Assembly (NCBI GenBank): GCA_012862575.1
Contig: BLSF01000013.1
Span: 496,001 to 560,000 of the forward strand
Reading direction: 5' to 3'
Origin: Parietichytrium sp. I65-24A
Lineage: Eukaryota; Sar; Bigyra; Thraustochytrida; Thraustochytriidae
Length of the DNA stretch: 64,000 bases
Made by a program: the position numbers and the translations under genes. Below the pieces are notes generated by a model, which saw only the letters and a program-made list of their open reading frames with translations, did no database searches and was not told where the DNA came from. The number at the start of each line of letters is the position of its first letter. Within the stretch, counting starts at the first letter, position 1. This document shows positions 1 to 64,000 of this stretch, piece by piece.

Positions 1-1
1 A

Positions 2-1546
2 TTCTCTTCTTACAAGAAATTTGTACTTCGAGCCTTGCTAGACACATCGTCGACCGTCCCGAAGCGCGCAGAAGACGACTACGACTACCCAGAAGACTTG
101 CCGCAACTTTTGTTGAACAGGCCAAAAGCCGCGTTCTCTAGGACGCTACCTGACTCGGAATCACGGTTGAGCTTTTCGCTCGTGGGTCAGGCGTTTGATG
201 CCTTGCACTTCTTGAGCCCTCACATACTGCGCATCATCTACAGTCATCCGATGGACGAGGGGCAGTCTAGAAGCTTCCGGGTCCGGTTTGAAGGTGAAGG
301 GGCGGAGGACTATGGTGGGCCGTACCGCGAGGTCTTCACGCAATGGTCGTCAGAGCTGACGTCCACAACGACTTCCGCGGATGGCGCGGCGGAGGATATT
401 GCCACGGCCGACTTTATGGATAGCAACGTTCCGTCACAAGACGCCAACGAGGAGGAGGAGCATGCCGGAGACGCAACCAATCTCAAGTGTGTCCTTCCTC
501 TGTTGCACCCATGTCCAAACCGCTTACACGGAGTTGGCGCAAACCGAGACAAATTTGTGTTGCGCCCGGGATCCTTTGTGTCTGGAGGTAGTGGTGCGCA
601 CCTCCTTCTGGAGATGTACAGCTTCCTCGGTCAACTCGCAGGCATGGCGATGCGCACCAAAGTAAACCTCAACGTTAACTTGGCCGGCCTGATATGGAAG
701 GTTTTGGTGGGCGAGGCTGTCGACCTGGACGATCTACGGGACATTGATCATAGTACAGTTGCGCTCATTGACACGTTCCTGAACAAGAATGCTGGAGTCG
801 AAGTTCTAGAGGCAATGTGCGAGGAGCTCCGGTGGACAACCACTCTCAGTGACGGCACGCAAGTCAGCCTACTTCCAGGCGGAAGCAAGGAGGCAGTCTC
901 CCTTGAGCAGTGCGAAGAATACGCAAACGTTTTGGTCCACACGAGATTGCGTGAAAGCGAGTCGGCTATAGCAGCGCTTCGTGATGGGTTGTGCAGCGTT
1001 ATTCCTGCGCCTGTTCTTGCTTTGCTCACGCCTGACGAGCTGGAGCGAACTATTTGTGGCTCACCATTCATTGACATTGACCTACTTCGTGCATGTACGG
1101 ACTATGACGAAGATCTTAAGGATGACGATCCACACGTGGAGGTATTTTGGAAGGTTCTACACTCGTTCAGTCAGGATCAGCGCCAAAGATTTCTCCGCTT
1201 CGTTTGGGCTCGGTCTCGCCTCCCACCCACAAAAGAAGAATTCCCTCAAAAGTTCAAACTCCAAGCTCCTGCTGGAGAAGCCGCGCGAGAGCAGCCCGAC
1301 AGCTTCTTGCCAAAGTCGCACACCTGCTTTTTCGCGCTATCTCTGCCGAAGTACTCGTCCGAACAGATCTGCAGAGAGAAGCTGCTCTATGCAGTGAACC
1401 ACTGTCTCGAGATGGACGCAGACTTCAGACTCACGGAAGCAGAGCAGACTGGCTGGGACTCACTACCAACTGCCGCAAACGCCGCTCCGGCTCCAGGAGG
1501 TGGCCAGTCGCAGGCGCGCCTTTCTATCAACACAAATGCGAACTAG
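2..1546 (+). CDS. HECT-domain E3 ubiquitin ligase, 3' part (5'-partial)
   Basis: The frame is open from base 2 to the stop at 1546 (514 codons), so the gene begins outside the window. The product carries a C-terminal HECT domain, which accepts ubiquitin from an E2 as a thioester and transfers it to substrates. Visible landmarks are VRFEGEGAEDYGGPYREVF at the start of the N-lobe, NRDKFVLRPGS, and a C-lobe with LPKSHTCFFALSLP. The Cys codon at 1325-1327 is the expected catalytic cysteine. The protein ends about 70 residues after it, with no extra domain. An acidic Ser/Thr-rich insertion of about 45 residues follows the GGPYREVF motif. The GGPYREVF style resembles large HERC1/HERC2-type ligases, but the upstream domains that would decide this are missing. 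Confidence 0.93.
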   Translation, partial: FSSYKKFVLRALLDTSSTVPKRAEDDYDYPEDLPQLLLNRPKAAFSRTLPDSESRLSFSLVGQAFDALHFLSPHILRIIYSHPMDEGQSRSFRVRFEGEGAEDYGGPYREVFTQWSSELTSTTTSADGAAEDIATADFMDSNVPSQDANEEEEHAGDATNLKCVLPLLHPCPNRLHGVGANRDKFVLRPGSFVSGGSGAHLLLEMYSFLGQLAGMAMRTKVNLNVNLAGLIWKVLVGEAVDLDDLRDIDHSTVALIDTFLNKNAGVEVLEAMCEELRWTTTLSDGTQVSLLPGGSKEAVSLEQCEEYANVLVHTRLRESESAIAALRDGLCSVIPAPVLALLTPDELERTICGSPFIDIDLLRACTDYDEDLKDDDPHVEVFWKVLHSFSQDQRQRFLRFVWARSRLPPTKEEFPQKFKLQAPAGEAAREQPDSFLPKSHTCFFALSLPKYSSEQICREKLLYAVNHCLEMDADFRLTEAEQTGWDSLPTAANAAPAPGGGQSQARLSINTNAN

Positions 1547-2534
1547 TTTACACCATAACACACAAAATGAAATAATTGTCACCTTTACAGAATCACGGAA
1601 CGCAGCCATCGCCTGCATTCGCGGAAGTGAAGATCGTGCCCGCTCTCTCCTTCTCATTCTCTTCGCCCTCACTTCCTCCGCATCCCGCTCATCTCTTGCG
1701 CCATCGTGATAGCTATGGCCCGTTTCCGTTTTCTAAAATTCTTCTTCAATTCTTTCTTTTTTGAGCATATACAATATTGGCAAAGGACGTGGCAAAGGCC
1801 AACAAAAAGCGCGTTCTCCACCTCTGACTTGCTGCATTGATAACCTCTCGCCGCCCTGCGTCCGCTGACGCGTTCTCTTGTGCTGGCTCGCATGATCATC
1901 CCCCGACTGACGTGCGGTACATGCATGTAGTACACTATTAAACTATTAGGTACACTAATACTGACCGGAGTGTAAGTATTGACGTAAGAGTGTAAGAGCT
2001 GTGTAAGAGCTGTGTAAGAGCTGTGTAATCTTCTGTATAAGCTTAAAGACAAAAAAGTTGAAGGGCTCTGTGTGGACTTGTTCCTCCCTGAGTGGACCTG
2101 GTACGCATTGCTACCACCTGGCCCTACCAGAAGACTTCCAGTAATACCAACTTTTACAAGTTGGAGCTAAGCCACTTACGGGTGGGCCTTCCTAAATGAC
2201 TGTCACAATTAGCTTCAAGTATACAGAATGTTAGTACATAGTTATAGGTATTAGGCAGAGGAGGAGGAGAACTTGAGGGGCTGCGCTTGGTGCCTGAACG
2301 GAGGACTTCGCATCTCTTCACAAAGTAAATCTTGTTGCGCACTGGTAGAAGATTACCTTTCCGCAAGTCACTTCACGGACCTCCTCACAACAAATGACAC
2401 TGTGTGCACTTACACTACACTTCACTTAGAGGGCAGTCCATCCTAAGTATCACTTCTACACGCTGACTTTAAGATTTCATTGGGGGTCATTAATTGATAT
2501 ATAATAGTCCGATGTTCAAATCCGGTAACCAAGT
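1547..2534. other. Intergenic, no gene recognised
   Basis: This stretch separates the HECT gene from the first tRNA-Pro gene. It has short open frames on both strands but none with protein-like composition or a recognisable motif. A small tandem repeat lies at 1991-2029. The terminator or poly(A) signal of the HECT gene is presumably in the first 250 bases. Confidence 0.5.
1991..2029. repeat. 11-bp tandem repeat (TGTAAGAGCTG)
   Basis: The 11-mer TGTAAGAGCTG occurs three times head to tail, followed by a partial fourth unit. It lies in non-coding sequence between the HECT gene and the tRNA-Pro gene. No function can be assigned. Confidence 0.85.
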
Positions 2535-2606
2535 GGCCGCTTGGTCTAGTGGTATGATTCTCCGTTTGGGTCGGAGAGGCCTGGGGTTCGATTCCCCAAG
2601 CGGCCC
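2535..2606 (+). tRNA. tRNA-Pro(UGG), copy 1
   Basis: The 72-nt sequence folds as a full cloverleaf. The acceptor arm is GGCCGCT/AGCGGCC with discriminator C. The anticodon stem TCTCCG/CGGAGA encloses the loop TTTGGGT, giving anticodon TGG (reads CCA, proline). The T arm contains GGGGTTCGATTCCCC, the internal B box. There is no intron and no encoded CCA. A run of six T follows at 2618-2623 as a Pol III terminator. The same 72 nt recur at 3665, 4253 and 6510. Confidence 0.96.
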
Positions 2607-3664
2607 TTGCTTTCATCTTTTTTGCTGACGGTCAAACACGAGCCTTTTTGGTCTTTTCCAATACACACCACGCAGGAGTACTCGAGTACCGGTACCCGCA
2701 GTCAGTTCCTCACAATCGTCGCTTCGACAGAAAGTGTACAGAGGTTACAACGTAGGCGCTTCAATTAGTCTTCATGTCAAAGAACTCGATCTCGTACTTG
2801 TCGTGCCACTTGGTGTGTTAAAATATGGCGGCTTGTTGTGACCTCCATACCCGCGAGATGTGGCAAAATGGCTTCAGCGTTACTATTCGCCATTGGAAAT
2901 TCGCTTCAGACATTGCTCAATTGAAGGCAAGATCAAAGCATTCCCGCTCGGGTTCGGTCATATCGATCGCGGAAAAATAAATTGAGGTCCTTCTGATGGT
3001 ATAGTCGCCTTGCATGCAAGTGGAGATCAGCTTCTTGAAGTCGGTGCCTTCTCATCCACCTGGCTGCTTCTGGTAGCTGGTCAGAGTCTATTTTAGTTAC
3101 TAATTTTCCAGGTAGACCATACTCACCATGTCCTGGCCGCGTCACGGTGGCGCTTCTTGTAAGTCGGACGGAGCAAAACGCCATGGCTGAAAAGGCAAGA
3201 CGGTCGTCCGGAAAGCTCGCCACGCTCCGCTGGCAGCACTCCGCAACCAGTACCACCCCACCTTCCGATAGGGTTTGTTACGCTGCACTTCGTGGCTTCA
3301 CTTGAACCAGTACTGCTTTGCTCTTCTTCAAGAACTCAAACAGCGAGGAGTCTAATTAGTATGAAAGCTGGTTCGTTTACAAAAGAGAAGGCCCGGGAAG
3401 CAGCTACCTCTATCTCCCGGCCCGAAAAGTGCGGGCAACGTTGCTGGCAGTGACGGCATATGTACTTATTTGATTTGAGCAGCAGTTCATCCTTGCACAA
3501 CGATATCGGGTCGAGAGGGACACCGAACGAACCAAACCTGCAGACATGACCATCGATGGAGTTCTTTCCGTGCCAACGACACAACGTGAAAGTGTGAGTG
3601 ACAAAGAAACACAATGAGAGATCAGCGATAAGTATGGCAGCGGGACGCATGATTTCAGCGTTGT
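2607..3664. other. Intergenic between tRNA genes; coding-like fragments on minus strand
   Basis: No long frame with family similarity is present. Several short minus-strand stretches have GC-rich third positions and splice-like edges: about 3400-3560 (Cys/His pattern CRHCQQRCPHF), about 3132-3192 (flanked by CCTTTTCAG and GTGAGT), about 2926-3050, and 2764-2815 (ending FFDMKTN). I could not join them into one confident gene. A 51-bp element at 3253-3303 recurs near 37.1 and 38.1 kb. Confidence 0.4.
3253..3303. repeat. Dispersed ~52-bp element, copy 1
   Basis: The block starts CCACCCCACCTTCCGATAGG and ends CTTCGTGGCTTCACTT. It is almost the same as 37140-37192 and 38069-38121, with two small indels, whereas the flanks are unrelated. 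Its ends, CCAC and GTGG, are complementary. It could be a short mobile-element relic, a small RNA or a regulatory block. Confidence 0.75.
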
Positions 3665-3736
3665 GGCCGCTTGGTCTAGTGGTATGATTCTCCGTTTGGG
3701 TCGGAGAGGCCTGGGGTTCGATTCCCCAAGCGGCCC
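3665..3736 (+). tRNA. tRNA-Pro(UGG), copy 2
   Basis: The 72 bases match the tRNA at 2535, with anticodon TGG in the loop TTTGGGT and an intact acceptor pairing. The flanks differ from copy 1. The 3' flank has only short T runs (CGCTTTTGTTTTG) as possible terminator. The repeated segment starts at the very next base (3737). Confidence 0.95.
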
Positions 3737-4252
3737 TCGCTTTTGTTTTGAAAAAGTTGTACGCTTTCTCCCTTTGACTTTGGCAAACTGGGGCCACGCC
3801 ACAATAAAACAATTTGGTTTTGTGGGTGTTGTGGGCGAATGAATGTCACAACAGAACGTTGGCTCAGAGAGTGAAAGGTGCGCTGTTTACGCGACAAATT
3901 CTGTCGATGAAACATTGACCTATGATGTTTCCAACCAAGAATTTCGGGACCTCGCTATGGTCTGACTGCTTCGCATGGACAAACCGCTTTCAGACTGATA
4001 CGCGTAATGGCTTCGTCTCCGCCGTCATACATCTGCAGCCTGGTTCCCAAGTCCAACTCTGACTTTTCCAAAACACTTTTATAAAAAACAGGAAAAGATA
4101 GAAAAAAAAAATCAGTTCTGACTCGACTCTGATGATGATGTTTATGCTTCGTTGCCGCTTTATCACTGCGAAACTTAGCAAGGCGATGCAGTGTTGGTTG
4201 CCATGCACAAAAGGAATATAGTGTCCTTGGAGAGGCCAGCTATCAGTCAGTT

Positions 4253-4324
4253 GGCCGCTTGGTCTAGTGGTATGATTCTCCGTTTGGGTCGGAGAGGCCT
4301 GGGGTTCGATTCCCCAAGCGGCCC
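4253..4324 (+). tRNA. tRNA-Pro(UGG), copy 3
   Basis: The tRNA is identical to the other copies and has the TGG anticodon and full arms. T runs at 4330-4334 and 4336-4341 can terminate Pol III. It lies inside duplicated segment A. Its counterpart at 6510 is probably the same locus seen on the other allele or contig. Confidence 0.95.
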
Positions 4325-4643
4325 TTGACTTTTTCTTTTTTGTGGCGCACTTGAGAAGTTTGTCTGTATTCACAGTCGGTACCGGTACTACACAATCGTT
4401 TTGCATCAGCGAGAGAAACGTCTGTCAAATTGTTTCTCTCTACTTGCTGAGTTTTCCCGTATATATCCCGATGTTTTCGGACCACAAACAAGAGAGATTT
4501 ATTTACAGAAGGTGATACATTAAGTTTTCAAGATTAGGCGGTCAGTCAAGGATGTACAGCCAGACGGGCAACAAAGTTAAGGGGCCTGCTGGCAGAGCAG
4601 GGCAAGGCAAGACAAGGCAAAATGATGAGGCCTCATCTTAACG

Positions 4644-5408
4644 TCAGTTCACTGGATAGTAGCGAAGTACCGCGATGGTCAAATGAATTGTATGCCCGGA
4701 AGACTTCTCCGTGCTTCGTGGAGCGACATGTTGTGGCGGGGTAGTTGATTTGATCTCCAAGCTTGCGTCCCTCACGAGCTCAAAGCCGTTTCGCAAACAT
4801 GCTGCCCGAGCAGAGGGCGAGTCCGTGAGAAAGAACGCCGGCCGCTCAAACCTCTCGCATTGCTCCCGGACATGCACTAGCAAGGTGTCGAGCACGAGCT
4901 CATCACCTACTTGATCGCGGGCGGTTGATGGAGTAAAGCTAACAAGGTTTTCCATGCTCAGCCACTCCGAGCTCGCCCAGCGTTCAGGGCATGTATTCAA
5001 GCACTCTTCCTCTAGTAAGATCAAGTGGCTTGCTATCTCAGCAAACCTCACATCCACAAGTAGATGGTTCGGCATCTTTATTAAAAGAGTATCTGCGAGA
5101 ACTGCGTCACGGTACTTGTCGAACAGGCTCGGCATCAGCTCCGTTCCGTAGAGTTCCACCATCCCAACACATTCCCCGTTCTCTACAGCGACCTGCACTG
5201 CATCTCCATACTTGGCCGCCACTTGTAGAGCGCGCGGCGCCACAACTTTCTCTAGCGCTTCCTTTCGCCACTCGTCTTCGCCTTGCAGGATCGCCTTCCA
5301 CACTTTCGAGTGCGCCAGCTCCGACCCGAGTTTGAGCCCCACGTCCTGCGCTTCCGCCACCGCTTGGGCGTCTCGTGCGCTCACACAGCGCACCACGCGC
5401 TCCGCCAT
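4644..5408 (-). CDS. GNAT-like N-acetyltransferase, copy 1
   Basis: Single exon, 254 aa, ATG at 5408. The C-terminal third has FFLTDSPSARAACLRNGFEL, the typical strand-helix-strand end of GCN5-related acetyltransferases, where a substituted helix precedes NGFxxV. The N-terminal half is weakly conserved, and I cannot see a clear acetyl-CoA pyrophosphate loop. Acetyl transfer is therefore inferred from the C-terminal pattern only, and the substrate is unknown. The 5' flank holds a CCAG tetranucleotide repeat (5409-5433) and a CT tract (5664-5690). The gene at 6907 differs by four base changes, two of them amino-acid replacements (Val to Ala and Pro to Gln). Confidence 0.65.
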   Translation of the reverse strand: MAERVVRCVSARDAQAVAEAQDVGLKLGSELAHSKVWKAILQGEDEWRKEALEKVVAPRALQVAAKYGDAVQVAVENGECVGMVELYGTELMPSLFDKYRDAVLADTLLIKMPNHLLVDVRFAEIASHLILLEEECLNTCPERWASSEWLSMENLVSFTPSTARDQVGDELVLDTLLVHVREQCERFERPAFFLTDSPSARAACLRNGFELVRDASLEIKSTTPPQHVAPRSTEKSSGHTIHLTIAVLRYYPVN

Positions 5409-5663
5409 CTAGCCAGCCAGCCAGCCAGCCAGTAGGACCGGCCTCGCAAAGCAGAACACCCTCACTCCCGGCCTATCTTCTTCCTCCCTGAAAGCCAAGG
5501 ACGCTGCCGCCAAGTCTCCGAGTCCCTGAGTCTCCGAGTCTACCACACTTGCTCTCCAGCCGCGGATTGCCACCCAGCAACAGAACTCAAAGTGAGCCCA
5601 GTCCGTCTTCACACCTCCAACGCTCTCGTTTCGCTCGCTTTTCCTTGGCTTTCTCGCTGTTGA

Positions 5664-5690
<27 letters not shown>
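5664..5690. repeat. CT dinucleotide microsatellite
   Basis: This is an uninterrupted CT run of 27 nt in the shared 5' region of the GNAT-like gene. The same tract with the same length is at 7927-7953 in the second copy. Confidence 0.9.
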
Positions 5691-5696
<6 letters not shown>

Positions 5697-5997
5697 GTCT
5701 CTCTCTCTCCTTTGTTGTGTCTCTTTGTTCGGGAGCCAACCAAAACGAAAAAGAGCAAGTCATTTTTGCCTTCTTCGCGCAACAGTTCTTACCGTTTAGC
5801 CCAGCTAGCTTGTACGCATATTGCAAACAGCAGCAAACAACATGCATGCATCACTTTGATGCAGAGAATAGGAATAAACTGAAAGTTAAAGTTAATCGAG
5901 CTTATTGGTTTCGGAGGAAGCGGGACGTACGTGCAGGTACTCGAGAACCCTGCGCAGTCGCAGTAGAACAGTATAAGGTGGGGGAGAAGGAAGGAGA

Positions 5998-5998
5998 N
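5998..5998. other. Assembly join (single N)
   Basis: One ambiguous base separates two almost identical 2.26-kb blocks. A one-base placeholder at the exact boundary of a suffix-prefix overlap indicates a scaffold join rather than a sequencing ambiguity. Confidence 0.85.
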
Positions 5999-6509
5999 TC
6001 GCTTTTGTTTTGAAAAAGTTGTACGCTTTCTCCCTTTGACTTTGCCAAACTGGGGCCACGCCACAATAAAACAATTTGGTTTTGTGGGTGTTGTGGCGAA
6101 TGAATGTCACAACAGAACGTTGGCTCGGAGAGTGAAAGGTGCGCTGTTTAAGCGACAAATTCTGTCGATGAAACATTGACCTATGATGTGTCCAACCAAG
6201 AATTTCGGGACCTCGCTATGGTCTGACTGCTTCGCATGGACAAACCGCTTTCAGACTGATGCGCGTAATGGCTTCGTCTCCGCCGTCATACAACTGCAGC
6301 CTGGTTCGCAAGTCCAACTCCGACTTTTCCAAAACACTTTTATTAAAAACAGGAAAGATAGGAAAAAAAATTCAGTTCTGACTCGACTCTGATGATGATG
6401 TCTATGCTTCGTTGCCGCTTTATCTCCGCGAAACTTAGCAAGGCGATGTCTTGGTTGCCATGCACAAAAGGAATATAGTGTCCTTGGAGAGGCCAGCTAT
6501 CAGTCAGTT

Positions 6510-6581
6510 GGCCGCTTGGTCTAGTGGTATGATTCTCCGTTTGGGTCGGAGAGGCCTGGGGTTCGATTCCCCAAGCGGCCC
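6510..6581 (+). tRNA. tRNA-Pro(UGG), copy 4 (counterpart of copy 3)
   Basis: Same 72 bases and TGG anticodon as the other three. A T5 run at 6587-6591 follows. It lies in the second copy of segment A at the position equivalent to the tRNA at 4253, so it may not be an extra locus. Confidence 0.93.
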
Positions 6582-6906
6582 TTGACTTTTTCTTTTTGTG
6601 GCGCACTTGAGATCGAACAAGTTTGTCTGTATTCACAGTCGGTACCGGTACTACACAATCGTTTTGCATCAGCGAGAGAAACGTCTGTCAAATTGTTTCT
6701 CTCTACTTGCTGAGTTTTCCCGTATACAGCTCGATGTTTTCGGACCAGAAACAATAGAGGTTTATTTACAGAAGGTGATACATTAAGTTTTCAAGATTAG
6801 GCGGTCAGTCAAGGATGTACAGCCAGACGGGCAGCAAAGTTAAGGGGCCTGCTGGCAGAGCAGGGCAAAGCAAGACAAGGCAAAATGATGAGGCCTCATC
6901 TTAACG

Positions 6907-7671
6907 TCAGTTCACTGGATAGTAGCGAAGTACCGCGATGGTCAAATGAATTGTATGCCCGGAAGACTTCTCCGTGCTTCGTGGAGCGACATGTTGTGGC
7001 GGGGTAGTTGATTTGATCTCCAAGCTTGCGTCCCTCACGAGCTCAAAGCCGTTTCGCAAACATGCTGCCCGAGCAGAGGGCGAGTCCGTGAGAAAGAACG
7101 CCGGCCGCTCAAACCTCTCGCATTGCTCCCGGACATGCGCTAGCAAGGTGTCGAGCACGAGCTCATCACCTACTTGATCGCGAGCGGTTGATTGAGTAAA
7201 GCTAACAAGGTTTTCCATGCTCAGCCACTCCGAGCTCGCCCAGCGTTCAGGGCATGTATTCAAGCACTCTTCCTCTAGTAAGATCAAGTGGCTTGCTATC
7301 TCAGCAAACCTCACATCCACAAGTAGGTGGTTCGGCATCTTTATTAAAAGAGTATCTGCGAGAACTGCGTCACGGTACTTGTCGAACAGGCTCGGCATCA
7401 GCTCCGTTCCGTAGAGTTCCACCATCCCAACACATTCCCCGTTCTCTACAGCGACCTGCACTGCATCTCCATACTTGGCCGCCACTTGTAGAGCGCGCGG
7501 CGCCACAACTTTCTCTAGCGCTTCCTTTCGCCACTCGTCTTCGCCTTGCAGGATCGCCTTCCACACTTTCGAGTGCGCCAGCTCCGACCCGAGTTTGAGC
7601 CCCACGTCCTGCGCTTCCGCCACCGCTTGGGCGTCTCGTGCGCTCACACAGCGCACCACGCGCTCCGCCAT
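6907..7671 (-). CDS. GNAT-like N-acetyltransferase, copy 2
   Basis: 254 aa, ATG at 7671, 99% identical to the gene at 4644. Relative to that gene it has Gln in FTQSTA (Pro in the first copy) and Ala in LLAHV (Val in the first copy), plus two silent changes. The C-terminal FFLTDSPSARAACLRNGFEL block suggests a GNAT fold, while the N-terminal half shows no recognised motif. It is divergent from the Rpb12-like gene, with 591 bp between the two ATGs. That interval holds the CCAG repeat (7672-7696) and the CT tract and is probably a shared promoter region. Confidence 0.65.
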   Translation of the reverse strand: MAERVVRCVSARDAQAVAEAQDVGLKLGSELAHSKVWKAILQGEDEWRKEALEKVVAPRALQVAAKYGDAVQVAVENGECVGMVELYGTELMPSLFDKYRDAVLADTLLIKMPNHLLVDVRFAEIASHLILLEEECLNTCPERWASSEWLSMENLVSFTQSTARDQVGDELVLDTLLAHVREQCERFERPAFFLTDSPSARAACLRNGFELVRDASLEIKSTTPPQHVAPRSTEKSSGHTIHLTIAVLRYYPVN

Positions 7672-7926
7672 CTAGCCAGCCAGCCAGCCAGCCAGTAGGA
7701 CCGGCCTCGCAAAGCAGAACACCCTCACTCCCGGCCTATCTTCTTCCTCCCTGAAAGCCAAGGACGCTGCCGCCAAGTCTCCGAGTCCCTGAGTCTCCGA
7801 GTCTACCACACTTGCTCTCCAGCCGCGGATTGCCACCCAGCAACAGAACTCAAAGTGAGCCCAGTCCGTCTTCACACCTCCAACGCTCTCGTTTCGCTCG
7901 CTTTTCCTTGGCTTTCTCGCTGTTGA

Positions 7927-7959
<33 letters not shown>

Positions 7960-8262
7960 GTCTCTCTCTCTCCTTCGTTGTGTCTCTTTGTTCGGGAGCC
8001 AACCAAAACGAAAAAGAGCAAGTCATTTTGCCTTCTTCGCGCAACAGTTCTTACCGTTTAGCCCAGCTAGCTTGTACGCATATTGCAAACAGCAGCAAAC
8101 AACATGCATGCATCACTTTGATGCAGAGAATAGGAACAAACTGAAAGTCAATCGAGCTTATTGGTTTTGGAGGAAGCGGGACGTACGTGCAGGTACTCGA
8201 GAACCCTGCGCAGTCGCAGTACAACAGCATAAGGTGGGGGAGAAGGAAGGAGAAAAGCGGAG

Positions 8263-8466
8263 ATGTCGACGGAAGCGAGCAAGCAAGGCGGGGCGTCGCC
8301 GTACAGGTGCGGGGACTGCCACAGCTTGCTCAACTTGGTGCTGACCAAGCCGCAGCGAATCGCGTGCTCGAATTGTGGCGGAAGGTTGTTTTACAAGACC
8401 CGGCCGACTGCGTACACGAGCGCCAGTGGAAAGAAGGAGCCGATCAAAGTTGTGTCCACTGATTAG
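8263..8466 (+). CDS. RNA polymerase subunit Rpb12/RPABC4-like zinc protein
   Basis: 67 aa, ATG at 8263. Rpb12 is a small zinc-binding subunit shared by RNA polymerases I, II and III. The protein shows CGDC, then CSNCGGRLFYKTR after 15 residues. This matches the CxxC...CxxCGxRxxxKxR layout of the family, although the spacing between the two Cys pairs is two residues longer than I recall for animal and yeast proteins. The usual conserved end after the KxR is replaced by a Ser/Lys-rich tail. Another small zinc-ribbon protein is the alternative. The first copy of segment A stops 10 bases short of this ATG, so there is one gene copy only. Confidence 0.6.
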   Translation: MSTEASKQGGASPYRCGDCHSLLNLVLTKPQRIACSNCGGRLFYKTRPTAYTSASGKKEPIKVVSTD

Positions 8467-8696
8467 CGGGAGGACGGGCACTGAGGATGGGTTGTTGAGT
8501 TTGTAAGTAGTTGTGGAGCCGTCATGCCTACGGTAGCTCCAGTATATCGCGGTTCCCAAAATTCAGACCGCCATCTGATTGAACGACAGGAGGGTTGTCT
8601 TTCGGATGAGTTGCAATTAAAAAATTGAAAGGATAGAAGTAGATTACACCACATCATGGTTTATGATTTCTGAATTATGAATTTTGAGCTTGGATC

Positions 8697-10955
8697 TCAA
8701 GCATTCTCATTCACAGGTACAATGTCGTAATTTACAATGAGTTCCGAGCACCACGTAGTCTCATGCAATGCATCGGGCTGTTTTGCAAAAAAGGACGACG
8801 CTCCGATTTCTGGAGCCTTTGCACTATAAAAGAAGGCATCTCGAATCCGGGGTGCCATCGCCACGCCGGGATACGACGTCACGGTTTCCTGCTCACGAAG
8901 CAGGGGCTCCATCAACGTTGTCGACGGATTCACGAAAGGGCCAACGACATCGGCGAAGAGAACTCTGTCGGATGCAAAGGCTTTGTTCTCGATGTTCAGC
9001 ATTTTGTTATCTGCAGAGGCTATTGCCACCAGCTGGCCTCTGGCAATAGCTAAAGGGACCGCTAAATCTACTTCAACATGAATATTTTGGGTTGAAGGGG
9101 GTATTGCGACCACTTGGGGAGCAGATCCCACAATGCGAAACTCCACCCGACCACCGGACTCCATATCCTGCACTGGCTGGACCACCATGATCGTGAACCT
9201 GGTCTCGAAGTTGGAAAATTTGGAAGGCAGCCATCTCACTCGACGCACAAATCCGTTCGAAGGACTTGGGAGCTTATTGAGGACGACGACTTGCTGAGAC
9301 AAACCGCATCGACTAAGCTGACTGAGAATTTTTTTGCCTGCTCCGATTAGTTCGATGCGGGTGCTGTGGGTCATTTTCTCGAACAAATTGGGCGACGAAG
9401 TCCCCAGCTGCATCGTTGCTTCTCCAACGGTCACGCCACCTCGGACAGCATGGGACTGACGCACGTCTCTAGTGCGAACGTGCGCACGTACCTTTTCGAT
9501 TTGGCGCTTGGAGAATTTTGTCCCTGCATACTGTTCTTGGCCAAGGGTTGTGCTGCACCGGTTCTTGAGCCCAACCAAGGATGGCGGCTGCATTAAGAGC
9601 GCGTCGCCCCACGAGCTAAAGGACATACACGTAGCTCGCGGCTGGACGAGACCGAACGCGCGGCCTAACTCATGCGCAACCATGCGAGCTAGAACTGCTG
9701 GGTTCGTTTTCAGTGGATCGATATCCGGGAAGGAAAAGTGATCTTTTCCGCGATTCATCAAGTCTCGCTCAAATCCTTGGCAGGTAACCGAGTGCTCTTT
9801 CCCAGGTATCACTTTTGGGGAATGGGTCGCGCGATGGCAGCTTCCTGTTGAAAATACTATTCTGCCACTGTTATAATCGGCTCCAGTTGGGCCATCAAAG
9901 TAGAATATGGGGAATACCGAGCTCGTATGAACAATGTCCCATGGGGGGAGCATCAAAGGGAATCCAATTGCCCAGTCGAGCAGGGTGGTGGCCACGGTGT
10001 CCTTGGACAGCGTTTTCTCTGGTTGAGTGAGAGTGAGCTTTGGCACCCGCATGAACAGCTCAGCTGTTGGCACGGGAAACACTTTCCGCATCTCAGTCCT
10101 ATACCATTTTACGTACTCTTCCCGGCCAGACTCGTTTCCGACCCGGGTCTGAATCGGTCTTTGCATGTCCACTTGTTCGGCAAGATCTGGCCCTTCCGCA
10201 TAACCAAGGTATATGAGACTCCGTTTGCGACCGAGCATGTACTTCATGCGGAGTTCACGCAAACTTATGCGCAGGTACACGTTGCACTGCGCAAATATAT
10301 CGACAACTTTTTGCATGACGAAAGTCAAAGTTTCGAGGGATAGATCATCGTTGATCAGGCCATATTTATCCTCCATCCTGAACACATTGAGGTCGTACAA
10401 GAGCCGCTCAGAGGCGCGAAAGTGTGGGTCAACTAATTTGACATCAAAGGGCAAGAACTCCTCGCCGGGGTCATTTGCTACTGGAAAGAGTACCATTTTC
10501 TGCGGCCTTGAGTTCGTAAATTGCTCAAACTCTGGCAATTTTAGTCTGTGCATGATATTCTCCTTGCGCGCCCAGTGCCACCCGCGCCCACTCTCGCCGC
10601 TATCCTTAAATGCCACAACTCTAGCCTGAATCTCCTCCGTCATGTCCTGCGACTGGTCCTCGTCCAGCCCAAGTTCCCCCAACGAATCTCTTTCGTTCTC
10701 ATCGGCTCCGACTGTACCTTCCTCGGCCACCGCCACCTGTTGCTTCCCCTCCTCCTCGTCCTCGTCCTCCTCAATCAAATCCACATCTTGGTGAAACAAG
10801 ACGACCTTGGCCGTGGATCCACCTTTGAGAGACAGCGAGCCCAGACCTTCTTGAAACGTCACGAACGCATACGCCACCAGAAACAGCACCAGCAGCGCCC
10901 ACTTGCGAGCCACTCGCCCCTGCCGGCTCGCGGCTGCGGCGGAGGGCTCCTTCAT
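8697..10955 (-). CDS. Type II membrane protein with degenerate metzincin-like protease domain
   Basis: 752 aa from the ATG at 10955 (the longer frame starts at GTG). A short basic N-terminus precedes one hydrophobic segment, WALLVLFLVAYAFVTF (about residues 19-34), giving a signal anchor with the bulk of the protein in the secretory lumen or outside. An acidic stretch follows, then a domain containing VAHELGRAFGL at residues 426-436. Zinc metzincins carry HExxHxxGxxH. Here His428, Glu429 and Gly435 remain, but the second ligand is Arg432 and the third is Gln438. A Cys-Met pair (CMSF) and the end KFSKRQIEKVRAHVR resemble the Met-turn and following helix. The protein is probably catalytically inactive or uses other ligands. 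The C-terminal 250 residues look like beta-rich domains of unknown type. Confidence 0.7.
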   Translation of the reverse strand: MKEPSAAAASRQGRVARKWALLVLFLVAYAFVTFQEGLGSLSLKGGSTAKVVLFHQDVDLIEEDEDEEEGKQQVAVAEEGTVGADENERDSLGELGLDEDQSQDMTEEIQARVVAFKDSGESGRGWHWARKENIMHRLKLPEFEQFTNSRPQKMVLFPVANDPGEEFLPFDVKLVDPHFRASERLLYDLNVFRMEDKYGLINDDLSLETLTFVMQKVVDIFAQCNVYLRISLRELRMKYMLGRKRSLIYLGYAEGPDLAEQVDMQRPIQTRVGNESGREEYVKWYRTEMRKVFPVPTAELFMRVPKLTLTQPEKTLSKDTVATTLLDWAIGFPLMLPPWDIVHTSSVFPIFYFDGPTGADYNSGRIVFSTGSCHRATHSPKVIPGKEHSVTCQGFERDLMNRGKDHFSFPDIDPLKTNPAVLARMVAHELGRAFGLVQPRATCMSFSSWGDALLMQPPSLVGLKNRCSTTLGQEQYAGTKFSKRQIEKVRAHVRTRDVRQSHAVRGGVTVGEATMQLGTSSPNLFEKMTHSTRIELIGAGKKILSQLSRCGLSQQVVVLNKLPSPSNGFVRRVRWLPSKFSNFETRFTIMVVQPVQDMESGGRVEFRIVGSAPQVVAIPPSTQNIHVEVDLAVPLAIARGQLVAIASADNKMLNIENKAFASDRVLFADVVGPFVNPSTTLMEPLLREQETVTSYPGVAMAPRIRDAFFYSAKAPEIGASSFFAKQPDALHETTWCSELIVNYDIVPVNENA

Positions 10956-12248
10956 GCGCACTCCTCGCTTCCTTCGCTCCTTTCTCCTCTCTCTTCTCTT
11001 CTCCTATCCTATCCTGACCTCCTCAGCTGTCAGCTCTCACCTGTCAGCTGCAGCCCTTCTGCGCACGCAGCTCCGACGCCGTCCCCAGAGGGTACCGAGC
11101 GTCTTTTGTTGTCCAGATACAAGTGTCCGCGAGCAAGACACTCACTCACTCGCTCACGCGCCTGCGATTCGCACGCGATTCACAAAGAGTTTCACAATGG
11201 GATTCAACTATTCAACTGGTCAGCACTGAACAGACTGACCAGTGCTCACATATGCTCACATCATGATAGTACCAGGTACCAGGTAGTATGGAATGCCCGC
11301 AGTTATGGTAAGACTGGGTAGGACGGTCGCTATGGTCCGGGGGAAGGTGTTCAGGAATTGTTCACTGTATGGTGTATAGGGTTTAGCGTAGTAATGGGGT
11401 ATATTCGATTTGGTTGTGGACCCTTGTGCAACGTGTAGCGTTTGACTATGATCGGATTCATGCCAGTGCCAATGACTATAAAGTTCTAAATGCTACGTCA
11501 TGATGGTAGCTGAAACATACATTACCATGTCTTAAAGTATGAATAGTGGGGACTCCTATCTTGGTGCATAATACTCTTTATGCCTTCTTTCCCTTAATAG
11601 CATATAATACAGCCCTATAGTGTAGGGGGACTTTTCCTTTACAACTTGGCTACAGAAAGTAGTAATGACACTTAAAGTACAATATCATTCAGCATAGCCA
11701 CGCTATCGGGTCCTACGGCCATAAAATTTTATCCAGATGACGTCACGAATTTTCAAGGAACTACATAAATACTCTAGGACAAGCACGCTGCCGTGAGCAG
11801 ACAAGAAAGTGAAAAGGGGGATGGATGATCTCATCTTTTTCGCCGCTACCTCTCCCTACCAAACAGCTACGCACACCTACCAACCCAGCGATAGGCTCAC
11901 ATCCCCAACCACTACCAAAAATCTTAAGCCACTACCCCTACCACAGACCTTACCACTTCTGGTGAGTCCTTTCAGAGGCACATGCACCCATACTTGGTCC
12001 TACGTTTCCTCTAGACACTCTTAATGCCGCGCAGCATACCGCGTTCATTCCCTGGTCCACAGAGAGAGAGAAAGAGAGAGGGTGCGCGCAGTGTGTACAT
12101 CGCAGCGAGGGTCCTCGGCACTGGTGGTGCAGCACGCAGAGGCGAATCAAGAGAGCGAGAGAGAGTGAGAGAGAGCGGGTTACGCAAAGCGTGGTAGAGA
12201 GCGCGGGGAAGGTGTAAAGTGTCGGGCTTGTGTGGAGGGAGAGGAGAA
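10956..12248. other. Intergenic, no gene recognised
   Basis: This 1.3-kb spacer is AT-richer than the flanking genes around 11380-11780. The sequence from 12060 to 12185 is purine-rich with GAGAG runs, just upstream of the small gene at 12249. Short frames exist on both strands but have no recognisable motif. Confidence 0.5.
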
Positions 12249-12458
12249 ATGTCGCGGGAAGCAGGAGAAGATGCGCCAACATGCCAGGCGAGCGGGGCAG
12301 AGAGCGGCGCGCAGGGAGGCGGCGAGCAGGGAAGCAACGCGGAAGGGACGCAGAGGACGCACGAGGTGTTTGGAGATGTGAATCTTGGCGCAATGATGCT
12401 GTTCCTGGTGCTGCTGCACCTGCTCAACTATGCCATGCGTGACCCTTGCACGTGCTAG
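12249..12458 (+). CDS. Small single-pass membrane protein (hypothetical)
   Basis: 69 aa, ATG at 12249, stop at 12458. A Gly/Ala/Ser/Glu-rich hydrophilic N-terminus of about 45 residues leads to a hydrophobic helix, LGAMMLFLVLLHLLNYAM, close to the C-terminus. Such a layout would suit a tail-anchored or single-span protein. Third codon positions are strongly G/C, as in the confident genes of the window, and a GA-rich tract lies upstream as in other promoters here. I do not recognise a family. The chief doubt is the small size. Confidence 0.4.
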   Translation: MSREAGEDAPTCQASGAESGAQGGGEQGSNAEGTQRTHEVFGDVNLGAMMLFLVLLHLLNYAMRDPCTC

Positions 12459-12977
12459 AGTTTACAAGGCGACAAGGCGTGATGGGAGAGTTGGGGAAAG
12501 CTGCGTGTGTGTCTGGTATGACGCAGTGGGCATGGCGCGATGTCGTGTAAATACACCTGGAAATGCATCTTTCATCGTTGCTGTGCACTTGTCCCGGAAG
12601 AGATGGGGTGAAAACATTTTGACATAAAAGTGTTACATTGGACATCCTCAACCAGCGGAAGATCGGGAGAAGGGAGATGCTGTGAGCCCTTGCTCATAGT
12701 TCACAGTGTCGGCCCCGCCAATTTGTAGCATAAGATTTCAAAAATATATTAGGAGATTTGACGTGTCGAATTTATCATCAAATGCGAGCGTGGTCATGCT
12801 TTGTAAGCCGTCTTTTGGTTGATTTTGATTAATTAATCAAATGACGAGCACAACTCAACGTGGCAATTTATGCTCTTGTGTGTTGGGAAAAAAATACGTT
12901 CTTTTAGTGTCAATCGTTTTCACAAGAGTAAAAAACGCGCAGTGCCGGGATTCCTCTTCCGGAACACGGTAAACAAA
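12459..12977. other. Intergenic, convergent gene ends
   Basis: This is spacer between the small membrane ORF and the 3' end of the N-acetylglutamate synthase gene. The part from 12720 to 12900 is AT-rich (TTGATTAATTAATCAA palindrome near 12823) and may hold the poly(A) signals of both genes. No gene is seen. Confidence 0.5.
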
Positions 12978-14936
12978 TTACTGGGCAGCCCTTTTGCGCG
13001 TTTGCCTGAACCAGAGAATCTCCTCCTCATCGATGGCGCGTTCGTCTTCAATGTGCTTGAAAAAGACCTTTGAGTTGCGCGAGTAGTCGTATGTCTTGAG
13101 CTTATCAGGGGGCAAGTGCTCCGGGCCAACCTCCTTGAATCCGCGGTCGATGAACCACCCTTGCGTACGAGTCGTCAGCACAAATAAAGACTTGATCCCG
13201 TCCGAATAAGCCTGTCTCAGACAGTAAGACAAGAGCGCGTTTCCGATGCCTTCTCCGTGCAAAGCCTGCGAAACGGCAACACAAGACATTTCTACTGCAC
13301 CATTACCGTATCTCGGGTCCGGGTAGCGTCGAAGGTGGCAACACGCCAAAATCATCCCTTCGCGCTCGAACACAATAAATTGGTCAATTTCTTTCTCGAT
13401 CTGCTTCGGAGGTCTTGTGATGAGAATGTTTGCTTTCTCCAGAGGCGCTATCAAGCTTTTGATAGCGGGGACGTCGTGGACATGGGCAGGTCGCACACCA
13501 TCGTAGAGGTCTTGGGAGATTAGCAAGCCAATACCGTCTCGGGTGCACAACTCCGATATGATGGAGCCCTGAATGTGGCGACTCACCAAGTGCGCGCGGT
13601 GTACACCACCGGCGACGGCGCGAATGGCGCCTTGCATGTAGTCTAGGAATTGCAACTTCCATTGAGACTTGGGATCCATCTCGGAGTGGCTTACCCTCTC
13701 CTGCCCACCTTGACCCAGTTCGTCCGCGAGTCTCTCAGAAAACCTCCGTGCAACATTGAGCGGGAGATTATGAACAATCGCGCCACCAAGCTTCCGCTTG
13801 TCCACGAGGCCCTCACCATTGTGCAAGAAGACCAGTTTGTTCGCCTGCAGGTCAATGCCCGCCTGTACGGCGACATCCTCCGAGCGACAGTGGTAAATTT
13901 GGCCGCTGCCAGACACACCTAGATGACTCAGCACGACCACATCACCTTGGTCCAGCAGCTGCTGGATCCTGTGCGAGTTCACCTTCTTTACAGTGCCAGT
14001 GTGGAGGTAGTCGATTCCGCCGCGCACGCCAAACGCAATGGCCCGGACAAAGTTCCCCGAGGTCACCGTCACGGCTCCCACACCAGTAGGGGAGTTCATC
14101 AGCCCACGAGTTAGGAGGCTCTCAATGTATAAGCGTACATGGCCAGCAACACTCTGACAGTGGTAGAGAGTCTCAGTATCACACACGCGATTTCCTTGCA
14201 CGAACAAGCTCTTTTTGCCGACTTGCTCAAGCTTGCGGCGAATTTGCGGTCGGCAGCCAGCGACAAGGACGGGTTTGATGCCCAGTGTTTTCAAAAGCAC
14301 AATATCGTGCATAACCTGCTCTGCGTCATCTGACTCCAGCACTTCGCCAGGCACGTGGATCACCACGACGCTTCCGTAGTGCACCGCGATATAAGGCGCC
14401 ATGGCTCGGAAAACTCTGTAACCTATGAGTCGATCTTGTCGGGCGCGGTCACTCTCGACAGTGGACGGGACGACCTCCAAGTTGTCCGTTTGAAATAGTT
14501 CTGCTCTCTTATCGTACATTTTCTTCTGCCTCATCTGGAAATCGCGGTCCATTTCGGTCTCCTCCTCTGCAAAATTTATCTCGGTTCCACTGACGGCGTC
14601 ATGAGGCACAATCCCTTGATGAGGCTCGTCAGATTTCTGCGCCGCCTGAGCAATCTCCAGATTCCGGGCCTCCTCGGCAGCTCTCGCGTTAGCGGAATCT
14701 CTGTCAAAGAATGAGGAGTGAAGCCGGGTGGACTTTTTCGGGTGCTTCATTTCAAAGGACTGAAAAAAGTTCGTCTCTTCCCCGTTCTTCCCGTCATCGC
14801 CCCCACTGCCACTCCCACTGCCGCTTCCCCCGCTGCCGGTACTCAGCCACGCGCTTCCCCATCGCGGAGCCACATTCCGCGCATTCCTCGTTTGCCAAGC
14901 GCAGGTCCGCAGCCTCAGCGCCCGCCGCGTCCACAT
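12978..14936 (-). CDS. Mitochondrial N-acetylglutamate synthase, ArgA type (AAK + GNAT)
   Basis: 652 aa from the ATG at 14936; the longer frame starts with GTG. The enzyme acetylates glutamate with acetyl-CoA, the first step of arginine synthesis. The N-terminus (MWTRRALRLRTCAWQ and onward, many Arg, no acid) looks like a mitochondrial presequence. About residues 170-430 form an amino-acid-kinase domain (VVVIHVPGEVL, GIKPVLVAGCRPQIRRKLE, GSGQIYHCRSEDVA). About 480-640 form a GNAT domain with the acetyl-CoA loop HGEGIGNALL and later VLTTRTQGWFIDRGFKEVG. This AAK-GNAT order is the bacterial ArgA/plant type. The lysine that acetylglutamate kinases need for catalysis is not evident at the start of the kinase domain, as expected for a synthase. 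Confidence 0.9.
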   Translation of the reverse strand: MWTRRALRLRTCAWQTRNARNVAPRWGSAWLSTGSGGSGSGSGSGGDDGKNGEETNFFQSFEMKHPKKSTRLHSSFFDRDSANARAAEEARNLEIAQAAQKSDEPHQGIVPHDAVSGTEINFAEEETEMDRDFQMRQKKMYDKRAELFQTDNLEVVPSTVESDRARQDRLIGYRVFRAMAPYIAVHYGSVVVIHVPGEVLESDDAEQVMHDIVLLKTLGIKPVLVAGCRPQIRRKLEQVGKKSLFVQGNRVCDTETLYHCQSVAGHVRLYIESLLTRGLMNSPTGVGAVTVTSGNFVRAIAFGVRGGIDYLHTGTVKKVNSHRIQQLLDQGDVVVLSHLGVSGSGQIYHCRSEDVAVQAGIDLQANKLVFLHNGEGLVDKRKLGGAIVHNLPLNVARRFSERLADELGQGGQERVSHSEMDPKSQWKLQFLDYMQGAIRAVAGGVHRAHLVSRHIQGSIISELCTRDGIGLLISQDLYDGVRPAHVHDVPAIKSLIAPLEKANILITRPPKQIEKEIDQFIVFEREGMILACCHLRRYPDPRYGNGAVEMSCVAVSQALHGEGIGNALLSYCLRQAYSDGIKSLFVLTTRTQGWFIDRGFKEVGPEHLPPDKLKTYDYSRNSKVFFKHIEDERAIDEEEILWFRQTRKRAAQ

Positions 14937-15827
14937 TGCGGCTCTCGCTTCCCTTCCGCTCGCGCTAAACACTGAGCTTTTGAGTTCTGAGTTCTGCGTT
15001 CTGCGTTCTGCGTTCTGAAAAACTGAATTCTATCTTGCAACCTTGCACGATCTACCGCGTCCCCCGTCCCCCGCGTCCCGCGCGCGCGCGTGAAAGTGAA
15101 AGTGAACAAGCGAAGCTTCGCGAGCTGCTAAGGAGTGCAAGGAGTGCAAGGAGCGGTGACCCCGCACCGTGTACAGCGCGCACACTCGAGCGGCGCGAAC
15201 AGAGAGTACCAGAGATACCAGAGAGTACAGAGTGTACTGCCACCGAGGAACAATACGAACGAAAAGGAACCAGCCAATTTTGATTCTTGCAGCTCGCCTT
15301 TCGGTTCTTTCCTCAAGAACCAAGAACCAAGAACCGGGGGTCCCTACAACTATCCAATAGCCACTCTAGTGCTACTTTAGACTAGAGGGCAGCTTATAGC
15401 ACTACTAGCCAACAAGCAGAGTGCTAACGTTGCCTCCATTATTAGTTAGTAGCAGCTAGGAAGCCCATAACTCGGTGCTAGCATGCACTGTCGTTTAGGG
15501 AGGCGTAGGTGGCGTAGGTAATGCACACGTCGGAATGTGGCGACAGTGGAGACAGTGAGGGATTTTGGTGTGGGGAGCGTTCTTTTTGTTGAGAGTGCGT
15601 TAAAACTTGAAAGGGACCCCGTGCTGCCCCCACATGAAGGAAGAAGGAAGAAGGAGGAAAGAGGAAAGAGGAAGGAAGAAGGAAGAAGGAGGTCGGAGGA
15701 GGCTCCGCTGCGCACGGGGCTGATCTGAGGACTTGGAAGACTGTCCAAAGCGTGAAAAAACAATAGGTTGGCCGGCTTGCAAATCGGCACAGGGCGGGCG
15801 AAGGAGGGTGGAACGTCTGTTGCAGGA
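14937..15827. other. Divergent promoter region with short repeats
   Basis: This spacer lies between the starts of the NAGS and glycosyltransferase-like genes. It contains a heptamer repeat GTTCTG(A/C) at 14984-15017, repeated AGGAGTGCA blocks near 15130-15155, AGAGTACCAGAGATACC blocks near 15200-15235, and a purine tract (GGAAGAAGGAAG) at 15640-15700. No gene is recognised. Confidence 0.5.
14984..15017. repeat. GTTCTGM heptamer tandem repeat
   Basis: About five copies of a 7-bp unit (GTTCTGA then GTTCTGC) lie 50 bp upstream of the NAGS start codon on the non-template side. They could affect the promoter, but no role is known. Confidence 0.75.
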
Positions 15828-17159
15828 ATGTCCTCGTGGGACCCCAGAGTTGTGTCCCTGCTGATAGTGGCCCTGTGCCTTGGGTATTTCACGTCGTCGT
15901 GGCACAGGAATGTGGTGCAGCAAGACTTGCTCTCCGGGGAAGCCGATTCTTCGTTGATGGTACCGCAGAGCGGGGAGTATGAGTTGCGGAGCACCATGCG
16001 AAGACTGTTGGTGGTGACCGAGCTTTCGCCACATCACAAATGGCAGTTTTCACTGCTATTCTTTCCATCGTGGGCCGCGCTCCAAGGCGCCCCGGACGCA
16101 GGGCTCTCTGCAGGGGACCGGTGCTTTAGCGAGAGTTTCTTGGAGGGCGCGTTCGCTATTGAAGAGAAAGGGGTTGCCGTCGACCTCTTCATTGCTTGCG
16201 AGCCAGGGACTTGTGAGCTCGTCCCTGATTCCTGCAAGAGGTGGAGTATGAAGGGGGAACGTGTGTTTGAAATCGAAATAGGTGAATGTTATTGGGAAGA
16301 AGTTCCTCCCAAGGCGGATGAGATATATGCATTTGCACACTCGCTAAACTTCATGAAAGCAGAACCGTTTACGAGTATATTCAAACTGGCTAGGCATGAG
16401 TTCGTGTTGAGATCAGATACCGACGCCGTATTATTTCCTGGTCTGAGATACATGCTTCCAAAGGGCGACGGAGTGTTCGGAAGAGGTTTTAGTGGCACAG
16501 CGGCTTCGTTTCAGATCTTGAGGGAGTTTGCCAAACAGGAAATGGGCCTGAAAGACTTGAATTGGAAAATTGAGGGAATTCAAAGCACTTTTATAATCCA
16601 CAGGACAAAGCTCTTAGCCTTCGTGGAATCGCTAATAAGCTCTACGGCGACATTGTATGAGAAAGCCTTCACCGCAGAGTTTTGCGAGTCTCTTCTGCAC
16701 CGAAAGGATGTCCAGGCACTAGAGCCTGGCAAGGCGAACTACTGCAAATGGCCATATTGGCATCAAGGGGTGTCGAGTTTGTACGGGACTATGATTGCTG
16801 CAAACACAGTCATCAGTAGTCCTGTGAGTACGCAAAAGCTTGACTATGACGCAGCACCAATCGATGGGTATCACCGAAACCTTATGGCCGGTGATATGAT
16901 GCAAAGTCACTTACTACTGCAAAAGTACGACCTGCAAGTAATGCTTAAAGACGCAAAAGTGACCTGTGGCTCTCAAGCGGAGGGTTTGAAGAAGGTGCGT
17001 CCAGATGGGCTGTTCAAGACTTTGGCTTCCGCAGCAGATTTCGATGTGGCGCCTTTCAATTGCTCCGCGACGCCCAGGGAATATGTCTCGGCACTTGTTC
17101 TCAAAACCATACGAACATCTTGCTCGGCACTCATGCTGTACAGATCGAGTGATGTCTAA
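15828..17159 (+). CDS. Type II membrane glycosyltransferase-like protein with DXD motif
   Basis: 443 aa from the first ATG at 15828; the longer frame starts with TTG. One N-terminal hydrophobic segment (VVSLLIVALCLGYFTSSW) indicates a Golgi/ER type II anchor. The lumenal part contains FVLRSDTDAVLFPGL with Asp197-Thr-Asp199, the DXD pattern that binds metal and nucleotide sugar in many glycosyltransferases. Further features are several cysteines that could form disulfides and a YWHQGVSSLYG block. I recall similar protist proteins annotated only as domains of unknown function, so the donor and acceptor sugars are unknown. The single exon is divergent from NAGS. Confidence 0.6.
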   Translation: MSSWDPRVVSLLIVALCLGYFTSSWHRNVVQQDLLSGEADSSLMVPQSGEYELRSTMRRLLVVTELSPHHKWQFSLLFFPSWAALQGAPDAGLSAGDRCFSESFLEGAFAIEEKGVAVDLFIACEPGTCELVPDSCKRWSMKGERVFEIEIGECYWEEVPPKADEIYAFAHSLNFMKAEPFTSIFKLARHEFVLRSDTDAVLFPGLRYMLPKGDGVFGRGFSGTAASFQILREFAKQEMGLKDLNWKIEGIQSTFIIHRTKLLAFVESLISSTATLYEKAFTAEFCESLLHRKDVQALEPGKANYCKWPYWHQGVSSLYGTMIAANTVISSPVSTQKLDYDAAPIDGYHRNLMAGDMMQSHLLLQKYDLQVMLKDAKVTCGSQAEGLKKVRPDGLFKTLASAADFDVAPFNCSATPREYVSALVLKTIRTSCSALMLYRSSDV

Positions 17160-17646
17160 TTCCAAACATTTACACTGGTTTTCTCACCAAGTCATGCACC
17201 GGACTTCGTATCTCTAGTAGCCTAGAAAGAGCATTGGTTGTGCAGCGCGCTCTTAGAGCATCGCGATGGTGTATGTCGTTTTTTTATTTTTTGCTGTAGT
17301 GCAAGTGAAAATTAAGAATTCTCTACTGAAAAGTGATGCGCAAGTTGAATAGGAGTTACAATTGTTTTCCTGTCCTTACGAAAGACGGTCGTGCTTGCCT
17401 TTCTGCGCTGAGAGTAGGAGAGCAAGCCGGGTGAACTTAATGAGCACTTGTGCATATTCATCAATCGGAAAATCAGTTTTTTCACGCAGCTCATGGTGAA
17501 ACGAGCGATGTGGGCGCACGAAAGAATTTTTAACCGTGGCTCAAAAGCAGTCGCAGTAAGCGTCTCTTCTACCCCTGGCCCCACATATCTTCGAAAGCAT
17601 ATACTATTAGTGTACCTTTGAAACCACTGATCCCACCGACAAGCAC
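17160..17646. other. Convergent 3' region
   Basis: This is spacer between the 3' ends of the glycosyltransferase-like gene and the carrier gene. A T-rich stretch at 17279-17291 could be part of the 3' processing signals. No gene is recognised. Confidence 0.5.
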
Positions 17647-18768
17647 CTAACCCGTCGTTGCCGCAGAAAGAAATATCCGCTTCCCAGCTTCATAAGACGA
17701 GAGCATGATCGCGCATGCAGGCATAATCTTGGCCAGCCGCGGCGTCAGGCCGAGAAAGAAACCAGAGGTACCCTCCTTTGCTAGTATTCTTCTCATGATT
17801 TCTCTTGTGGAAGATTGCTGCTCCAGCGCTTCGCTGGCCTCCGAGGTGTATTGAAAGACCTGCCGCCGCGTTTTGACAACGTCAAAAGGATTCGTGCACG
17901 TTGCTGCCACCATTCCACCAAAAGCACCTGCGAAAAATGATACTCCAAACTCCTCCAAGGAGGTTGTTTCCTGATTGTTTGCTGTTTGTGGCGCCGACCC
18001 TCTTCGAAAATGGTGCACAACGTATGGCCGAAAAGCCACTCTAGACTTCTCCACGCAAAACCAATATATCGCACTGAATGGCACATCGCGCATAAGGGTT
18101 GGCCACAGCCCCCTCCAGAGAGACAAAAGCCCATCCCTGCGCACCTGATTGATTGCCACGTCCGTCAATGGCGGGGGGTTATTCATGGCCTGGATGTTGG
18201 TCCTAACGAGCTCCAAAGGTGCAACCACCGTGGCCGCGATCGTTCGAGCTGAGCTCCCGGCCAGTAGAGGCGCAATGTTGGAGCTGAAACCCCGTTCAAC
18301 AAGCCCATCACGGAGCTTATCGTAGAGAGCGAAATAGGTCACCGTCGAAGGAATGGCCATGATCAGGCTCGGTCTGAGACCATTGTATAGAGCCTGAATG
18401 CCCTCTTGTCTGGAAATCCGAACCAGCGCATCTAGCGTTCCAGTAAATGGCTTGGGCTCCGGGGTGTGCGGGCATGCAAACGTAGCTGGGTCTACCGATT
18501 TGGGAAGCATCACGTCCATCAAGCCATTGTGAAAAGCATAATGGGTGCATTTTGGGCACTGTGCAGGGGATCGAGCATCAATGTATTCTACATGTTGAAC
18601 TTGCGCTTGCAACCTCGTCTTGACAACATCAAGCGGCGTGACAAGCAAGGAAGTGAAGATTGCTCCAACAGACGCCGACACAATCCTCTGGGCCATAGTC
18701 AACTCCCCTTCCACCTTGCTTGCCATCAGCGCGGGAGAAGCAGTCTCGTCTTCCATTCTACCTGCCAT
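17647..18768 (-). CDS. Mitochondrial carrier, SLC25A39/SLC25A40 (Mtm1) type
   Basis: 373 aa, ATG at 18768. Three carrier repeats are visible through PLDVVKTRLQAQ, APLELVRTN and NPFDVVKTRRQ, so this is an inner-membrane solute carrier. The loop after the first helix has the GLMDVM block and the Cys-containing sequence CPKCTHY plus FACPH, followed by GTLDALVRISRQEGIQALYNGL. This layout is characteristic of SLC25A39/40/Mtm1, implicated in mitochondrial glutathione import, and the cysteines of this loop are reported to sense iron-sulfur status. Alanine-proline motifs at PSTVTYFALYDKLR also fit. Single exon. The closest paralogue assignment is by pattern only. Confidence 0.88.
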   Translation of the reverse strand: MAGRMEDETASPALMASKVEGELTMAQRIVSASVGAIFTSLLVTPLDVVKTRLQAQVQHVEYIDARSPAQCPKCTHYAFHNGLMDVMLPKSVDPATFACPHTPEPKPFTGTLDALVRISRQEGIQALYNGLRPSLIMAIPSTVTYFALYDKLRDGLVERGFSSNIAPLLAGSSARTIAATVVAPLELVRTNIQAMNNPPPLTDVAINQVRRDGLLSLWRGLWPTLMRDVPFSAIYWFCVEKSRVAFRPYVVHHFRRGSAPQTANNQETTSLEEFGVSFFAGAFGGMVAATCTNPFDVVKTRRQVFQYTSEASEALEQQSSTREIMRRILAKEGTSGFFLGLTPRLAKIMPACAIMLSSYEAGKRIFLSAATTG

Positions 18769-19643
18769 CAAGCGGCCCTTTCCAGCGCTCCCAGCCTGCT
18801 CGCAACGAAGTCTTTGACACCTCCTGCCTAGCGCCTCCTTTCTGCTTCCCGATTGGCATCACCTTCCCGCTCCTGCATCCAACCGCAGCCACTCTCCGCT
18901 CCTTCTTCTGGAACCAAACTTGCCCAATACTCTCTCCTATCCTCTTCACTTCTCTTACCAAACCCTTCCTTACTCACTCACTCAATCAATCAATCAATCC
19001 CTCTCTGCGGGCCAACGACGACTGGCTGCGGAACGCAATTGCCGCAACTTGCTCACGCCTCCTCGCGAGGATCGCGAGGCTCTCTTCACTCTTCACTCTT
19101 CACTCTTCACGCTTCGCTCTTCGGTCTTCAACTACTCGGCCAATTTTGCTCAAGTGCCATCCCATACATCCCATACATCCATGAGCTCGTGAACCTTAGT
19201 CGACGCTATACTTTACAGTAGTAAGAGATGGCTGATACGTGATGTTTGATGGTGAGCATTGGGTGCTGTGTTGATGTGAGTTACAGACTGCGAGTACACT
19301 CAGTCACTCGCCCAGTCACTGACTCAGGCAGTGCTGAGTTCTCGTAAAGAGTCGTCGCTTGAGGTTGTCTTGTGCGTCTTGTGCTCAAAAGTTCACAGAA
19401 TTCGCTGTCAGTTGGCAGTTTGATACCGGTATAGTTTGATCGAAATCTGTCGATTCTCGAAGGTTTGGACCCAAATCCAGAATAAACATTTTCATGGGAA
19501 TAACAGAGGTTTTGCAAACTCAATAGTAGGGTTTCCAACTTCCGTCTATTTTTTTACAAAACAATAGAAGTAAATTTCCAGAATGCTTTTGGTGATCAGC
19601 TTTTCAAAAGCTTCAAAGGCAAAACCGCAACAAGATACACGCA
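18769..19643. other. Divergent promoter region with simple repeats
   Basis: This spacer holds AATC repeats (18983-18998) and a run of CTTCACT units (19082-19112). Otherwise it is ordinary low-complexity sequence. No gene is recognised. Confidence 0.5.
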
Positions 19644-19874
19644 ATGACGTCGCAGTCGAGCACGGAAGCCCCAGTGGATGAGCTCTTTCTAGAGGTCAAC
19701 GAGGCGCTTCCCAAGCGCCAAAGTGGGCGGGGACGGCGCCATATGGCGGATCGCGACCGAACGTCTGCGCAGACAGAGGAGGGTGCACAAGCGCTGCGAG
19801 TGGAAGACTTGTTTGAACAGATTGACGAGCCTCCGCCAGAACCAACGCCAAAACCACAGACTGGCCCTGAACTT
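19644..19874 (+). CDS. Gene fragment, N-terminal 77 codons, cut by N
   Basis: ATG at 19644 opens a hydrophilic acidic frame (DELFLEVNEALPK, VEDLFEQIDEPPPEPTP) of 77 codons that runs into the N at 19875. A different frame is open after the N (DLGTGQAFKETAKQ to about 20076). If the real gap is a multiple of three, the two parts could be one protein. I recognise no family. Third positions are G/C-rich as in real genes here. The gene is therefore probably real but incomplete. Confidence 0.4.
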
Positions 19875-19875
19875 N
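19875..19875. other. Assembly gap (single N) inside a reading frame
   Basis: This is the third single N of the window. Unlike those at 5998 and 37506, the sequence on its two sides is not duplicated, so it is either a true gap of unknown length or one uncalled base. Confidence 0.7.
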
Positions 19876-20109
19876 GACTTGGGGACGGGCCAGGCTTTCA
19901 AAGAAACAGCGAAACAGTCTGCCTCTCGGCTTGCTCTCGCTCCGGCCAGACAAGAAAAGCCTCAGCGTGTTGTTGGGTGGTCCCGAACTGGGCTAACTTG
20001 GCGGGACTTGGCAGTGCGCGGAGCGGGGGTACGCGTACCTGCGGGTGTGTGGGTAGCAGCTTGTTGGTGTTGTTAGGGGCCTGCCTTTGGTGCGGGGAGA
20101 CGCGGCAAA

Positions 20110-22308
20110 ATGAGCTCGAACGTGTTCAAGGTGAAGAACAGGGCACCTGCGTCGGTGCAGGTGACCGCAGAGCAGCTTGTTCGCGCGGCGCGAGAACATC
20201 AGGTCGATGACGAGAAGAAGCTCGAAGAGCTGAAAGTGGCGACCAAGATCACGGATGTGGAGGAGCTCAAGATGCATCAGGCGGAGAAACGCAAAGAATA
20301 CGAAGGCAAGCTGCGGCACACATTGGTGAATTTGGGGTCCTGGCTTCGGTATGCTCGCTGGGAAGAAAGTCAGATGGAGTTCAGGAGAGCGCGGTCAATT
20401 TTTGAGCGGGCCGCGGAGGTTGAGAACCGCCAGCCCGCACTGTGGATAAAATACGCCGAATTCGAGATGCGCAATAAATTCGTCAATCACGCCAGAAATG
20501 TTCTAGATCGAGCTGTGCAACACCTTCCCAGAGAATCTTCACTGTGGTACAAGTACGTGCACTTTGAGGAGTCGCTTGGCGCGAGCGACAAGGCGAGACT
20601 GGTGTTCGAACGCTGGATGCAGTGGCATCCTGAAGAGTTGGCCTGGATAGCTTACGTAAACTTTGAAGTCCGCCATGGGGAAATGGCAAAGGCAAGAGAC
20701 GTGTACGAGCGGTTTTGCGGGTGCTATCCTCGGGCCAAATCTTACATAAAGTACGCCAGGTGGGAGGAGAACAGCGGTCAGCTGGCTCTGGCTCGCAATG
20801 TATTTGAGCGCGCCCTGGAGGAGCTGGACCGAACAGAGAGTTTGAAGGAGGAGCTTTTTATTGCGTTCGCCAAGTTTGAGGAGCGGTGCAAAGAGTTTGA
20901 CAGAGCCAGAGCCATTTACAAACAATCCTTGGCGCTCCTTCCGAAGGAGTCATCTCGCGATTTGTATGATGCTTTCGTGACATTTGAGCGCCAGCACGGA
21001 GACAGAGAGAGTATAGAGCACGTGTTAGTAGCGAAGCGAAGGGCTCAGTACGAGGAACAGCTCAAGGCGCAGCCTTTCAACTACGATGTGTGGTTCGATT
21101 ATACAAAATTAGAAGAAGCCCAAGCTCATGCCGAGGCCAATGCTGCGAGGGACTACTTGATGGCGGCTACGGTCGACACTGTCGTGGACAAAGCCCGGGA
21201 TGAGATCTATGCCAGCAAAATGGTTCGAGAAGCTCGAGATAGGGTTCGTGCAGTATATGACCGAGCGGTGAGCAGCGTGCCGCCCTCTCGAGATAACAAG
21301 GAGCACTGGAGGAGGTACATCTATTTGTGGGTAAATTATGCCATGTTTGAGGAGCTGGATGTGCGTGACATTGAGGCGTGCCGAGCTGTTTATAAACGTT
21401 GTATCGATGTCATTCCACACCGCAAATTTACCTTCAGCAAGATCTGGATCATGGCCGCTCACTTTGAAGTGCGTCAGCTCAATCTGAATTCTGCGCGTAA
21501 AATTTTTGGAGAAGCGATTGGACGATGCCCGAAGGAGAAGGTTTTCAGAGCCTATATTCAGCTGGAGCTCCAGCTTGGAAATGTGGACCGATGCAGAACG
21601 CTCTATGGCAAGTATTTGGAATTCGCGCCGCACAACTGTTTTATTTGGCAAAAATACGCCGAGCTAGAGCACAGCGTGGGAGAGGTTGAGCGATGCCGAG
21701 CGATTTATGAGCTCGCTGTGTCTCAGCCAGTGCTGGATATGCCAGAGACTCTCTGGAAGCGATATATTGACTTTGAGATTAGCCTCAAGTCCAGTGTCGG
21801 AAGAGAAAATGCTGAGAAACTTTATGAGAGGCTTTTGGATCGGACAGATCATGTGAAGGTCTGGATTAGCTATGCCAAGTTTGAAGCATTGGTTAATGGC
21901 TCACCAGAACAGGGACGGGTGATATTCGAGCGCGCATACCAGGCAATCAAGAAGAAGCAAACTGGCGCGGATGACCTCCACTCGAAAGAAGATAGGGCGC
22001 TATTGCTCGGTGCGTGGCTCGAAACCGAGCGCAAAATTCCTGAAAACACTGCCGGAATCGAGAAAGTTGTGGCAATGCAGCCTAAACAGGTCAAGAAAGT
22101 TCGAGAGCTTGAAAGTGGCGGCTACGAGGAGTACTTTGATTACCTCTTCCCAGATGACCCACGGCCCAAGTTGCTCGACCTTGCTCAAAAGTGGAAGCAG
22201 TCAATGGCAGGCATGGCAGGCGAGCCTTCTGCAAAGAAATTGCGCGTGGAAGCTCCACCAGCTCCAGTCGCAAAGGATTCGAACGAAATTGACCTGGATG
22301 ACATTTGA
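20110..22308 (+). CDS. CRNKL1: Crooked-neck-like splicing factor (CRNKL1/Clf1/Syf3)
   Basis: 732 aa, ATG at 20110, single exon. The start (VKNRAPASVQVTAEQLVRAARE) is the family hallmark, followed by KITDVEELKMHQAEKRKEYE. About residues 60-650 are HAT (half-a-TPR) repeats with the pattern WxxYAxxE...ARxIFERA. Examples are SWLRYARWEESQMEFRRARS, LWIKYAEFE, SYIKYARWEENSGQ and LWKRYIDFE. Clf1 is a scaffold of the Prp19-associated (NineTeen) complex in the spliceosome. Length fits the family (about 690-850). The C-terminus is short and acidic (EIDLDDI). Confidence 0.96.
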   Translation: MSSNVFKVKNRAPASVQVTAEQLVRAAREHQVDDEKKLEELKVATKITDVEELKMHQAEKRKEYEGKLRHTLVNLGSWLRYARWEESQMEFRRARSIFERAAEVENRQPALWIKYAEFEMRNKFVNHARNVLDRAVQHLPRESSLWYKYVHFEESLGASDKARLVFERWMQWHPEELAWIAYVNFEVRHGEMAKARDVYERFCGCYPRAKSYIKYARWEENSGQLALARNVFERALEELDRTESLKEELFIAFAKFEERCKEFDRARAIYKQSLALLPKESSRDLYDAFVTFERQHGDRESIEHVLVAKRRAQYEEQLKAQPFNYDVWFDYTKLEEAQAHAEANAARDYLMAATVDTVVDKARDEIYASKMVREARDRVRAVYDRAVSSVPPSRDNKEHWRRYIYLWVNYAMFEELDVRDIEACRAVYKRCIDVIPHRKFTFSKIWIMAAHFEVRQLNLNSARKIFGEAIGRCPKEKVFRAYIQLELQLGNVDRCRTLYGKYLEFAPHNCFIWQKYAELEHSVGEVERCRAIYELAVSQPVLDMPETLWKRYIDFEISLKSSVGRENAEKLYERLLDRTDHVKVWISYAKFEALVNGSPEQGRVIFERAYQAIKKKQTGADDLHSKEDRALLLGAWLETERKIPENTAGIEKVVAMQPKQVKKVRELESGGYEEYFDYLFPDDPRPKLLDLAQKWKQSMAGMAGEPSAKKLRVEAPPAPVAKDSNEIDLDDI

Positions 22309-22718
22309 ACAATGCTTCGTATTTTTCACCTTCTTTTTTAATTTTTTTCCAAAGAAAATCGAATTCTCTTGTATGTAGTCCAGCGAAAACACAATTAGTT
22401 TCTGTAGACTTTCGGGCTTTTTGGTCGGCGCAAATAAGCTTGTGTTTAATTCCCTGTCGTCTCAAGCATTTCCGAGCAAGCATTTACCAGAAATGAGAGA
22501 GAAAGAGGGGGTAAAAAGAAAGAAAATAAGAATTGAAAAGAAAACACAGCAATCGCAGAGGTTAGTTCCTGCAACATATAAGAATTGACAAGAGTGAATG
22601 AGTGGGCTAGCAAATAAAAGTTCAGGATAAGTTCTGGCGCGGGTGATCTTAACGAGAGTGCACGACCCGGCCCACGTTATATTGGAGCATTCTTGCGGTC
22701 AGGAATGGAGTCTGCTTG
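22309..22718. other. Convergent 3' region of CRNKL1 and TruB genes
   Basis: AT-rich downstream sequence with T-runs (22331-22351) and an A/G-rich stretch (22490-22560). No gene is recognised. Confidence 0.5.
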
Positions 22719-23848
22719 CTATTTGGGAACTAAATTCACCAAATATTTGTGCCGCAGGCGAGTTTTGTCCGATTCGTGCGGGTCTTGCTCTACGACCAAT
22801 TCTACGAGTGCAAGGGGCACTTTTTCCCGAGAGTACAATGCGTATTTTCCAGGAGCTATGTACCGCCGCTTCTTTTGGGCGTCTACCACCAGAGTTCTCC
22901 ACGAAGAGCCAAACTGGACCGTCTCCTTGGCAAGGTCCAACGGTGCGTCTGTATAGAGGGGCCGGAAGAAGGCCTCCATCAACATCTCCGTTGTAAAGAA
23001 GCCTGTTCTCTCTAAATAGAATTCGCCACTACGGACCCGCTCAAGGGCTACGAGATGGCCTACCGTCCCGAGCTCATGGGCAAGGTCCACGCCAAGAGAT
23101 CTAATATACGTCCCGCTTCCGCAAGTGACGTCAATATTTATTATGTCTGGTTCTTGAGGGTCAAGCGTGCAGGTGAAGTTCTCAATAAGGACTTTTCGAC
23201 TAGGAATTTCGAAGTCCATATCTTTCCGGGCTAGTGCATACGCTCGCACTCCGTTGACGTGTACAGCCGAGTACTTTGGCGGCACCTGAGCTATCTCTCC
23301 AATAAACCGCTTCTCACAAAGCTCTGCAAGCTGTGCCTCGGTCGGCAATTTCGGAATTGGTGCCTTTTTTACCACTTGTCCCAACAAATCGTCCGTGTCT
23401 GTGCTTGTCCCGAGTTTCAATTTAGCTCTATAGCGTTTTGGGTTCAAGGGTAAATGATCGGAGAAACGAGTCGCATTTCCAAATGCCACAGGTAATATCC
23501 CAGTTGCAAACGGGTCCAGAGTGCCAAAATGCCCCACTTTGAGCCGATTCTTTACGTACACCGAGCTCGCATCGACCTCGTACCGCTGCTGAGCCTTTAA
23601 GAACTCCTTCGCAAACTTGAGCCCGTACTTTCGGCTCGGAACACCTGCCTCGCCCAAACCACGATTTCAAGTTTACATTCGCATTCAAAAACACGTCAGC
23701 TGCAAAGCCCAACCCCATTCCCGCCGCAATCGACAACCGACAATCGACAAATCGACAAATCGACAACCGCAACCAACTCACCTTGCGGCTTATTCACCAC
23801 CAGCACCCCGCCCCGCAGCAGCGTTCTACGCGCCGCGGTGGCGTCCAT
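22719..23848 (-). CDS. tRNA pseudouridine-55 synthase, TruB/Pus4 family, one intron
   Basis: Exon 1 is 23782-23848 (ATG at 23848), the intron 23645-23781 (GTGAGT...GGCAG, 137 bp) and exon 2 22719-23644; the joined protein has 330 aa. Exon 1 supplies GVLVVNKPQG, the first TruB motif, which the open frame of exon 2 alone lacks. The junction recreates GGT (Gly23) and reads on as VPSRKYGLKFAKEFL. The catalytic motif GHFGTLDPFATGILPV contains Asp66. Other family blocks are PPKYSAVHVNGVRAYALAR and CGSGTYIRSLGVDLAHELG. The enzyme makes pseudouridine in the T-loop of tRNAs. No clear organelle presequence is seen, although the first 14 residues are basic. The C-terminal region may be a PUA-like extension. 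Confidence 0.92.
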
Positions 23849-24616
23849 TCCTCGAAGATCTTTCTTCTCTCTTCTCTCTTTACGCGTACTGAGTACTGAG
23901 TACTATCCTCTTCGCTCGCACCTGCGCCCTTTAAAGAGCCCTTTTCTCGTCGCGAACCAAGGCTCTCGCACACCAAAAGCGACTATTTCGAGCACCGAAT
24001 TTCCACTTTCCACCGCCAGCCAGACTGTCTCGTTCCCTACTCGACCAACCGCCTCTATCTAACAATTACTATGCTCAATGCTAAAAGGCGTCCCGCGTAC
24101 CCCGATGTGGCGTATGTGGCGTATGAAGCGTGCGCGTACACTGTCTCAGTTTGTTATTTATCGATGCAAGTGTGTGGAGGCACGTCGAGCGTGTTTCCAT
24201 ACACGACCCAGTGCATATTGGTTCTCGTCGCGAGAACCGGCGGGCACTCCGGTTCTGCACATTCCCCCGTACGGTCAGTCCTACACAGCCCGCTAGTCGC
24301 GCGGGTAAACGTATGGCTACAGAGAAGCTACGGCGGGCAAGTCGAGTGAGTACACCTGTGGCATACAGCGCGTACCGCACTCAGGTTCCGCAGCAGGGAA
24401 ACAAAGAAGGAACCAGAAGCCAAAGAAAAAGAAAAAAAAAAGGCAGCTTTCAAAGAAGATCAAAGAAGGTTTAAAAAGAAGATCGATTCGATATAAGAGA
24501 GGAACTGGAGGGAGCGAGTGTGAGAAGAAGAGAGGAGGAAAAAAGGAAAAAAGGGTAAAAGGATAAAAGGAAAAAAGCAAAGGTGAGCCAACAAGGTTGC
24601 GCGGACACATGTTGGC
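23849..24616. other. Divergent promoter region
   Basis: This lies between the TruB and ankyrin starts. It contains short repeats of GAGTACT near 23888-23903 and a purine-rich tract (AAAGAAAAAGAAAAAAAAAAG and similar) at 24400-24585 just before the ankyrin gene. No gene is recognised. Confidence 0.5.
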
Positions 24617-27542
24617 ATGAGCGCGAAGGAGGCAGCGGAATGTGGCGCCCCCTCGCAAGCACCAGCCGAGGGTGCGGAGGAGTCGGAGGTGGACGCGCAC
24701 ACAGTTGGGCGGGAGATGGCGCTGGACTTTGGCATGGTGCTGGGGCCCGAGGAGGCCCGGGCGCTGGCCGAGTCGCTGCAGTGCGCTCCGTTGGAGCCTC
24801 TGTTCAGGTTCAAGATGCTCATGGACTCGCCCACGGTCATCATTAGAGAAGGCTCCGGCGAGAAGCTCATGCGAGAAGTGAGGCAGGTGCCGCTCTTGAT
24901 GGTATCAAGAAAGAAGGTGAGTCGTGCGGTTAGATGCGGTGTGCTCGATATGGTGGTTGACGCTAACGGGATTGATTGCCTGTTTGGTTGGCCAGACTTT
25001 GTGGGAGATGTACGAAGAGGTGCTTCGGGTGTTGCAGGCGAGCGCCAAGGAAGAGAAGGAGATTTGCAAGATGATTGCGAATGGGTTTCTCATAGATGCG
25101 GCCAGGTGTGGAGATGAAACGCTACTCAGAATTGTGATCAAGCACATGAAAGCCAATGATTCCATGTCTCGCGTGCAAATCATAAACCTGGACGCGGTTG
25201 ATCCAGACCGCAATTGTGCGATTCATCTCGCTTGTAGGGAAGGGTGGCTTGAATGTGTCAAAATCCTCGTGGAGGAAGGCGGGGATAATGTGAACCGAAC
25301 TAGTACAAACACGGTTGGAGCGACCGCAGTGCACGCTGCTGCATTCGGGGGAAGCGTAGATGTCATGAAATACCTGGTTGAGGAAAGATCTGCAGTCAAA
25401 AATCCTTGCACAGTGGATGGGACTACTCCGTTGGACTTGGCTTGCGCAAGGGGCCACGTGCCAATGATAGAGTACCTCATCAACGTGATGGGAGCTAATC
25501 CAGCAAAACCTGGCGGAATTATGAATTGCGACTCTGTCGCCGCTGTCTTTGGCCAGCCAGAAGCCCTGCGCGTAGTACTCCAGTCTATGATAGACAGTGG
25601 GATGATCGACCCCCCCAGGAAAAAGAACTCCCCCGCGTCAAGTCAACCCAGCACAACCTCACGCAAGAATAAGAAACTGTCTGACTCGAGATTATTTAGC
25701 GGTTTTCTCAGATCTGCACAGTTCACGGTAGCAGCAAAAGTAGAGTCCGATGTTGGGGACGATGAAAGGCGAGCACAATGTCTTCACCTGATTTCACAAG
25801 TGTGTAGTGAGGAAATGTTTGATGTCATTATTAACTATCAGGCCAGTGTCACCCGCGATGCAGAAGTTCCGTTTCACCTGACAGACATTTTCCAACCCGG
25901 AGACACCCTGTTGCACATGGCGGCAAGAACAGGCCGCGCGAGGTGCATCAATTTGCTCTTGGAGAAGGGTGCGAGTGTTGCCGTCAAGAACGCGGCCGGA
26001 ATGAACCCGCTCGATTGTGCAATTGTTCATATCACTTCGCCAAATGAAAATGCTAAAATTGGCGTAACCCTGCTTATCCGGAAATGGGAAGAGCTCAGGG
26101 CAGAAGCAGACAAATTGATGAACGATCTCATCAAGGCGGAGGATAGCGCTGCAAAACCGTCAAGAAAGGAGAAGAAAAAGCAAAAGAAAAAATCCAAGAA
26201 GAAGGGTCGAAAGTCGGATACAGGCGAGAGCAAACAGGCGGTTTCCAGTACGGACGATCCTGATCAGGCTGAAGCCAATTCAAAGACTAATGCAGACGCT
26301 GGTGAAAGCGATGAGGATGGCGCGGAAGAGGATTTGGCATTTGGAGCGCGCGAGACCAATTCGAGATCAGGTGCCACAGGTACACGGGACGTAGAACCAG
26401 GTGACGGGGGAGAATCACAGCTAAGCGATAATCTTGCGGAAGGGTGGATCAAGGCCTCTGGCCGGAAAGTAAAGTTTCCGAATGATGGCCCTCCTCCTTC
26501 TAGTCTTCATTCCTCGCCAAGCACCGCCGTCGGCCAACTTGATGCGCTTTTGAAAGACTCTCTGCTTGCATCGAATGCACCAGCCTCGAATGCAAGTTCC
26601 AGAGGAGACAATTTTTCGCAAAGTGAAGTCGAGCTTTCAAGCAATGTCTCTGGAGCTCAAGACTTTCGTGATCCTGAACTATCTGCAAAGCCTTCTGCAT
26701 CATTTTCTAGTAGCTCTGAAAATGGAGATGGAAGGGTTGTGTCGTCGAATGCCGAGCCGCCTGTGACAAGTTTGGGGGTCCCAGCTCCGGTTAAAACGCG
26801 AGCTCCGCCACCTGGCTTGGACCATGTGATTCCAAAGCCGATGATAGGAGAGCCCGAGCGCCCCTCCCATGATTCAAACCTTCTACCGGCGGTGTTGGAT
26901 GGGTCTGCCGGGATATCTGAGCCTTGGACAGCGATGTCAAGTCCTGTGAGTTTTGGGCTCAACCTCGCCCCTGCATTGGAAGCGGAGTATCAGCGGAATC
27001 AGGAACAGCGTAGATCTAGGCAGGCGAACATTTGGGGGATTAGCAGCAGCAGCAACAACAACTCATCAGTTCCGGGCTATTCTTCGGAGCCGTCCGCGCA
27101 AAGCTGGGGTTTGGACCAGGTCATGAGTGGTGTCTTCTCGCAGAGCGCTTGGGAGCTCAGCTGGGCTGATCGTGTATCACTTGCTTCCGCCGCACCAGAG
27201 GCCTCTATCGGCCCTTTCTCAGACCAAACTGGCCCCGAGCAATACACAGGGAGCAATGGATTGCCGAGTATTGAGCCGACAGAGGAATCCACTTGCTTGC
27301 AAAATTCTATAATGCAGCCTCAAAGCCGTTCGAGGAATGGGGTCGATGTGGAAAGGCTATTTTTAGATATGGAACCGGAAGCTTGCATGCTTGGGCTCAC
27401 GGTTGAAAATCTGTTTGGGTCCGGCTTGAACGAGTTGAGTATCTCTCAGCTTGATCTTCTCCGCGAGCTCCATATCAAGCAGCTCAACATGGTCTTGGAG
27501 GCTTCCATGAACAATGCTTTGAGCAATGCCAAGGACAAGTAG
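24617..27542 (+). CDS. Ankyrin-repeat protein with lysine-rich and low-complexity tail, one intron
   Basis: Exon 1 is 24617-24916, the intron 24917-24995 (GTGAGT...GCCAG, 79 bp, phase 0) and exon 2 24996-27542; 948 aa. The junction reads VSRKK then TLWEMYEEV. Ankyrin repeats occupy about residues 165-290 (CAIHLACREGWLECVKILVE, TTPLDLACARGHVPMIEYLI), and a further one lies near 400-440 (DTLLHMAARTGRARCINLLL). A basic run KKKQKKKSKKKGRK near 490 could be a nuclear or RNA-binding signal. The rest is Ser/Asn/Pro-rich disorder. The C-terminus LLRELHIKQLNMVLEASMN may form a helix. Partners are unknown, and ankyrin arrays generally bind proteins. Confidence 0.8.
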
Positions 27543-27948
27543 GCCACTACTGGCTTTATGTGTTGAAACGTTTGTCGCGAAGGAAGAGGGTTGTTTCATT
27601 GCGATGATCATCATGGATATGAAGTAAAATAATGAATAGTTAATGCCGCTTGTATGTCCTACACAAGATGTATGGTGAATGAGAGAACACTGGATGAGAG
27701 GTGCGTTTCCCTTTCCGTTTGCATTTGCCCGTGAAATCGGACGTCTAAGAACTGTCCCGGTCTCTCGCCCGAGAAAGTAGCTTGTTGGGTGATTGAGATG
27801 TTGCCACGATGTTTCCACAGCTGGAACGGAATCAGCTGTGCCCCAAGGAAGAAAAAAAACGAGTTTGCTGAAAGAGTTGTGCAGCGCCACGAGACGTTTG
27901 ACGGAAGCTTGCTTGTTAGGGGTCAAACATTGGCAGAGCAAAGTATAT
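27543..27948. other. Convergent 3' region
   Basis: This is spacer between the ends of the ankyrin and FYVE genes. Minus-strand frames here are shadows that continue across the FYVE gene end. No gene is seen. Confidence 0.5.
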
Positions 27949-28920
27949 TCATGCAGCATGCGAAGTGCCCTCTTCGGCATTGTTTGGTCTGATGGCCAAA
28001 GCAGGCACAGAGTCCACAGTTTTAACGTTGAGTTGCTTTTGCTTAAAGAGCACCGGGCTACGATCTGGAGAAGTGCCGTGAATCTGACTTCGTCTTTTGG
28101 CCATCTGCATGCGGAGCTCTTCAATCATGTTTGCTGGAGTCTTTGAGTTGCCGTTGCTATTCTCTTTGGAGGAGGTTCGACTGGACGTAATCTTCATCGA
28201 GGAAGACTTTGGCTTTAGAAGCATCTTTCCGGTGGCTTGCGCTCCTTTAATGTCGTCCAGGAAGGACAGCTTGGACTTTGTTGATCCTTGAGCAGAGCCA
28301 CATGATGAAGAAACCGTTGAAGAGTTTGACTCAGCCCTTACTCGGCTTGCCAGCTGGTTTAGGGTCTGCGAGCTGGCCAGCATATCAGGAAGCCCGATTG
28401 TGGGAGCAACAAAGTTGCACGAACTGTAGCAGGGATCGCATACCCGAACCGGAGCATCATAGCCCCAGTGCGGGACCGGGCTGTAATGGTTCGCGCACGA
28501 ACCACAAAAGATTTCTCCACAGTTGCGACAGTGGTGTTTGCGGCGGAAGAGCGAGAATGCCGTGCTACATCCGCTACACTCGGTGCGCTCAGAGTCGAGC
28601 ACCCATGGTGGCAGCGCTCCATTCCCTTTAGCCTGTTGCTGCTTGAGATCTTCCAGCATCCTCGCGCAGTCCGCCAGTTCCTGCACCAACTCCTCATTCT
28701 CGCGCTCCGAGTCGTCCAGCTCGCTCTGCAGCTCGTCGATCGCGTGCCTCACTTCCGCGAAGAGCAGCTTCCACGAGTTCTTTTGAGATTCGGAGCAAGT
28801 CCACCACACCAGGTTCTCCATGCGCTCCAGTACGCCTGCCACGCTCTTGCGCAGCTCCAACGCCTTGCTACCCGACTCCATCTCCAGCTCCACCTCCGTC
28901 TCCAAACCGCAACCCTCCAT
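27949..28920 (-). CDS. FYVE zinc-finger protein with N-terminal coiled coil
   Basis: 323 aa from the ATG at 28920; the longer frame starts with GTG. Residues about 55-98 form a coiled coil (IDELQSELDDSERENEELVQ). Residues 105-168 are a FYVE domain. WVLD (W106, D109), RRKHHCRNCG (127-135) and RVC (159-161) are all intact, as are the eight zinc cysteines C115, C118, C131, C134, C139, C142, C161 and C164. Such domains bind phosphatidylinositol 3-phosphate on endosomes. The C-terminal half is Ser-rich and disordered (MKITSSRTSSKENSNGNS). A role as an endosomal adaptor is inferred; no other catalytic domain is present. Confidence 0.9.
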   Translation of the reverse strand: MEGCGLETEVELEMESGSKALELRKSVAGVLERMENLVWWTCSESQKNSWKLLFAEVRHAIDELQSELDDSERENEELVQELADCARMLEDLKQQQAKGNGALPPWVLDSERTECSGCSTAFSLFRRKHHCRNCGEIFCGSCANHYSPVPHWGYDAPVRVCDPCYSSCNFVAPTIGLPDMLASSQTLNQLASRVRAESNSSTVSSSCGSAQGSTKSKLSFLDDIKGAQATGKMLLKPKSSSMKITSSRTSSKENSNGNSKTPANMIEELRMQMAKRRSQIHGTSPDRSPVLFKQKQLNVKTVDSVPALAIRPNNAEEGTSHAA

Positions 28921-29896
28921 TTTATACAGCCGACTTCTCACACGGCCTTCCCACTCTGCCACTTTGTCACTCTGCCAAGTTTTTCACACTTGGTGCAAAC
29001 GTACGCGCCGTACGACACTTATATAGTAATCCTATTTGATTGAGTATCGACTTGCAGCTAGCGAGTACTCCCCGGTCCCCACAGTCCGACTCTTTCACTT
29101 TTTGGCTCTCACAACTCACGCCTCACGACTCATCAGCCATTTGCTATGATTGAGATTAACGAACTAACCTTCTCCATCGGCTACGACTAACTCTAGTTCC
29201 AGCCTCTTCTCGCGGCTAGCATTTGCAGTAAGAGGGAGTACTTCACGGTACTCTCGGTTATACGCCGCATAAAGGAGAGGCTTTAGGGGTTGACGTAGAT
29301 GAGCAGTAAGATATCGTGTGATTCTCATCATCTGCAGGGCTCGGAGAGAGTCTAGAGGATTCTATAATGTTCGGGAGTATGCGTCAGTGTGCGTTGATCG
29401 CACCTCCCAGGAGTTTTATCATAGCCAGCGGTAAGAGTGCGGAGAAGCACGTTCATAAGAGTTTTATACGTGTCGATAGGAGGCAAGATGACAGTTTCAG
29501 CATAGCAAAGACTATACGGGTGGTAGACCCGGGGGGCCAGAGTATCGTCTATTAAATTGATGTAAGAGAGATATTATTGATCGTTATACTATTTACTGTA
29601 GATAATCTATTAACCTGTTTCTAAGAGAAATAGTATGGCTGCGGCAAATATTTTTTTCTACTCCCTCACGTACTGACTTTGATAACGTCTAATGAGGCCT
29701 AGGAGTTAGGCGAGCTAGTAATACTTCTTGTAAGAAAGACAAGTGATGGAGCAGATAAGTGAGTAGATGGAGTGATCTTTTTCCCCTACGTACTTGTGTA
29801 AGTGAGGGAGTTGAGGGAGGACACCGGCACATTTCCTGTGGTGGTCGCGTACTTTGTGGATAGATTATTATTTGACCCAGCGGCGGTGCGGGGACG
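28921..29896. other. Intergenic, no gene recognised
   Basis: About 1 kb of AT-richer divergent spacer between the FYVE and FOR20 genes (especially 29540-29680). Only short frames without recognisable content are seen. Confidence 0.5.
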
Positions 29897-30408
29897 ATGG
29901 AGGGAGACGCGAAGACGGAGAGCGTGTCTTTGAAAGATTTGCACGAAGGTGAGTCAAAGCTCTGCTTAGTGTTTTGCCACGAGCTGAAGTATGTATGTGT
30001 GTGGGGGGGACGGGGGTTGCTGACGAATGAGTTGTGGCGTGCGGCGTAGCTGTGTCGGAAGCGCTGAACGCAAGGGGCATTTCGGACCTGGTCAAGGCCA
30101 GGCTTAAGGCGGAGATCTTTGATGTCTTGGAGGGTGAAGGGGTTCCCAAACCACCGACACCAACCACCGAGAGCTTTGTGATCAATGAGCTTTTCCGAGA
30201 GTATCTGTCTTTTCATGGCTACAATCACACCCTTTCGGTGTTCCTGTCAGAGACTGGGCAGCCACGAGACTCGCCGCTGCCCCGCATGATGATGGCCCAC
30301 GATTTGAACTTGCGAGATCAAATGTTTCAAAGAGACGGATCTCAGCCGACACCTCTAATATACAGTCTCGTGCAAGGCGCGCGAAAGTCTGGTGAGTCCG
30401 CGCCGTGA
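29897..30408 (+). CDS. CEP20: FOR20/CEP20 (FOPNL) centriolar LisH protein, at least one intron
   Basis: Exon 1 is 29897-29948, the intron 29949-30049 (GTGAGT...CGTAG, 101 bp) and exon 2 30050-30408; 136 aa. The joined protein reads LKDLHEAVSEALNARGISDLVKARLKAEIFDVLEGEG, then a LisH motif, INELFREYLSFHGYNHTLSVFLSETGQP, and MMAHDLNL. This matches the small FOP-related protein FOR20, needed for basal-body docking and cilium formation. The last codons GESAP lie over a good donor (TCTG/GTGAGT at about 30391). A further C-terminal exon is therefore likely, and the true protein may be longer (human is about 174 aa). I could not fix the acceptor. Confidence 0.85.
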
Positions 30409-31384
30409 GCTCAACTAACTTTCAAAGCTGCATTTCAAAGACCTGTGTTTGTTTGTGGCGATTTTGGTTCTCAACGATGCCCCTGTAAAGCAAGCTCACG
30501 GGCATCGATCGCGTCACTTGAAGACTCTCCTACATTGCTTGCAATTTGTTAGCCTAGCAATTCAAACATAACAAGAACCTCAATTTTGATCCGATTGTGA
30601 CTATGTCGTCCTCGAGCCGAACAGCTTAGCTACCTTCAAAGTTGCCGCAAGCCATGTCCCTAATACAGTCACAAAACGACGTTTCCAAAGACAACAACAT
30701 TTCATTCACACATGCCCCCTTGCCATGAAGAACAAGAAGGAAGGGTTCATTTTTCCATCCTTTTCGCAGCAAGTAAAAAGATAGCGTTCAACACAGCTCT
30801 CTCTTCCACCCACTACCGCTTCGTTTCCCTTTTCACACAGTTAATTCCGAGACATTCAATCTATGTCAGTAAGCTTACACCAACTTTGAAAACGGACGCT
30901 CTTAGAGGACTACACGAACATTACTCCGTTGCCTATCTCCGCTCCTACTGCGTTTGAAAAAAAAGAGGCCCTAAGCACCACCTACTCAACATTAATGACC
31001 GCTTTAAAAAACAAGGACTCTTAACCAATTCGTAGCCAAGTCTTACTTCACTGTGCGCACCATAATTGCTCCTCCAAGTGTCCTCGCTGCAGTCCGCGTA
31101 CGTCTCGTTGTAAATCTCGTTGTACGGTTGCACGCCGCGGCTTAATCAGGAGACTGTTTATAGTCGTAGCGCGCCCTCGGTCTCCTAGTGCACGCGTGAA
31201 AGGACGAACGCAAAGCCATTCGTCCCAGTAGAAGCGAAAGATCCAAGACTCCATCCATCCCCAGCGCATCTTACTGGCCGTGGGTACGCGAGTACACGAG
31301 TACGCGAGTACGCTACAAAGGAAGAGGCAAGGCTGAGCGTACGCGGTTGTGAATCGCAAAAAAAATTGGAGGGAGCGGCGGAAG
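30409..31384. other. Intergenic; may hold the last exon of FOR20
   Basis: The 5' part may be an intron of FOR20; a candidate acceptor CTTTTCGCAG lies near 30768. The remainder precedes the CSPP1-like gene and contains repeated ACGCGAGT/ACACGAGT units at 31285-31312. No independent gene is recognised. Confidence 0.4.
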
Positions 31385-34300
31385 ATGTTGCGTGGACTGT
31401 CGGAGCCAGCGGTGGGTCAGCGCAGTGTGCGCAGCAGCTTGGGGTTTGACGCGGACCAAGATGTGTTTGAGCGTCTTGTGAAAGAGGAGATGGACCGGCA
31501 GCTGGGCGAAGTGAGACGCAAGTACCAGGCGCAAGGCGGCGGCGCCGACGAGAACCGTGACTCGAACCGAATTCACGACTATCCCACGGCCGAAGAGGCC
31601 TTTCGTGCCGCGGAGCTTGAAACCGATGGCGGGTTCAGAGGCGGGCGACGAGTCGCGGGTGGCCCGTATGGCCCGTATGGGCCAAGTGGCGTAAAGGGGC
31701 CAAGCGCGACGAGTGGTCCGAGTGGAATAATTGGGCAAGGGACATGGGAGGACAGGGGGATGCTTCCCGATCGCTTTCGAGGAGAAGAGGGCCTTGGACC
31801 TAAGCAAAGTGGTTTTGGAAGCCGCGAGCGGGAAGATGTGGGAAGAGGGTACCAAGACGATTTATCGAGAGGATTTCATACTGCTAGCGCGCGGGATATT
31901 ATTGGGGGCTCAGGTTGGCAAGCAGAAGAGCAGAAAAAACGAGAAGAGACGCAGAAAAAGTTGCAGTACCAGCGCGAACTGGACAAGCAATTAGAAGAAA
32001 AGCGCACCCGTTCAGCCGCAGATCCGCTGCCTGGAAGGACCTCTAACTATGGAGCGGTGGCGAACACCAAACAAGTGTCCTCTGCACCTTACTTGCCATC
32101 AAGCTCCATTCTTCCTCTCGGCGCTGGAGAGAGCGAATCCCTGAGACAGCGCCAGGCCGAGAAAAAGCAAGAATATCAACGTGAGCTGGATCGTCAGGTA
32201 GAGGAGAGGAGGAATCGCCAGGTGCAGGAGCAGCAACGAAATAGCGGGCCATTTCCTGGCTCGTATTCTCGCGCGGAAAACCCCGCATATTCTAACAACC
32301 AGCGGTCTGTGATACCGCTCGGCGGCGGACTAGATGACGACAAATTGAAGCGCGAGGCTGAGCGCAGGAAGAAAGAGGAGTATGCCAAGATACTGGACGA
32401 GCAAATGCGCGAGCGCGAGGCTCGAAAGAAGCGGGAAAAGAGAGAGCAGGAGGAATATGACCGCAGATATGGCGGCGAAAATGTTGGCAGCCTCTCCCCT
32501 ATCAACATCGGTCAAAGCAACTCGCCAACTCTCCAGAATTCTATGCGCCATGATTATGGGTTTGGCCAACAGCAGCCTGTGCGAGAAGCCTCGCAACACC
32601 TCAACAATGAGTGGATGCGAGAGCCTTCTGCAGCACAACCTGGGCCACCCAACTCAGACTTTGGCGGTCAGGTGTCAGCCGATCCTTACAACATTGGCTC
32701 CGACCCAAAGCATGAGTACAATGAAGATCAACGACTCTCGCCCGGCCTTAGGCAAGCTGACGGCTACTTGCACAATCGCGCGAGATTTAGATTTGATCGT
32801 CTGGATCCAAACGAGCAAGACATGATTATAAGGAAGCAGCTTCAGCAACAACAGCAACAGCAGTCTCTGAACGAACAGATGGAAGAGCGAAAACGACGTG
32901 CTGAGGAAGAGAAACGTCGAGAGGCTGAGTTTGAGGCTGCCGAGCAAGAGCGGATACAACGTGACAGGGAGGAACTTCAGAAGGTGTACGACAGGGAGAC
33001 TGGGAAAACAGCATTGCAGGACTCTGGTCGTTTGCGAAGTCCTGGGCGTGCCCAAGATTCTGCGCGTTCACAGTCACAATATCAGCACCAGCAACAACTA
33101 CGCCATCAGCAAAATTTGTGGGGTGGGGAGACGGATTCCCATAAGCCACCTTTCTTGGACGAGGCCGGCAATAGCAACCCGCAGCATTCTTCTCAAACTA
33201 GACAAAATAGCTGGCCAAGTGAACACCCACAATCTGACCATGACTTTCGAAGTAGCAGTCTTTCGCCTTCTCGAGCGGAAAGTTCGCGAACAAATGGCAG
33301 TCGTTCACCTTTGCGTGAAGAGGACAATCAACTGTCTCAAGAAATCAGCTCAAAGCGCGAGGAGGTCCTGCGAATGAGGAAAGAGCGCGAGGAACTGGAG
33401 TTGGAACTCAATCGTCAAAAGCAACAGATCCGGGAATTGATGGAAATGCAGAAACGGCTGAGTCCGCAGAACCCACGCCCAACATCAGCTGCACACTTCA
33501 CTAGCCAGTCTCCGCGACAGGACAGGAATGACGAATATGCAGTTGGTGACAAGATACGTCCATCGCCAACATTTTTGTCTCCGAGAAAGGTCAGAGGGGA
33601 GGACTGGGAGCACGCGACAGCAAACATCTCTCCATCATCTAACCGGGGCAGGCCCCACGATTATCAGCAGCTCAAAGAGCTGTCGAAGCGCGACAGGAAG
33701 CCTCCACCAAAGTCAAACACCTTGCGCTCTGTCGAGTTCGAGAAAAGCATGCCTTCGCACTCCGAGCTGTTCAAGAATCGAGTAGTGCCACAGAGCTTTT
33801 TGGACACGCAACATCGTCGATTCCCAGCAGTTGACGAGGAAGATACAGTATTCAGCGATCAAGAGGAGGAACTATTGCGAAGCGACGATGATGATTACGA
33901 TTCTGACGACCCAAGTTTGGTGGAAAAGTCGCTACCTTGTGCCAGCCGCTTCTTTGTCTATGTGTCGACACCTTCAGAGGATGCGGGCGAGGTAGAGGCT
34001 GAAATGTCTAAGGGTTTAAATTCTGTGGGCCTCAGTGCGATGGTCGAGGAGGAGGAGGAGATTGTGGAGTCCGTTCCACCAACTCCTCTGAAGATGGACA
34101 TGAAGCCATCACTAACCTCTGGGTCTCATTCTGCGCGTTCTGAGAGAGTTCCGGTCACGCCGGAGCCTGTGCGGGCTAATGGCAAGTCCTCCCAAGTGCA
34201 GAGCGCACGAGAGCCACTCTGGAATCCGCCAAGCCGGCAGTCGTCGCGCCGTTCTTTCGACTCCGAGGAAGAGGACCAGGAAACCTTGATGAACGATCTG

Positions 34301-34933
34301 GAGCAAAGTAGGGCGAGAACTGCACAAGCCGCGAGAATGGCATTGCAGCGCGCATCTGCGAAATCTGACGACGAGGAAAGCAGCGCGAGCAAGTCAAAAC
34401 GGGAGAAGGATGCCACGCGTTCTCCGAGAACTCCATCTTCTCCGTCAGACTCGGAGTCAGTCTCATCATCAACTTCAATGAGCTCAAGCGGTGGCTCCTT
34501 GTCAAGCTCGGACCTCTCATCATCGACGTCATCTTCGTCCTCCCTATCCGACTCGTCTTATCACGTTTCCTCATACAACTCAAAACGACCACAGTCAAAC
34601 TCCATTGCAAACGGAGCGATCCCGCGCATCGGAAAAGAGGTGGAGCCGCCAAAAGTGCGCACTCCTGACCGCAAATCGGATGCTGCCAAAGGCAATGTTA
34701 GAGCCAAACAAAACGCCCCTCAGCAAAAGTGGGAACCGTTCAAGGTCTATCGTAACGTGAGCTCCGAGGGCGGTGCTCTGAAAGCTCTTGAGAGCGCTGC
34801 TCGGTCTCGAGACAAGGACGGCGATAGCGGGGACTATTCTGAAGAATTTAGTGAGGACGAATACGTCGCGTACGGCTCCGACTCTGACAATTTAAAGCAG
34901 AGCAGCCGCGTCGCCGAGCCCGAGGCAGCCTAA
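31385..34933 (+). CDS. Large coiled-coil protein, CSPP1-like (centrosome/cilium)
   Basis: 1,182 aa from the ATG at 31385 (the longer frame starts with GTG), single exon. Three copies of a motif of type KKxxYxxELDxQxEER occur near residues 192 (LQYQRELDKQLEEKR), 262 (QEYQRELDRQVEERR) and 330 (EEYAKILDEQMRERE). They alternate with disordered spacers. Long charged helices follow near 490-560 and 660-710. The end is acidic with DYSEEFSEDEYVAYG and is preceded by a poly-Ser tract near 1030. The repeated Y-x2-x-LD-x-Q motif and helix-rich layout are those of CSPP1, a microtubule-associated ciliary protein. Similarity of low-complexity helices can mislead, so the family call is moderate. It follows FOR20 on the same strand. 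Confidence 0.6.
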   Translation: MLRGLSEPAVGQRSVRSSLGFDADQDVFERLVKEEMDRQLGEVRRKYQAQGGGADENRDSNRIHDYPTAEEAFRAAELETDGGFRGGRRVAGGPYGPYGPSGVKGPSATSGPSGIIGQGTWEDRGMLPDRFRGEEGLGPKQSGFGSREREDVGRGYQDDLSRGFHTASARDIIGGSGWQAEEQKKREETQKKLQYQRELDKQLEEKRTRSAADPLPGRTSNYGAVANTKQVSSAPYLPSSSILPLGAGESESLRQRQAEKKQEYQRELDRQVEERRNRQVQEQQRNSGPFPGSYSRAENPAYSNNQRSVIPLGGGLDDDKLKREAERRKKEEYAKILDEQMREREARKKREKREQEEYDRRYGGENVGSLSPINIGQSNSPTLQNSMRHDYGFGQQQPVREASQHLNNEWMREPSAAQPGPPNSDFGGQVSADPYNIGSDPKHEYNEDQRLSPGLRQADGYLHNRARFRFDRLDPNEQDMIIRKQLQQQQQQQSLNEQMEERKRRAEEEKRREAEFEAAEQERIQRDREELQKVYDRETGKTALQDSGRLRSPGRAQDSARSQSQYQHQQQLRHQQNLWGGETDSHKPPFLDEAGNSNPQHSSQTRQNSWPSEHPQSDHDFRSSSLSPSRAESSRTNGSRSPLREEDNQLSQEISSKREEVLRMRKEREELELELNRQKQQIRELMEMQKRLSPQNPRPTSAAHFTSQSPRQDRNDEYAVGDKIRPSPTFLSPRKVRGEDWEHATANISPSSNRGRPHDYQQLKELSKRDRKPPPKSNTLRSVEFEKSMPSHSELFKNRVVPQSFLDTQHRRFPAVDEEDTVFSDQEEELLRSDDDDYDSDDPSLVEKSLPCASRFFVYVSTPSEDAGEVEAEMSKGLNSVGLSAMVEEEEEIVESVPPTPLKMDMKPSLTSGSHSARSERVPVTPEPVRANGKSSQVQSAREPLWNPPSRQSSRRSFDSEEEDQETLMNDLEQSRARTAQAARMALQRASAKSDDEESSASKSKREKDATRSPRTPSSPSDSESVSSSTSMSSSGGSLSSSDLSSSTSSSSSLSDSSYHVSSYNSKRPQSNSIANGAIPRIGKEVEPPKVRTPDRKSDAAKGNVRAKQNAPQQKWEPFKVYRNVSSEGGALKALESAARSRDKDGDSGDYSEEFSEDEYVAYGSDSDNLKQSSRVAEPEAA

Positions 34934-35164
34934 GGAAGATGCTGTTTTGATGTCCTCTTCTAGAGACGTCAACTGTTCTCATCAATGTGTTTCATTATTT
35001 CTCTTTCTATATTAAAAAATAAAACAACGGGAAAGAAATTGATTTCCAAAAAGAAATAGAGCAGGGATAGAATAAAACGATATGCCATCTTTCACTTTTA
35101 GTACTACATCAGGACATCTGTATCTCAGAGATTCTGCTCGCGGTTCTCACTCTCACTCTCACTC
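34934..35164. other. Convergent 3' region
   Basis: A short spacer of 231 bp between the CSPP1-like and CHMP1 stops. It contains A-rich runs and a CTCACT repeat (35145-35168) directly at the CHMP1 stop. No gene is recognised. Confidence 0.5.
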
Positions 35165-35779
35165 TCACTGGTTGAGTGCAGCAAATCTAGCCTCCAGATC
35201 GTTCGAGTCGGCGACCTTCTCTTTTTGGGCAGGGGCTTTGGTGGAAACAAGGCCAGCCTCGTCCAGCTCCGCGGACACTTGCAGGCCGTGTTCGTCGGCG
35301 ACCATCTGGATGAGTTCAGAAACTTCGGTCTCTGGAGTGACACCAGCCGTGGTGCTGTCGATCGCGTTGTCCATGTAAGCGGTGCGGACATCGAGATCCT
35401 CAAAGTTGGACTCGAATTTGTCCATCACTTTGCCGATCTTCTCGGCGTCCATAGTCTTGAGTACCTTGTCCATTCCCTGAACGGTTTTTGTCATATTCTT
35501 GGTCAGTCTTCCCATGCTAATAGCCGTGCTCACCCTCTGGGACACCGCTTCGATCCTGGAGGAGAGTCTCAAATAATTCAGCGCCTGATTCTTGTCCCGA
35601 ATTGAATTTTGCGCGTATATCTTGGCGCCCTCGATATCGCCCTTCTCGATGCACGTCTTGAGCTTGTCCTTGGCCAGCTTGGAGTTCTTCTCGCACTTTT
35701 TCGACTCCCGCTGCAGCTGCTTGGCCGTGAGCCGCAGCTCTATCAGCTGCTTTTGCATCGCGGACTCCGCATTTCCCAT
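35165..35779 (-). CDS. CHMP1: ESCRT-III subunit CHMP1 (Vps46/Did2)
   Basis: 204 aa, ATG at 35779, single exon. The product is a basic N-terminal helical hairpin (LIELRLTAKQLQRESKKCEKNSKLAKDKLK), then AKIYAQNSIRDKNQALNYLRLSSRIEAVSQRV, and an acidic C-terminal half. The last residues DLEARFAALNQ form the MIM1 helix that docks on the MIT domain of the ATPase Vps4. CHMP1 acts late in ESCRT-III filaments for multivesicular bodies and abscission. The length is normal for the family. The 5' flank has a pyrimidine microsatellite (35894-35939). Confidence 0.95.
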   Translation of the reverse strand: MGNAESAMQKQLIELRLTAKQLQRESKKCEKNSKLAKDKLKTCIEKGDIEGAKIYAQNSIRDKNQALNYLRLSSRIEAVSQRVSTAISMGRLTKNMTKTVQGMDKVLKTMDAEKIGKVMDKFESNFEDLDVRTAYMDNAIDSTTAGVTPETEVSELIQMVADEHGLQVSAELDEAGLVSTKAPAQKEKVADSNDLEARFAALNQ

Positions 35780-36577
35780 CTTGATCTGACTGACTAACCG
35801 CGCGCCGCCTCTCCTGTCTTACCACGCTCTCTGCTCGCTCCACTCTTTCCTCTTTTCTCTCTCCTGTCTCTCCTGTCGCTCTGTTCCTCGACTGCTCTCT
35901 CTTTCTCTCTCTCTCTCTCTTTCTCTCTTTCTCTCTCTTGCTTCTTCGTCTCTCACTTTCTCTCACTTACTGTTCCCACTGTATCATTTCACTCTGCTAA
36001 CTCTGCTAATGCTTTAATTAAAGGGCTTCTTACGCCTCTTCTAGAGGCAGAAAGCGTAGCATCTTCTAGCGCTGTGTGTCAGAGGCGTAGGAAGTGCGAG
36101 TCGGGTAAGACCGGATAGCGTGGCAGTAGCCTAATGCCCTGGTCCAACGTCTACGAGTTTGCTGGAAGTGGTATAGCTTGGGGTGAGAGCTGGATTAGAG
36201 ATGGTTTTCAGTAGGGTTTGATAGGCGCGGGTAAGGGAGTGCAGTTTGGCACTGACTTTGCTGGGACTCGGGGACTATGGAGTATTTAGCGACTGAGCTA
36301 GGACTGAAGGGCTAGCTTGTTAAAGGCATGGTAGGATCATTTACTGTGGATACTGGACTGAGTAGGAAGGGGAGTGCTACTGAAAGCTATGTTCAATTAT
36401 GCCAAGGGTGGGAGACAAATGGACCGGGTAGGAAATGCTATTCATTGCAATAGAAGATGCCCGACTGGAACTTCTCGCGGAGTTGGTTAAGCAAATGCTA
36501 GCCTTCCTTGAAGGCTTATCTGAAAGACTAACGGGAGCGGTAACCATTTGCGGCTACTGAACCCACACGACTGAACC
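35780..36577. other. Intergenic 5' of CHMP1
   Basis: This holds the CHMP1 promoter side with a CT/TTCT microsatellite (35894-35939), then ordinary spacer without recognisable genes up to the start of duplicated segment C. Confidence 0.5.
35894..35939. repeat. CT/TTCT microsatellite
   Basis: A pyrimidine-only tract of about 46 nt, 115-160 bases upstream of the CHMP1 start codon. Similar tracts precede several genes in this window. Confidence 0.85.
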
Positions 36578-37139
36578 TAGCAGGAAGTGAATTACCGAAA
36601 TTTATTCGAAGAGCCTGACGAGTCTGACAGGTGTTCAGCTGTGATATTCATCGCCATGCGTGTCGCGTGTGCCCCTGCGATTCCGAATAGATCCGGCATT
36701 TTCGAGACTTCGGAACTTTTCATATCTGCTCAATGTTCTGGATTCTGAAGAAAGAAAGATACCGCAAACATACGTTGGTACCACGGAGTACGTCGAAGAG
36801 ACGCTGACGGCACGGGTGTCCATTTCTCAGGAGACTCAGGAGCGAGGCTTTGTAGGTTTTCAGAGCTGATGTAGTTCAGGCCAGTTGACCTTGGCCTTTG
36901 CCCATGGAACGAGTCACCACGCGTTCTGGCACTTGCCCTTTTGGTCGCATGCGATCGTGAGGAGGTTTTCCGAGTTGCGCTGCTTACGAATGCAGGAATA
37001 TTGGTTTGGCAAGTTTCTGTCCTTACAAGAACCAAGGATAGTCGAACATTGCCAATTCGAGAACTCTTCAAGGTCGATGGTCTGGTGTTCTTTTTGTGGC
37101 GCGAGTGCGCTACAGTAATAAAGTTCAAGTCCATGAGGT

Positions 37140-37192
37140 CCACCCCACCTTCCGATAGGGTTTGTTTACGCTCTCACTTCGTGGCTTCACTT
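37140..37192. repeat. Dispersed ~52-bp element, copy 2
   Basis: This matches 3253-3303 with two small indels (TTTGTTTACGCTCTC here versus TTTGTTACGCTG). It lies about 140 bp beyond the stop of the truncated LC8 copy. An identical block at 38069-38121 is its counterpart in the duplicate. Confidence 0.75.
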
Positions 37193-37327
37193 ACATGAGG
37201 TCAGGTCACAGAGAGCAACGGAACCGGTTAATAAAGGTCCAAGAAAATTGCGTCTATTAGAAATACGTGGGCTTCATGTTTACAGCAGGTCATTGCGAAC
37301 TCGTGCACGCGAGACTATTCAGGGCGA

Positions 37328-37505
37328 CTACGATGTTTTGAAGCATGTGATGTAGTTCTTCCGAAAATAAAAGTGCCAGTATGTCTTGGCCGAGCAAGTG
37401 AATTGTGCCGAATATGACTGCCCAACAATAACCATCCAATTTGGTCCGTGATTGTAATCCAAGAGTTCTTTAAGGTACTTTGAAAGCAAGCTCGCCTCCC
37501 TCTCC
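37328..37505 (-). pseudogene. Truncated duplicate of the LC8 dynein light chain gene
   Basis: The C-terminal 58 codons and stop of the gene at 38257-38589 are repeated here and end at the N at 37506. There is no start codon. It is most likely an assembly artefact, not a biological pseudogene, because the repeated block ends exactly at the join. Confidence 0.85.
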
Positions 37506-37506
37506 N
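37506..37506. other. Assembly join (single N)
   Basis: One N lies exactly between two 928-bp copies, as at 5998. Confidence 0.88.
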
Positions 37507-38434
37507 TAGCAGGAAGTGAATTACCGAAATTTATTCGAAGAGCCTGACGAGTCTGACAGGTGTTCAGCTGTGATATTCATCGCCATGCGTGTCGCGTGTG
37601 CCCCTGCGATTCCGAATAGATCCGGCATTTTCGAGACTTCGGAACTTTTCATATCTGCTCAATGTTCTGGATTCTGAAGAAAGAAAGATACCGCAAACAT
37701 ACGTTGGTACCACGGAGTACGTCGAAGAGACGCTGACGGCACGGGTGTCCATTTCTCAGGAGACTCAGGAGCGAGGCTTTGTAGGTTTTCAGAGCTGATG
37801 TAGTTCAGGCCAGTTGACCTTGGCCTTTGCCCATGGAACGAGTCACCACGCGTTCTGGCACTTGCCCTTTTGGTCGCATGCGATCGTGAGGAGGTTTTCC
37901 GAGTTGCGCTGCTTACGAATGCAGGAATGTTGGTTTGGCAAGTTTCTGTCCTTACAAGAACCAAGGATAGTCGAACATTGCCAATTCGAGAACTCTTCAA
38001 GGTCGATGGTCTGGTGTTCTTTTTGTGGCGCGAGTGCGCTACAGTAATAAAGTTCAAGTCCATGAGGTCCACCCCACCTTCCGATAGGGTTTGTTTACGC
38101 TCTCACTTCGTGGCTTCACTTACATGAGGTCAGGTCACAGAGAGCAACGGAACCGGTTAATAAAGGTCCAAGAAAATTGCGTCTATTAGAAATACGTGGG
38201 CTTCATGTTTACAGCAGGTCATTGCGAACTCGTGCACGCGAGACTATTCAGGGCGACTACGATGTTTTGAAGCATGTGATGTAGTTCTTCCGAAAATAAA
38301 AGTGCCAGTATGTCTTGGCCGAGCAAGTGAATTGTGCCGAATATGACTGCCCAACAATAACCATCCAATTTGGTCCGTGATTGTAATCCAAGAGTTCTTT
38401 AAGGTACTTTGAAAGCAAGCTCGCCTCCCTCTCC
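37507..38434. repeat. Duplicated segment C, second copy (contig prefix)
   Basis: This is the counterpart of 36578-37505 (offset 929). Here the sequence continues into the complete LC8 gene, so this is the contig that extends rightwards. Confidence 0.93.
38069..38121. repeat. Dispersed ~52-bp element, copy 3
   Basis: Same sequence as 37140-37192, located in the second copy of segment C. It is not an independent insertion if the duplication is an assembly overlap. Confidence 0.75.
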
Positions 38435-38589
38435 TCCTTCGCTCTCTCGCTTGACTTTTCATACATATCGAACGCCTGCTTGCACAGCGCCACCACTTTA
38501 TCTCGTTGAGCAGCGTCCATGTCCGAGTGCGGCTGCTCGCTCAGTTGCTTGAGCGTCACATCCTCCAGTCTGCTCATCGAGGAGGTCAT
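38257..38589 (-). CDS. Dynein light chain, LC8 (DYNLL) type
   Basis: 110 aa, ATG at 38589 (a second Met at codon 5 is possible). The C-terminal half has GPNWMVIVGQSYSAQFTC, then KTYWHFYFRKNYITCFKTS. These are the beta strands of LC8 proteins: W-x-x-IVG, then a Tyr/Phe-rich strand and the final F-K-T/S. LC8 proteins are homodimers that bind dynein intermediate chains and many other partners. The N-terminus and the sequence between helices are longer and more divergent than cytoplasmic DYNLL1, so an axonemal outer-arm LC8 paralogue is possible. The 3' end is repeated at 37328. Confidence 0.88.
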   Translation of the reverse strand: MTSSMSRLEDVTLKQLSEQPHSDMDAAQRDKVVALCKQAFDMYEKSSERAKEEREASLLSKYLKELLDYNHGPNWMVIVGQSYSAQFTCSAKTYWHFYFRKNYITCFKTS

Positions 38590-39593
38590 CTTGCTCCAGA
38601 TTCAACGGCTCGGATGATCCCTCGTCAAAAAACAACACTGCCTCTCCGGCAGCAGACAGGCCGCTCTGCTTTACTCTTTCAAATCGCGCCGCTCTCTAAC
38701 GCCTCCACGTTCTCTTAGGCTGATCCTTGTTGCTGCGCCCTCCCCTCCAAGTCTCGCGTCTGTGCACGCTCCCTGCTTGAAGCCCAATTAAAAATAAACT
38801 TTCAATGAACAATCAGGTTGAACATTTACGTTCAGAACCCTACCAGCGCCTACCAGCCCCCTACCCACACCAGTTTAGGCTGACGAGTGGTAGCATGCGG
38901 TAGCGACCGTTGCACGGCACCCGCACGGCACCCTCCCGATTTAGAACAGAGAATCATTCGTTGTCGAACCGTAAGTGCAGATAAGAACCATTGTAACTTA
39001 AGTAGGGTTAATGTTTTAAGTAGACGGAGATTCCTGCTATCCACCGGTGCACACCTATGCTTTGAAGCGAGTCGTGTATTCTTGAAACTAGATACCATAT
39101 TGGTCGATGCACTGCGATGTGGGATTTAGTGATACAAGAACCCTCGAATATCTCCGAAGAACCGTGGTTCTTCATGAATCTTTTGTTCAACTTTGGCTGA
39201 GAGGCCGTATCCGTCGACAGAGAATGTCCAGTCTCGCAATGTTTCCGCTTTGTTCCGCCCACCCGGCTTAAAGCTTCGATTCATCTAAATTCCAGCCTTT
39301 CTCAAATCATGCACGCGAACATTGAAGTTCCGCCACTTTCATCCATTCATTCTTTCATTCAGAACATTCACTGTCAATGTTCATTCAAATACAAATGCAA
39401 ATGCAAAGGCAAAGGCGGCACCACCAGCACTACTAGTGTTAGTCAGTTGAGCGTCCTAGCAAGCTCTGGAAAGGATGAGCAGGATTGAGATGTTGTTTTG
39501 GCATGGCAAAGAGAGAGACTGTGAGCAGACCCCAAACGCGAAAGAGCAGAAGAGAGCAGAGAGCAGAAGAGAGCGAAGAAGGCAGGTAGCAAG
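38590..39593. other. Intergenic, divergent promoters
   Basis: This 1-kb spacer separates the LC8 and GST-like starts. Repeated CAAATGCAAATGC/CAAAGGCAAAGGC units lie near 39390-39418, and a purine tract directly precedes the GST-like start. No gene is recognised. Confidence 0.5.
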
Positions 39594-40235
39594 ATGGCGG
39601 AAGCAAAGTTCAACAGCGCACCAGAGGGGTCCGTCAAGGTGTTTCACGCGCTGTACTGGTCGTCTTCGCCAGTGGCGCAGCTTGTTCACGAGTTGAAGCT
39701 GGGAGACAAGGCAGTGGTCATCGAGATGAAGGAGGAGGAGAGGCACCAGGATTGGTACAAGAAAATCAACCCCATGGGCAAGATCCCGGCGCTGGTGGAC
39801 GGAGAGGGCAACGTCGTGCTGGAGTCGGTGGCAGAGGCGATTTTCTTGCTGGAGAAATTTGACGACAAGAACGAGTTTCTTCCTGCGCAAGGGACCGCAG
39901 ATCGCTACAAGGTCCTTGAAGCAACCATGTTCGCAGTGACGGGATTGTATCCGTGCGTGGAGAACGGCTTCAACGCTAAGGCTGGGGAAGAGCAAAAGGA
40001 GTATTACAAAAATCTGGCACAGTCTCGCTACCTCGCGCACGTGGAGGGCCTCCTCAAGGACCGCACTTGGGTCCTTGGAGACAAGATCTCAATGGCAGAC
40101 TTTTTCCTCGGCTACAACCTCTTCGGCATGAATTTTCTCCAGTGGATCCCAGAAGACAACAAGGTTGTCAAAGACTACCTCGGCCGTTTCATGGCCCTCG
40201 AAAGCTCCACCTCCATTTTTGCCCCTCCAAGTTAA
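39594..40235 (+). CDS. Glutathione S-transferase-like protein
   Basis: 213 aa, ATG at 39594, single exon. Residues about 14-85 form a thioredoxin-like domain (VKVFHALYWSSSPVAQLVHE) with the conserved cis-proline block NPMGKIPALVD and the glutathione-contacting VLESVAEAIFLLEKF. The rest is the helical GST C-terminal domain with a WVLGDKISMADFFLGYNLF N-capping motif. It probably conjugates or reduces substrates with glutathione. The class cannot be told from these features, and a Ser in the YWSSSP turn could be the activating residue. The start is well placed behind a purine-rich leader. Confidence 0.88.
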   Translation: MAEAKFNSAPEGSVKVFHALYWSSSPVAQLVHELKLGDKAVVIEMKEEERHQDWYKKINPMGKIPALVDGEGNVVLESVAEAIFLLEKFDDKNEFLPAQGTADRYKVLEATMFAVTGLYPCVENGFNAKAGEEQKEYYKNLAQSRYLAHVEGLLKDRTWVLGDKISMADFFLGYNLFGMNFLQWIPEDNKVVKDYLGRFMALESSTSIFAPPS

Positions 40236-40800
40236 ACTGAATCTGCGACTGCTTTAGCTTGCTAAATTGTGATAGACCGCTCAGCAATTAATTTTTTGGT
40301 TTTCGCATCTTTCAATATTTTGTCGCCTCCCGCGTTTCTGACTGCTCCTTGATTCCGGTGAAAGAGATCGATTATTCAACAGACCTGCTCTCCCGCAGCG
40401 CGTTGCCCGAATTAAATGTTCCCAGTGCATGTGCACTAAATCGCCAACGTAAACATCCCAAACGAATAAATGATCCTAACCTGAGGACCACACGTGCAGT
40501 TCTCAAGCAACAGTCCACGCTGCGAAAACGCGGCCAGCGCCGCACCCCCCACTCTGGTGACCCCAAAATCAACAACCAACATTGACCGTCGATAATCATC
40601 GACGATCTCAATCTCATCATGATTGATCATTGGTGTAACGTAAATGCTGGGCATCTATGCGGTGTAGTAAGATGCGCTAGCGAACAGGGGGAACAAAAGC
40701 GTGTTCCGTGAGATTTGAACAAGGGTGCGCGCTCGCTAGCTAGTTCAACGGCGTCAACGGCGTTAACGGCTACGCGGAGGCGAGCTCGGGAAGCTGCATC
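40236..40800. other. Intergenic, no gene recognised
   Basis: This holds the 3' flank of the GST-like gene and the upstream region of the LRR-RhoGEF gene. GACGATTATCGACG-like inverted words near 40590-40606 are the only structure noticed. Confidence 0.5.
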
Positions 40801-43800
40801 ATGGAAGAGGCGCTCAACGCCGTCGTTGGAGGTGAGTAAATTTACTGGTTTTTGACTTTGTCTTTGTCTTTGTCTTTGTCTGCGTTTGTGCGATTGTGCA
40901 GTTGTGCGGTTGTGCGTGGTGGTGCGAATGTTGTTCGGCGGCGGCTGACTTGTTTACATTGGGTGACGTGGTAGGGCGGGACCCCGCAAGAGTGGCGTGG
41001 CTCGGGCTCGGGCAGAATGGGTCGAAATTTGAAGGGGAGCGGATACAGGAGATTTGCGACATGCAAGAATTCACAGGGCTCTTGTCTTTGGACTTGAGCG
41101 GCCACGCTGTTAGTGACGTGGAGAACCTGAGAGTGCTCCGCAATCTGGAGGAGCTCTATGTTCCGCGGAATAGGTTCAAGCGGCTGGAAGGGATCGGCCG
41201 CTTAAGGAGCTTGCGGGTGTTGGACGTCAGTGATAATGCTATTGAGCACATCCCCAAACAAATTGGTTTGTTGACAGAACTGCGGGTGCTTGACATATCC
41301 AACAACCGGCTGGCGTCTATTGGGGAACTGCAGAACCTCAGTCCGTGTACGAGTCTCTTTCGTTTGACACTAAAGCGGAACCCAATCAGCGCGGTGCAGA
41401 ATCTTCATGAGCTTGTGTTGAAATGCTGCGAAACGCTTTTGTATTTCGATGATCAAGAAGTTCAAATAAAAAACCATCGGGGGCCAGGCGCATCTCGATT
41501 CCTAGAAGGTAGCGGGGAAGAGTACAAGGAAAATGTCAGCAGCGATCTAGCACTTCAAACAGAAAGAGCCCGTTACGAGCGTCTCTCTCGAGAAAATGAG
41601 GAATTGAGATCGGAGCTGGAAGCCACTTCGCAACTGTTGGCACGCAAGACCTCAGACTGGGCAGTCGCCGAGGAGCAGCTAAGTAACTTGCAGCAAGAAC
41701 TCGCGTTTCTGAGAATCGATAGCGGCGGCCATGTAAACAAGATGGGAAGCTCGGCGACTGCCAGTAGCCAAGTCGAAGAGAAGGAGCAGTACATGAAACC
41801 TAGCAACCGACAAGGAAGCCGCCATGCAATCGATTTCGAAGATGGGGAGCACACTCTTACCAGCCTCCCACGACAATACAGTGCTGCTCATGATGCTGAC
41901 CTGGAAAAGTCTCTTGAGCAGGTGAACCAGAGTATCAAGCTGAATGGTACCCGAACCGCGGAGAAATTGGAGGTCCTCAGTGTGGATTACAAGGCTGCGA
42001 AAAAGACTTCGGAAACACTCCAAAGTCAACTCGAGTTTGCGTCCGCCACGTTCAATCGTACCAAGCTTGAGCTACAAGCGCTGGAGGTGAGAGAGGCGCA
42101 AAACAACCCTTCTGAACATACTTTATCGCTTCAGTCAACCTTTTCAGCCGAAAACAAAGATACCTTGGAACGAGGTGGGGCGTCAGGGAGATTGCAGATT
42201 GAGAAGCAGCAGGAGCTCTCAGACCTCTCTATGCTTGTGAGCAAACTTCGCAATCTGCGCAGCGTGCTGCGTTCGAATCTGGAGGTTTCACAAGATCTCC
42301 TGGTCCTTCGTACTGAAAAGCTCGTGACGTCTGAAGAGGAGGAAGAAGATGAATTTCGTCGCGGTATGCGACAAGAAAAAACCGACAAATTGGAAGCGCA
42401 ATTCAGCAGCTTAGCAATTAGTGCGGCCTCTATGGCAAACGATATTAGCGGCGTTCTCTCGTCGAGCGACAGATTGCGAGACGCTTTACCCGATCTGGCG
42501 TTCATTGAGATGCAGTCTGAGGATGTTGGGAACACACTTGACGCGTCTTTTATGTCCCAGGGATCTGCATTTGATGCTTCCATCACCCGCCTTTCAGAGA
42601 CTGTGTTGAAGGTCAAAGAGCAGGATTCAAGGGTTAAGGATTGCCTCGATAGCTGCCTGCAAAGAATTACTCAGGTGGAGTCTGCAATCGACATGATGAA
42701 CGTGGCCTCAATTGACAAGCCCGAGCCGCGCTCAAACCTTCTTGCAAAGCTTGACGAACTTGGCTCCCCGGTAGGTAATGGGGCCTCCATACGTCTCGAT
42801 TTGCTGCGTGCCTCTGCTGAGCAGGAGGGCCAGATTGTGAATCGATTGCAGGAGGAGCTCAAGGCTTCCAGTTTTCGCATTAGGGAGGTTCAGATAGCAA
42901 TTCTTAAACTAAAGAGCGAGTCTTGGCGAACGGAGGCGATGTTGCGCTCAAAAATGTGCGACATATACGCGAGAGCAGTTTCCACCAAAAATTCGGCATT
43001 AGAGGCTTGCACGAGAACAATGTCAAGGCTGGCTACTGACCCAAAGGATGATTATCGATCTCCTCAGTACGCTGATGATCGTGCAAGGTCTGGTAGCGGA
43101 GCGATCGCAACACCGCTTCAATCTCCGCAACCGGTAGGCGCACTTCTTAGTCCGGGCTTTCGACTTTCTTCCCCTCGCGATCAGAGTCAGTCTCCCAGCT
43201 TTGGTATATCTTCTCCCACGCCCCAAATGGAGTTCAACAATTTAAACAATGTGTCAGAGCAAAAAGCTCGTGCTTGCCGCCGACAAATCTACGAGGAATT
43301 GGTTGAATCTGAGACCAAGTACGTGTCGGAGCTGCAAAGACTCGTGAATTTGATCCTGTTGCCGATGAGGAGAAGATGCCTCCTGACGCCTCGGGATCTT
43401 CAGATCGTTTGTAGCAACTTTCACGACATCCTCCTGGTGCATGAGACGCTGCAAGGCGACATTGAGGGTCAGCGAGACGCACTCACGATTCTGAGCTCTT
43501 TCCAGAAACGCCTAGGCATCCTTCAAGAGTACCAGTCGTACTTTGACCAGCTTCCTGCGTCTATAGCTCTCTTTGACGTCCGTCGAGGAGAGGTGTCGGC
43601 TCTTGCAAGCTTCATCAAATCAGTAGCTTCCGCAGAAAATCTTCAGTCGGATGCCACCTCTCTTTGGCTTCTCCCTCTTCGGCGGATACTGCACTATGAG
43701 AAAACCTTCGCAAGGCTGTTGGCGTTGAATACTTCGAGCGCAAGCTCCGCCATTCGTACCAAAGTCTCCATGCTTGCTTCTGCTGTCACGAATTTGCTGC

Positions 43801-45284
43801 AAGGAGTTTGCTCGGAGGAGAAGAGGATCTTGGAGCACGCAAATACGATTGAGCACGTTCAAAGGTTGCTTCCGGGCCACTCTCTGCTCGGTTCGTTGGA
43901 GAAAGTTTGGCTTTCCGATGCACGCGTATATTGTGAGCAGCGAAGGGTACTTGCCCACGTTCAGACCGTGCAGACGATGATTCTCATACCTGGCAAGAAA
44001 GCTGCAACATTGAAGAAAGGCGTGTGTACTGTTTTCACGGACTTTCTTGTCCTGTCCGCGTTTCCGAACAAATGGCGTGCAACGTTTCCAGGAGAGACCG
44101 CGAAGCTCCGTGCCTGTTGTGTGATGAGACTAAAGGATGGTTTGTCAAGCTCGCGGCCTTTTGCTACGGAGAGCGAAGGTGCCTATATTGGTTTGCAGCT
44201 ATGCTGTTCTCCGTTTGCCTACCGAGGTCGCCACCATCTGAGGGAAGACGATGACGGTAGCACGGTTGACGCGTCAGAAGACGCAAGGCAAGTGGAGGCC
44301 ATCTTGCAGTTTGAAGACCCTAACATCGCAGAGAGGCTTCATCTGGCCATCGAGGAGCAGACTCGATCAAGACCCATTCGCCAGCCATCTCCTCAGCGTG
44401 GCACCAACGTCACTCGGTTAAATTCGTCGAATCGGCTGAAACAAACATCAGACTCCTTGGCGCGGTCGTCCACTCCGGGAGATGTTGCGTTGAGCCGCAC
44501 CTCTGAAAAGGACGATCTGTCGTATGCTCCAAAATACCCTGGCACTGATATGAAACGAAGGAGAGAGCTAGCAAAACAGCTCCGCGAGTCGCGAAATGCA
44601 TGGCAGCGGCCTGAGCTCGAAAATGTGGATTCCAAGATGGCTCGAGAGCGCATCCGAATCCGGGATGGTCACCCACTAGCAGCAGAAACCTTGTGCAATG
44701 AGGAAGCATTTCAATTGAGGTCGTCTAGTACCGGTCCGACAAACTCTGGTCCAACCGCAAGTGATGGAGATTCAGAATGGGCCCGTTTATCCCAGGCTGG
44801 TTCGCGGCAGGATTTAATGGTGACGCCCATCAAGGTTCCACCCTCTCCAAGTGCTCGAGCGCTGAGCAAAACGAGAGTTTCAACCAGAAAAACCGATCAA
44901 CTAGGATTCGGAAGCTCATCCAAGCTCGAGCGAAACAAAGGTGTTCGACAGAGAAAGCTACCCAGTCCAAAGAAGAAGCCACAACCTCGGGGAAGCAAGA
45001 GCTTGACACCACCGCCCTCAAACCAGGGAACAGAGAATGATGTCGGGGAAGAGGAGGTCTACTTTGATCAGTATTTCGCCATTCCAGAATCTTCGTTGCG
45101 GCAACCAGATCTTTCCATCTTCAAAGCTCCGGCGAGGCGCGGCCCCCAAGTTGGAGAAGGTGTAGGATACCAGGCCAAGCGTCTGATTGGCCTCGGCTCT
45201 GAGACTAGTGAGTATATTAAGGAAGCGACCCGACATGAAGTGGACTTTTACAACAGGCTCGAACCTGGGGGTGCTGAGCAATGA
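40801..45284 (+). CDS. LRR - coiled coil - RhoGEF (DH-PH) protein, one intron
   Basis: Exon 1 is 40801-40831 (10 codons plus 1 base), the intron 40832-40974 (GTGAGT...GGTAG, 143 bp, with four TTTGTC repeats) and exon 2 40975-45284; 1,446 aa. Another acceptor (TGTGCAG at 40901) was excluded because it leads to a stop. Residues about 45-190 are leucine-rich repeats (LLSLDLSGHAVSDVENLRVL, LRVLDISNNRLASIGELQNL), and about 200-760 are coiled coil and disorder. About 770-1000 form a Dbl-homology domain, starting RRQIYEELVESETKYVSELQ with QEYQSYFDQLP. About 1010-1132 form a PH-like domain (GVCTVFTDFLVLSAF) ending in a helix. The DH domain would load GTP on Rho/Rac/Cdc42 GTPases. The tail is disordered and basic. 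Confidence 0.85.
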
Positions 45285-45477
45285 TAACTTTAATTATTCA
45301 TGAGTCTTGACTCCTTTGTTAAAAATAGTTTATAGACCGTAAACTCGAATCATGCAAGTGCGCAACCTGATGTTTGTGAATGTGCGCACTTAATAAGAAG
45401 GGATATCACATATGTTGTGTTCCCAAACCACGAAAACGTTCAGGCGAGGTGGAGACTTACACCTCTGCTTCCCTCAC

Positions 45478-47277
45478 TCAAAATTGTAGCATTTCCTGCA
45501 AGGCTTTGCTGCTCCACAAGTGCTCTCCTCGACGTGACACAGGCGACTGTTGGATCGCATTGGAGTAGTTTTCCTTCTCAAATGTCTGCTTGATTGGTTC
45601 AATCCTGCCCTTTCCGTATTTGTTCGCGTCGCGCATCAAATCTTGTGCGACCATCATTTCTCTGGAGCCGTCTATCTCGACCCTAGCATCTCGGACAGGA
45701 GGTATTCCAGAGTTTCGCGACATGTTTTGCAACTCCGCTGTGAGCTCCTTTGCGGTCTCAATCTCCTTATCCAGCGCGGCTCTCTTTTTCATACACTCTT
45801 CGCGCAACTCCTGGATGAATAGCTGTTTCTCATCCAGCGCAAAGGATTTTGCTTGAATCCTTTCCAGCTCTCGAAGAGCCTTATTCATTCTCTTGTCGGC
45901 TTCTCTCTCCTTTTCCTGCGCTCGTTGCACAGCTATTTGGGCCTCCTCTCGAGCAGAGACAAGCTTGTCCCTCTCTGATTCTATACAAGCGCGAAGTACT
46001 CCAATTTGAGACCGTTGATCAAGTAGCCTTTGCATCTCAAGCTCGGCTTTTTTCTCTTGGTCGCGGAGCTGCGCGCGCTGCTCATCCTGGTCCCGTGCTT
46101 TAAATTGCATCTCCTTAGCAAACTTCTGCTTCTCATTTTCAAACTGTGTTTTCTCAGAGATGAACGCCGCAAGTCGCGATTGATTCTCCTGTTCGATGCG
46201 CGCCCTAAATGCCAGCTTTTCTTCATTCAAGCGAAGTTTTTCATTGCTGATCTCTGCCGTTTCGGACTCAAGCGTTCGTTGGAGGCGATCTACACGCGCC
46301 TCGTGCTCGCGCACCTTTCGCAGGCAATTTTCTTCAAAAGAACGCTGATCCTCCTCCTTGCCCGCAGACATCCGTTTTAATCTTGCTTCCATGCGGTCTA
46401 TTTCTAATCGATGCGCCTCGCGCAATTCATCAAGATCGCGATTTTGTTGCTCGATTTCGCGGGCGCGATTCTCTCTAAAGACATGCATTTCCTCGTCCAT
46501 GAAGACAATTTTCTTGGCAAGCCGCTCATTAGTGTCAGTTACTTCGCTCAATCTTGTCTTGAGCTCCCTTTCTCTGGCCAAGGATGAAGTGAGGAGTATT
46601 TTTACCTCCTGCAGCTCGTCCTCCATCGTGTTTCTTTCCCTTTTCATGTCGAGAGCAACCTTTTTGGCGTTGGCAAGCTCATTTTCGTACATCACTCGGC
46701 GGGATTTCGCTCGGTCATGTTTTCGGGTAAGCAGGGATATATCTCGGCTTTGAATTTGCTCAAATGCAAGATTCTTCTTCTCCAGATGGCGCTTTAACTC
46801 GGAGTTCTCGTCCTGTAAGAGCTGAACCGCCACCTTGCTCTTGGAAATCTGATCCGACCACTGCTCCCCCAAGGCCTCTACGGTCTTTACGAGGGCTGGG
46901 GAGCCCTTTCCCTCCTCTTTGATGCTCGGCATACTCACAGTAACGCTCGGCTTTTCAAAGTCCTCGGAGTACCCGCTCACGCTTTCCCCGGCGCTCAGAG
47001 GACTCATTGCCTCTTCCTCCTCCTCGAACTCCTCGCTGTATTCTGCATTGAACTCTTCGCTGTATTCTTCATCTTGCACTTCCTCCTCGTCCTCCACCTC
47101 TTCCTCGGCGTTGCCGCTATCGTCGTCGGCTTGTTCATTAGCTTCACTGTCTTCCTTCACCCGGGGGCTCTGTTCGTCGCTGAAGGCGTCCGAGTACTCT
47201 TCGTTGGACCCATTCTTGCTGTCGAGCGACCCGATGCTCTCTGCGATGCTCTCCACAATGCTCTGACTGCTCTCCAT
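45478..47277 (-). CDS. Acidic/coiled-coil protein with YSEEF motifs
   Basis: 599 aa from the first ATG at 47277; the frame is open to 47409 without another ATG, so an upstream exon is possible. The N-terminal 150 residues are acidic and contain four Tyr-Ser-acid motifs: EYSDAF, EYSEEF (twice) and GYSEDF. About 160-540 is one long coiled coil rich in Glu, Arg, Lys and Gln (NERLAKKIVFMDEEMHVF). The C-terminus (GEHLWSSKALQEMLQF) looks conserved. Long coiled coils with acidic YSxxF motifs are common among centrosomal or ciliary proteins, and the CSPP1-like protein here has one too. I cannot assign an orthologue. Confidence 0.7.
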   Translation of the reverse strand: MESSQSIVESIAESIGSLDSKNGSNEEYSDAFSDEQSPRVKEDSEANEQADDDSGNAEEEVEDEEEVQDEEYSEEFNAEYSEEFEEEEEAMSPLSAGESVSGYSEDFEKPSVTVSMPSIKEEGKGSPALVKTVEALGEQWSDQISKSKVAVQLLQDENSELKRHLEKKNLAFEQIQSRDISLLTRKHDRAKSRRVMYENELANAKKVALDMKRERNTMEDELQEVKILLTSSLARERELKTRLSEVTDTNERLAKKIVFMDEEMHVFRENRAREIEQQNRDLDELREAHRLEIDRMEARLKRMSAGKEEDQRSFEENCLRKVREHEARVDRLQRTLESETAEISNEKLRLNEEKLAFRARIEQENQSRLAAFISEKTQFENEKQKFAKEMQFKARDQDEQRAQLRDQEKKAELEMQRLLDQRSQIGVLRACIESERDKLVSAREEAQIAVQRAQEKEREADKRMNKALRELERIQAKSFALDEKQLFIQELREECMKKRAALDKEIETAKELTAELQNMSRNSGIPPVRDARVEIDGSREMMVAQDLMRDANKYGKGRIEPIKQTFEKENYSNAIQQSPVSRRGEHLWSSKALQEMLQF

Positions 47278-48769
47278 CCTTCCGTCCTCGTCTCTCGCCG
47301 CGCCAACGGATACCTCCGCGTCGTCGACCGCTCTAAATGTACTCGTGTGTCTCTCGGCCGATGCCGCCCAGCCTGGAGACCTTGCGATGGCCTTCGTGGC
47401 CGACACCAAGTCCCTGCGTACACTCCGCTCAAATGCTGATGGTCAATTTCGCCAAATGCTTTGGCACCACGAGAACGCGAGCCAAAGCCCTCCTAGTGCT
47501 TCTTGCTGATGCGTTGGCCTGCTTCTTGCCGCCCCAGCCACGTCGCCGAACGCGCCAGGCAAAGATGATGTGGTGGCCCAAGGCTTCTCCCACAGCTGCT
47601 TCAAGAACGCGCAAAGCACGCATAGACATAACACAACACGCCAACGCGATGACGAGTTTGATGTTTTTAGTTCGGAAACAAAGATAGAAAGAAATAAACA
47701 AGCTCCAAGCCACGTCGCGGAGAAGACTGCGTGGCGAGGTTTCTTTAACTTTGACTTTGACTTCAAGAATGCTACAGAAGCAGCTCAGACACCTTTGCAT
47801 CATTTATTCATTTATTCCTTTACTCAATGTCTGCAATCAGCAATCAATCGATCGATCCATCAAACCATCATCCATTGATTCATTCATTCATTGAGTTGAG
47901 TGGTGTTCATGGGCGATGGATGGATAGATGAAGAAGTGAAAGCACGAAAAGAGCGTCAAGCTTTCATCAAATTGGACTAGGTCAGAGTCTATTCGCCATT
48001 CATTGTCAGTTCACCACTGAGTGAGCTCTGTCCTTCGTGAGTCGTGTTTGACTCCTTTTCCATGAAAACATTTTGTCCAAACTTACGAACAATTGAGTTG
48101 ATTGATTGATTGATTGACTCTGATTGGCTACGACAGCAAGAAAGGCAACTTCTTGTATTACTAGCCCCAGATATTGATACCCATAGGAGTTCGTGAACGG
48201 TAACATTTCGTTCATTTTTGTTCCGGAGAACCCTGCCACGCCACGTCGCCTCGCGGCGGCGAACAAGCGAACCGTTCGTTGCTTTCAAAATCTTGAGCGG
48301 GGTAACATCCGCACCCCTGCGCCGTGCTTGCATACAGGACCACCTTGCACGAGCGCACAACGAGGGCGCACATCCCGGACTCTGCCGCGGGAGCGAGTGC
48401 CAAGTCACAGTTTTTGCGCACTGCCAACACTGCCAACACACTACTGACACTACTGCCGCTCTGCAGTGAAAAGGAAAAGATCTGTAGGCGCAGTGGATGA
48501 TACTAGCGCGGGTCGTAGCAGGGCGTGGAGGAACCCGGCGGGCGTTACTTGAGCGGACAGCGCAGACCGAGCGACAGTGCATCGGCAGTCCGCGCGATAG
48601 GCGCAGAGGCGTGTGTGTGTTGGTGTTGGTGTCAGTTGTGACTGTTGTGACTGTTGGGACTTTTGGGACCGTGGTTGCGTTTGGCGTTTGGCGTTTGGCT
48701 GAGTTGGGTGTTGGGATTGCGGGGACAGAGTAAAGGTTGAAGAGGCGGGAGTGTGGCAGTGTGGCAGTG
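47278..48769. other. Intergenic, divergent promoters, no gene recognised
   Basis: About 1.5 kb between the starts of the coiled-coil gene and SEC31. It contains ATTCATTC/GATTGATT tetramer repeats (47850-47895 and 48095-48118). It also has a G/T-rich stretch before SEC31 (GTGTGTGTTGG; TTTGGCGTTTGGCG), whose reverse strand gives long Pro/Thr-rich open frames that look spurious. Confidence 0.45.
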
Positions 48770-51700
48770 ATGGCTGCGCTGCAGGAGATCGTGGACAAAG
48801 GGGCCACGACGGCGTGGTGCCCGCTGAAGGCGGATGCGCCGTACATTGCGCTGGGAAGCAAGGATGGCGCGGCGGGACAGGCGTTTGAGGACTACGGTGG
48901 AGAGCTGGGGGTGTATTCGCTGGATCTGAAAGCGGATGCAGGACAGCCGAAATTGGTTGGAAAGTGCACCACCAAGTAAGTGGAGGGTATTCTCGGATTT
49001 GGAGAGTCGTGAAAGGTTTTGAACGATGGCTGACTTGGTTGTTGTACAGTTCGCGATTCAACTGCTTAGCGTGGGGCAAGAAAGGACCGTCGGATTTGGG
49101 TATCATAGCTGGTGGTATGCAGAATGGCGTGATTAATCTCTGGGATCCGAAGAATCTCAACGCGTCCATCGCCAAAGTCGAAAAGCACAAGAGCAAGGTG
49201 AATAGCTTACAGTTTAACCCGCATTCGGGAACGGAACATCTCCTGGCGACTGGTGCAAGCGACAACGAAGTGTATATTGTAGACTTGAACAAGCCTAACG
49301 CCCCAACCGTGCACAGCCCTGCAGGTCCAGGCTGCCAGAAGCACACTGCGGAAGTCAAGTCAGTGTCATGGAACACAGAAGTCGTTCATATTTTAGCCAC
49401 AGCTGCTTTGGACGGGGCTTGCACAGTATGGAGCTTGAAGGCGAAGAAACTGTGGGCAGAGATCCGAGACCCCAGTGGCGCAGGATTCTCAGCGATCGCT
49501 TGGAGCCCTGCACAAGGGCTGCATCTCTTGACGGCTTCAAATGACGATAGAGACCCTGTGCTTCGTTTGTGGGACCTACGCAGCTCCACCACGACACCGC
49601 TCGCAGAGTACCGTGGTCACACTGCTGGAATCTTTTCGCTGTCGTGGTGCCCGTCGGATCCGTCTTTCGTCATGTCTTGCGCCAAAGACAACAAAACTTT
49701 TCTGTGGGACCTGTACACTGGCAAGCCTGTATACGAGCTGTCTTCTGGTGGACCGCACCGGGCGGCACCAGAAGGCGGACTAGGTTCTCTGAATGGGTTC
49801 GGAGGGAACGCTTCTTCGGCATTTGGCATGTCTGATGGCCCAGGGGGAGCTGCTGCTGCTTTTGGTGGCGGCGTCTCTGGTGCCGGGGATGTGTTCGGCC
49901 AGTCAAGTGGGCTTAACGCTGGGTCCAGCGGACGCCGTTATCAGGTAGAATTCTCGCCACACGAGCGCGCGGTGTTTTCCACGTGCTCTTTCGACCGCAA
50001 GGTTCAGATTTTCTCCATCAGCGGAGGAGGTGGTGGCGCGGCTTCTGCCCACAAGGCGACAGGCTCTAACCCACCTTACAACATGCGTGCCCCAACCTGG
50101 ATGAAGAGGAAGACCTCTGGCGCCTTTGGATTTGGTGGCCATTTTGTCTCATTTGGTTCACCAGATGCGGCGCACGCAGATAAGCCAGGTTCGGGCCCAC
50201 GTCAAGGCTCTGTTAGACTTTTCAAGGTGGTAGATGATAAAGACATCGCCAATCATTGCGTGGAGTTTGACAATGCTCTGACGAGTGCAGTAGAGATGGA
50301 CATGCAAGCTCAACAAGGGATGAACGACCCCAGCGTTGGGGAGTCCGCGCGATGGGGAAACCTGATGCAGCTTTGCCAAATGAAAGCTGAGAGTGCCGGA
50401 AACAAAGCGGAGAAAGATTCATGGAGCTTCATGAAGATTCTGTTTGAGCCTGCCGCGCGGGAGAAGATCTTGCAACAGCTAGGGTTTGATATTGATGCAA
50501 TTAACTCTTTGGTTGCTTCTCTCGACAAGCGAGTCACAGAGGAGGAAGAGAAGCAAGAGCAGCAATTTCAAGACGAGAACGTGCATGGCTATGCTCAGGA
50601 TAATGGCTCGATGATGCAGCAACACCAACAGCCAGATCAGTACCAAGAGCATCATCAGCACCAACAACCTCATCAAGCTCCATTTGGCGGTGCTGATCCT
50701 TCTCATTTCTTTGGTGCATCGAATGGCGGTTCTGCCCACAACGCATTCGATGAGGTTCCAGCCGAAGATGCGGCAGGTGCTACTCCCAACAACCACGAAG
50801 AGGGAGGAGATGCCCCAGGTTCTCCGGAAAATGGCCCTTCTGCTCCTCCAGCTTCTCCTGTTCCGCCAAGCTCCCCTGTGCCACCGGAGCAGTCCCCAGA
50901 TCAGGACCTCGTTGCGAGCGTCACCAGGCGATTGGAGGATGTTTCCTTAGACGACGTAGAGGTGAAAGACTCCAAAGTTGATGATATTATCAGCAAGGCG
51001 CTCTTGATCGGAAATTTCCCTGTCGCGGTTGACATTTGTTTGGAACACAATCGCTTCGCAGATGCCCTTCTGTTGTCTTCCTGTGGCGGTGGCGATTTGT
51101 GGAACGAGACGTTGCAAAAATACTTGGATCGGTTCTACCCAAAGAAGCCCTACATTCCAGTCCTGGCAGCTGTGCTGAAAACAGATATGGAGGGATACGT
51201 CCAGCGCACAAGCGTGAGCGGCGACAAATGGAAAGAAGTTCTTGCCGTAGTGTCCCAGTATGGACGGTCTGAGCAGGTTCCTGCCCTTTGTGAGATTCTG
51301 GCGAACAGGCTTGAGACCGAACGAGACGATGAGGAGGCGATCATTGCTGCTTGCTTTTGCTACATTTGCGCCAAAAATGTCGAGAAGACCGTCCACATCT
51401 TCATCAAGCAGGGACTCAGCGCTGCATTGGCTGGCGGGTTTGACGGAAGGTTTGCCTTGTCCCGCTCGATTGTAGAGCGCACAAGCGTTTACCAGCACGC
51501 GCTAACAGATTCAAATAGCATGCTCGGTGTCGCGAACGTCATGGAGCAGTACATTGCCTATGCTGAAGTGTTGGCGTCCCAAGGATTGCTCGAGTATGCC
51601 GCCAAGTACATATCTGCACTGGACACGTCAGTCCGCGCAGCGAATGTACAGCAAGCCTACGACGCGCACGGAAACGTGGTGGAGACTTCCGACATCGACC

Positions 51701-52818
51701 CTGCTGACGCGGCCCACAACGAGCAAGCTCAGCGCGCTCTTGAGCTTGCAGACCGTCTGTATGGGGCTCACCAGTCTCCAGAATATGGGCTCTCCGGATT
51801 CTTCCCTACCAAGCCGGTTGCATTCGAAGAAGTCAACATAGGGGTTGCGCCTCAGAACCAGGCAATCAACATCAACGCTTCTCCTCGCTCGCAACAACAG
51901 CCACAGCAAGCTGTCCATTCTTTTGTTCCAGACCACCCAGTTCCCGAGCACCATGGAGCGGGCTATGGTGCGCACAACCAACAGGCACAGCACCAATACA
52001 ACCCTGTGCAATCGCAGCCGCAGCAGCAGCAGCAGCATTCTCAATACAACAGCTCTCAGTACATGGGTAATGTACCTACGAGCGGGCATCAACAGACCTT
52101 TGGCGGAGCCCCGCAAAGCCAGCAGCCTGCTCCAGGTGGCATGCATTCTGGTTATAATCCTGCTCCACAACAGCCGCAACAAAGTCTTCCACAGATGCCG
52201 CAGCCGAACCAGAACCAGTTCAGAGCCCAATACAGCGCTCCGACCCCAGTTCCGCCCACTCCAACACCAATGGCGCAACGTCCAGCTGCCAACTCAGTTG
52301 GCTCCAACAACGTCAGTGGCAACATGTATGTAAAGGAGAATGATGGCTTTGGCTCAACCGCTGGAAACGCGTTGGCTGGTCAAAAGTATGGCAACTTGAC
52401 TCCTGGAATGGGATTCCAGCAACAAGGCTCTTGGGACGCAAATCAACAGCAACAACAGCAACAGGCAGCTCCTGCTCCCGCTGCTCCACGTGTGATGCCT
52501 CCAGCAATGGCAGGCGTTATGCAAGCGTTGGATCAGCACGTCCAACGACTCGGAGCCAAGGCTGTGTCACCGATGGATAAGCGCAAGCACACGGAGGTCG
52601 TAAAGTCTTCGCAAGCTTTGAAAGAGAAACTGATGTCTGGAGGCGTTCCGGACTCCCTCTTTCCTCAGCTTACACAGCTTATCCAGTGTGTCGTGAACGG
52701 AGATATTGACAGCGCCACACACGTCCAGAAAGGTCTCACATCCAACTCTCAGACTTGGGCAGAGCAGAAGGAGTGGTTGAAAGGAATGCCAAATCTGATT
52801 CAGTTGTCGAAAAGGTAA
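48770..52818 (+). CDS. SEC31: COPII outer-coat subunit SEC31, one intron
   Basis: Exon 1 is 48770-48975, the intron 48976-49049 (GTAAGT...TACAG, 74 bp) and exon 2 49050-52818; 1,324 aa. The junction reads GKCTTN then SRFNCLAWGKKG. Residues 1-390 are the WD40 propeller (GIIAGGMQNGVINLWDP, HILATAALDGACTVWSL, DPVLRLWDLRSS) with a Gly/Phe-rich insertion. About 700-930 is the alpha-solenoid (DIISKALLIGNFPVAVDICLE). About 1000-1200 is a Pro/Gln-rich segment, which in SEC31 contacts SEC23/SAR1. About 1215-1324 is the conserved C-terminal helical domain. SEC13-SEC31 forms the outer cage of ER-to-Golgi vesicles. The length is normal. Confidence 0.95.
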
Positions 52819-53026
52819 AGACAAGTAAAGGTAATCTCCTCACCGTCTAGACGAAGATTTCGTTCCCTCTACCTTTTCTATACAAGATTTTTTTTAAAAT
52901 AAAATACAAAGTACTACTCAACACCGTTCATTCCGATTTGGAGTGGAAAAGACCCTCTCGCGTCCGCTTTCCGGCATAATTTGGTCTGTACGCGCTCGCT
53001 CTTTGTTTTCCGCTCACACCTAACAT
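52819..53026. other. Convergent 3' region
   Basis: A 208-bp spacer between the SEC31 stop and the end of the IQ gene. It includes TTTTTTTTAAAATAAAATAC at 52889-52908, an evident A/T-rich 3' signal region. Confidence 0.5.
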
Positions 53027-54274
53027 TTAAAGGATCTTTGCGAACTTCATCCGGGCAGTCAGGTGCTCGGTCCCGAGATTGCTCGTGAGCAGGGACTCGT
53101 ACTCATCAAGGAGGATCAACTCTGTTCGGATAGTGTCCATGTTAGCGCAGATCTGCTTGTAGCATTCGTCGCGTTGAGCTATGCGCTGCTGCAAGGAGGA
53201 CAATAACATGTTCGGGGCTAGTATTGGAGGCGCAGGAAGCTTTCGTCCGCGACGAGTGAGTCGTTCCTCTTCTTCGTGCACAATATCTGAGATGCACTCT
53301 TTGCAATAACACGAGCCTTGTTGTATTCCGTGCACGATCCACACTGGTTCGTTAAAATGTTGAAAGCAATATCTGCAGGTGAGTTCTGGGGCAAGGGCTT
53401 TGTCCAGGCAGTCCCTTTTCTGCAGAAGGTGTATAATTAGAGGGATGTGCAGCGCAAGTTTCCGGCACAAGAGCTTAGCCGCGATGCGCAAGTTGTCCTT
53501 ATCGAGAAGAAATTTTTTAAATATTTTTCGAGCTCGATAGCCTCTGTACACAGCTTGCAGGAACACACATGCGAGATACCTTAATTCTTCAATGTCTTGG
53601 TTTTTGATTCGCACTTCACGCACCAAACGCTCGATGTCGCTCGTTTGAGTAGACCTTTTCATACGGAGCTTTGTAATCTCTTTGGACAGCATTTGCCTTC
53701 GTTTAGGCAGTTCCGTGGCATTGTACTCCTTAGCCTGCTCCAGCCTTCTCTTGTCTCGAATCAAGGAGCACTCCAGTTCGAAGATCTCGGATTTGAGCTG
53801 TGTTACTTTGCGCTTCGAGTTTGGAGCCCGGGCTACATTCCTCAGCATTGCTTGGAGCTGTTCACATTCGTTTGCGATCTCTTCGGCCCCATATGCTTCG
53901 AGGCTCGCTCTGAGATGCTTGATCTCCTCGTCGAGTTTGTTGAGCTCCCTTTGGTTCGCTGCGAGCTGGAGGTCTAGCTTGCCGCGCTTTTCTTTCTGCA
54001 CCTCCTCAACTCGGCCGTCCATGCCATCGCTCGCTGCACGAATACACTTTTGTACATCTTCCACCAACCCATTCGTCGCCGCCAACGCAATCTCGTCGAG
54101 TCGGTCGGGAGCGACACCTTGCTCGCGAGTTCCGTCTTCGCTATGTCTGCAACGAGCGTCATGTCCGACATTGCACAGCCCCACTTCTTTCCCTGGATGG
54201 TGAATCAGACGCTTCTCGAGCACAGCCCCAGTCAGCGGGTAGCTCGCCAGAAGGTGCACGCGCACGCGCTCCAT
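53027..54274 (-). CDS. Coiled-coil protein with IQ motif and Cys-rich putative zinc site
   Basis: 415 aa, ATG at 54274. Residues about 85-225 are coiled coil (LQLAANQRELNKLDEEIKHL). An IQ-like motif, VFLQAVYRGYRARKIFKKF, lies near 234-255 and would bind calmodulin or a similar EF-hand protein. Near 301-328 the pattern CRYCFQHF...CYCKEC (C-x2-C then C-x-C-x2-C) with a nearby His may bind zinc. The C-terminus is helical (LLSSLQQRIAQRDECYKQIC). I recognise no family. The combination recalls axonemal or calmodulin-binding proteins, but that is an inference from style. The first 60 residues look poorly conserved, so the start may be further downstream. Confidence 0.65.
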   Translation of the reverse strand: MERVRVHLLASYPLTGAVLEKRLIHHPGKEVGLCNVGHDARCRHSEDGTREQGVAPDRLDEIALAATNGLVEDVQKCIRAASDGMDGRVEEVQKEKRGKLDLQLAANQRELNKLDEEIKHLRASLEAYGAEEIANECEQLQAMLRNVARAPNSKRKVTQLKSEIFELECSLIRDKRRLEQAKEYNATELPKRRQMLSKEITKLRMKRSTQTSDIERLVREVRIKNQDIEELRYLACVFLQAVYRGYRARKIFKKFLLDKDNLRIAAKLLCRKLALHIPLIIHLLQKRDCLDKALAPELTCRYCFQHFNEPVWIVHGIQQGSCYCKECISDIVHEEEERLTRRGRKLPAPPILAPNMLLSSLQQRIAQRDECYKQICANMDTIRTELILLDEYESLLTSNLGTEHLTARMKFAKIL

Positions 54275-54307
54275 CTTGCTCCAAAGTACTACACCAGCAA
54301 CAACCCC

Positions 54308-54346
<39 letters not shown>

Positions 54347-54881
54347 CTCTCTCCAGCGGTCCTCAGGGTCTCATGCCGTCCCACACGCGGGACCAGCGTC
54401 CCTTTAAGTTTTCCTTCCTTCTCTCTCTTTCCTCTTTCCTCCTTCCTTCTTCCCACAGGGCTTCCTCCACGTATGTCCTTGCTACAAGCTAGCCGTTGAA
54501 CACGCACTCTTGAAGTTCAAGTTCAAGTTCAAAATCAACTTCCAAGTCCAAGTCATTTCTCACAACTACTACAGTATACCGTAGATTAGGTTACACGTTA
54601 TACTCTCAAGTTGATACTGCCGCCGCGTACGTAACGGGTAGCAGCGGGTTAAGAACGGGTAAGGGTATGCGGAACGCAGTGGAAGGCGGGTTTCGGCGGC
54701 ACCCTCCCGGACTTGTGGTGGAAGGTGTTTTGTGTGTGTGAGTGAGTGAGTGGGTTGTTGTTAATAACGGAAGCGGGGGGAAAGAGAGCGGACCGGGAAG
54801 TGTACGCGGGGACAGTTTGAATTTGGAATATTGGAGTATTGGAAGAGCGGAAGAGGAAGAGAAGGGGACAGGGAGAAGAAA
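54275..54881. other. Divergent promoter region with TTTC microsatellite
   Basis: This lies between the IQ and METTL21-like starts. It has a TTTC tetramer run (54308-54346, running into CT to 54352), AAGTTCAAGTTC units near 54510-54560 and GAGTGAGTGAGTG at 54740-54752. No gene is recognised. Confidence 0.55.
54308..54352. repeat. (TTTC)n microsatellite
   Basis: About nine TTTC units followed by CTCTCTC, located 34 bases upstream of the IQ-protein start codon (on its template-distal side). Confidence 0.9.
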
Positions 54882-55708
54882 ATGGAGCCAGTGGTGGGAG
54901 GAAGCGACGGGGAGGAGGAGGAGGACGACTATGGTTTTTTCAACCCGGATATGTTCACTTCACACGTGTCGCTGGAGGACGGAGAGTTTGAGTTTGGGGA
55001 CCTGCGCGTGAAGCTAGAATTTGTACATAACTCGAATCAGCTGGTGGACAAGTTCGTGTCTAGAGTGGTGTGGCCATCAGCAGAAGAGCTGTGTAGATAC
55101 TTTGTTCAGAACCCAGATGTAGTCAAAGGCAAGAGGATTTTGGAGCTTGGCAGCGGAACAGGGCTGTGCGGAATCACCATGGCTCTCCTCGGCGCGGAAA
55201 CTGTCGTCATGACTGACTATAATGACGAGTCGGTGAACCTTTTGCAGAAGAATGTCGAGAAAAATAATGTTCAAGACCGCTGCTCCTGTCACACGTTGAG
55301 CTGGGGCGATAAGGAGCGAGCAGAAGAAATTATTCTCCAGCGCGGAGGGGTGCCCTTTGATGTAGTAGTTGGAACTGATGTTGTGTAAGTTTTCCTAATT
55401 TCTAAACGGCCTTGTTTGTGTTGAAGTATCCACTAACCGAAGCACCGGAACTTTTCATGCTATGCAGATATGAGCCAGAGTGTGTAAAGCCTCTATTAAC
55501 TTCAGCGATGCACTTTATGAAGTCTCCAGACGGAATCTTCTACCTCGCAAACCACACACATAGATACGGCAGGCTGGAAACTTGTGTTAAAGAGACCGCT
55601 CAGAACATGAAGCTAGTAGAGACCGTCATGCCTTCCGTCACCGGCCCTGATGGCCGTATCGACATGTCTACTTTCAACCTTCCGACCGAATCTTCATCAA
55701 CGCTGTAA
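54882..55708 (+). CDS. METTL21-type protein-lysine methyltransferase, one intron
   Basis: Exon 1 is 54882-55384, the intron 55385-55467 (GTAAGT...TGCAG, 83 bp) and exon 2 55468-55708; 247 aa. The junction restores VVVGTDVVYEPECVKPLL. Residues about 86-98 are the SAM-binding motif I (ILELGSGTGLCGI), followed by TVVMTDYND (acidic ribose-binding residue). The VVWPSAEELCRYF block before motif I and the DVVY motif after it are those of family-16 seven-beta-strand methyltransferases (METTL21/EEF-KMT). These trimethylate lysines in Hsp70, eEF1A or similar proteins. Which substrate applies here cannot be told. Confidence 0.85.
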
Positions 55709-56297
55709 GAGGGAAACTTTTTAATCTGTTTCTTCATCTTTGTGCTTCGGCAACTCTCGTCCCATCTCCTGTCTCCCACCTCCCGCGGCCCCAACCTCCG
55801 TTCGCTCATTCACATAAAATCAAAATCAATCCAATCAATCCAATCAATCCTTGTTCAATCCTCAAATGGCGCGCCGAGCAAAGAAATATTCATGATCAAG
55901 GAGCTATTCTTCGGGGAAAATTTTTGAAAATTTGAGAAGTTTGGGTTGCTCACACTATTGGCACCCTAAAATGTCCTAGGCACCAAAGAACGCAGAACCG
56001 ATTGCTATCCAATCTCCTATGTGGGGTTACCGTGGTGTGTGTTGCCGTCTTCACACCTTGGCACCGTATGAAAGCGTCCGCACCGAGGACCTTTCAACCC
56101 TAGTATAATCCATAACAAAGACGTTTTCTACTGGTAGCACGCACGTCGGTGTCGTGAGCTGAGCTGAGGGGCGATCGAGTTGTGTTTTTGGTTTTGTTCG
56201 GGAGGCATATTTAATCTATTGAAAAGCAGGTACTTGGGTACATTTTGGGCGGTGGAGTGGAGCAAGACGGAGCCGAAGGAGAGCACTTTGGAGAAGG
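55709..56297. other. Intergenic, no gene recognised
   Basis: This holds the 3' flank of the methyltransferase gene (CAATCAATC repeats at 55828-55850) and the upstream region of the RING-BRCT gene. No coding content is recognised. Confidence 0.5.
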
Positions 56298-59200
56298 ATG
56301 GCAGCAGTGCTGCGGGACTACACTCGCGAGGGCAAGGACCAGGAAGATCGCGATGTGGCTTCGTTTGTGAAGGCGATGCACTTGTTCGGGCAGACGCTGA
56401 CTTGCGCAATTTGTCAGTCGTTCGTCAAGTAAGTTTAGCTTGCGTTGTTTAAGAGATGTTTGAGGTGGTGCTGTCGCGCTGTTGCTGAGCGGAATTGTGT
56501 GTTCTGGATTGCAGAAACCCGCACACGACCAAGTGCTTGCACTCCTTTTGCAAAGACTGCTTGCAGCGCAGTCTGAGTCTAAGCGAATCGTGTCCGCAGT
56601 GCCGAAGACCTTGTAAGGTAAGTCGACCTGGGTTGTGCTGGATTCGTTCCTCTTGTTTTCCGTTTTTTTTAAATGAAGGAAGGTTCTCTGACCTCCTGAA
56701 TGAAATTGATGTGTAGAAACGGGAGATGCGATCAGACGATAAGATTCTTCGACTGCTCAATCTTTTCAAAACACTCTGTCCAAGCAAGAAGAAAAATAAC
56801 GCTCCGGAGGAGAAGGACCCCGCCGACGTTCCTGTACCCAAAGAGACGGACATGTGCTTGACCCAAGTGGAGTCACTATCCCAGTTGGTGGAAGGGTTTG
56901 GCGCAAATCCAGACCGTATTTTCCCGAAAGAAAGAACAGTGCAGACGCTTCACCATCTCTCTCCAGAGGAGTGGTCAGAATTTCGCAGAAATCGAGCACT
57001 TGTGCTTGAGAAGAGTTTGCAAGGTCTCATGGACGACTCGGAAGACGATGAAGATGAAGGTGAGGAGGTCATCGTCGAACGAAAAGAACCAAGTTCCTCG
57101 CCAAAGCCAGCTAAAGCCGGCGCCCTCGCAAGGCCTGGCCCCGGACCGTCTCCCGTAGCGAGCAAGAGTCTCGAATCAACGTTGGATGAGGCTTCGCTTT
57201 CGGGTTCAGAGGAGCATAGTGGCGAGACCAAAACTCCCAACAAAGAGCCTGGAGCGGCGGAAACTCCAATCCATGGCCGCTCCTCCTTAATTTCGCGATC
57301 TGCTCGAGCCGAGTACAAAACGCCGAGGTCCACCTTGAGCAAGTCAACACCAAAGACTCTCGTGCTCTCAACAGGGTCGTCTTGTGCCGAGTCTTCGGTG
57401 CTGGAATCCCCGGCAGCGTCTCTACGTGGATCCGCGAGCAAGCCCCGTTCGGCATTGAAGCAGTCATCTTCATCGGCCTCCAGAGATGAAACGGGTAAAG
57501 GGCGAAAGCGAGCTCACTTCCAACTTGTAAACGAGCCGCCCTGCAGGCTTTTTCAATCCGAGGAGGATATTAGCGGAGAATCATCGGAAATTGCACTTCC
57601 TGGCGGATCAACGAAGGTCACTTCGTCAAGTAGACCGCGTGCGAATAGCGATGGGGCACAAAGCGTGGAGTCCCTCGTGTCAATTCCGTCCAAGAAGTGC
57701 GACTCTCCCGTCCTTAATATAGGGGACTGCGCGAGAAAAGCTGTCAAGACAAAGACGGGCGCCATGGGGCCCCCTCAAGACGGGGCGATTGACCTCAAGC
57801 GGAAGAAGGTTGTTGCGCCGAAAGACCATCCTGACCCCCAAACTTTGACGGAGAAGTCGAGGCCAAGCCTCAGTGAACTCCCATCTGAGCGACATAAAAA
57901 TGTGTGTTCTGACGGTGCACAAGGTCGAGAATCCATCGAAAGCGCTAAAACCCCTGCCAGCCCCGAAAGCGCAGACGGTAGCAGCTCCGAGAGCGCCGAT
58001 GGGAACGGAGAAGAAGAAGCCGAAGAGCGGCGCTTCACGGTTGGTGACTTGGTGACAGTCAGCCGGCGAATGCAAGCTGGGGTCAACAAGCCCGGTGGCG
58101 CGGCTTTGATTTCTAAAGTGAATGGGAACGGGACATACAATGTCAACTATCACGTTGTAGGTGGGCGTGAAAAGAACATTCATTGGCGCAACATACTCCT
58201 GGGGGTGAATCTTGATGCTAGCAGCTTTTTTGGATCGGGGGTAAAACAACCTCCCGCGGAAAGCGGAATGGCTGTATTTGGCTCACAAAATCGTCCTGCA
58301 AGACGAAGTGCTCATAGGGAGCTCTTTGATCCTTCAGATTTTTACACGGTAGCAGACCAGCGAAAGGCTCTGACAGCGAAGAAAACAAGAAAAGAACTTG
58401 ACCAAAAGAAGCGCCGAGCCTCGGAGCCTGCGCTGGCCAGTGAGGATGAGCCGAGCACAGCCGCAAAAGCTCGAACCAAGGCCAAACGAGCGAGACGCAG
58501 AAAGGTGACTGCCGAGGAGGCGCTACCACTATCGCAGCCTACACAGTCTACTCAAGATGACCCAGAGCCGCTTTCAAACTCTCAGCCAACCTCGTCGCCG
58601 CCGGTCGTGCTTTTTACGGGGTACTTTGGAAAAGATCCTGAAAAGGCCAAATTGCAGATGGCGGAGTATGTGGCCAAGTTGGGTGGTATCATCGAGGAGA
58701 GCGACGTGGAGGTTGCCACGCACATATTGGCACCTCGGGATCGAAAGATGACAAGTCAGCAAATAGCCCGATCTCGAACACTCAAGTACGTCCGAGCGCT
58801 TTCTCTTGGCAAATGGATTCTAGACACAAAGTGGCTAAGAGACAGTGCTCGGGCCGGGTCTTGGCTGAAAGAGGATCCGTATGAGATTGAAGGTGATCTC
58901 AAGTCTTGCCATATTGGCACCGGTGGTCCACGAAAAAGCCGTCTCGTAGCGGAAGCTTTCCGCGAGAATCCTGCAAACGCCACAAAGCGTATTTTCGACG
59001 GCCTCACGGTGTGCATGTGTGGGAGATTTCCTCCTCCGCACCTGCCAAAGCAAGACCTTGGAGATCTTGCAGAGGCGGGGGGCGCCACCATCTTGAGCTC
59101 AGTGAAAGATTTAGGACTTGCTGCGCGGTCAGCTGAGCGACCAGTCATTGGGATCTGTCAGGCCTCTGATCTCCTGAGTGACAGCGAAAGAAATCACATT

Positions 59201-59335
59201 AAGGAACTTAAGGCGAAAGGCACGCTATGCCTCGTTTCATCTCAGTGGCTTTTGAATAGCATAAGCACATATTCACTCCAAAGTCCGTCGGACTATGTGC
59301 TCGAGATTGACGACACAACTGCGGCCACCGAATGA
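56298..59335 (+). CDS. RING - Tudor-like - tandem BRCT protein (BRCA1/BARD1-like), two introns
   Basis: Exons are 56298-56428, 56515-56617 and 56717-59335. The introns are 56429-56514 (GTAAGT...TGCAG) and 56618-56716 (GTAAGT...GTGTAG). The joined protein has 950 aa. The RING finger is built across the first intron: C36, C39, C51, H53, C56, C59, C70 and C73, in the C3HC4 order. KREMRSDDKILRLLNLFKTL follows, as in BRCA1 and BARD1. A long disordered middle follows. A Tudor/chromo-like module lies near 518-573 (FTVGDLVTVSRRM, KPGGAALISKVNGNGTYNVNY). Two BRCT repeats lie near 706-805 (VVLFTGYFGKDPEKAKLQM) and 834-950 (GTLCLVSSQWLLNSI). RING plus tandem BRCT implies a DNA-damage ubiquitin ligase reading phosphoproteins. 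Confidence 0.85.
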
Positions 59336-59459
59336 GCCTCACCTACGAGCAAAGTATCCGTTTTCTGTCCATTTACTATTCCATATTGTTTTACAGTTTG
59401 AAACGCCCAGTTCCGCAACAATCTGTGGGATGACAATATATATTTCTAACTAGAGAGAT
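59336..59459. other. Short convergent 3' region
   Basis: A 124-bp spacer between the stops of the RING-BRCT and DCTN6 genes. It is AT-rich with TATTGTTTTACAG and ATATATATTTC. No gene is recognised. Confidence 0.5.
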
Positions 59460-60125
59460 TTACTTTACATCTTCAGACCTCATCTTGTGCGACTTTGCGA
59501 GATTCGACTTGTTGGCAGGGTCACGCATCACCCGAAGGTAAAGTTCATTTTGCATGCGGTTCTGCTTGGCCACGCGCGGAGCCGCATGCATCTTGGTCTG
59601 CTGGCCGCATCGAAACGCAACAAACCCATCCTCCAGCTTGGTCCCGGGCGCAAGCCGGGCTGTGGTGCCTACCACACAGCCCTCTCCCACCCGGCAAGTT
59701 TCGTCTACGCAGCTCCTCACCTCGAACACATTAGAACTACCTATCGAGGGCGAAGACACCGTGCAGCCAACTTGAAACACATTCCAGTCTCCTATTGTCA
59801 TCGGCCGCGCGTTCGGCTGCTCAGGATTCCTGCTCTCGGAGCACACAGTCAGTCTTCACCTCTTCACTTGCTCAATTCTACACTTCTTCCATTGTCCCCT
59901 CCTCCACAGCGCCCAGCAAGGCCCGTTTCCCCGTTTCCCAACTCACTCGATGGTCACCAGCTCCTCAACCACGTTTCCTTTCCCCAGCGTAATCGGCCCC
60001 CCGAGCGCGCGCAGGGTGCAGTGTGGCCCCACCACGCAGTCTTTGCCCACGCGGATGGGATGCGTGCCTTCGAACACCACGTCTGCGCACACCAGCGCGC
60101 CGTCCTCGATCACTACTTCGCCCAT
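59460..60125 (-). CDS. DCTN6: Dynactin subunit 6 (p27, DCTN6), one intron
   Basis: Exon 1 is 59947-60125 (ATG at 60125), the intron 59830-59946 (GTGAGT...GAGCAG, 117 bp) and exon 2 59460-59829; 182 aa. The join reads GKGNVVEELVTIE then NPEQPNARPMTIGDWNVFQVGC. Imperfect hexapeptide repeats ([LIV]-G-x4) are visible throughout (IRVGKDCVVGPHCTLRALGG, VGEGCVVGTTARLAPGT), indicating a left-handed beta helix. The PMTIGxxNVFxVGC stretch is specific to DCTN6. In dynactin, p27 sits with p25 at the pointed end of the Arp1 filament and helps recruit cargo to dynein. The length suits the family (about 190). Confidence 0.92.
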
Positions 60126-61365
60126 GGCGCCAGCGACACCGCAATTTGGAGATGCACAATGGGGCCCCCTAGCGAAGTGGGCATACTTTGTGTGGAAGCA
60201 TCTATGCTATCTTTGACTCTTGGAAAAAGTTTCGGTGTTTTTGGGGTAGAGCTGGATACGTGAAACGATAGAAGGCAGGTGGTGGGATTCAGACCATCTT
60301 GATCGTGATGGAAAACGTGCAATGTGAAACGTGGAAAGAGTTCAGGACACACGCAATCATCAATCAAAGGTTGGCGGCGGTCCCTCTTGGTAATTGAGAT
60401 CATTGAGTGCCTTCTTCGGATGTGGAGATGGGACAGTCGTGTCGAACGCAGACGAAACGCTCTGTGCAACGTTCGGCTTGAAGCTGCCAATGATTGTGAA
60501 AATGCATACCATGCGGCTGCACAAGAGGCACCAGAGGTCGCAAGTGCCAGAGCGAATTGGCGCATTGACTGTTGGCACAGTACTCAGCACTACCCTGCAG
60601 TCTTTTCGATTTGTCAGTTGGAGAAAGAAATCTGGGCCTGAAAATGCCTGAAATGGCTGAATTCTGAAGCCATCATTTGGTGTCCGACGCGATATTCGAG
60701 CTTGTGTCTTGGCTGCTGTGACAATACAACAGATAGCCTGTGCCAACAGTTCCAATCAGAGGTTTCTGAAAAGCTTCTAGCTAGCTAGACGCACATGTCG
60801 AGAGTTTAGCAGCTGCTGGGGTCGAAAGCGTTTGAATGCCGACAGAGATTCCTCTGATGAGTATTTCTCATCGTCGCACCTTTCCAAGTCGTACGGGGCG
60901 ACCCTTGAGTTTGGCGGTCTCCTTTGTCACCGAGGGAGGCCAAGAAGAGTTTGGACAGCATTCAGCTCAGCTTCCGTTTCTGGAGGCTGTTCTCAGACCT
61001 TTCTTTTGCGGTCTCGAGCCCTTTCCCCCTCGCCAGCTCTTCTCGAAGAATGGTTTTCAAGTGTTTTCAATGAGCAAGTCGGACACATGACACTTCAAAT
61101 TCTCCATTGGTTGATTTGATTGATTCTTAAGAAACGAATCATGATACACCAAACCTCCGTTGCGCACCAAGCCATGCAGAGTTTGCGCCGCCGTGAAACA
61201 ATCGAACCCAAGTCTGACATTTGTGAATTGCGAGACGGCAAACTCCGAATGCCACAGTCAACACATCGCGACACGAAGTTGAGTGAGAGGGAGAGAATTT
61301 GGGTGTAAAAGTGTGTCATTTTGTAAAGACGCGGCAATACTTAAATACCACAAAAGCGAAGAACA
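60126..61365. other. Intergenic with weak small ORFs
   Basis: About 1.2 kb between DCTN6 and the orphan ORF at 61366. One short minus-strand frame (60360-60512) has gene-like codon use and is listed separately. A plus-strand frame from 60838 to 61090 (83 codons, starting MPTEIPLMSIS) has an ATG but no recognisable feature. TTGATTTGATTGATT repeats lie at 61112-61126. Confidence 0.4.
60360..60512 (-). CDS. Possible small protein or C-terminal exon (50 codons)
   Basis: ATG at 60512, stop at 60360. A short hydrophobic start (MVCIFTIIGSFKP) is followed by a polar, Pro-rich end (PHPKKALNDLNYQEGPPP). About 60% of third positions are G/C, as in confident genes nearby, and the frame stays open upstream to about 60755 without another ATG. 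It may be the last exon of an unresolved gene or chance. No family is recognised. Confidence 0.2.
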   Translation of the reverse strand: MVCIFTIIGSFKPNVAQSVSSAFDTTVPSPHPKKALNDLNYQEGPPPTFD

Positions 61366-61878
61366 ATGACGCGGGAAACAAGCTTGCTGCAAAGCATGCC
61401 AGAAGTGGAGATAATGAGGCTACAAGCCCGACAAAAGCGACCAAGTCTTTGGAGGAAAGTGTTCGGATTGAAGGGAACTGAGTCCACCGTAGAAGGCCTC
61501 GAATGGCTCGCGGAATGCTCGCGCGACCCCGCACTGTGGCATTCCAAGCACGCAGTATCTTGCGAGATTTTGGCCTTTCAAAAGAGACATGAACTCCTTG
61601 AAGGAGCGGTGCTCGTTTATTTGCGAGCGGTATGGATATTGAAGTTGACTTTCAGGGAGGAACGCAAGACACTGGAGCTGGTGGACCCTGAGGAAGCGAT
61701 GCTCAGAATTTCGGCGCTTCCATTCGCAGAGTATTTGGATTGGCATCTGGAAGAACTGCGTGGAAGGTTTACCGTCAAAGAACTTAAATTGATTATGGAT
61801 CAGGTTTATGGCTATCAAACGCAAACAAAATCATCTGTGCTGGAGCCAGCGGAGGAGGTACATTACGTATCGCAATAG
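61366..61878 (+). CDS. Hypothetical protein, 170 aa
   Basis: ATG at 61366, stop at 61878, single exon. The sequence is mostly helical and charged, with a leucine/valine-rich segment (LLEGAVLVYLRAVWILKL) near residues 84-101 that could be a buried or membrane-associated helix. A TACTTAAATACC word about 30 bases before the ATG could be a TATA-like element. I recognise no domain. It is convergent with the tRNA-thiouridylase gene (175 bp between stops). Confidence 0.5.
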   Translation: MTRETSLLQSMPEVEIMRLQARQKRPSLWRKVFGLKGTESTVEGLEWLAECSRDPALWHSKHAVSCEILAFQKRHELLEGAVLVYLRAVWILKLTFREERKTLELVDPEEAMLRISALPFAEYLDWHLEELRGRFTVKELKLIMDQVYGYQTQTKSSVLEPAEEVHYVSQ

Positions 61879-62053
61879 TGGATTTGCGCTCGACCCGTTC
61901 AAGGTGAATCGCTTCTTGGGAGAATTGGTTCAAACAACAGTCATCGTTATGCTACCCGTTTTCATTCAATTCAAAACTATTAAAAATAACATGTATGTAC
62001 ATCTTCACTTGATTTCGAAAAAGGGGAATACAGCAAAGTAGCTCCACGTATTT

Positions 62054-63193
62054 CTATTTTGCAGCGATTCTGGAATCTATCACACCCCCACCTAAACATA
62101 CCTCTCCATCGTAGAGAGCAACGATCTGTTGCGGTGTCACCGCAACTTGGGGATCATCAAAGCTGACTTCTAAGAAATCGGACCTCACCGTGACAGTACA
62201 AGCAGCGAGGGGCTGGCGATAGCGCACTCTGCACTCGCATCTGAAGCTTGGGGCGCTATCACCACTCAACGAAAGCCTGGCAAGATGAGCGGGAAACGAT
62301 CCGCTCACCCAATACATTTCGTCTTGCTTTACTTTCGCGCCGCTTGAAAGAAGCGCGGGGTGAGATTGAGGGGCAACGGTGACGGACCCGCTCTCAACAT
62401 CCTTCTCCGTCACGTATAATTTGGTGGGCAAGCCACTTATACTCGCTTTTTGGCCGATCGTGTACAAATGCGCTCCATCGTGCGCGCCATAGTCGGTCCC
62501 ATCCACACCCACAAAGCGCCCCGGAGTAGGAGTAACATAGCTTGAGATGAAGTCCGGGAAGTTTCTTTTTCCGACAAAACAGATCCCGACACTGTCCTTC
62601 TTTGTAGCAGTGCACAACCCTGCCTCGGCGGCGATTTCTCGTACTCGAGTCTTTCGCATCTCCCCAACTGGAAAATGCACGTTTTGGAACGCCTTACCAG
62701 GAACAGCACACAAAAAGTAGGACTGGTCCTTCGAAGTGTCGAGCCCGCTAAGGAGCTGTGGAGTGTCTTGGTCAAGATTATTTCGCAGCCTCGCGTAGTG
62801 TCCCGTTGCAAAGTGCGTCTCTTCTCCAAAATGATTTAGAACAAAGTTCTTGAACGCCCTGAACTTGATCTCCTTGTTGCAAAATATATCTGGGTTGGGC
62901 GTCCCGCCCGCTTGCAGGCCTTCCACGTACGGTTCAAACACATTGTTCCAATACTCCTTGACAAAGTCCACTCTGTGCAACTCGATCCCAATCTCATCGC
63001 ACACCTTCTTGGCGTCCTTAAAGTCAGCTGCCGCGGGGCAGGTATAAGAGTCCCCACTTTCATCGCCCGGATCCCAGTTGCGCATGAACACCCCCGTCAC
63101 TTGGTCGAACCTGCCGCTTCTTTTCAGCAGCAGAGCAGACACGGACGAGTCCACTCCCCCGGAGATGCCCACAACGACGCGCCTTCCGAGCAT
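62054..63193 (-). CDS. TRMU: Mitochondrial tRNA 2-thiouridylase (TRMU/MnmA)
   Basis: 379 aa, ATG at 63193, single exon. The N-terminal ATP-pyrophosphatase loop is SGGVDSS (residues 11-17), followed by VTGVFMRNWD. Cys105 in TPNPDIFCNKEIKF and Cys205 in DSVGICFVGKRNF are the two catalytic cysteines; GHYAR and KDQSYFL are also present. The enzyme adenylates U34 of tRNAs for Lys, Glu and Gln and transfers persulfide sulfur to give 2-thiouridine. In eukaryotes it acts in mitochondria (or plastids). No presequence precedes the PP-loop from this ATG, and no upstream in-frame ATG was confirmed, so a short 5' exon may be missing. Confidence 0.95.
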   Translation of the reverse strand: MLGRRVVVGISGGVDSSVSALLLKRSGRFDQVTGVFMRNWDPGDESGDSYTCPAAADFKDAKKVCDEIGIELHRVDFVKEYWNNVFEPYVEGLQAGGTPNPDIFCNKEIKFRAFKNFVLNHFGEETHFATGHYARLRNNLDQDTPQLLSGLDTSKDQSYFLCAVPGKAFQNVHFPVGEMRKTRVREIAAEAGLCTATKKDSVGICFVGKRNFPDFISSYVTPTPGRFVGVDGTDYGAHDGAHLYTIGQKASISGLPTKLYVTEKDVESGSVTVAPQSHPALLSSGAKVKQDEMYWVSGSFPAHLARLSLSGDSAPSFRCECRVRYRQPLAACTVTVRSDFLEVSFDDPQVAVTPQQIVALYDGEVCLGGGVIDSRIAAK

Positions 63194-63891
63194 CTTTTCG
63201 CTTCCCAGCGTCGGACGCGCCGAGCCAACTCAAGCCAATCGCAAACCGCCACACGAACGCAGCAGGGCGCGCCCGCTCGCCATTGGTGTTCTGTTCTTCC
63301 AATCCAATCGCTCCCGTCGCCTGTCAGATTCTACCTGCATTACATTTACCACTTTACATCAAACAGGTACGTGTACTGAGTACTGTACCGGGACTCACTC
63401 TCAGGTTTCTCAGGTAGTGGTCATCGCGCTCATCTGGGCTCATCTGCGGTCAAGGTGTCTCAAGGTGGACGGACGACCAAGCGTCAGGTTTTTTTTTTCA
63501 ATCAACAGTGTCAATCAATTTTGAGAGAGATTGGTTCAAGATGATGGTGGTCTGAAATGCATCGCACTTGGTCGAGCGTGAATCGTTTAGGTTTCTCGAG
63601 TTGCTGCTCTCTTCCTTGATAGAATGAACGAGCCGAGCAAGGGTGCGTCAAAGTGGAAAGGAAACGCAGGACGAAACAAACATACATGCGGAGAAGAAAA
63701 AGTCGCAACAACTGTAATGTGTTTTAAAAAGGTCGAGACGAGATGTTGGGTGCGCGCATAGAGCACACGGATTTTGCATGAGAAAGCATACGCTACTAGC
63801 TTCGCAAAGTAGTACTCAGTACTCTCCTCTTCGCATGGAAGCATAGGGCTAAGAAACTGGGATGGCGCGCGGCGAAAGAGGGGCCAACCGA
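63194..63891. other. Intergenic, no gene recognised
   Basis: This is spacer between the TRMU start and the 3' end of the actin-family gene. It holds ACTGAGTACTGTAC words near 63376 and ACTCAGTACTCTC near 63814, and a T10 run at 63488-63497. No coding content is recognised. Confidence 0.5.
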
Positions 63892-63999
63892 CTAAATGCT
63901 GCGGGTGTGCAAAATGGAAGCGCCTTGCTCCTCGTATTGCTGCTTGGATATCCACATCGACTTGAAGGTAGCCAGAGATGCAAGAATGGAGCCTCCAAT
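63892..63999 (-). CDS. Actin-family protein C-terminus, Arp1-like (5'-partial)
   Basis: The last 35 codons and stop of a minus-strand gene that starts outside the window. The peptide begins [20 protein letters not shown] and ends HTRSI. The first half is the near-invariant C-terminal motif of actins and Arp1. The tail matches the centractin pattern (TFKxMW, YEExGA) better than that of conventional actin, and the usual terminal Lys-Cys-Phe is absent. Actin itself or another Arp remains possible from so short a piece. Confidence 0.85.
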
Positions 64000-64000
64000 C

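Follow-up and report, generated by a model that had tools for sequence, protein, structure and literature searches.

A three-exon gene in the 64,000-nucleotide stretch of Parietichytrium sp. I65-24A DNA analysed here (the window) encodes a predicted protein that is BRCA1-type by its architecture and by its BRCT domains. Between its N-terminal RING and its C-terminal tandem BRCTs lies a short block of predicted strands that we favour, by a modest margin over doubt, as a Tudor-type barrel within a BRCA1-type ligase; that this block is a true chromatin-mark reader seems improbable. The elements of the gene, in window coordinates and with the evidence in brackets, are as follows:

56298..59335, + strand: gene of three exons encoding a 950-aa protein with RING, block and tandem BRCTs (splicing, splice-pair scan, codon usage)
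56298..56428, + strand: exon 1, with the start codon, the N-terminus and the first RING half
56429..56514, + strand: intron 1, GTAAGT...CAG, inside the RING (splice-pair scan)
56515..56617, + strand: exon 2, with the second RING half
56618..56716, + strand: intron 2, GTAAGT...TAG (splice-pair scan)
56717..59335, + strand: exon 3, with the linker, the middle block, the BRCTs and the stop
56403..56602, + strand: C3HC4 RING, aa 36-73, split by intron 1 (Pfam and PDB RING matches)
58034..58201, + strand: block between RING and BRCTs, aa 518-573, with predicted strands and a possible likeness to Tudor (composition, AlphaFold, Foldseek)
58604..58882, + strand: BRCT 1, roughly aa 708-800, containing T712-G713 and R765-T-L-K768 (Pfam, PDB)
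58988..59302, + strand: BRCT 2, about aa 836-940 (Pfam, PDB)

At the level of sequence, the three-exon RING-BRCT gene is confirmed as real. Once 56298-56428, 56515-56617 and 56717-59335 are spliced, the frame is open over 950 codons, from the ATG at 56298 to the last nucleotide of the stop at 59335, and translation of the spliced exons agrees exactly, in coordinates and residues, with the three-exon model and complete C3HC4 RING of the initial annotation, including the strings named there (KREMRSDDKILRLLNLF at aa 79, FTVGDLV at 518 and NGNGTYNVNY at 547). Both introns, of 86 and 99 nt, respectively, follow the GT-AG rule with a GTAAGT donor. For intron 1, the frame stays open with four of 60 donor/acceptor pairs (a count over the ranges as taken that includes skipped pairs less than 50 nt apart), and two of the three open alternatives lose the RING spacing solely via a C2-C3 gap of 7 or 8 residues; because the proposed pair is the only one of the four that restores the C3HC4 spacing, intron 1 is well supported independently of RNA. 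For intron 2, 18 of 126 pairs are frame-open and 13 of these 18 retain the RING, since the RING ends upstream of this intron; with so many open pairs the exact join of exons 2 and 3 is therefore less certain. Codon usage, scored after training on six long open reading frames of the window (taken from stop to stop and predicted only), gives its highest value in the predicted frame for each of the five parts tested. Across the RING exons the score is 0.085 in the predicted frame versus 0.024 in one other, slightly positive frame, and in both introns all three frames score below zero.

It is highly improbable that the RING exons and the BRCT exon represent two adjacent genes wrongly joined. An in-frame ATG (56726, M82) lies near the start of exon 3, and translation continued from exon 2 into the unspliced intron runs to the very end of that intron before meeting a stop; two separate products are therefore conceivable, and the many frame-open alternatives of intron 2 enter a model built from sequence rather than transcripts. 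Nevertheless, the two introns share the GTAAGT donor and the frame continues past both, codon usage marks the exons as coding and all three frames of intron 2 as non-coding, and an N-terminal RING with C-terminal BRCA1-like BRCTs is the known order. A tblastn search of the window with the RING and BRCT regions (E up to 1) returned nothing besides the gene itself.

Upstream of the gene on the same strand, 54768-55388 (+) encodes a Methyltransf_16 lysine methyltransferase (E 3e-20), which the open frame at 55406-55708 may continue, and two open stretches at 59460-60206 (-) converge on the BRCA1-type gene, with weak matches of hexapeptide-repeat type (best E 1.4e-5, below the curated cut-off) that perhaps, as a guess, denote a dynactin-type subunit. 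Further away, a single 1482-aa frame at 40836-45284 (+) combines leucine-rich repeats near its N-terminus with a RhoGEF domain in its middle (E 1.2e-16), an ORF at 15756-17159 (+) contains DUF7164 (E 6.7e-23), and a protein encoded at 12978-15029 (-) unites an amino-acid kinase and a GNAT domain as in N-acetylglutamate synthase, a name that we infer. A 768-aa ORF at 8697-11003 (-) has no Pfam match at E up to 0.01. Four tRNA-Pro(TGG) genes lie on one strand between 2473 and 7671, where a segment with one such tRNA gene and a 254-aa ORF is apparently tandem-duplicated, with about 2.26 kb between copies and an identity of 95-99% in three pieces. The duplicated ORF copies (4644-5408 and 6907-7671, minus strand) differ by two residues as judged by eye, and a Pfam scan of the second copy, with the stop left off, finds no family up to E 10.

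The RING retains all eight ligands (C36, C39, C51, H53, C56, C59, C70 and C73) and is recognized as Pfam zf-C3HC4_2 over aa 36-73, above the curated cut-off (E 4.7e-11); R74, which follows the last RING cysteine, occupies what we take to be the linchpin position of active RINGs. Against PDB sequences, the 112-aa RING region finds UHRF2 (1e-10), RAG1 (1.1e-10), RING1B (5.8e-10) and BRCA1 (8.8e-9), the top match being a two-RING RING1B/BMI1 chimera whose value of 1e-15 is summed over both RINGs. In this search, in which short RINGs are rarely decisive, the domain is not closer to BRCA1 than to other RINGs. A specifically BRCA1-like RING was consequently rejected: because UHRF2, RAG1 and RING1B outscore BRCA1, the RING supports a RING ligase and does not, alone, support BRCA1.

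Both members of the tandem BRCT pair claimed in the initial annotation are found by Pfam above the curated cut-offs, BRCT 1 as PF00533 (E 5.1e-5, aa 716-788) and BRCT 2 as PF16589 (E 5.3e-7, best stretch aa 837-938). The 250-aa BRCT region has 43 distinct matches among PDB sequences at E up to 1, the best 18 of which are BRCA1 entries (E 3.3e-12 to 1.1e-9), followed by MCPH1 (microcephalin) at 1.8e-6 and BARD1 at 1e-3; a predicted pair nearer to BRCA1 than to BARD1 is thus supported. The pocket motif RTLKY is present at aa 765-769 and a T-G pair at 712-713, and we take T712-G713 and R765-T-L-K768 to correspond to the BRCA1 phosphate pocket S1655-G1656, R1699 and K1702. The earlier label 'BRCA1/BARD1-like' therefore holds for the combination of RING and tandem BRCTs, with the BRCTs leaning to BRCA1, but not for the RING on its own.

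Animal and plant BRCA1 share with the protein the N-terminal C3HC4 RING, the long middle and the C-terminal tandem BRCTs, and it is to BRCA1 that the BRCT pair is closest by sequence, with the RTLKY pocket motif retained; the protein differs in being only 950 aa long and in a RING that is not specifically BRCA1-like. Plant BRCA1 and BARD1 have an extended PHD finger before the BRCTs, whereas a plant-type PHD was not found here by Pfam, which over the whole protein reports neither a PHD nor an Ank family at E up to 10. No BRCA1 is known to have a distinct block like aa 518-573. BARD1 likewise has a front RING and tandem BRCTs at its end, with a chromatin-reading module in the middle in the case of animal BARD1, but ankyrin repeats are missing here and the match of the BRCTs to BARD1 is only at E 1e-3. 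53BP1, Crb2 and Rad9 carry tandem Tudors near tandem BRCTs and are not known to have a RING. If the block is Tudor-like, the protein would resemble them in placing a Tudor ahead of tandem BRCTs within a protein of repair type; it differs in its RING, in its one block about 135 residues upstream of the BRCTs and in the lack of aromatics in the first cage region of that block.

Excerpts of published work provide the wider context: the ankyrin and BRCT modules of animal BARD1 read H4K20me0 and H2AK15ub (PMC10639053); one survey dates BRCA1 to early eukaryotes and BARD1 to a later time before the plant split (PMC3969565); BRCA1 went undetected in six diatom data sets (PMC4647503); the excerpted part of a plant BRCT survey reports BRCA1 and BARD1 and leaves Tudor unmentioned (PMC11014961); and Tudor domains occur in some DNMT5b enzymes of microeukaryotes (PMC9998398). 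Among the literature matches listed, which are biased towards open access, no RING-Tudor-BRCT protein is described in a protist. A query for BRCT, Tudor and stramenopile together found nothing, and motif strings retrieved only papers that are unrelated by title and the start of the abstract.

Searches for relatives covered viral and prokaryotic collections, in which misses say little about a eukaryote. None of the pattern matches was confirmed by tblastn, whether for the block in viral contigs (17), exon 3 in viral contigs (133), an alignment of the block with two hand-written motif rows in genome and viral contigs (538 and 47) or the BRCT region in genome contigs (38). In the same collections a DNA pattern for W-P-G-x-N-K found no stretch; the seven stretches found with a DNA pattern for G-x-N-K-P-G-G were rejected, as only 10-13 residues match where the pattern lies (best E 0.06). 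In a family search through a viral locus, Tudor_3 occurred in none of 14 control genomes.

About 630 residues, mostly poor in hydrophobic residues, separate the RING from the BRCTs, and the middle block stands out in composition. In 40-aa segments starting at aa 521, 541 and 561 the hydrophobic fraction is 0.33-0.38, compared with 0.05-0.25 in 24 of the 28 linker segments of equal length outside the block (starts 81-501 and 581-681), and the fraction of P, E, S, K and Q is just 0.12-0.15 in the segments starting at 521 and 541. Four early segments (starts 81, 121, 141 and 161) are also raised, at 0.28-0.33, and with 0.33 in aa 121-160 the block is not the sole hydrophobic stretch of the linker. 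This second raised stretch (aa 121-186; window 56843-57040, +), with for example LTQVESLSQLVEGF and LSPEEWSEFRRNRALVLEKSLQGLM, matches no Pfam family.

The initial annotation had described the block as Tudor/chromo-like. Profile searches, in which HMMER filters drop most weak matches, do not bear this out: the block, searched as aa 518-573, matches no Pfam family at E up to 10, including Tudor, chromo, PWWP and Agenet, and no NCBIfam family at the same threshold, while the PHF20 Tudor, as a control in the same Pfam library, scores E 4.9e-14. Single-sequence phmmer against the PDB also finds no Tudor up to E 10, and a Tudor identity by profile was rejected as unproven for want of a family match. 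What stands of the description is weak structural support. For a fold whose full form is a five-strand SH3-like barrel, AlphaFold run without an alignment predicts, at low confidence, four strands for a 78-aa construct (mean pLDDT 45) and three for a trimmed 64-aa construct (pLDDT 57.7, the other four models of that run being at 38.6-46.4), with 21 residues of the trimmed model at pLDDT 70-90 and 23 of 64 below 50. In Foldseek, the trimmed model has Tudor or PWWP entries in each of its first nine places (TDRD2/TDRKH Tudor, a PWWP, PHF20 Tudor 2, another Tudor and Sgf29), the best at E 0.38 and none significant. By a count of titles, Tudor, PWWP, chromo-type or Agenet entries make up 25 of the 50 best of 105 matches; two of the 25 (HTATIP) were classed by the protein that they represent, and several are further entries for a protein already counted. 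Among the matches, three Sgf29 chains exceed 500 residues, with the aligned part not shown. For the 78-aa model, seven of the ten best are PWWP, Tudor or pseudo-chromo, the rest being HERC2 and two SH3 domains. Neither model has a match at E up to 0.001, the best values being 0.18 (78-aa) and 0.38 (trimmed). On the earlier proposal's own terms, under which a Tudor claim falls when no profile or structure match is significant, the claim thus fails, though by tools that are weak on a single sequence.

PHF20 Tudor 2, a member of Pfam Tudor_3, aligns locally to the block with a score of 42 over ALISKVNGNGTYNVN...NIH (reached by three of 5000 block shuffles) and stands at ranks 6-7 among the Foldseek matches. 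When 111 segments of the protein are aligned to PHF20 Tudor 2, the five that score best all contain this stretch; for PHF20L1 the score is 35, reached by 15 of 5000 shuffles. PHF20 came first in a profile search (E 0.027) only once two hand-written motif rows had been added, and because those rows put it first the comparison is pre-selected and serves as a lead, not as an independent test. PHF20 Tudor 2 differs from the block in having W, F and Y ahead of the second strand, and there is no significant profile match between them. In PHF20 these aromatics precede the AKVTAV strand, an alignment made by eye, whereas the 16 residues before the corresponding ALISKV strand of the block (TVSRRMQAGVNKPGGA) contain none; across the 64-aa construct, F, W and Y occur only as F518, Y552, Y556 and W568. 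A classical methyl-lysine cage is therefore unlikely, and with it a predicted role as a classical methyl-lysine reader. A link to the Mind bomb SH3 repeat (SH3_15) is weak and runs via a hand-written motif consensus for stramenopile chromatin proteins (E 0.0087, below the curated cut-off); the block itself does not match the SH3_15 family in Pfam.

When the block is searched as a single sequence against the PDB (phmmer), the top match is of a different kind, namely half of HINT1, a HIT protein (E 0.0094 for a chain with N replacing one HIT histidine). The next eleven chains are at E 0.036-0.066, and HINT-type proteins account for 17 of the 18 matches up to E 10. The pairwise score of 71, compared with 42 for PHF20, is the strongest raw score obtained and is equalled by none of 5000 shuffles, and Y-N-V-N-Y-H-V-V-G-G-R-E of the block resembles Y-H-V-H-L-H-V-L-G-G-R-Q. 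An origin of the block by decay from one half of a HIT domain of HINT or aprataxin type is nevertheless very unlikely. It has N-V-N-Y-H in place of the H-x-H-x-H motif, with asparagine at two of three HIT histidines; the best single stretch of the top match, at E 0.052, is near chance across several searches. Nothing corresponds to the N-terminal half of the HIT fold, in whose place the sequence is poor in hydrophobic residues, and Pfam HIT is silent on the block at E up to 10, while a HINT1 stretch of equal extent scores 8.7e-11. The models place strands where the HIT fold presumably has a helix, and HIT proteins are absent from the 50 best fold matches of each model. A relationship to HINT1 was rejected, chance or convergence being likelier given the changed histidines, the missing half of the fold and the silence of Pfam HIT.

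Two further readings concern what the block would do. A true Tudor-family methyl-lysine reader, through which the ligase would read a histone methyl mark in the manner of 53BP1 and Crb2, would agree with the Tudor domains at the top Foldseek ranks of the trimmed model, with the better-scoring of the two aligned Tudors, PHF20 Tudor 2, belonging to Tudor_3, the family of the Crb2 Tudor, and with Crb2 and 53BP1 being tandem-BRCT repair proteins; it is unlikely all the same, as TVSRRMQAGVNKPGGA has no aromatic where PHF20 has W, F and Y, as Y552, Y556 and W568 all lie downstream of it and as a profile match is absent. The earlier suggestion of a chromatin-mark reader is accordingly weaker still than that of a Tudor fold. 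Rather unlikely, though to be kept in mind, is an ordered-looking non-barrel stretch or docking peptide in a plain BRCA1-type RING-BRCT protein with a long linker: the sharp change in composition at the block and the strands predicted in both AlphaFold constructs speak against it, while all profile and structure matches are non-significant, pLDDT is below 50 in over a third of the trimmed construct and searches of the viral and prokaryotic collections gave no relatives to show conservation.

In our preferred reading, that of a Tudor-type barrel, the RING, probably paired with another RING via flanking helices, would recruit an E2 and, close to DNA damage, may ubiquitinate a target. Docking on a phosphorylated partner would fall to the BRCT pair, a role suggested because T712-G713 and R765-T-L-K768 match the BRCA1 pocket. 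The block, most likely a small SH3-like beta barrel, may touch chromatin, histone or nucleic acid as a further and weak point of contact, made without the classical aromatic cage for methyl-lysine. A single protist protein that joins a BRCA1-type ligase to a Tudor-type module as in 53BP1 and Crb2, and that both reads and ubiquitinates chromatin in place of the ankyrin repeats of BARD1 in animals and the PHD finger in plants, is a doubtful extension of this reading. If the block is merely linker, the protein would be an ordinary new BRCA1 homologue; a protist BRCA1-type protein with a middle module of its own would provide an independent test of the chromatin-reading requirement of the ligase.
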